DNA from: a virus
Virus record (IMG/VR): IMGVR_UViG_3300021960_000500
Coordinates: 1 to 24,003 of that record
DNA: 24,003 bases
Reading direction: 5' to 3' (one strand)
This document shows positions 1 through 24,003 of this stretch, in pieces; the first letter of the stretch is position 1; each line of letters opens with the position of its first letter. Under the pieces are notes generated by a model that was not told the origin of the DNA, ran no database searches, and saw nothing but the letters and a program-made list of their open reading frames with translations. The translations under genes were made by a program, and so were the position numbers.

Positions 1-12
1 GATTACCTAGTT

Positions 13-41
13 ATTGTAGGGGTTTGACAGAGATCTGTCAA
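13..41 (-). promoter_or_regulatory. Sigma-70-type promoter downstream of tRNA-Met
   Basis: Read on the minus strand, a perfect TTGACA (36-41) is followed after exactly 17 bases by TACAAT (13-18). It starts one base after the tRNA-Met discriminator and points out of the window, so its target gene is not visible. The -35 box is also one arm of an inverted repeat (TTGACAG/CTGTCAA, 24-41), which may fold in the RNA of a transcript reading through from the tRNAs. Confidence 0.75.
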
Positions 42-42
42 G

Positions 43-115
43 TGCTCCTTGCGTGGATCGAACACGCCTCAGGCGAATTATGAGTTCGCTGCATTCACCA
101 GATTGCTAAAGGAGC
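43..115 (-). tRNA. tRNA-Met (anticodon CAU)
   Basis: The minus strand folds as a cloverleaf: acceptor GCTCCTT pairs with AAGGAGC, the anticodon loop is CTCATAA closed by GCGAA/TTCGC, and the T arm is GCGTG-TTCGATC-CACGC. The anticodon is CAU. It could be elongator Met or a lysidine-modified Ile tRNA; sequence alone does not settle this. CCA is not encoded (the discriminator A is followed by CTT). It abuts the CCA end of tRNA-Ile with no spacer, so the two are probably cut from one transcript. Confidence 0.93.
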
Positions 116-190
116 TGGTAGGACTGCTGGGAGTTGAACCCAGTTCACACCGTTATAAGCAGTGGGCCTTAACCGATAGGCGACAGTCCC
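116..190 (-). tRNA. tRNA-Ile (anticodon UAU)
   Basis: Acceptor GGGACTG pairs with CAGTCCT (first pair G-U), the anticodon loop is CTTATAA, and the T arm is CTGGG-TTCAACT-CCCAG. The anticodon UAU reads the AUA codon, which is rarer in GC-richer marine Synechococcus hosts than in AT-rich phages. The 3' CCA is encoded (116-118), unlike in most tRNAs of this window. Confidence 0.93.
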
Positions 191-194
191 ATAA

Positions 195-695
195 TCAAAA
201 ATAATTAAAGTTGATTACAACTCTAGATCTTTGATTAGTACAAGTAGTACCAGTATGTTTTAAATTCGATGGAAAAGTAACCATTCGATTTTCAACTGAC
301 TCTACTATAGTACCATCTTCAAAGAGTGTATATCCGTCATTTGTATTAACGTAATATACTGATGTAAATGAATCTAGGTAATCCAGATCACAATGAAAGA
401 CATGTTCAATGATTTTTGGAGTTCTTGGATTCATATTTGCTTTGATTTTAACCAAAGCTCTTGGATTTAGTTTTTCTAAAATTGGAGCAACTAAACTTGT
501 GTGATCAGATGTTACCTGAAAGTCTTTAAAAAACAAATGAGTAAAATGAAAGTTATCTAAAGACTCACAGAGAAGAGTATCATTTTTATCCTCTTCGTTA
601 GATATTGTACTGAAAAACCAAGGAATGTCAAATATAGAAGAGGTCAGGTTATTGAAATCATATTTTGATATAAAGTTATCAATAACCTGAATCAT
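195..695 (-). CDS. 2OG-Fe(II) oxygenase family protein (paralog 1)
   Basis: A 166-residue protein with the jelly-roll dioxygenase metal triad and co-substrate arginine: H101-x-D103 (FHCD), H147 (LKHTGT) and R158 (RSRVVINF). Family members use Fe(II) and 2-oxoglutarate to hydroxylate proteins, nucleotides or metabolites; nothing here shows the substrate. It is a clear paralog of the protein at 985-1509: both carry NTNDGYTLFEDGT, then VESVENR or VDSVENR, then HTGTTCT at the same places. Its ATG overlaps the stop of the 58-residue gene upstream (ATGA), so the two are translationally coupled, and the next gene downstream is tRNA-Ile, 5 bases away. Family call secure, function unknown. Confidence 0.8.
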   Translation of the reverse strand: MIQVIDNFISKYDFNNLTSSIFDIPWFFSTISNEEDKNDTLLCESLDNFHFTHLFFKDFQVTSDHTSLVAPILEKLNPRALVKIKANMNPRTPKIIEHVFHCDLDYLDSFTSVYYVNTNDGYTLFEDGTIVESVENRMVTFPSNLKHTGTTCTNQRSRVVINFNYF

Positions 696-868
696 GGTGC
701 TTCATTATTAGTTTCCATATACATGCGTATGAGTTCATCATCCGCAGGAACCATCACACATTTTTCTCCAGTTTCCTTATTTTCTATACCTATTGTCTCT
801 CCATTCTCAACTCTTTCCAAAAGAGAATCCCAATTTTCTTGCCAGTATTCCACAGAATAAAAGTCCAT
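692..868 (-). CDS. Small hypothetical protein, weakly Phd/YefM-like
   Basis: A 58-residue protein beginning MDFYSVEYWQENWDSLL. The middle part (LLERVENGETIGIENK, then a short step to MVPADDE) resembles the beta-strand/turn pattern of Phd/YefM antitoxins (LLxxVExGE, then an I/V strand, then a VP strand). This is a weak resemblance by eye, and no toxin gene sits beside it. The stop overlaps the start of the oxygenase at 195-695 (ATGA). A T4-type late promoter lies about 10 bases upstream, which leaves almost no leader and no visible Shine-Dalgarno site. Confidence 0.7.
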   Translation of the reverse strand: MDFYSVEYWQENWDSLLERVENGETIGIENKETGEKCVMVPADDELIRMYMETNNEAP

Positions 869-877
869 AGTTGAGGA

Positions 878-885
878 TATTTATA
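878..885 (-). promoter_or_regulatory. T4-type late promoter (TATAAATA)
   Basis: An exact TATAAATA on the minus strand, two bases after the discriminator of tRNA-Pro and nine bases before the ATG at 868. NATAAATA is the known late promoter form of T4-like cyanophages. The expected start site would give a leaderless or nearly leaderless mRNA. Confidence 0.65.
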
Positions 886-887
886 AG

Positions 888-961
888 TCGGGGTGACAGG
901 ATTCGAACCTACGACTTCTGCTTCCCAAAAGCAGCGCTCTACCAAACTGAGCTACACCCCG
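888..961 (-). tRNA. tRNA-Pro (anticodon UGG)
   Basis: Acceptor CGGGGTG pairs with CACCCCG, D arm GCTCAGTTTGGTAGAGC, anticodon arm CTGCT-TTTGGGA-AGCAG, T loop TTCGAAT. CCA is not encoded. A sigma-70-type promoter sits just upstream and a late promoter starts two bases after its 3' end. Confidence 0.95.
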
Positions 962-972
962 AATACTTTTAT

Positions 973-1001
973 ATAGTACCAAAATTAATCAAAGATGTCA
1001 A
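973..1001 (-). promoter_or_regulatory. Sigma-70-type promoter for tRNA-Pro
   Basis: On the minus strand TTGACA (996-1001), 17 bases, TACTAT (973-978), with the predicted start a few bases before the tRNA-Pro 5' end at 961. The -35 box lies inside the last codons of the oxygenase gene at 985-1509 and the stop codon is in the spacer. Confidence 0.75.
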
Positions 1002-1509
1002 GCGGTTGTGGATAATAGTTCAGATTCAAAACAACCCGTTTCTTTTGATCTGTGCAAGTAGTTCCAGTATGTCTGATATTAGAATCAAAGATGACAATTC
1101 TATTTTCAACAGAGTCAACTTTAGTTCCATCTTCAAATAATGTATAACCATCGTTTGTATTTAAATAAAAAACTGCTGTCTTAACATTTAATAATACATC
1201 AATGTGAAATCCATGTTCTACTATTTTTTGTGTTCTAGTAGTTGCATTTAATTTGACTTTAATGCAATTCCAAGGCATTATTGAGAGTCTATCCAACACA
1301 GGATTTAATAACTCCATGTTATCACTAACAGGCATGTTGTAGTAATAAAAATTATGAATTAATTGATAATTATCCAACTCATTACACGTTGGATTATCTT
1401 TTTTATCTATAGTGTTATCGCACCAATACCAGGGAAATTCTTCCGAAAATATTTTGTTTTTAAAATCTAAAAAAACTTTTTCGTCTAAAAAATTATCTAT
1501 TACTTCCAT
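985..1509 (-). CDS. 2OG-Fe(II) oxygenase family protein (paralog 2)
   Basis: A 174-residue protein with H102-x-D104 (FHID), H147 (IRHTGT) and R158 (KKRVVLNL), the expected iron and 2-oxoglutarate ligands. It is the sister of the protein at 195-695 and slightly longer at the C-terminus (PQPLDIFD). The two copies flank tRNA-Pro and the 58-residue gene, which suggests an old tandem duplication with later insertion or rearrangement. It lies 21 bases downstream of the gene ending at 1531, so it may be the last gene of the pentose phosphate run. The AT-rich leader has TATAAAAAATAAA, a possible degenerate late promoter. Substrate unknown. Confidence 0.8.
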   Translation of the reverse strand: MEVIDNFLDEKVFLDFKNKIFSEEFPWYWCDNTIDKKDNPTCNELDNYQLIHNFYYYNMPVSDNMELLNPVLDRLSIMPWNCIKVKLNATTRTQKIVEHGFHIDVLLNVKTAVFYLNTNDGYTLFEDGTKVDSVENRIVIFDSNIRHTGTTCTDQKKRVVLNLNYYPQPLDIFD

Positions 1510-1530
1510 TTTATTTTATTTTTTATAGTA

Positions 1531-1692
1531 TCACTTATGATTATTTTTGGCGAATGGTTCCCAGTGTTGCCACTTGTAACGATGTACAGCCCACATCCCA
1601 ATAATAGGAAAAAAGATTAAAGAGAATCCCATCACTCCAAGAGCAACAGGATTCTCCATCACAATACGAGCAAAATGTCCTAGTTCATGCAT
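1531..1692 (-). CDS. Small single-pass membrane protein
   Basis: A 53-residue protein starting MHELGHFARIVMENP, with one hydrophobic segment at about residues 15-36 (PVALGVMGFSLIFFPIIGMW) and a basic, aromatic tail. Its ATG overlaps the stop of the gene in front (TAATG). The HELGH string formally matches HExxH, but a protein this short cannot be a typical metalloprotease. Function not recognised. Confidence 0.7.
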   Translation of the reverse strand: MHELGHFARIVMENPVALGVMGFSLIFFPIIGMWAVHRYKWQHWEPFAKNNHK

Positions 1693-1832
1693 TACTTTAA
1701 TACCTTGTGTGCGGTTCCATCACCATCATACTTATCGGTGTCATAGTATCCACCGTTAAGTTTCAGTCCAAACCATATTGTAGAGAGTACAAATGGAATT
1801 GACAAGAACATGAGTGCTTTTCCTAACAACAT
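1692..1832 (-). CDS. Small membrane-anchored hypothetical protein
   Basis: A 46-residue protein with a hydrophobic N-terminal stretch (MLLGKALMFLSIPFVLSTIW) and an acidic soluble tail (YYDTDKYDGDGTAHKVLK). It could be a signal anchor or a small exported protein. It begins five bases after the preceding stop and ends in a TAATG overlap with the next gene. Function not recognised. Confidence 0.68.
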   Translation of the reverse strand: MLLGKALMFLSIPFVLSTIWFGLKLNGGYYDTDKYDGDGTAHKVLK

Positions 1833-1837
1833 AATTC

Positions 1838-2023
1838 TCACCAGTCGTCGTTTTCTTCGTAGTCACCAGAGAGTTCTCTGAGATAATTCGTCCACCACTG
1901 AGGATCTTTCTGTCTTTTCCAATTAGGAACATCCATTCCTTTCTCAGAATAGTACTCAAAAAGAGCCTGATCTATTGTTTGAGAAATTTCAATATTCCTC
2001 ATCCTCTTCATCAGCGTCTGCAT
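1838..2023 (-). CDS. Small hypothetical soluble protein
   Basis: A 61-residue acidic, Trp-rich protein (MQTLMKRMRNIEISQTIDQA at the start, DPQWWTNYLREL later). The frame is open further upstream to an ATG at 2074, but the ATG at 2023 has a good Shine-Dalgarno site (GGAGG, six-base spacing), so I chose it. It overlaps the end of the upstream gene by 35 bases. Function not recognised. Confidence 0.65.
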   Translation of the reverse strand: MQTLMKRMRNIEISQTIDQALFEYYSEKGMDVPNWKRQKDPQWWTNYLRELSGDYEENDDW

Positions 2024-2180
2024 ATGCATCCTCCACGTAGGGTCCGTGTGGTCGTTTGGCATCTTCTCTGACATAAGTTACTTCAGATACGCTTGTAGAT
2101 AACCATAGTGATAATTTCATTACTATGTAGATAACTGCGAGAGGAAGAAAACATAGTGAAAGAATTAATGCATGTCTCAT
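1989..2180 (-). CDS. Small membrane protein with acidic tail
   Basis: A 63-residue protein with an N-terminal hydrophobic segment (about residues 4-28, ALILSLCFLPLAVIYIVM) and a strongly acidic C-terminus (DADEEDEEY). The start overlaps the gnd stop as ATGA, so it is coupled to gnd. Function not recognised. Confidence 0.7.
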   Translation of the reverse strand: MRHALILSLCFLPLAVIYIVMKLSLWLSTSVSEVTYVREDAKRPHGPYVEDAYADADEEDEEY

Positions 2181-3214
2181 CTTACGTGATGTCCTCCGAA
2201 CATAAAACGCATTCCGTTTAGAACCTTGTTTGCGAAAGCACCCAGACGGCGCGAACCAAAACGTTCATACAACGCAGTGCTGATGACAGGAGCGGGTACG
2301 CCAAGATCCACAGCAGCATGGACAGTCCAACGACCTTCGCCACTGTCAGAGACACCCCCACTGTAATCATCAAGTTCACCATCGAACCGTAGAACATGAG
2401 CGGTAAGATCGAGCAACCAACTACCAACCACGCTACCACGACGCCACAACTCAGCCACCTCAGCAACGTTAATGTCATACTGATAATCGGCAGGGTTGTC
2501 CATTGGGGCAACTTCTGCATCTCCTTCTTTAACGTACTTAGATCCTGCATTTGCTTCGTGGAGGATGTTGAAACCTTCTGCATATGCTTGCATTATACCA
2601 TACTCGATACCATTGTGAACCATCTTCACAAAATGTCCTGCACCAGGACCTCCACAATGCAACCATCCAGACTCAGCTTGAGTTACAAAACTGCCAGGTG
2701 CAGTTCTCTCGGCAGCTCCCACCCCTGGGGCGAGTGCATCAAAAATGCTTTTACAAGTGGCGACCGCAGTATTTCCGCCACCAACCATAAGACAGTATCC
2801 ACGGTCCAAACCGTAAACACCACCGCTAGTGCCACAATCAATATATTGGATGCCCAGTTTTGCAAGGCGTTCTGCTCTTTTCCGACTGTCTTTAAAATTG
2901 CTATTGCCATGATCAATAATAATATCGCCTTCACTACAATATCGTAGTAACTCATTAATCGTTTCCTCTACTGTTTCTGCTGGTACAACCATCATGAAGA
3001 TACCAGGTGTAGTACCTCCATTCTTTTTAGTCTTAACTACTTTAACAAGATTTTCAATGTCAGTTGTAATGCCGTCCACATATCCACTTTCGAATGCTTC
3101 GTTTGCTTTTGCATAATTCCTCCGATAACCCCAAACCTCAATTTTTCCTCTGGATCTCATTCGGCGAGACATCCCTTCGCCCATTCGTCCTAGTCCGATA
3201 AGTCCTACTTTCAT
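2177..3214 (-). CDS. gnd: 6-phosphogluconate dehydrogenase, decarboxylating (short form)
   Basis: Oxidises and decarboxylates 6-phosphogluconate to ribulose 5-phosphate, yielding reduced NADP (or NAD), in the cytoplasm. The 345 residues show the dinucleotide loop GLGRMG (7-12), the substrate region DCGTSGG (126-132), and the catalytic block GHFVKMVHNGIEYG (193-206) with K197, N201 and E204. Arginines R31-R32 after the second strand are compatible with NADP. At about 345 residues it is of the short class, not the roughly 470-residue form usual in cyanobacteria. An AGGAG site precedes the ATG. It lies eight bases behind zwf, so the two oxidative pentose phosphate dehydrogenases are made together. 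Probably boosts NADPH and pentose for phage replication. Confidence 0.93.
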   Translation of the reverse strand: MKVGLIGLGRMGEGMSRRMRSRGKIEVWGYRRNYAKANEAFESGYVDGITTDIENLVKVVKTKKNGGTTPGIFMMVVPAETVEETINELLRYCSEGDIIIDHGNSNFKDSRKRAERLAKLGIQYIDCGTSGGVYGLDRGYCLMVGGGNTAVATCKSIFDALAPGVGAAERTAPGSFVTQAESGWLHCGGPGAGHFVKMVHNGIEYGIMQAYAEGFNILHEANAGSKYVKEGDAEVAPMDNPADYQYDINVAEVAELWRRGSVVGSWLLDLTAHVLRFDGELDDYSGGVSDSGEGRWTVHAAVDLGVPAPVISTALYERFGSRRLGAFANKVLNGMRFMFGGHHVR

Positions 3215-3222
3215 AATTTCTC

Positions 3223-4554
3223 CTACTTAAGCTTGAGCGGATAATCCCAGTCTGTTATAAACTGAGTTTTGTGTTCAGGCCCCCATAGTCCACCATGGTA
3301 GATGTATGGAGCAGTTCTAATGCGACAATGATCACCAGTACATAACAAATCATCAACAATTCTCCAAGACTCCAACACTTCATCTGCATGGACAAAGTGT
3401 GATTGATCTTCATTGATGGCATCATAGAATAGTTTTTCATAACCATCTACCGCCTTCTCTACAGGATAATGATACTGAAGTAAGGCAGGTTCAACATTAT
3501 CATTGAGACCAGGAGACTTGATATCAATCCGCATATCTAGATGTGGATCTGGTTGCAGTCTCATAACGATACGATCATTACAGTCATGTCCCTCAAAGAG
3601 GGTTTGTGGTGGTGCTTTAAATTTAATTACCACCTCCACACAATCAACAGGCATTTTCTTTCCTGTCAGAAAATGAAACGGAACTCCCTGCCATCTCCAG
3701 TTATCAATGTAGATATCACCAGAGACAAACGTTGGAGTCTGAGACTCAGGATCAACTCCATCCTCATCACGGTAACCAATGTATTGGCCAGAGACAAATC
3801 TTCCACCCAACCTAGTCGCAGCGAGAACTTTTGTCTTCTCTCTACGAATCTCTCGTGCATCAATCTTGCATGGAGGTTCCATTGCAATCAGTGCAAGAAC
3901 CTGCAACATATGGTTCTGTAACATGTCTCTGACCGCCCCTGCGGTCTCATAGTACTGTGATCGACCCTCACACCCTATGGTCTCTGTGGCGAAGATCTGA
4001 ACCTCTTCTACGTACTGCCTGTTCCAAAGAGGTTCCAGTAGAATATTGCTAAAGCGGGTGGCAAGGATATTATTAACAGTATCTTTACCGAGATAATGAT
4101 CAATGCGATAGACTTGTTTCTCGCGTAGATGTCCAGCCACCACAGATTGTAGATAATTAGCAGATTGAAGATCGGTGCCAAAAGGTTTCTCAATAATGAC
4201 TCTGGATTTTTCTGGGTCATCTAATTTACCTGCCTGTTTTAGATTGATAATTGCATCAGCATATCTCTCTGGGGGGACAGAAAGGAAGTATGTAACGTCG
4301 TCTCCCCAAACAAGTTTTTGTAATGATTCTGGATTAGCCAAATCACAAGAGACATAATCTAGTCTTTGTAAAAAGTTTTTTGGGTATTTCCCAAGAGTAT
4401 CAACCCAACTCTGCTTTCCGTGATCAGTTCTGGATGCACCAGTAATCACAAGGTCATCAGGAAGAAGACCTTTCTTATGAAGAGAATGCAGAGCGGGTAT
4501 AAGTTTTCGTCTACAGAGATCCCCCGTAGCACCAAATATAACTATCGATTTCAT
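3223..4554 (-). CDS. zwf: Glucose-6-phosphate 1-dehydrogenase
   Basis: First enzyme of the oxidative pentose phosphate pathway: glucose 6-phosphate plus NADP gives 6-phosphogluconolactone plus NADPH. The 443 residues carry the nucleotide site GATGDLCRRKLIPAL (8-22), EKPFG (122-126), the substrate block RIDHYLGKD (150-158) and the catalytic-base histidine H215 in QNHML. The common RIDHYLGKE ends here in D158, a conservative change. It is shorter than typical bacterial enzymes (about 490), mainly by compact loops, and looks intact. Its ATG overlaps the stop of the zinc-ribbon gene upstream (ATGA). No separate lactonase gene is visible nearby. Confidence 0.95.
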   Translation of the reverse strand: MKSIVIFGATGDLCRRKLIPALHSLHKKGLLPDDLVITGASRTDHGKQSWVDTLGKYPKNFLQRLDYVSCDLANPESLQKLVWGDDVTYFLSVPPERYADAIINLKQAGKLDDPEKSRVIIEKPFGTDLQSANYLQSVVAGHLREKQVYRIDHYLGKDTVNNILATRFSNILLEPLWNRQYVEEVQIFATETIGCEGRSQYYETAGAVRDMLQNHMLQVLALIAMEPPCKIDAREIRREKTKVLAATRLGGRFVSGQYIGYRDEDGVDPESQTPTFVSGDIYIDNWRWQGVPFHFLTGKKMPVDCVEVVIKFKAPPQTLFEGHDCNDRIVMRLQPDPHLDMRIDIKSPGLNDNVEPALLQYHYPVEKAVDGYEKLFYDAINEDQSHFVHADEVLESWRIVDDLLCTGDHCRIRTAPYIYHGGLWGPEHKTQFITDWDYPLKLK

Positions 4555-4721
4555 TCAACGACTCCCTTACAATGTGGACACGTCCATCCACTATCGCTGA
4601 ATAATAAATTGGAATGAAATGCTCCACTTTCACAGAATTGTTTGATTGGTTCACTGATCTCAGCGTCAACCAAACTCTTATGACAATGTGGGCATTCTCT
4701 AAGTGTTAGTGGGTAGATCAT
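4551..4721 (-). CDS. Small two-CPHC zinc-ribbon protein between talC and zwf
   Basis: A 56-residue protein with two CPHC motifs, ECPHCHKS at residues 9-16 and TCPHCKG at 47-53, about 35 residues apart, as in a treble-clef or zinc-ribbon fold. It is coupled on both sides by ATGA overlaps, to the 53-residue gene upstream and to zwf downstream. Its position in the metabolic operon suggests a co-expressed adaptor or regulatory protein, but that is inference. Confidence 0.75.
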   Translation of the reverse strand: MIYPLTLRECPHCHKSLVDAEISEPIKQFCESGAFHSNLLFSDSGWTCPHCKGVVE

Positions 4722-4879
4722 GCTCTCTTCGGAACGTACTCCATGTCTTCTAAAAATTGATCAAGAATTGCACCATACTCCCTGAACTTTCTGTCACCAG
4801 CGATAAAACAACGTTGTCTCATCCAAACGGCATCAGCCAACATCTTTACTTGTTCTTCGGTAAAGGTGAATTCCTTCAT
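4718..4879 (-). CDS. Small hypothetical protein following talC
   Basis: A 53-residue charged, helical-looking protein (MKEFTFTEEQVKMLADAVWM at the start). It overlaps the talC stop and the next start, each as ATGA, so it is part of a four-gene translationally coupled chain talC to zwf. No family recognised. Confidence 0.72.
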   Translation of the reverse strand: MKEFTFTEEQVKMLADAVWMRQRCFIAGDRKFREYGAILDQFLEDMEYVPKRA

Positions 4880-5544
4880 TTGTTTTCCTCTTGTTTTTGT
4901 ACTTGATCCCAGTCTTTCTGGAATTGTTCAAGACCTTTTTCGGTCATTACATTCTTATACATTGCCCAGAATACCACTGGTGGAATTGTAACAATGTCTG
5001 CACCAAACTTTGCACACTGTTCTACTTGACGTACATCACGGATAGATGCACCAAGAATCTGAGTAGTAGTGAATCTACCACCTCCAGTATACACCTCACG
5101 GATGTCTTTGATAAGTCCAAGTCCATCCACGGAGTTGTCCATCCATCTACCTACGAAAGGTGAGATATATGCAGCACCTGATTTCTCTGCGAGAATAGCC
5201 TGTGCAACCGAGAACACTAAAGTAACATTGACTTTATATCCAGCAATCGTGAGTGCAAGACATGCTTTCAATCCTTCAACTGTACATGGAACCTTGATCG
5301 TTACGTTCCATAATCCATTAAATGCTTGTGCTTGATCAATCATTTCCTCTGCAGTATCAGCAACCACCTCTGCGGAGATTGATTCTAACTGTGGAAATGA
5401 TGTGTGAATTTCTTTAATAACTTCGATTGGATCACGTCCACTCTTACGAATAAGAGTTGGATTTGTTGTAACGCCGTTCAAAAGACCCGTTTCATAAACG
5501 GACTTAATCATATCAATCTCGGCGGTATCTAGAAAAATTTTCAT
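4876..5544 (-). CDS. talC: Transaldolase (TalC type)
   Basis: Transfers a three-carbon dihydroxyacetone unit in the non-oxidative pentose phosphate pathway. The 222 residues match the short TalC/fructose-6-phosphate-aldolase-like class: MKIFLDTAEI (1-10), NGVTTNPTLI (23-32), and TIKVPCT, with K84 as the Schiff-base lysine. Also seen are NVTLVFS and the C-terminal phosphate-site region GADIVTIPP. TalC is one of the best-known cyanophage metabolic genes. It is coupled downstream to two small genes and then zwf and gnd, giving a contiguous pentose phosphate set. Confidence 0.95.
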   Translation of the reverse strand: MKIFLDTAEIDMIKSVYETGLLNGVTTNPTLIRKSGRDPIEVIKEIHTSFPQLESISAEVVADTAEEMIDQAQAFNGLWNVTIKVPCTVEGLKACLALTIAGYKVNVTLVFSVAQAILAEKSGAAYISPFVGRWMDNSVDGLGLIKDIREVYTGGGRFTTTQILGASIRDVRQVEQCAKFGADIVTIPPVVFWAMYKNVMTEKGLEQFQKDWDQVQKQEENK

Positions 5545-5553
5545 ATTTACTTC

Positions 5554-5643
5554 TTAAAAAGGATAGGCATGTGTCACTCCCCATAAAACAAATAATCCTA
5601 TGGTTCCAAAAATGACTAAAGTATATAGAGTAAGACTATTCAT
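5554..5643 (-). CDS. 29-residue single-pass membrane peptide
   Basis: The peptide begins MNSLTLYTLVIFGTIGLFVL and ends WGVTHAYPF, one hydrophobic helix with little else. A GGAGG site lies upstream and the ATG overlaps the previous stop (TGATG). Size and topology resemble small thylakoid-complex subunits (for example cytochrome b6f or photosystem mini-subunits), but I see no diagnostic motif. Confidence 0.62.
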   Translation of the reverse strand: MNSLTLYTLVIFGTIGLFVLWGVTHAYPF

Positions 5644-5768
5644 CACAAATCTCCTCCGTTGCGAAATCCTACAATGTAACCAAGTAAAACTCCACACATA
5701 AATGACACCCACAAATACAACATGTGGGATACGAATGCAATAAACTCAAGCCATTCTGTCGTAGTCAT
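5643..5768 (-). CDS. 41-residue single-pass membrane protein
   Basis: One hydrophobic helix (about residues 10-34; LYLWVSFMCGVLLGYIVGF) followed by RNGGDL. A GAGGA site precedes the ATG, which lies inside the end of the upstream gene (23-base overlap). The stop overlaps the next start by one base. Function not recognised. Confidence 0.65.
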   Translation of the reverse strand: MTTTEWLEFIAFVSHMLYLWVSFMCGVLLGYIVGFRNGGDL

Positions 5769-5877
5769 CGTCTTCCTCGTATAAAGGACAAGGTTCTTCA
5801 AAGAGATACTGAATTCTAAGTTGATTGGTTCTTTCGTAAATTTGTCTGTAAAACTCTTCTTTTTCTTCTTTACTCAT
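5746..5877 (-). CDS. 43-residue acidic hypothetical protein
   Basis: Starts MSKEEKEEFYRQIYERTNQL and ends in an acidic stretch (LYEEDDDYDRMA). Soluble. It overlaps the genes on both sides (8 and 23 bases). The tight packing supports it as real, but no family is recognised. Confidence 0.6.
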   Translation of the reverse strand: MSKEEKEEFYRQIYERTNQLRIQYLFEEPCPLYEEDDDYDRMA

Positions 5878-6055
5878 CTCTTTTGAATAAGTCTTCTACT
5901 TGTTTACGAGTATTAGTCATCCTTTCTTTTTCACGTTCCGCATGTTTGTACCCATGTTTGCCATGAAAAATAAAGTGACCTTGACAAATCATAGTCACTC
6001 CAAAAAGGAATAGAGTTATAACTCCGATCCAATCTACAATGTGATGTTCAACCAT
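5870..6055 (-). CDS. 61-residue membrane protein
   Basis: One N-terminal hydrophobic segment (about residues 8-26, DWIGVITLFLFGVTMICQG) and a charged cytoplasmic-looking tail rich in Lys, Arg and Glu. It overlaps the upstream gene by 22 bases. Function not recognised. Confidence 0.65.
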   Translation of the reverse strand: MVEHHIVDWIGVITLFLFGVTMICQGHFIFHGKHGYKHAEREKERMTNTRKQVEDLFKRDE

Positions 6056-6237
6056 GGGAGAACAGGTGGAATGACGCCAATAAGTCTCAAAAGTCCTTCA
6101 GCAAATAAAGCAAGAACAACCCAACCAACGCACATAGAAATAATGGAAGCATTCCGATTGTGTCTGCGTATAGCAGCATCAATCATCTCCTGAACTTCTG
6201 TACGACTGACATAATCATCATCGTATGGACTCATCAT
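6034..6237 (-). CDS. 67-residue membrane protein
   Basis: A soluble acidic N-terminus (MMSPYDDDYVSRTEVQEM), a short basic helix, then a hydrophobic C-terminal half with one or two membrane segments (VGWVVLALFAEGLLRLIGVI). Two adjacent ATGs (6237, 6234) are possible starts; the first overlaps the previous stop. Function not recognised. Confidence 0.68.
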   Translation of the reverse strand: MMSPYDDDYVSRTEVQEMIDAAIRRHNRNASIISMCVGWVVLALFAEGLLRLIGVIPPVLPWLNITL

Positions 6238-6383
6238 TTCTCGTCTCCAAGCATTTTACCTAAGGGATCTTTTTCACCTCTCACAATTGCACATGCTCTT
6301 TTGTAGAACATGTTGTTGGTGTTACCAGAAGTCTCGAAAGTCTCCTTGATCTTCACCCAATTATTATAGGTGTGTTCGTCCAT
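6234..6383 (-). CDS. 49-residue hypothetical protein, first gene of the pentose phosphate run
   Basis: Starts MDEHTYNNWVKIKETFETSG and ends GKMLGDEK; soluble, no family recognised. Its stop overlaps the next start. It is the first gene after tRNA-Ser in this direction. The 114-base gap to the tRNA (6384-6497) is very AT-rich and probably holds the promoter, with TATTATATACT-like boxes, but I could not match a convincing -35 or an exact late box there. Confidence 0.66.
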   Translation of the reverse strand: MDEHTYNNWVKIKETFETSGNTNNMFYKRACAIVRGEKDPLGKMLGDEK

Positions 6384-6497
6384 GAGGTTATTGAGTTGTA
6401 CATAAGTATATAATAATTACGGATCCTCAAAAGGCATCATTGTGTGTTTGTATCGTAACACTCATTAAGTAATTATTAAATTTGTAACTTTTCTAAA

Positions 6498-6581
6498 CGG
6501 AAAGGGTGGGATTCGAACCCACGGTGCTCGTCACACGGCAGTTTTCAAGACTGCTACCTTAAACCACTCGGTCACCTTTCC
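6498..6581 (-). tRNA. tRNA-Ser (anticodon UGA)
   Basis: A long-variable-arm tRNA: acceptor GGAAAGG pairs with CCTTTCC, anticodon arm GCAGT-CTTGAAA-ACTGC, variable arm between, T loop TTCGAAT. The discriminator is G, as in serine tRNAs; CCA is not encoded. It starts six bases after the oxygenase stop at 6587, so it is probably processed from that mRNA. Confidence 0.95.
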
Positions 6582-6586
6582 AATAT

Positions 6587-7273
6587 TCACAATGTCAATG
6601 ATACAGTTGGATCTTCTGAGATAGTTCCTTTCAAGAAGTAATTAAAAGCAAGGATGCCTCGATTTTTATCTGAATCATTTTCACTAACGGAATGTTCTAG
6701 ATGACTTGGAAAAATAAAGACATCACCCGTTTTAGGTAATATTGTCCAAGTATCTGAATTCAAATTGATAGGTCTATCAACAATTGGTTTTACAGTTGGA
6801 GAACAAAAAGTATTTGCATTATCTCCACTGTGAAATGTAAGTCTTCCAGCATTTCCTTCAGACTTTAAATAACAAACTCCACTATAAACAGAGTTTGTAT
6901 GCATATGTCGTTCCACTCTGGAACCACCAAGTCCAATTGCTGCCCAAGAACAAACTAGTTCTGGTTTAACACTCTTTGGAAAATATAAAGTATTAAACAA
7001 AAAATGTTGTACCATTGAATCAATGGTTTCCTTTAGATCTTTAAGTTTAGGATCATTCAAAACCTGGTTAGACTTTGTATTATAAACTCCTGCCTGGGTT
7101 TTGTTTTCTGTAAAAATGGCAGTATCAACTACATCAATTTCAAAATAAGTATTTTTAAAATTATTGATGTGGTAGATACCAACAGGAACTGGAAATAAAG
7201 CTTTTACATTTGAAGTAAAAGGAGATGAAGTATTACTATTTGAATTCTTAATTAATTCAGCAATGTTGTTCAT
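6587..7273 (-). CDS. Putative 2OG-Fe(II) oxygenase (phage-type, third in window)
   Basis: A 228-residue protein of the type annotated as putative 2OG-Fe(II) oxygenase in many phages. It has ERHMHTNSVYSGVCYL (residues 121-136, with H123 and H125), a beta-strand block, then GDVFIFPSHLEH (183-194, metal H194) and R205 in DKNRGILAFNYF. The usual HxD is not obvious; H125 followed by N127 may take that place, so the first iron site is less certain than in the other oxygenases here. The ATG overlaps the stop of the zinc-ribbon gene (ATGA). Likely transcribed from the late promoter at 7542-7549. Substrate unknown. Confidence 0.78.
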   Translation of the reverse strand: MNNIAELIKNSNSNTSSPFTSNVKALFPVPVGIYHINNFKNTYFEIDVVDTAIFTENKTQAGVYNTKSNQVLNDPKLKDLKETIDSMVQHFLFNTLYFPKSVKPELVCSWAAIGLGGSRVERHMHTNSVYSGVCYLKSEGNAGRLTFHSGDNANTFCSPTVKPIVDRPINLNSDTWTILPKTGDVFIFPSHLEHSVSENDSDKNRGILAFNYFLKGTISEDPTVSLTL

Positions 7274-7521
7274 CTAATTTCAAAATTTAATTTTCTAACT
7301 TTTCTGGATCTTCTGGATTCCTGATACGCGAGATCAGAATCACTTAGAACATTTTTTCGTTTGTCCTCTGCAATAGAGTTTAACATAACAACTTGAGATA
7401 AGTCAAGGGCTGTAACTTTACTATCTTTAATTGTAGTTAAATTATCGCATCCACAACATTTTGTTTTTGTTGGATGTCCTTCTAACTCCGTATTACAGAG
7501 TTTGCATCTGATACGCAACAT
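7270..7521 (-). CDS. Small zinc-ribbon protein
   Basis: An 83-residue protein with four cysteines placed for zinc (C6-x2-C9 and C22/C23-x-C25: RCKLCN and KCCGCDN), then a charged helical C-terminus (ESRRSRKVRKLNFEIR). It is coupled to the oxygenase at 6587-7273 by ATGA, which suggests joint expression. A late promoter lies 20 bases upstream. Function not recognised. Confidence 0.78.
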   Translation of the reverse strand: MLRIRCKLCNTELEGHPTKTKCCGCDNLTTIKDSKVTALDLSQVVMLNSIAEDKRKNVLSDSDLAYQESRRSRKVRKLNFEIR

Positions 7522-7541
7522 TTTTCAATTTTTCAACCTCT

Positions 7542-7549
7542 TATTTATC
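7542..7549 (-). promoter_or_regulatory. T4-type late promoter (GATAAATA)
   Basis: GATAAATA on the minus strand, one base after the discriminator of tRNA-Val and 20 bases before the ATG at 7521. It matches the NATAAATA late consensus and would drive the zinc-ribbon gene, the oxygenase and tRNA-Ser. Confidence 0.7.
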
Positions 7550-7550
7550 A

Positions 7551-7622
7551 TGCAAGATGACGGGATTGAACCGCCGACCGCCTCGGTGTAAACGAGATGC
7601 TCTACCGCTGAGCTAATCTTGC
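7551..7622 (-). tRNA. tRNA-Val (anticodon UAC)
   Basis: Acceptor GCAAGAT pairs with ATCTTGC, D arm GCTCAGCGGTAGAGC, anticodon loop TTTACAC, T arm GGCGG-TTCAATC-CCGTC. CCA is not encoded. Its 5' end directly touches the encoded CCA of tRNA-Gly, so the pair is a dimeric precursor. Confidence 0.94.
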
Positions 7623-7696
7623 TGGAGCGGGTAACCAGGATCGAACTGGTGATTCCAACTTGGAAGGATGGCGTGTTACCGCTACACCATACCCGC
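7623..7696 (-). tRNA. tRNA-Gly (anticodon UCC)
   Basis: Acceptor GCGGGTA pairs with TACCCGC, anticodon loop CTTCCAA in a stem with one T-T mismatch (CCATC/GTTGG), T arm ACCAG-TTCGATC-CTGGT, discriminator T. CCA is encoded (7623-7625). A hairpin, CTTCTCC-TTTT-GGAGAAG (7701-7718), sits just before its 5' end and could help leader processing. Confidence 0.93.
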
Positions 7697-7757
7697 ATAA
7701 CTTCTCCAAAAGGAGAAGATTGTCAAGTTATCAAAGAGAGAAATCTTCGATGAGACA

Positions 7758-7786
7758 ATTATATCTATAAAAGATTTAATTGTCAA
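7758..7786 (-). promoter_or_regulatory. Consensus sigma-70 promoter for tRNA-Gly/tRNA-Val
   Basis: A perfect match on the minus strand: TTGACA (7781-7786), 17 bases, TATAAT (7758-7763). It begins one base after the tRNA-Leu discriminator. The predicted start near 7751 leaves a leader of about 55 bases before tRNA-Gly. It should be strong and active with host polymerase, so probably early. Confidence 0.88.
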
Positions 7787-7787
7787 G

Positions 7788-7870
7788 TGTCGGTGAGAGG
7801 ACTTGAACCTCCACGTCGCAAGGACACTGGAACCTAAACCCAGCGCGTCTACCAATTCCGCCACACCGAC
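7788..7870 (-). tRNA. tRNA-Leu (anticodon UAG)
   Basis: Acceptor GTCGGTG pairs with CACCGAC, anticodon arm CTGGG-TTTAGGT-TCCAG, long variable arm, T loop TTCAAGT, discriminator A as in leucine tRNAs. CCA is not encoded. The next bases downstream are the -35 box of the promoter at 7758-7786. Confidence 0.95.
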
Positions 7871-7876
7871 TTAAAT

Positions 7877-7968
7877 GGGAAGTATTAGAGGACTTCCCTG
7901 CGACTATCAAACTTTCGCCTGACAGAAGGTTGGTCTCTTTTTAGGCTATTTGCCTAACGAGTACCAAC
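7877..7968 (-). other. Structured spacer between tRNA-Asn and tRNA-Leu, candidate small RNA
   Basis: The 97-base gap holds three hairpins and no open frame. One is GGGAAGT (7877-7883) with ACTTCCC (7892-7898). A weak one is GCGA/TCGC (7900-7918). The longest pairs GTTGGT-CTC (7929-7937) and TTAGGC (7941-7946) with GCCTAA (7952-7957), GAG (7959-7961) and ACCAAC (7963-7968), 15 pairs with a small internal loop. Lying inside a tRNA cluster, it would be co-transcribed with the tRNAs. It is not a cloverleaf. T4 makes two stable non-tRNA RNAs from its tRNA cluster, a possible parallel. Strand is inferred from the neighbours. Confidence 0.45.
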
Positions 7969-8039
7969 TCCCCCGGCAGGATTCGAACCTGCGACCAATC
8001 GATTAACAGTCGATGGCTCTACCGCTGAGCTACAGAGGA
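7968..8039 (-). tRNA. tRNA-Asn (anticodon GUU)
   Basis: Acceptor TCCTCTG pairs with CGGGGGA (two G-U type pairs), D arm GCTCAGCGGTAGAGC, anticodon arm ATCGA-CTGTTAA-TCGAT, T arm GCAGG-TTCGAAT-CCTGC, discriminator G. CCA is not encoded. Its first ten bases are also the last codons and stop of the gene at 8030-8251. Confidence 0.95.
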
Positions 8040-8251
8040 TTATTTTTTGACCTTTCTTCTTTGTCGAGTTTGAAGTAGAGTTTATAATACCTCTTTTTCA
8101 TCTCGTCAATGGTATCCATGTCTTCTTGGAAGCCCATGTACTTGAGGAGTGAGTATGACCCTTCAAGTTCACTCAGCAATCTTAGTATATTAACTGCTGA
8201 TTTGTCAAATCCACCGAATCGATATGCGTAAAAATCGTCAGCTTGTTTCAT
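8030..8251 (-). CDS. 73-residue hypothetical protein between tRNA genes
   Basis: A soluble charged protein starting MKQADDFYAYRFGGFDKSAV, with a helical C-terminal half rich in Lys, Tyr and Asp. I chose the ATG at 8251; a TTG at 8266 touches the tRNA-Arg 3' end. No Shine-Dalgarno site is visible. The stop lies ten bases inside tRNA-Asn, so RNase P processing of that tRNA would cut the 3' end off this mRNA. No family recognised. Confidence 0.65.
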   Translation of the reverse strand: MKQADDFYAYRFGGFDKSAVNILRLLSELEGSYSLLKYMGFQEDMDTIDEMKKRYYKLYFKLDKEERSKNNPL

Positions 8252-8266
8252 AAGAAGAAAGGACAA

Positions 8267-8340
8267 CGACTCAGGAGGGACTTGAACCCCCGACCAACTG
8301 CTTAGAAGGCAGATGCTCTATCCAACTGAGCTACTGAGTC
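8267..8340 (-). tRNA. tRNA-Arg (anticodon UCU)
   Basis: Acceptor GACTCAG pairs with CTGAGTC, D arm GCTCAGTTGGATAGAGC, anticodon arm TCTGC-CTTCTAA-GCAGT, T arm GGGGG-TTCAAGT-CCCTC, discriminator G. It reads AGA, a codon used often in this AT-rich window. CCA is not encoded. Confidence 0.95.
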
Positions 8341-8356
8341 ATTTGACTACCCCAAT

Positions 8357-8385
8357 ATTATAAAGGTTGAGGTAACGTCTGTCAA
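8357..8385 (-). promoter_or_regulatory. Consensus sigma-70 promoter for the tRNA-Arg unit
   Basis: On the minus strand TTGACA (8380-8385), 17 bases, TATAAT (8357-8362), a perfect match. The predicted start near 8350 is about ten bases before tRNA-Arg. The -35 box contains the TGA stop codon of the gene at 8382-8594. Confidence 0.88.
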
Positions 8386-8594
8386 GCATAATACGCTTTG
8401 TAGTATGAAACGATTCCAAAACTATTTACATTGCCTTGGGAAACCCAATCATGAGAACACTCAGTAATCGATTTCATACTGTACTTTGGTTCTCCATTTT
8501 CGTCAAGTTCAGAACCGAATCTTTTCAGAAGAAGTTCATATACTTGTTCCCTAAGTTCCATTCGATCATCACTGTAACGCCAATCTTCGTTCAT
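8382..8594 (-). CDS. 70-residue hypothetical protein
   Basis: Starts MNEDWRYSDDRMELREQVYE and ends SYYKAYYA. I chose the ATG at 8594 because it overlaps the previous stop (ATGA); the longer frame needs a TTG start. Charged N-terminal half, probably a small alpha/beta domain. Function not recognised. Confidence 0.72.
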   Translation of the reverse strand: MNEDWRYSDDRMELREQVYELLLKRFGSELDENGEPKYSMKSITECSHDWVSQGNVNSFGIVSYYKAYYA

Positions 8595-8956
8595 CTGAAT
8601 TGTGCCAAACCAGTACCAGAACTCCAACCACCAGGGCCGGATTGATATTGTTCAGATCCACCACCAAGTTGAGGAAGTGGATCTAGTTGAATAGTAGTAT
8701 TACCACTAGAAGTTGCAATACGATACATCTTTTCATGAATATCATCCGGTTCAACTACAACACCATGAATAGGATGACAATCTTCTTCATTGAAAATAAT
8801 TTGTCGATCTTCAATCGCCCTTTCCCTCGCTTCTTTTAAAGAAATAGATCTTTCAGTTTCGGGAGCAGGACCAAACCATGGATCATCCTGCAACACATCT
8901 GGAGCAGGAATACCAATATAAGGTTTGACTAAGTTTTTAATTTTTTGAAAAATCAT
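8591..8956 (-). CDS. 121-residue hypothetical protein with Gly-rich tail
   Basis: An acidic N-terminal two thirds (residues 30-75, with EARERAIEDRQIIFNEED) and a Gly/Gln/Ser-rich C-terminus (LGGGSEQYQSGPGGWSSG), as often seen in virion accessory proteins. It is coupled by ATGA to the lysozyme-like gene upstream and to the small gene downstream, so the three form one unit. No family recognised. Confidence 0.75.
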   Translation of the reverse strand: MIFQKIKNLVKPYIGIPAPDVLQDDPWFGPAPETERSISLKEARERAIEDRQIIFNEEDCHPIHGVVVEPDDIHEKMYRIATSSGNTTIQLDPLPQLGGGSEQYQSGPGGWSSGTGLAQFR

Positions 8957-9576
8957 GACCAGATTAGTTTTTTGTGGTAGTTGTGAGCGTATTGTTCTCT
9001 ATGACCTTTAATACCCCATCCTAACCAATAATAAGCACCAACCATGTATTGATGAATTGGTTGTCCATGTCCTTCAAATTCTGGAAGAACTTTTTGGAAA
9101 GAATATTCGTTAATCATGTATGCGGTTTGACCTTCAAGAGATGAAGGATCATAACCATATTTTTTGGAAAATTTACCTAATCCTTTATAGCGATTTATGG
9201 ATGTCCATTGGATTAAACCATAACCACCTCTGAGACATCTATGATATGGAACTCTCGCACCACCTTCACAAATGTTAGGTACAAAACCAGACTCTGCTTT
9301 GATATTACCCATAATCGTAGCAAGAGCATTACGATCTGAGATATTTGTTTTTGCCTGAAGTTGTTCAAGAACATATTGTTCATTCTTGTTACAACCAGGA
9401 CACTTCCAAGATCCTTTTTCAACTTCAATAGGAATTGCCTTTGGAGGAGGACCTTTTTCTATTTTAACATCAAGAACCGCAATCGGCAGTCCAGTCATCA
9501 TTTCAGCATGTGTGCTACTAACACCAAACGCTGCAAGTGAAACTGCCGCAACAGCTCCGAGTTTTTTAAAAAGCAT
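8953..9576 (-). CDS. Exported phage lysozyme-like protein
   Basis: A 207-residue protein with a cleavable signal peptide (MLFKKLGAVAAVSLAAFGVS, cleavage probably after A24) and then a phage-tail-lysozyme-like domain: ALATIMGNIKAESGFVP (84-100, candidate catalytic E95), CEGG, GGYGLIQWT (117-125) and a C-terminal half with YYWLGWG. Such domains cut peptidoglycan. A CPGC pair (C59, C62) precedes the domain. The frame is open upstream to a TTG at 9624, but the ATG at 9576 gives the signal peptide its start. It could be a Sec-exported endolysin or a virion cell-wall enzyme. Confidence 0.78.
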   Translation of the reverse strand: MLFKKLGAVAAVSLAAFGVSSTHAEMMTGLPIAVLDVKIEKGPPPKAIPIEVEKGSWKCPGCNKNEQYVLEQLQAKTNISDRNALATIMGNIKAESGFVPNICEGGARVPYHRCLRGGYGLIQWTSINRYKGLGKFSKKYGYDPSSLEGQTAYMINEYSFQKVLPEFEGHGQPIHQYMVGAYYWLGWGIKGHREQYAHNYHKKLIWS

Positions 9577-9676
9577 TAATACGTATTGAACTCTGCATCC
9601 GAATAGAAGGGGGGTATACCACAACCCTCTCGGGGGGCACCTTCCTCGGCTCTAAAATCAAATCAAGGTCTCATAA

Positions 9677-9698
9677 TAAAAAACCCACCAAAGTGGGT
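9677..9698 (-). terminator. Rho-independent terminator
   Basis: On the minus strand ACCCAC-TTTG-GTGGGT followed by six T and an AT-rich run. It follows the C39-like peptidase gene. It lies only seven bases after the -10 box of the promoter at 9705-9733, so that promoter appears to start transcription straight into it. Confidence 0.8.
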
Positions 9699-9704
9699 CT
9701 ATCC

Positions 9705-9733
9705 ATAATATCAATTTTATTTAGTATTGTCAA
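9705..9733 (-). promoter_or_regulatory. Sigma-70-type promoter abutting a terminator
   Basis: On the minus strand TTGACA (9728-9733), 17 bases, TATTAT (9705-9710). The -35 box contains the TGA stop of the peptidase gene. A CTAAATA box (9718-9724), also seen upstream of two other genes, lies in the spacer. Downstream is the terminator and then the lysozyme-like gene. Confidence 0.68.
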
Positions 9734-10404
9734 GAAGGATTAAAAATTCTACCCCATCCATCGTTTCCGTTTGGACACCAACGTGCTTGGAGTTCTGACT
9801 TTTTGTAGACAGCACCCCTGCCGTTGTAGACATCAGAAGAATAACCGTCATTGAGAGATCCATAAGGATCATTAACAACATAGTCATCGCCTTTTTTTCC
9901 TATGACTACACACATATGACCACCCTTAGGAGCACTAAGAGGACCTCTGTGAAGGATACCAATAATAACTGGACGACCTAAAGCCAGTTCAGTATCCAAA
10001 TCTTTGAACGTTAGATCATAGTGGAATGTTGATCTAACTCCATACATCTGTAGAACTTTCGTTTGTACAGCATGGTCTGTAGTGTCGCCAACGGCAAATA
10101 CCTTTTCCACATAAGCATCATCACCCTTAGCACCTTTGAGTGTACCTGGTTTTAAAAACTCCAGACACATGGCACAGGATGATGAGTTACAGGTTCTTTC
10201 AGAATCTCTGTAATTATCTGTCTGTGGGAAGAATGGGACTTCTAGAACGGATGATTTTGGTTTAGTTCTGTATAGGTTTACCCATTCAGAATTATCATCC
10301 ATGAATTCGGCTGGAAGGTTATCTTCCAGCCACTGAACTGCAGCAACATGATTTACGTTGTCTGCTTTATAATACCTGAAAAAGTTATGTAAATCAATTG
10401 CCAT
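9730..10404 (-). CDS. C39-like cysteine peptidase
   Basis: A 224-residue protein with papain-like C39 features: PFFPQTDN (58-64), TCNSSSCAM (71-79, with C77 the likely nucleophile), GGHMCVVIG (161-169, H163) and VVNDPYG (176-182, D179). Between them is LALGRPVIIGIL, typical of the C39-like family 2. Relatives cut peptides, often in cell-wall or processing roles. There is no signal peptide. It stands next to the lysozyme-like gene, so a joint role in the envelope or virion entry is plausible. A CTAAATA box and no clear Shine-Dalgarno site precede it. Confidence 0.8.
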   Translation of the reverse strand: MAIDLHNFFRYYKADNVNHVAAVQWLEDNLPAEFMDDNSEWVNLYRTKPKSSVLEVPFFPQTDNYRDSERTCNSSSCAMCLEFLKPGTLKGAKGDDAYVEKVFAVGDTTDHAVQTKVLQMYGVRSTFHYDLTFKDLDTELALGRPVIIGILHRGPLSAPKGGHMCVVIGKKGDDYVVNDPYGSLNDGYSSDVYNGRGAVYKKSELQARWCPNGNDGWGRIFNPS

Positions 10405-10425
10405 ACAATGACAACATAGGCATTA

Positions 10426-10432
10426 TATTTAG
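10426..10432 (-). promoter_or_regulatory. CTAAATA box, possible late-promoter variant
   Basis: CTAAATATAATG on the minus strand, 21 bases before the peptidase ATG; the stop codon of the upstream gene (TAA) is inside it. The same CTAAATA core occurs at 9718-9724 and 19189-19195 (plus strand), each before a gene. It differs by one base from ATAAATA. Activity is inferred. Confidence 0.4.
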
Positions 10433-10581
10433 ATACAAGTTTCCATTTCTACAAAGTTTTCTTTGAACTCTTCATAAACTGCACAAGCATTCAAATAATC
10501 ACCCATAGACACTAGATCATGGATTCTATCTACGATGCTGTCCTTGAGAATTTCAGTCTCATTCATCATTTCCTGTTCCAT
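10429..10581 (-). CDS. 50-residue hypothetical protein
   Basis: Starts MEQEMMNETEILKDSIVDRI; a short, acidic, helical protein. I chose the ATG at 10581 because AAGGA lies eight bases before it; ATGs at 10569 and 10566 are alternatives. It overlaps the end of the GIY-YIG-like gene by 23 bases. Function not recognised. Confidence 0.65.
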   Translation of the reverse strand: MEQEMMNETEILKDSIVDRIHDLVSMGDYLNACAVYEEFKENFVEMETCI

Positions 10582-11005
10582 GAAAATAGTCCTTCCTGTA
10601 GTAACGACCGAGAACATTAGAATTGTAGAACGCAGGATCCCCGTTGTCAAGTGATTCGATGAGAACGTTCTTCATGAACAACTGACGAGTTTCCTCGTAG
10701 TTTACCTTTCCTGGTGTATTATGTAGTGATAAAATTTCTCGTTGGAAGTTCTGTTTTCCGTACTTTTTTATATCTTCCTTCAACTCTGGACAAGAGCCGT
10801 AATACTTTTTCCAATCAGACTCTTGTTTTACTTTACGTTTTTTTCCCTTTGGTTTTCGGAACGACCAAAAATACTTTCTACCAATGTAACGTCGTGAGTT
10901 GGACTTATTGGTAATGAGATAAACAAAACCGAAGTACTCCCCAATATCATCAGAAGTAAAGCATTCGTCACCAAATATCCAGGGATTCTCATAGTCACAA
11001 CTCAT
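10559..11005 (-). CDS. GIY-YIG endonuclease-like protein
   Basis: A 148-residue protein with the GIY-YIG signature: GFVYLITN (26-33) and RYIGRKYF (39-46), then a Lys-rich stretch, KYYGSC, an acidic E104-E105 in VNYEETRQ as candidate metal ligand, and FYNSN near the end. The family includes phage homing endonucleases (Seg type) and repair nucleases. It is not inside an intron here, so a free-standing mobile endonuclease or a recombination nuclease is likely. A late promoter lies 24 bases upstream. Confidence 0.78.
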   Translation of the reverse strand: MSCDYENPWIFGDECFTSDDIGEYFGFVYLITNKSNSRRYIGRKYFWSFRKPKGKKRKVKQESDWKKYYGSCPELKEDIKKYGKQNFQREILSLHNTPGKVNYEETRQLFMKNVLIESLDNGDPAFYNSNVLGRYYRKDYFHGTGNDE

Positions 11006-11029
11006 TAAAGCTTTTAGAATTCATGAGCT

Positions 11030-11037
11030 TATTTATC
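11030..11037 (-). promoter_or_regulatory. T4-type late promoter (GATAAATA)
   Basis: GATAAATA on the minus strand, 24 bases before the ATG at 11005, in the gap after the terminator at 11068-11095. It would drive the GIY-YIG-like gene, the 50-residue gene and perhaps the peptidase. Confidence 0.68.
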
Positions 11038-11067
11038 TCTTGAACCCTGGCAGAGTTATTGTAACCA

Positions 11068-11095
11068 TAAAAAAAGAGTCCGTCAAGCGGACTCT
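11068..11095 (-). terminator. Rho-independent terminator after the 631-residue gene
   Basis: On the minus strand a perfect eight-pair stem AGAGTCCG/CGGACTCT with a five-base loop, followed by seven T. It lies 19 bases after the stop at 11115 and separates two late units. Confidence 0.88.
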
Positions 11096-11114
11096 CAAAA
11101 CTTCAAGTTTTATA

Positions 11115-13010
11115 TCACTGACCTCTTGCTGCCTTCATCGCGGCATCCATTTGAGATGCTCTATTACCTAGTTTACCAGCAATTCCAGTATTTGAGGAGG
11201 TATTTGTATTTGTTTGTTTCTTAGCCATTGGATTCTTGATACCGAGTCTTGGGTGACCGATGTATCCGTCTCCAGATTGTCCACCTAGAACCTCATCAAT
11301 CTGATCACCTTCTACTTGAGTTTCCTCTTTTTTGGCTTTGCGAGCTTCGATTTTCTTGTTGAGTGCCATGATGTCTTTGATGCTCATCTTACCAATACCA
11401 GTGAATCCGTCCTTGGAAGGATCTGGTTGACCCTCAGAGTCATCTTTATAACCACCAGCAGAACGAGCAGCACGACGGTTCTCGTCTACATACTCAGCCT
11501 CTTCTTTCTTGAGGTTTGCTTTACGATACTCAAGATCTGCACGAGTACCCTTGTCCATCTTACCTTGGGATTTTGGTTTGGTCTTACCACCTTCGTCAGG
11601 TTGGGAACCAGGATTTTCTGCCTTGACTCTGCGACCATGGGTGTATTCTGCACCAGATTGTTTGTCATCACCAGAAACCATCTTACCACCAGGAGAACGG
11701 TCTCTCTTGTATTCGTCAGAGGACTGTCCGTGTTTACCCTTGTAACGTTCTACAATCTCATCTCTCCACTCTTCACTCATGTTTGTCATGATCACAAGTG
11801 CATTCTCTTCAGTCTCTGCATAACCTTCATCTAGAAGATGTGATTTAATGATGTCGAAGATGTTCATGGATTCCTCCTCTAATGGTTTAATAGGTTTTGA
11901 AACATTAAATTTAGTATTTGCAGCAGATTTTGTTGGAGCACCAGCAACTGGTTTGAAAGTATTGGAAACAGATGTTGAAGGTTTTGCTGGGACAGGTTTT
12001 GTTGCAGATCCAAACTCAGATCTGTTTACACTTGCTTGACCAATTTTGTTAGCAGATGCAGATTTGGCAGTACCACTTAAAATCTTCTTAGCATTAGGAG
12101 ACTTGGAAATACTATCGATAGCAGCATTACCTCTAATTGTCTCAAGTTCTGCCTTGTTCTGACCAGGCATATCCTTCATCAAAGGATTCGGAGTCTTTGG
12201 TTTTGCAAAGTCCTTACCAAACTTGGCTTGGTTTGCTTTCATACCAAACTCTTTTGCCTTTGCAGGATCGGTCTTTCTTAGTTCTTGATACTTTGCATTG
12301 GTTGCAGCATCTTTCTTTTGACCTGCAACTTTATTATAACGAGTTTTCTCTGCGTCACTGAAGTTACCTGCAGTAAACTTTCCAGTAGCCTTATCTAGTT
12401 TACCTTCTACTCCACCTTTCTTAGCAAGAACTGTTGGATTTGGTTTTGGTACGGGTGCTGCAGGACGAGGTGCTGCAGGACGAGGTGCTCTAGGATCACC
12501 CTTCATTGCAGCATCAGTTTCCGCACGTTGTTTTGCTAATACTTGCGCTTTTTGTTCAGGAGTAAGACCACCACTTGGTTTTGGTGCAGGTTTTGTTCCA
12601 GTACCAAAGTAATCATCGGGATTCATCGTTTGACGATCTTTGGTATTCTTGTCAATTTGTTGTTGTGTTTTGGAATCTACTGTTGGTTTTGGTTTACTAT
12701 TTGTATCAACCTGTCCAGTTCTCAGTAATGTATTAAGATTCTGACTCCTTTGTCTTTGTCTTCTAAGGGCATCATTGTCTTGACCTGTTAGTTGACCAGC
12801 CAACCCGGCAGGTATATCTTTTATAGCATTAGTAAGTCCTCTGCCAACACGATATCCAACATCAGTATTTGGATTTGGTGCCTCATCAAGAATCTCAACA
12901 TCCTCACCCAAAATATCTTGAACTACTACTATTTCTTCATCGAAAACTTCGGGGGTTTCATTAACCTTAGAATAGGCCTCCATAAGACCTTTAATGTCTT
13001 TTCCTTCCAT
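11115..13010 (-). CDS. 631-residue low-complexity protein, probably virion-related
   Basis: The N-terminal 50 residues are acidic. Residues about 90-370 are rich in Lys, Ala, Pro, Thr and Asn, with direct repeats (APRPAAPRPAAPVPKP) and few hydrophobics, so largely disordered. From residue 382 (MNIFDIIKSHLLDEGY) a short folded, helical region follows, then a charged Gly/Lys/Asp-rich part and a Thr/Asn-rich tail. Size, late promoter and terminator make it a single strongly expressed late unit. Internal virion or scaffold-type protein is my best guess. A strong internal ribosome site at residue 382 suggests a second, shorter product. Confidence 0.75.
   Translation of the reverse strand: MEGKDIKGLMEAYSKVNETPEVFDEEIVVVQDILGEDVEILDEAPNPNTDVGYRVGRGLTNAIKDIPAGLAGQLTGQDNDALRRQRQRSQNLNTLLRTGQVDTNSKPKPTVDSKTQQQIDKNTKDRQTMNPDDYFGTGTKPAPKPSGGLTPEQKAQVLAKQRAETDAAMKGDPRAPRPAAPRPAAPVPKPNPTVLAKKGGVEGKLDKATGKFTAGNFSDAEKTRYNKVAGQKKDAATNAKYQELRKTDPAKAKEFGMKANQAKFGKDFAKPKTPNPLMKDMPGQNKAELETIRGNAAIDSISKSPNAKKILSGTAKSASANKIGQASVNRSEFGSATKPVPAKPSTSVSNTFKPVAGAPTKSAANTKFNVSKPIKPLEEESMNIFDIIKSHLLDEGYAETEENALVIMTNMSEEWRDEIVERYKGKHGQSSDEYKRDRSPGGKMVSGDDKQSGAEYTHGRRVKAENPGSQPDEGGKTKPKSQGKMDKGTRADLEYRKANLKKEEAEYVDENRRAARSAGGYKDDSEGQPDPSKDGFTGIGKMSIKDIMALNKKIEARKAKKEETQVEGDQIDEVLGGQSGDGYIGHPRLGIKNPMAKKQTNTNTSSNTGIAGKLGNRASQMDAAMKAARGQ
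11865..11880 (-). promoter_or_regulatory. Internal ribosome binding site and ATG inside the 631-residue gene
   Basis: On the minus strand AGAGGAGGAATCC stands directly before an in-frame ATG at 11867 (residue 382). GGAGG with five-base spacing is among the best Shine-Dalgarno sites in the window and better than that of the gene's own start. It would yield a 250-residue C-terminal protein beginning MNIFDIIKSHLLDEGY. Confidence 0.5.
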
Positions 13011-13038
13011 TGACTTTTACAAATAATTTCTCTATAAT
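13010..13038 (+). promoter_or_regulatory. Sigma-70-type promoter for the plus-strand oxygenase
   Basis: TTGACT (13010-13015), 17 bases, TATAAT (13033-13038) on the plus strand. The predicted start near 13045 gives a leader of about 18 bases before the GTG at 13063. It overlaps the start region of the divergent 631-residue gene, whose late box is at 13041-13048. Confidence 0.78.
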
Positions 13039-13040
13039 GT

Positions 13041-13048
13041 TATTTATT
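13041..13048 (-). promoter_or_regulatory. T4-type late promoter (AATAAATA)
   Basis: AATAAATA on the minus strand, 30 bases before the ATG at 13010. It overlaps the expected start site of the plus-strand promoter, so the two cannot easily be used at once. Confidence 0.65.
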
Positions 13049-13062
13049 AATCTATTATATAA

Positions 13063-13695
13063 GTGGCATATTCTTCGATTTGGTATTTTTCAAAAATACC
13101 CATAGAGCTTACAGATCTAATTTGCAGAGAAGTGTCATCTTTTGATAATGAATTACAGACATCAGAGATAATTCAGACAACAAATAATCAACTAGATATA
13201 GACAAACGCAGAAGATCTAGTAAACATTCTTGGATTCCATCCAGTCATTGGATACATGGATTATTGTGGCATTATGTAACGTTGGCTAATAGAGATAATT
13301 TTTTATACGATATCGAATGTATAGATGGAGGAATGGTTCAATATACAAAGTATAATAAAGGTGATTTTTATGCGTGGCACTCAGACACTCTTATAGACTA
13401 TTCGTATAAACCAAAATATACCAGGACAGAAACTGAAAGTATTGCTGAAGACAAATTTAACTTACTAGGAGAATCGTCAAGAAAACTATCCTTTGTAATG
13501 CAATTAACAGATGAATCGGAATATGAAGGTGGAGAAGTTCAAGTTATGGACTCTACTGGTGAGTTATATTCCGTCCCAAGAGAAAGGGGTGCGGTAATAA
13601 TTTTTGATTCAAGACTGACACATAGAGTAAGAAAAGTACGTTCTGGTATCAGAAAAAGTTTGGTTGGTTGGGCGGTTGGTCCCAGGTGGAGATAA
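13063..13695 (+). CDS. 2OG-Fe(II) oxygenase, prolyl-hydroxylase-like (PKHD type)
   Basis: A 210-residue protein with a prolyl-4-hydroxylase-type double-stranded helix: MVQYTKYNKGDFYAWHSD (91-108, H106 and D108), KLSFVMQLTD (141-150), YEGGEVQV, then RGAVIIFDSRLTHRV (175-189, H187) and R197 in GIRKSL. These are the Fe(II) and 2-oxoglutarate ligands. The order fits PKHD-type hydroxylases, which hydroxylate proteins or small iron-uptake related targets. The start is a GTG directly after an in-frame TAA; no Shine-Dalgarno site is visible. It is the only oxygenase here on the plus strand and the only one with its own sigma-70-type promoter, while the fibre gene behind it has a late promoter. Confidence 0.85.
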   Translation: MAYSSIWYFSKIPIELTDLICREVSSFDNELQTSEIIQTTNNQLDIDKRRRSSKHSWIPSSHWIHGLLWHYVTLANRDNFLYDIECIDGGMVQYTKYNKGDFYAWHSDTLIDYSYKPKYTRTETESIAEDKFNLLGESSRKLSFVMQLTDESEYEGGEVQVMDSTGELYSVPRERGAVIIFDSRLTHRVRKVRSGIRKSLVGWAVGPRWR

Positions 13696-13698
13696 ATA
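13691..13698 (+). promoter_or_regulatory. T4-type late promoter (GATAAATA)
   Basis: GATAAATA on the plus strand, overlapping the TAA stop of the oxygenase and 29 bases before the ATG at 13728. A good ribosome site (GAGGA, six or seven bases) follows. It would drive the fibre-like gene, the subtilase and perhaps the exported proteins. Confidence 0.72.
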
Positions 13699-13727
13699 AA
13701 CAAATAGAGGGAACCTGAGGAAATTTA

Positions 13728-16700
13728 ATGTCTAGACTTGGCATCAATACAGGAAATAATGCAAACGATGGTCAAGGTGATACGCTGCGTGCAGCGATGG
13801 GGAAAATTAATAGTAATTTCCTAGAAATATACACCACACTTGGCGATACAGCTAACGTTATCAGTTATGCAAGTACAGCTGGAATTGCCACTTTGGCAAG
13901 AAATCTTGCAAATAGTCCAATCATAGAAGTTGATGGTATCGTAAACTCTGGTATTACAACCACTGAACATATTGAAGTAAGAAACATTACTTCTACTGGA
14001 ATTATTACCGCAGTTCAATTCGTTGGAGATGGTAGTCAATTAACAGATGTTATTGCTACAAATCCTGGTATTGAAATTCTAGATGAGAATGTAAGACGAG
14101 GTGTAGCGAGAGAAATCAACTTCGGCGCAAACGTACTCGTAACCGCACCAGATGTAAACGGTAGAGTAACAGTTACCGTTCCTGCTGGAACCGATTCCAC
14201 AAACTACTCAAACTTTGCTGGAATATCTTCCTATGCAGATTCTGCTGGCATTGCTACTCACGCTACAACCGCAGATGTAGCAGCAGATCTTTCGGGTTCC
14301 CCAGATGTAGAACTAGGAAATGTAACCGCAGGAATTATTACCGCAACAGAATTTATCGGTGATGGTTCTAAGATTACTGGAGTTGTCGGAGAAGGTTCTG
14401 GTGTTAGAGTTGAAGATAATGGAATCATCGTTGGTGTTGCAGGAACAATCAACTTTGGTGGAGACCTAGACGTTGGTCCTATCATCGGCGGAAGAGTTAC
14501 AATTACTGGAAGTGGAATTGCCACAGGTATTGATGGAACTCCAGACGTAGATCTTAGAAACGTAACTGCTGGAATCATAACGGCAACCTTCTCTGGTGAT
14601 GGTTCTCAACTAACTGGAATTCCTAGAGGTTATTGGGATAAGAGTCTAGTTGGACTCAACACAGTAGATAATGTTGGTATTGGTACAACTGCAAAACCAA
14701 ATTACGCTCTTGACGTAAGTGGATCTGTTTCATTAAGAAATGATGCAACTATTTCTGGTTCTAGATTTAGTACAACATCTGGTGGACAGGCATCCTTCAC
14801 ACTTCCAAGTTCTCCAGTTTCTATTAGTGGAGGAAACGGACAAACATCAATAGAAATTCAACAACTCAATAACGAACCATTCAGAGTTCGTTACATGGGT
14901 AAGTTTGATAGTACCCTACAAATTGGAACATCGTTCTACAGCGATACGGTATCAATCCCTGATTATAAGAATGCAATATTCATGGATGGGGGTCGCTCCT
15001 GTATTGCAGTAGGTACCGGCATTACAATGTGTGGTATGTCTGGTATCATTACCGCAAATGGATTTGTTGGCGATGGTTCTGGCATTACTGGTATTCTAAC
15101 TGGTGCAGATGTAGAAACTGCGGTAAATGCAGGTCTAGTCGGTTATGCAACACAAGGTTACGTTAATAATTCTATTGTTGGACTTCTTACTTCTGGAGCT
15201 CTAAATGGATACGCAACAGAAAGTTGGGTTGAGAATGAAATTTCACTAATCCCAACCTTTGGTGGAGATTACAATGATCTCGTTAACAAACCATCTATTC
15301 CAGCAGCATTAAATGATCTTACAGATGTAAACGCATCTACTCCTTCGAATGGTCAAGTGCTGAAGTGGTCTGGTAGTGCTTGGGTTGCAGCAGCAGACCA
15401 AACTGGTGCTGGTGGAGTTGGTATTGGATTATCTGATCTATCTGTAACTCAGAATCCAGCAGGAATTGCTTCGTTAACATACGACAACACCACTGGAATT
15501 TTCTTATATACTCCACCAAACCTAACAGGATATGCAACTACAGATTCTATTAGTAGTTTCATAACATCTGCTGCTTTGGTTGGATATGCAACAGAAGGTT
15601 ATGTTGACAACTCTATAAGTATCTCTGGATTCATCACCTCAGGATACCTACCTCAAAATAACTATGCAACCACAACTACAATCGAAGCATATGGTTATGC
15701 AACTCAAGTTTATGTAGATACTCAAATTGCAGGAGTTTCAAGTTTCACTGGTGCTGCAAGTACAATCACTTCCCTTAACATTGATCAGTGGACACAGGCC
15801 TATAGTTGGGGCAACCATGCTAATCAAGGATATCTAAATGTTTATACTGAAACATCGACACTACAAGATGTAATTGATAGAAGTGGAATTGCAACTGCAG
15901 ATGTTACAATTGTAGGAATATTAACTGCGACTAACTTTAAGACTCCTGGTGGAACATCTTCTCAGTTCCTAAAAGCAGATGGAAGTTTTGATAGTAATAC
16001 TTATCTATCAGATGTTACTATCACTGCAGGTTCCGGAATTGATGTAGTAGAACTTTCAGAAGGAAACTTCATTATTACCTCAACTGGAGGAGGTGGTGGT
16101 GGATCAAATCTGATCATAAACGATGATGGTTCTTTAGTTGGAACTGCTGGAACCATTGATTTTGGAATCGGTTTATCCGTATCACCAGTATCCGCTGGTG
16201 TTGTTACTGTAACTGGAATAACAACTTCTAATATAATATCAGACTCTTTAGAAGTTTCTGGAGTTTCCACATTTAGTAATGACGTAACCGTTAATGATGG
16301 TGGACTAACTGCAAGTAGACTAAATGTTTCTGGAATTTCAACATTCCAAAACAATATACAAGTAAACTTAGATGCTATAGTTTCTGGTATTGTATCTGCA
16401 ACTGCTTTCTATGGAGACGGTTCTGGCCTTACTGGTATTAATGGTTCTGGAGTTTGGACTACTGTTGCCAGTGGAATCATCACTTCCAAAAATGTTGGTA
16501 TTGGAACTGACGTAGCTTCTTCCGCATTAACAGTGGAGGGAGATGGAAGATTTAGTGGTGTTGTTACTGCCACTAGATTTGAAAGTGCCTCTGCAGGTAC
16601 TCCAAGTATTGATTCTCCAAATAATCTTAATATCAATGCAATTAACGTTGCAATTAGTACAGACTTAACAGTTGGTGGAGATCTTACAGTAAATGGAAGT

Positions 16701-17246
16701 TTTGTTGGTGCTGCAAGTAGCATTAACGTATCAACTGGTCATGGTAATGTTGATCAAACTGGAAGTCTTGTATTTACTCTTGGTGGAGCTGGCAATAGTC
16801 AAGCTTATATTGATGCAGCATCATACAATCCAGGAACAAATACTTTGAGTGTAGACAATGTAAAAGTCACTGGGATAACAAGTTCCAAGACTTATTATGC
16901 AACTACTACTGTTGGTGATGGTACTGATGTGGGATTTGCAGTTAAGTATTATATAACAAACAATGCAACAACTGCATATCGTTTTGCTGGTCCTGGTCTA
17001 TTAAATACTACAGATAATCCAACATTCTATCTACAGAGAGGATTTTCTTACATCTTTGAAAACTCTACTGGCGTAAACCATCCATTCAGAATCCAATTTA
17101 CAGGAACAACCATCGGTGTGGGTACTTATGTAACAGGTTCTCAAACTGGAACTCAAATATTTACGGTTCCATTCGATGCACCATCAAGTTATGAGTATCA
17201 ATGCACGATTCACGGTGGCATGGTAGGAACATTTAACGTAGTATAA
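13728..17246 (+). CDS. Long fibre-like virion protein with GDGS repeats and cupredoxin-like C-terminus
   Basis: A 1172-residue protein. The N-terminus (NDGQGDTLRAAMGKINSNF) matches a module common at the base of phage fibres. Next come five GDGS(Q/K/G)(L/I)T repeats, starting near residues 100, 211, 290, 448 and 896, each after an ITA or VTA strand. A middle region has repeated GYAT-x-YV units (about 475-660), suggesting trimeric stalk. The last 60 residues resemble a type 1 copper protein: H1118 (VNHPF) and C1159-x2-H1162-x2-M1165 (QCTIHGGM). Likely a tail or capsid fibre. The subtilase follows after two bases, so processing by it is possible. Confidence 0.82.
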   Translation: MSRLGINTGNNANDGQGDTLRAAMGKINSNFLEIYTTLGDTANVISYASTAGIATLARNLANSPIIEVDGIVNSGITTTEHIEVRNITSTGIITAVQFVGDGSQLTDVIATNPGIEILDENVRRGVAREINFGANVLVTAPDVNGRVTVTVPAGTDSTNYSNFAGISSYADSAGIATHATTADVAADLSGSPDVELGNVTAGIITATEFIGDGSKITGVVGEGSGVRVEDNGIIVGVAGTINFGGDLDVGPIIGGRVTITGSGIATGIDGTPDVDLRNVTAGIITATFSGDGSQLTGIPRGYWDKSLVGLNTVDNVGIGTTAKPNYALDVSGSVSLRNDATISGSRFSTTSGGQASFTLPSSPVSISGGNGQTSIEIQQLNNEPFRVRYMGKFDSTLQIGTSFYSDTVSIPDYKNAIFMDGGRSCIAVGTGITMCGMSGIITANGFVGDGSGITGILTGADVETAVNAGLVGYATQGYVNNSIVGLLTSGALNGYATESWVENEISLIPTFGGDYNDLVNKPSIPAALNDLTDVNASTPSNGQVLKWSGSAWVAAADQTGAGGVGIGLSDLSVTQNPAGIASLTYDNTTGIFLYTPPNLTGYATTDSISSFITSAALVGYATEGYVDNSISISGFITSGYLPQNNYATTTTIEAYGYATQVYVDTQIAGVSSFTGAASTITSLNIDQWTQAYSWGNHANQGYLNVYTETSTLQDVIDRSGIATADVTIVGILTATNFKTPGGTSSQFLKADGSFDSNTYLSDVTITAGSGIDVVELSEGNFIITSTGGGGGGSNLIINDDGSLVGTAGTIDFGIGLSVSPVSAGVVTVTGITTSNIISDSLEVSGVSTFSNDVTVNDGGLTASRLNVSGISTFQNNIQVNLDAIVSGIVSATAFYGDGSGLTGINGSGVWTTVASGIITSKNVGIGTDVASSALTVEGDGRFSGVVTATRFESASAGTPSIDSPNNLNINAINVAISTDLTVGGDLTVNGSFVGAASSINVSTGHGNVDQTGSLVFTLGGAGNSQAYIDAASYNPGTNTLSVDNVKVTGITSSKTYYATTTVGDGTDVGFAVKYYITNNATTAYRFAGPGLLNTTDNPTFYLQRGFSYIFENSTGVNHPFRIQFTGTTIGVGTYVTGSQTGTQIFTVPFDAPSSYEYQCTIHGGMVGTFNVV

Positions 17247-17248
17247 AA

Positions 17249-19183
17249 ATGAACAAATATACAATCTCAGTCACATCTCCAGAATATTGGCAGGAGATCC
17301 ACGATCTCCTGTGTGATGAAACTTCTTGCGATCATATACCAGATAGACAAGTTTCTTGTTGTGATGAGAAATTACATAGTCCTACTAGAGGAACGTTTGA
17401 ATTAAGTGAAGAAGAAGTTGAAGATTTAAAAAATCATGAACATATTGAGTGGATTGAATTGGATCCAACTGAATACAAAGATGAATATCCAAAACCAGGT
17501 CACTATATCAAAAGATTCAATAAAAATGTGAAAGTATATCGTGACTTAGATTCTTCTGGGATTCCCGCAACAAATCCAACTTCTTTAGAATTAGATAGAA
17601 CTGGGTGGGGACTTGTTAGAACTGGAATCAAAACCGCAGGAGACTTTTGGGGTGAAAGATGGGGAACATCTGGTGATGCTCCACCAATTAATGGAGATGT
17701 TAGTTATAGTTTAACTGGAAAAAACGTTGACGTAGTTATTCACGACTCTGGTGTTCTTGCAGCTCACCCAGAGTTCTTAGATGAAAATGGAGTATCTAGA
17801 GTAAGAGATATTGTTTTAGATGGCCCATATTACATAGATCCAGATTATTTTGACACTAATAATCTAACTTATACTAGATGGGATGGTAGAGTTGGTTGCA
17901 CCACAACCGCTGCAAGAAACTGGTGGATTAGTGGATCAAACAGATCTGTTGGATTCAGTACAATTGGTACAGTAAGTGTAAGTACAGGGTACATAGCATC
18001 CCCCGCTATTGGAGTAGGTAGTGATGGTTCTAATAGTATGACTAGTGGACATGGCACTGCATGTGCTAGTTTAATTGCTGGAAAAACTCTTGGACTTGGA
18101 TTTGAGGCTAATATATGGAATATGTCTGGTATCGGTGAACCAGCATCAATGAGTATTAGCATCGAACAAAATTATGACTTGATGAAATTATTTCACTTAC
18201 ACAAACCCGTCAATCCAGAAACGGGAGTAAAGAACCCAACACTTATCAATGGAAGTTGGGGATATCAAGCTGCATTTTTATCCTCCAGTACTGTTACATA
18301 TTTGTTTAGAGGGGAAACTGGTACTTTTACAGGAAATGATCCAGTCACAGATCAAGTGACCGCTATGAAGACTGGGTTAAATGCTCAAATTGCTGGCGTC
18401 CAAGAATCTTGGTCTTCTTCATCTCGTTCAAATTCCACCGATACTGCTGGTAGGGAACTAATGGATGCAGGAGCAATATATGTTGCTGCAGCAGGAAACA
18501 ATAACCAAAGACTTGGTGTAGGATCATCAGATCCCGATCGTCTAAATTATATGTCCGATAATTATTTCGGTTCAACAGATCCAAGATCACACTTCCCAAG
18601 TAATTGCGTCCCTTGCAACCATAGGGACTGGATGAACCCACAAGGTATCGGATTTAACTCTACCACTGATCCAGAATGGCATCCAGTAATTTGTGTCGGT
18701 GCTATGAATGATGAGTTTTATGATACTCAATTAAGAGAAGCAAAAGCAAGTTATTCTAACAATGGTCCTGGAATTGATGTCTGGGCACCTGCAGATGAAA
18801 CTCTAGGTGCAGGAACAAATAATGTTAGTGGATATACTGATTATCAAAGATATGATGACACTCGTTTTTACGATTGTAGATTTAATGGAACATCTGCAGC
18901 TGCACCAGTAGCTACATCAGTATTATCAATATATCTTCAAACAAATCCAACAGCAACATCGAGAGATGTAAAAGAATGGATAAACAAACACGGTTCTGTA
19001 GTCGTTGCAGACGAACAGTTCCAAGATAGTGAACCAGACGATACTCAGACAAACTATTGGACATTCAGTTACACTCTAAGAGGTGCAGAAAGGAGAGTTA
19101 TTTACAATCCTTACGCTAATGATACTATTCCAAAAATTGAAGGTGTCAATATTTCTGGTGGATTAAATATTAAGATGCAGTAA
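17249..19183 (+). CDS. Subtilisin-family (S8) serine protease
   Basis: A 644-residue protein with a complete catalytic set: D166 (VIHDSGVL), H268 (SGHGTACASLIAG), oxyanion N417 (YVAAAGNNNQ) and S549 (FNGTSAAAPVAT). Residues 1-75 resemble an I9-type propeptide (ELSEEEVEDLKNHEHIEW then IELDP) and carry four cysteines (22, 27, 37, 38). There is no signal peptide, so it would act in the cytoplasm, in the virion, or after lysis. It starts two bases after the fibre gene without a clear ribosome site, which suggests coupling. Proteolytic maturation of virion or fibre proteins is a reasonable role; substrate unproven. Confidence 0.9.
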   Translation: MNKYTISVTSPEYWQEIHDLLCDETSCDHIPDRQVSCCDEKLHSPTRGTFELSEEEVEDLKNHEHIEWIELDPTEYKDEYPKPGHYIKRFNKNVKVYRDLDSSGIPATNPTSLELDRTGWGLVRTGIKTAGDFWGERWGTSGDAPPINGDVSYSLTGKNVDVVIHDSGVLAAHPEFLDENGVSRVRDIVLDGPYYIDPDYFDTNNLTYTRWDGRVGCTTTAARNWWISGSNRSVGFSTIGTVSVSTGYIASPAIGVGSDGSNSMTSGHGTACASLIAGKTLGLGFEANIWNMSGIGEPASMSISIEQNYDLMKLFHLHKPVNPETGVKNPTLINGSWGYQAAFLSSSTVTYLFRGETGTFTGNDPVTDQVTAMKTGLNAQIAGVQESWSSSSRSNSTDTAGRELMDAGAIYVAAAGNNNQRLGVGSSDPDRLNYMSDNYFGSTDPRSHFPSNCVPCNHRDWMNPQGIGFNSTTDPEWHPVICVGAMNDEFYDTQLREAKASYSNNGPGIDVWAPADETLGAGTNNVSGYTDYQRYDDTRFYDCRFNGTSAAAPVATSVLSIYLQTNPTATSRDVKEWINKHGSVVVADEQFQDSEPDDTQTNYWTFSYTLRGAERRVIYNPYANDTIPKIEGVNISGGLNIKMQ

Positions 19184-19188
19184 AAGTA

Positions 19189-19195
19189 CTAAATA
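19189..19195 (+). promoter_or_regulatory. CTAAATA box, possible late-promoter variant
   Basis: CTAAATAAA on the plus strand in the gap between the subtilase and the exported 168-residue protein, 25 bases before its ATG. Same core as at 10426-10432 and 9718-9724. Confidence 0.4.
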
Positions 19196-19220
19196 AAAAT
19201 AGCGTTTGAAGACCAACTTA

Positions 19221-19727
19221 ATGAAAAAGTTAGCTTTGCTCTTCGGCATGGTTTTGATGGCAGCGCCCGCACACGCTGATCTTACTCATAAACTTTCTTC
19301 ATCAGTTCAACTGACTGTGAATGCTGCGGCAACCAATGTTCAAAGAGTTGGTAACTCCTACTCTGTATCTGGTAATGGGGTAACTCTTGATGTTGGTGGT
19401 GGGTCAAAAGGAGCTGCTGACCTTGCTGTCGGTGGACTCGGCACACTAACTAGTGGTGTTGCTGGTGGATCTCTTCCCACAGCATACCAGACAACAGACG
19501 GTGCTTCATTCACCTTCTCAAACTCGTTTACTGCTGGTGACACTATTCAAACTTCTGCTCCTACTGTAGGTGCTGTTGATGCTTATTCTAATCAAACTTC
19601 TACTGCTGCTGGTTCTGCTGGGTCTCTTGCTGGTACGATTACGTCGGCAGGATCAGTAACTCTTACTGCTGGTGGTGCTGGTACTTCGGCAACAGGACAA
19701 TACGTTTCCGAAATTACTATCAAGTAA
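19221..19727 (+). CDS. Exported Gly/Thr/Ser-rich protein
   Basis: A 168-residue protein with a clear signal peptide (MKKLALLFGMVLMAAPAHA, cleavage before DLTHKL). The mature part is rich in Gly, Ala, Thr, Ser and Val, with beta-prone stretches (SVSGNGVTLDVGGGSKG; AGSVTLTAGGAG) and no cysteine. I chose the ATG at 19221 because it begins the signal peptide; a TTG at 19206 is possible. It may form beta-rich surface or periplasmic material. Related in style to the next two genes. No family recognised. Confidence 0.75.
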   Translation: MKKLALLFGMVLMAAPAHADLTHKLSSSVQLTVNAAATNVQRVGNSYSVSGNGVTLDVGGGSKGAADLAVGGLGTLTSGVAGGSLPTAYQTTDGASFTFSNSFTAGDTIQTSAPTVGAVDAYSNQTSTAAGSAGSLAGTITSAGSVTLTAGGAGTSATGQYVSEITIK

Positions 19728-19742
19728 CAATGGGACTTAGTT

Positions 19743-20210
19743 ATGGTTTTCCAAATCCTCAAGGGTGTCAATGTTCAAACTGCACTGGCACCTCTTTCTG
19801 CAACTGTTGCTCTCATTGCATTGTTTTCTGGGCAAGTAAAAGCGGTTCCAGTAGTTCCAAACTTCACACAGGGCTCGATGACTTCCCACACGGAAACAAC
19901 GAGTACGGTAACAGAGACAATTAATTCAATAGATTATAATACGGGTTATCAATATACAGTAACAGGTAGTGGTATTACAGCATCAGGAAATCTTTCACCA
20001 GGAACAGGTGCTAATAATGTAACAATCGAAGGAGTGACTTCATCATGGACAGGCGTCAACAGCAGACCAACATTCACACAGACAACACCAGGAGCAGCGT
20101 TTCAGTTCACAGAAACGTATCAAGGCCCTGGTTTAAGCAATCAAACAATTATTCAAAGAACTACCGAAATTCAAAGCGTCACCGACACTACAAGTATCTT
20201 TACGCAGTAA
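19743..20210 (+). CDS. Exported Thr-rich protein
   Basis: A 155-residue protein with an N-terminal hydrophobic segment that reads as a signal peptide (APLSATVALIALFSGQVKA, cleavage near residue 34). The mature part is rich in Thr, Ser, Gln and Gly (TSHTETTSTVTETINS) with beta character and no cysteine. It lies 15 bases behind the 168-residue gene and overlaps the long frame of the next gene by 166 bases. No family recognised. Confidence 0.72.
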   Translation: MVFQILKGVNVQTALAPLSATVALIALFSGQVKAVPVVPNFTQGSMTSHTETTSTVTETINSIDYNTGYQYTVTGSGITASGNLSPGTGANNVTIEGVTSSWTGVNSRPTFTQTTPGAAFQFTETYQGPGLSNQTIIQRTTEIQSVTDTTSIFTQ

Positions 20211-20947
20211 TCCTAAGTGTCGCATCCTTCACACTGGTCGAACAAAGAGTTCTTGCTGAGACTGTTGGCGGCGTTAGCGCCACTGCTGCTCCTGTGGCTA
20301 ATTCCTCTGGCAGTGTCACAAACCAAGCAATCCAAGTCCTACAAGGCCCCTATATCACCAACACCTATGGTGGTGGAATCCAGTGTCAGGGCCCAACTCT
20401 AAACATAACTCCATTTGTCACTGGTGCTGGTTCAATGCAGAAACCATATGAACCATACTATAGGGATCCTGTATATGATATGCGTGACCTCAACGATGAT
20501 GGGTCTCTGGATAACCCAGGCAACATTCTTTACCATGTACCCACCAGAACAGGTCAAAAAGATAACTATAACCTCTCAGTAGGTGTCAGTGCTACCTGGA
20601 GTATCCCACAAGATAAGAAGCTTCAAGATCAGTGTAAACAAGCAGCAGCAACTCAGATCGAGTTACAACAGCAACTAATTGCTAACAAACGTTTAGACTT
20701 TGAAATAGCCAGACTCAAGAACTGTGGCGAGTTAATGAAAGCGGGAATTTTATTTCACCCCAAGTCACCATATCATAAAGTCTGTGCAGACGTGATACTA
20801 GTTAATCCTCCTGGAGTTGTTGCACCTCACGTTCACTCTATCCCTTCGGCTTCAAGACAGACTTCAAGGCCCTTATCGCCTGTGTCCTCTCGCGCTGAAG
20901 ATCTCGGCGCTCCCTTACAGACAAGACAGGGACAGACTTCCCCCTAA
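20045..20947 (+). CDS. Exported protein with uncertain start (up to 300 residues)
   Basis: The frame holds a signal-peptide-like segment (YLYAVILSVASFTLVEQRVL, cleavage after A71), then a mature region with a Cys pair and a helical part (QCKQAAATQIELQQQLIA) and a Pro/Ser-rich end. The only ATG in front of the signal segment is at 20045, deep inside the previous gene, and would add 50 very basic residues. No ATG, GTG or TTG lies nearer, so either the long overlap is real or a rare start is used. The 3' end runs 110 bases into the convergent gene. Function not recognised. Confidence 0.65.
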   Translation: MDRRQQQTNIHTDNTRSSVSVHRNVSRPWFKQSNNYSKNYRNSKRHRHYKYLYAVILSVASFTLVEQRVLAETVGGVSATAAPVANSSGSVTNQAIQVLQGPYITNTYGGGIQCQGPTLNITPFVTGAGSMQKPYEPYYRDPVYDMRDLNDDGSLDNPGNILYHVPTRTGQKDNYNLSVGVSATWSIPQDKKLQDQCKQAAATQIELQQQLIANKRLDFEIARLKNCGELMKAGILFHPKSPYHKVCADVILVNPPGVVAPHVHSIPSASRQTSRPLSPVSSRAEDLGAPLQTRQGQTSP

Positions 20948-21635
20948 TAGAAGCAATCTTTTTCATCACTTTCTTGACGGTTGGTTTAATAACCTTGAGT
21001 AGGACATCCGCCAACGGTTTTGCCATAAGTGCAGATGCAGTTGCAACGACAGCGATACCACCAGTAGTCATCACAGTTCCTGCAGGAGGAACCCCAGCAA
21101 TAATTTGTTCTGGAATGGAAACTTTCTCAGTGATTTGGATGCACTGACCATCTATAATTTTATATCCACTTACTTTCTTTCTAAAACCTTCTAAGTATGT
21201 TCCAATAGGTGCTGTTTCCTGTTGTACTTCTGTAGGACACTCTATCTTTGGCTTATTGACAGTTACCGTTGATGGTGGAGTTCTTGGTATCTCTGGTGTT
21301 GGTAACTCAGGTGACTCTGGTGTTTCAGTTTTATATCCAGATATCTGAGAACCATCACTAAATACCATACTCTCAGGAGAATATTCTATTGGATTGAATG
21401 ATGGGATAGTGGCATCACAATACACCATCGATCCATTCTCATCATCCTGTGCGAGTTTCTTGTTTTTGCCAGCATCAGGATGTGATTCTACACAACCAGG
21501 AAGATTGACGATAGGAGTCCCTATCTGTTGCGTTACTGGAACAACAGGCGGTATTGCTTGTGGTGATTGAATCAACGAATTAGGAATTTGTGGTACATTC
21601 AAACTCCTAATTTGTACTTCTCGTATCTCAGGCAT
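20838..21635 (-). CDS. Pro-rich protein with hydrophobic and cationic C-terminus
   Basis: A 265-residue protein. Residues 1-140 are rich in Pro, Ile, Ser and Glu with repeated PxIP/PExP motifs and two cysteines. A conserved-looking part follows (about 140-170, YLEGFRKKVSGYKIIDGQC). Then comes a hydrophobic stretch (MTTGGIAVVATASALMA, near 195-212) and a very basic end (KPTVKKVMKKIASIRGKSV). I chose the ATG at 21635; one codon earlier is a TTG. It is the last gene of the minus block and converges with the exported plus-strand gene. Function not recognised. Confidence 0.72.
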   Translation of the reverse strand: MPEIREVQIRSLNVPQIPNSLIQSPQAIPPVVPVTQQIGTPIVNLPGCVESHPDAGKNKKLAQDDENGSMVYCDATIPSFNPIEYSPESMVFSDGSQISGYKTETPESPELPTPEIPRTPPSTVTVNKPKIECPTEVQQETAPIGTYLEGFRKKVSGYKIIDGQCIQITEKVSIPEQIIAGVPPAGTVMTTGGIAVVATASALMAKPLADVLLKVIKPTVKKVMKKIASIRGKSVPVLSVRERRDLQRERTQAIRALKSVLKPKG

Positions 21636-21748
21636 CAATCATTGTCAGTGAAAAAATTCCAAATGCCAGAGTAAAAGTGATAAAAGAACACATAAAGAAA
21701 GAACTTTCCCTCAGTGTCTCTGTTTTTTCTTTTTCTTGTTGTAGTCAT
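21628..21748 (-). pseudogene. Small membrane-protein gene with apparent frameshift
   Basis: Starting at the ATG at 21748 the frame gives a 37-residue peptide (MTTTRKRKNRD...) ending at 21635. The +1 frame over the same bases has no start codon near, but reads QQEKEKTETLRESSFF followed by MCSFITFTLAFGIFSLTMID and ends at 21628, a typical small single-pass membrane protein that overlaps the next gene by eight bases. One extra base in the run near 21737-21741 would explain it. Alternatives are a non-standard start or programmed frameshifting at the A-rich run. Confidence 0.45.
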
Positions 21749-21765
21749 AATTAAATTTTATTTTA

Positions 21766-22032
21766 TTAATTCGAAGTGAATCCCTTCTCGAAATCTAAAA
21801 CTGGGCCAGTCTTAGTTGGGAGTTTGGGTATCTCAGGCATAGAACTCTTAATCATTCCAGGAAGTTTACCAGACACCGATCCAGTAACTGTTTTAGTAAC
21901 TTCTTCGATTGCTTGTTGTTTCAACTCTTCAACCATTCTATCCTTATTCAGATAAAGATACGTACCACCAACAACAACGCCAAGTGACACAAGTCCCGAT
22001 AATAAGGCAATACCATTAATAACTTTCTGCAT
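21766..22032 (-). CDS. Small membrane-anchored protein
   Basis: An 88-residue protein with one N-terminal hydrophobic helix (about 5-28, NGIALLSGLVSLGVVVGG) and a longer soluble part (KDRMVEELKQQAIEEVTK, then SGKLPGMIKSSMPEIPKLP). The MPEIPKLP-like tail echoes the PEIP motifs of the Pro-rich protein at 20838-21635. A CGGAG ribosome site lies before the ATG. Function not recognised. Confidence 0.72.
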   Translation of the reverse strand: MQKVINGIALLSGLVSLGVVVGGTYLYLNKDRMVEELKQQAIEEVTKTVTGSVSGKLPGMIKSSMPEIPKLPTKTGPVLDFEKGFTSN

Positions 22033-22033
22033 T

Positions 22034-22201
22034 TTAAACTCCGAATTTTTTTAATTGTTCATCAACATCTTTGAATTCACCATAATACTCACATGGATAT
22101 TCCATAGTGGTGAGAACTTTATTTGGTAACATTAAATCAGTTCTACAATACCCACCACCAATTTCAATATGTCCAACAATAAACAATGTAGTCAACAACA
22201 T
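22034..22201 (-). CDS. 55-residue protein with hydrophobic N-terminus
   Basis: Starts MLLTTLFIVGHIEIGGGYCR and continues with an acidic, Tyr-rich tail. The N-terminus could be a short signal peptide. A GAGGT ribosome site precedes the ATG and the stop lies one base before the start of the next gene. Function not recognised. Confidence 0.66.
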   Translation of the reverse strand: MLLTTLFIVGHIEIGGGYCRTDLMLPNKVLTTMEYPCEYYGEFKDVDEQLKKFGV

Positions 22202-22210
22202 TTTAATACC

Positions 22211-22672
22211 TCATTCAACTAAAGTACCATGCGCTCTACGAATTTCACGTAGTTCTTCAAAGTTCTTCTGTTTGGTTCCGCCGTCATACGCCCAAGCATA
22301 ACCCTCTTCGATCATTTGTTCGTTGAGGGACACGTCGGCGTCTCCGACGTAGAGCCAGCCGAGAAGACGCCCGTACTTCCCAACACCGCCAACAAGCTCA
22401 GTGCGGATAACGAGATCGTCAGACCCATGAAGTACCTCCGCAAGTCTTGCTTCCAACCAATGTGTTGCGTCATAACCAAGTGCTTTTTCTTCTTCGTCTT
22501 TAGTGCGTTTCTCTGGGGTGTCAACACCAGCAACTCTAACTCTTTCTTTTTTATAAAGATCAAAACCGAGATCAATCGTGACATCGATCGTGTCTCCATC
22601 CAGTACTCTATCTATACTGGTTACTCTAAAATTGTAACAACTCTTACGAGAGGGTGGTTTCATTGCTCCCAT
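22211..22672 (-). CDS. Staphylococcal-nuclease-like thermonuclease
   Basis: A 153-residue protein with all catalytic positions of the SNase fold: RVLDGDTIDV (22-31, metal D25 and D27), RVAGVDTPE (46-54, R46, D51, E54) and KYGRLLGWLY (99-108, R102), then NEQMIEEGYAWAYDGG. It should cut DNA or RNA with calcium. There is no signal peptide from this start. Possible roles are host DNA breakdown or nucleotide salvage. The AGGAGG ribosome site lies inside the Lys-rich gene upstream, whose stop overlaps the start (TAATG). Confidence 0.9.
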   Translation of the reverse strand: MGAMKPPSRKSCYNFRVTSIDRVLDGDTIDVTIDLGFDLYKKERVRVAGVDTPEKRTKDEEEKALGYDATHWLEARLAEVLHGSDDLVIRTELVGGVGKYGRLLGWLYVGDADVSLNEQMIEEGYAWAYDGGTKQKNFEELREIRRAHGTLVE

Positions 22673-22770
22673 TACTTTTTCTTACCTCCTTTCTTAGCTT
22701 TCTTCGCAGTCGCGTTCCCTTGATTCTGCTTTGATTGACCCTTCTTGCCCTTGTTCGCGGACTTGGACAT
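22672..22770 (-). CDS. 32-residue Lys-rich peptide
   Basis: Begins MSKSANKGKKGQSKQNQG and ends KKAKKGGKKK; about 40 percent lysine and no hydrophobic core, as expected for a nucleic-acid-binding or charge-neutralising peptide. It overlaps the tail of the 71-residue gene in another frame and its stop is coupled to the thermonuclease start. Because the coding bases also hold the thermonuclease ribosome site, it could be only a leader peptide. Confidence 0.55.
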   Translation of the reverse strand: MSKSANKGKKGQSKQNQGNATAKKAKKGGKKK

Positions 22771-22909
22771 CTTCTTCTAGTTCCTTAAATGATAGGCGTA
22801 GAATATATATGACACAATATAGCGTAAATGCGAGTCCGCAACCAAGAAGGATGATTACGGACCATACTGGGTTATTTACATCTTCAAGTGGTTTCAAAAG
22901 TAATTCCAT
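22694..22909 (-). CDS. 71-residue single-pass membrane protein
   Basis: One hydrophobic helix (about 16-37, WSVIILLGCGLAFTLYCVIY) and an acidic charged tail (KELEEDVQVREQGQEG). The start overlaps the stop of the beta-barrel-like gene (TAATG). The last 77 bases overlap the Lys-rich gene. Function not recognised. Confidence 0.68.
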   Translation of the reverse strand: MELLLKPLEDVNNPVWSVIILLGCGLAFTLYCVIYILRLSFKELEEDVQVREQGQEGSIKAESRERDCEES

Positions 22910-24003
22910 TAGAACCTAAACTTAACTTTACCAGCAACAGCAGTATTACTAATACCATCAGATATTTGATGGAGTCCTTCTATGTATAACACTTGGTTGT
23001 AATCAAGAGAAGCAATAGTTGTCACATCAATATTAGTATCAACGGATGCTTCTAAACCAAAACCAAACTTGTCTCCTTTCTTACCACCAAAACGACGAGA
23101 AATAGCAAGTCCTGCTTCACCAGTGTGATTTGTCTTGTTTACTTCCTCATCTCTTCTTGCCGTTTGAATAGTGCCAGACTCACTGTAAGCATCTCTATGA
23201 TACTTACCAATGGTATATCCAACGAAAGGACTTACATACTTATTTGCCTTAACGTAAACTCTATTGTTTACCCACCACTCTTGTCCATTAGTGGTTGAAG
23301 CATTATTAAAGAGACTACCTGTATTTCTGGCAACGGTGTAAGTATTCTGAGATAATCCAGCATTAGTGCGAAGTGATAATGTATTACCACGAAGCATACT
23401 GAATACACCATAGTGCTTGGCACTCAGGTTTGAATAACTATCAGCACCAGTTAAGTCAATATTTACATCATTATATTGTCCACCCAGAGTCCAGTTTGGT
23501 TTTACATCAATTTCTAATCCACCACCAATTACTCTGGATTTTCCATAGTAACCATTATCACCATTAGCCCATCCAAAGTAATTCTTACTGAAAACTCTTA
23601 CTCTTTCTTTTGTTTTTGAAGGAGTATGATTGAGAATACTTTGAAGACCGCTGTTGATTCTATCAAGAACTTCTACCTGATCAATACGTCCAGTATACTT
23701 CTCAGTAGTATTTGTAGTTGTGGTAGAACTCGAATAACTTGTAGTTGTAGAACCGTCACTATAAGTATCTACAGTTTGATATGTTTTGGTGGTGTCTTTC
23801 TTTACATTTCTGTCTAATGTTTGAACACCATCTTTTACAGAAGGAGTATCAGTAATAGTAGTAACTACTGATGTAGAATATAAACTAGTTGCCGTACTTG
23901 TAAGTGTTGGAGAACTACCAGCAAGAACAGCAGCAGAGATAGTAACAGTGCTACTACGAATTACCTGATCCCAAGGAGCCCAGTCCATCGTTGGAGATCC
24001 AGA
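22909..24003 (-). CDS. Outer-membrane beta-barrel-like protein, 5' end outside the window
   Basis: The visible 364 codons stay open to the window edge. An ATG at 23988 exists, but five codons before it are also open, so the gene probably starts outside. The N-terminal visible part is Thr/Ser-rich (STTTSYSSSTTTTNTTE). From about residue 140 alternating strands with aromatic girdles follow (NYFGWANGDNGYYG; GGGLEIDVKPNWTLGGQY; YVSPFVGYTIGKY) and the protein ends KVKFRF with a C-terminal Phe, as in autotransporters and other Gram-negative outer-membrane barrels. A beta-rich virion protein is the alternative. Confidence 0.68.
   Translation of the reverse strand, partial: SGSPTMDWAPWDQVIRSSTVTISAAVLAGSSPTLTSTATSLYSTSVVTTITDTPSVKDGVQTLDRNVKKDTTKTYQTVDTYSDGSTTTSYSSSTTTTNTTEKYTGRIDQVEVLDRINSGLQSILNHTPSKTKERVRVFSKNYFGWANGDNGYYGKSRVIGGGLEIDVKPNWTLGGQYNDVNIDLTGADSYSNLSAKHYGVFSMLRGNTLSLRTNAGLSQNTYTVARNTGSLFNNASTTNGQEWWVNNRVYVKANKYVSPFVGYTIGKYHRDAYSESGTIQTARRDEEVNKTNHTGEAGLAISRRFGGKKGDKFGFGLEASVDTNIDVTTIASLDYNQVLYIEGLHQISDGISNTAVAGKVKFRF

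Follow-up and report, generated by a model that had tools for sequence, protein, structure and literature searches.

The described systems closest to the locus analyzed here are the two-component spanins, such as lambda Rz/Rz1 and T4 PseT.3/PseT.2, the class II holins, and the curli (type VIII secretion) modules of pelagiphages. T7 carries its holin and spanins between the tail fiber and terminase genes. The genes themselves were described in part as a mobile cluster of hypothetical genes, comprising T4-GC 218, 219, 234, 235, and 237 and accompanied by a plasmid stability protein, which occurs in every cyanophage of that study except S-PM2 (Sullivan et al. 2010, PMC3037559). The cassette has therefore been known since 2010, without a function, from a report that covered myoviruses; what is new here is its spread to siphoviruses and podoviruses, its linkage to lysis genes, and the embedded start of ORF3. 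In the cyanophage lysis-gene literature, of which our search covered few subscription journals, we found no paper assigning the module a function.

The window, i.e., the whole 24,003-nt stretch of DNA analyzed, is a fragment of a T4-like cyanophage, to judge from its best DNA matches, which are T4-like cyanophages of Synechococcus, and it encodes zwf, gnd, talC, nine tRNAs, a fiber-like protein, and an S8 peptidase. Several short genes at 195 to 7273 and 13063 to 13695 look like 2OG-Fe(II) oxygenases, and a terminal stretch of the fiber-like protein (13728 to 17246) resembles a plastocyanin-type copper site (HPF...CTIHGGM; Pfam Copper-bind E-value only 0.22). The S8 (subtilisin-type) peptidase gene (17249 to 19183) lies between the fiber-like gene and ORF1, and a related gene is found in three module loci. 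The features discussed below are located in the window as follows.

8953 to 9624, minus strand: exported lysozyme-like protein with a signal peptide (Phage_lysozyme2); a relative lies near the module in contig L100
9727 to 10404, minus strand: C39-family peptidase without a signal peptide; relatives lie beside the lysozyme and the module in freshwater cyanomyoviruses
19189 to 19195, plus strand: late-promoter-like CTAAATA, 32 nt ahead of the ORF1 ATG
19221 to 19727, plus strand: ORF1, exported, Gly/Ser/Thr-rich (phrog_564; T4-GC 237)
19743 to 20210, plus strand: ORF2, exported, with an all-beta model (DUF6322; phrog_650; T4-GC 236)
20031 to 20037, plus strand: GGAGTGA, a ribosome-binding-like signal ahead of the ORF3 start, with a conserved GTG Val codon
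20045 to 20947, plus strand: ORF3, exported, with four Cys and one long helix (phrog_848; T4-GC 235)
20838 to 21635, minus strand: ORF4, Pro-rich, with four Cys and a strongly basic C-terminus (phrog_570; T4-GC 234)
21766 to 22032, minus strand: ORF5, one-TM protein with an N-terminal TM (phrog_568; T4-GC 414)
22211 to 22672, in the opposing block: staphylococcal-nuclease-type endonuclease, by family match
22694 to 22909, minus strand: ORF8, one-TM protein with relatives within the same cassette
22909 to 24003, minus strand: C-terminal part of an autotransporter-like outer-membrane protein (the barrel), its N-terminus past the window edge

The homologs of GC 234, 235, 236, and 237 in the window keep the order and strands of the known cassette, and S-SM1 genes SSM1_163–169, labeled GC 218, 414, 219, 234, 235, 236, and 237, are the same genes. 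An earlier note on this DNA had called the region a candidate for an undescribed system in which none of the proteins is recognized. The 2010 report contradicts the former statement, and the latter was too strong, since ORF1 to ORF5 all fall into PHROG families and ORF2 also into DUF6322, albeit families without a useful function. The three plus-strand signal-peptide genes that it listed are present, but they are not simply successive, as the start of ORF3 falls within ORF2, in the −1 frame. The envelope proteins that it placed in the opposing block were likewise found (the barrel-like protein, the one-TM proteins ORF5 and ORF8, and the Pro-rich basic ORF4); the block also holds the staphylococcal-type nuclease and is therefore not purely an envelope block.

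Signal peptides are predicted in ORF1, ORF2, and ORF3, and an in-frame TTG at 19206 provides an alternative start for ORF1. Profile comparison identified ORF1 and ORF2 as paralogs (hhalign 95%). The predicted structure of ORF2 is all beta with two ~25-residue strands (pLDDT 79, pTM 0.38); it gave weak matches only, without a confident fold match, against the PDB, and its good BFVD matches are unnamed or uncharacterized phage proteins. A phage collar/tail or beta-pore fold was rejected for ORF2, because the Foldseek TM-scores were below 0.3, and we take these hits as a likeness of long hairpins and not as a shared fold. On the opposite strand, ORF4 has a single weak hydrophobic segment near its C-terminus (approximately residues 194 to 212), and its reading frame overlaps that of ORF3 tail to tail by 110 nt (20838 to 20947). 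A plasmid-stability function for ORF5 was set aside, as the family label is its sole source. The barrel ends in KFRF and has no Pfam match; its full-length relatives, including one in DSL-LC03 annotated as an autotransporter, have the same KFRF end, extend farther at the N-terminus, and carry a signal peptide. Since these relatives are few, we treat the barrel as accessory.

The start of ORF3 is a clear case of overlapping genes, and one that is often misannotated. Its ATG at 20045 lies within ORF2 in the −1 frame (overlap of 166 nt) and occurs at the same place and in the same frame in 79 of 79 myovirus loci, even though the codons that supply its A specify five different amino acids. The preceding Val codon is GTG in 78 of the 79 loci, compared with 18% usage elsewhere. 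In all 79, the −1 frame is open across the overlap; by synonymous shuffling of 36 representatives, the chance of this is ~0.2 to 11% per sequence, values that are not to be multiplied as the sequences share ancestry. Fourfold-site difference is 0.45 within the overlap versus 0.60 upstream. A −1 overlapping ORF3 start was also found in all 78 podovirus pairs, in 78 of 79 siphovirus pairs, and in 44 of 45 freshwater pairs, with mostly shorter leaders than the basic leader of ~45 residues that precedes the ORF3 signal peptide in the window. A frameshift fusion of ORF2 and ORF3 is less likely than internal initiation because ORF3 retains an ATG, a ribosome-binding-like signal, and a signal peptide of its own. 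The AlphaFold model of ORF3, built from myovirus sequences only, has low confidence (pLDDT 55) with a single helix predicted confidently. The idea of a TolC-like ORF3 (a strand followed by a long helix) was dropped, as a PDB sequence search gave only insignificant chance matches.

Matches to the module are widespread among phages. By tblastn, they were found in 444 phage records for ORF3, 412 for ORF2, 406 for ORF4, and 422 for the two-TM (GC 218, DUF6450) protein, nearly all from cyanophages. ORF1 to ORF5 recur in the same order in ~80 loci, more than chance would account for, bearing out the earlier view of an envelope-directed module of co-occurring genes. Its core consists of ORF2, ORF3, an ORF4-type membrane protein, and the two-TM DUF6450 protein and has a conserved order in cyano-myoviruses, -siphoviruses, and -podoviruses. 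Specifically, in myovirus loci, profile searches of IMG/VR revealed ORF1-ORF2-ORF3 followed on the opposite strand by ORF4, ORF5, and the two-TM gene. Of 81 siphovirus-type loci, 63 had two-TM, ORF1, ORF2, ORF3 in this order and ORF4 and ORF5 facing them, and the order was ORF4-type, two-TM, ORF2, ORF3 in 76 of 81 podovirus-type loci, where type refers to the P-HS2 or P-SSP7 protein used to fetch the loci and not to the family of each contig, and where ORF3 counts are not independent because the IMG/VR loci were fetched through ORF3 similarity. The podovirus ORF4-type profile matches 19 myovirus loci with E-values below 1e-3, which supports homology. In the typical marine cyanomyoviruses Syn9, S-SM1, and S-TIM4, the cassette lies between hsp20 and regA, with no lysozyme beside it. 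It is not universal: ORF3 is absent from S-PM2, P60, Syn5, P-SS2, and S-CREM2. In S-SZBM1, the module is missing at its usual place. Scanning a genome collection with a myovirus ORF3 profile gave eight loci, of which one is on a Prochlorococcus single-cell contig, one is from Nonlabens, and the others are on MAG contigs. We rejected a host origin for these and read them as probable phage DNA, judging from contig size and their MAG/SAG nature; the 188-kb contig of the Nonlabens xiamenensis isolate (L097), which carries an ORF3 homolog and has the size of a cyanomyovirus genome, is probably carried-over phage DNA.

The exported lysozyme and C39-like peptidase that had been linked to the module from the window sequence are both real, although only the lysozyme has a signal peptide, and the suspected link is borne out in the cassettes of relatives. 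In the window itself, no endolysin gene adjoins the module, the lysozyme and C39 genes lie ~9 kb away, and the two-TM gene is absent from the 24 kb. In contigs L100 and L101, this gene lies beyond the barrel gene, i.e., at a position equivalent to one past the window edge. The order in L100, which is near the window's phage, is window-type lysozyme, two-TM, barrel, ORF8, nuclease, ORF5, ORF4, ORF3, ORF2, ORF1. Freshwater and brackish cyanomyoviruses unite the same genes with a C39 peptidase, a phage lysozyme, and sometimes a barrel in one cassette; in DSL-LC02 and DSL-LC03, C39, lysozyme, barrel, two-TM, ORF4-type, and ORF3-ORF2-ORF1 genes are packed within ~6 to 8 kb, and many contigs show the arrangement C39, lysozyme, (barrel), two-TM, plus ORF4-type, with ORF3-ORF2-ORF1 on the other strand. 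An N-terminal domain of ~50 residues is common to the C39 peptidase and the lysozyme encoded at L268:3600-5041.

To guard against the picking of examples, we assembled a sample of 80 loci fetched with the two-TM protein alone; these form nine two-TM clusters and thus represent far fewer than 80 independent cases. Of the 40 loci with enough upstream sequence, 37 had a lysozyme or C39 gene on the same strand no more than 3.7 kb away, while loci with enough downstream sequence contained ORF3 (29 of 29) and an ORF4-type gene (26 of 29). The lysozyme ended 4 to 122 nt from the two-TM frame in 30 loci, and the cassette lysozymes were confirmed as PF00959. Of 34 podovirus loci, 12 have a lysozyme 3′ of ORF3 at a distance of up to 3.2 kb; a scan of 54 loci each from myoviruses and siphoviruses with the lysozyme profile found none near the module. 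Membership in a lysis cassette is thus well supported in relatives, and the module genes are probably the envelope part of the cyanophage lysis cassette.

Timing is consistent with this. The CTAAATA ahead of ORF1 makes for a candidate late promoter, as a motif rather than measured expression, and the published cyanophage late-promoter consensus is NATAAATA (PMC2984593). NTAAATA was found within 90 nt ahead of ORF1, mostly at 28 to 35 nt, in 63 of 70 loci, with CTAAATA in 44 of the 70 (1.8 after shuffling), and in the same loci the motif is rare ahead of ORF4 or ORF5. As a control, in S-SZBM1 it precedes 5 of 16 structural genes versus 1 of 18 others. No late motif was found ahead of ORF1 in Syn9.

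Late in infection, the two-TM DUF6450 protein would act as a holin in the inner membrane; the lysozyme and C39 peptidase would gain access to the peptidoglycan and cleave it; the exported ORF1, ORF2, and ORF3, together with the putative membrane protein ORF4, would then disrupt the outer membrane in place of spanins, joined in some phages by the outer-membrane barrel. Features that the DUF6450 protein shares with class II holins are two hydrophobic segments (in Syn9 gp161 and P-SSP7 gp43; one above the cut-off in P-HS2), charged ends, and a gene directly beside the lysozyme in many genomes; it differs in having no holin-family match, and its holin role is putative. The breakage of the outer membrane by ORF1 to ORF4 is a more tentative proposal, which we hold at somewhat less than even chances. 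The module resembles two-component spanins in its proposed outer-membrane task, its predicted membrane and periplasmic partners, its out-of-frame overlapping genes and conserved Cys, and, in podoviruses, its T7-type genome position (between tail fiber and terminase in P-SSP7), but differs in having no lipoprotein, no sequence similarity that we could find, and more exported components. Compared with an i-spanin, an N-terminal TM is present in ORF5, and the ORF4 segment is weak and near the C-terminus. None of the seven cassette loci scanned contained a lipobox-like gene or a unimolecular spanin (lipobox and C-terminal TM in one protein); in the window, the only lipobox is a chance one in another frame of gnd. 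P-SSP7, Syn9, P-HM1, P-SSM4, and S-SM1, which carry the module, appear in a published list of phages without spanins (Kongari et al., PMC6139136). S-PM2, P60, Syn5, and P-SS2 are also on that list and lack ORF3, so the module is not the sole route. The module may represent a new class of outer-membrane disruption system that works without a lipoprotein, with spanins supplanted by three exported proteins and a partner in the inner membrane, and that is common to myo-, sipho-, and podoviruses infecting picocyanobacteria of the sea and of fresh water.

The earlier note's envelope module holds, whereas its suggestion of a surface-layer, adhesion, or superinfection-exclusion system has weaker support than lysis, given that in many genomes these genes adjoin the lysozyme and the two-TM protein. 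One alternative is that the infected cell displays a surface or adhesion system, with ORF1 and ORF2 as homologous, curli-like exported subunits on the host surface that perhaps cause clumping or block other phages; this would fit their paralogy, reminiscent of major and minor fiber subunits, and the all-beta ORF2 model. Pelagiphages do carry curli modules (PMC7029224, PMC9599517), and these too are conserved exported modules, in abundant phages of the ocean, whose small exported proteins come in homologous pairs. However, no protein here matches a curli family in Pfam or NCBIfam (CsgG, CsgF, or curlin-repeat), the linkage to lysozyme, C39, and the two-TM protein would go unexplained, and late expression would leave little time for a surface role; we consider this reading unlikely.

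The late motif is also common to structural genes, and ORF1 to ORF3 follow the fiber-like and S8 peptidase genes in the window and lie near tail-fiber genes in P-SSP7 and P-HS2, as might be expected of minor structural or injected virion proteins that are exported to serve in assembly or adsorption. It is unusual for virion proteins of tailed phages to have cleavable signal peptides, which counts against this, and neither the Syn9 nor the S-SM1 record labels the module proteins as structural, leaving this reading quite improbable; the virion protein table of S-SZBM1 is uninformative here, as that phage lacks the module at its usual place. Small proteins of the envelope are a typical feature of exclusion systems, which speaks for envelope superinfection exclusion or control of lysis timing, whereby the genes would travel with lysis genes without breaking the cell; so do the lack of a late motif ahead of ORF4 and ORF5 and the absence of T4 r genes from cyanophages (PMC2984593). 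Set against these are the late motif ahead of ORF1 and the lack of any match in a defense library, which holds defense and not exclusion proteins, and we regard this option as very unlikely.

Returning to the lysis cassette, the module may explain how cyanophages without the usual proteins for that step break the outer membrane. With its spanin-less carriers, its export signals, and the lysozyme in relatives, this step becomes testable gene by gene, and such phages, by lysing picocyanobacteria, drive a large flux of carbon in the ocean.
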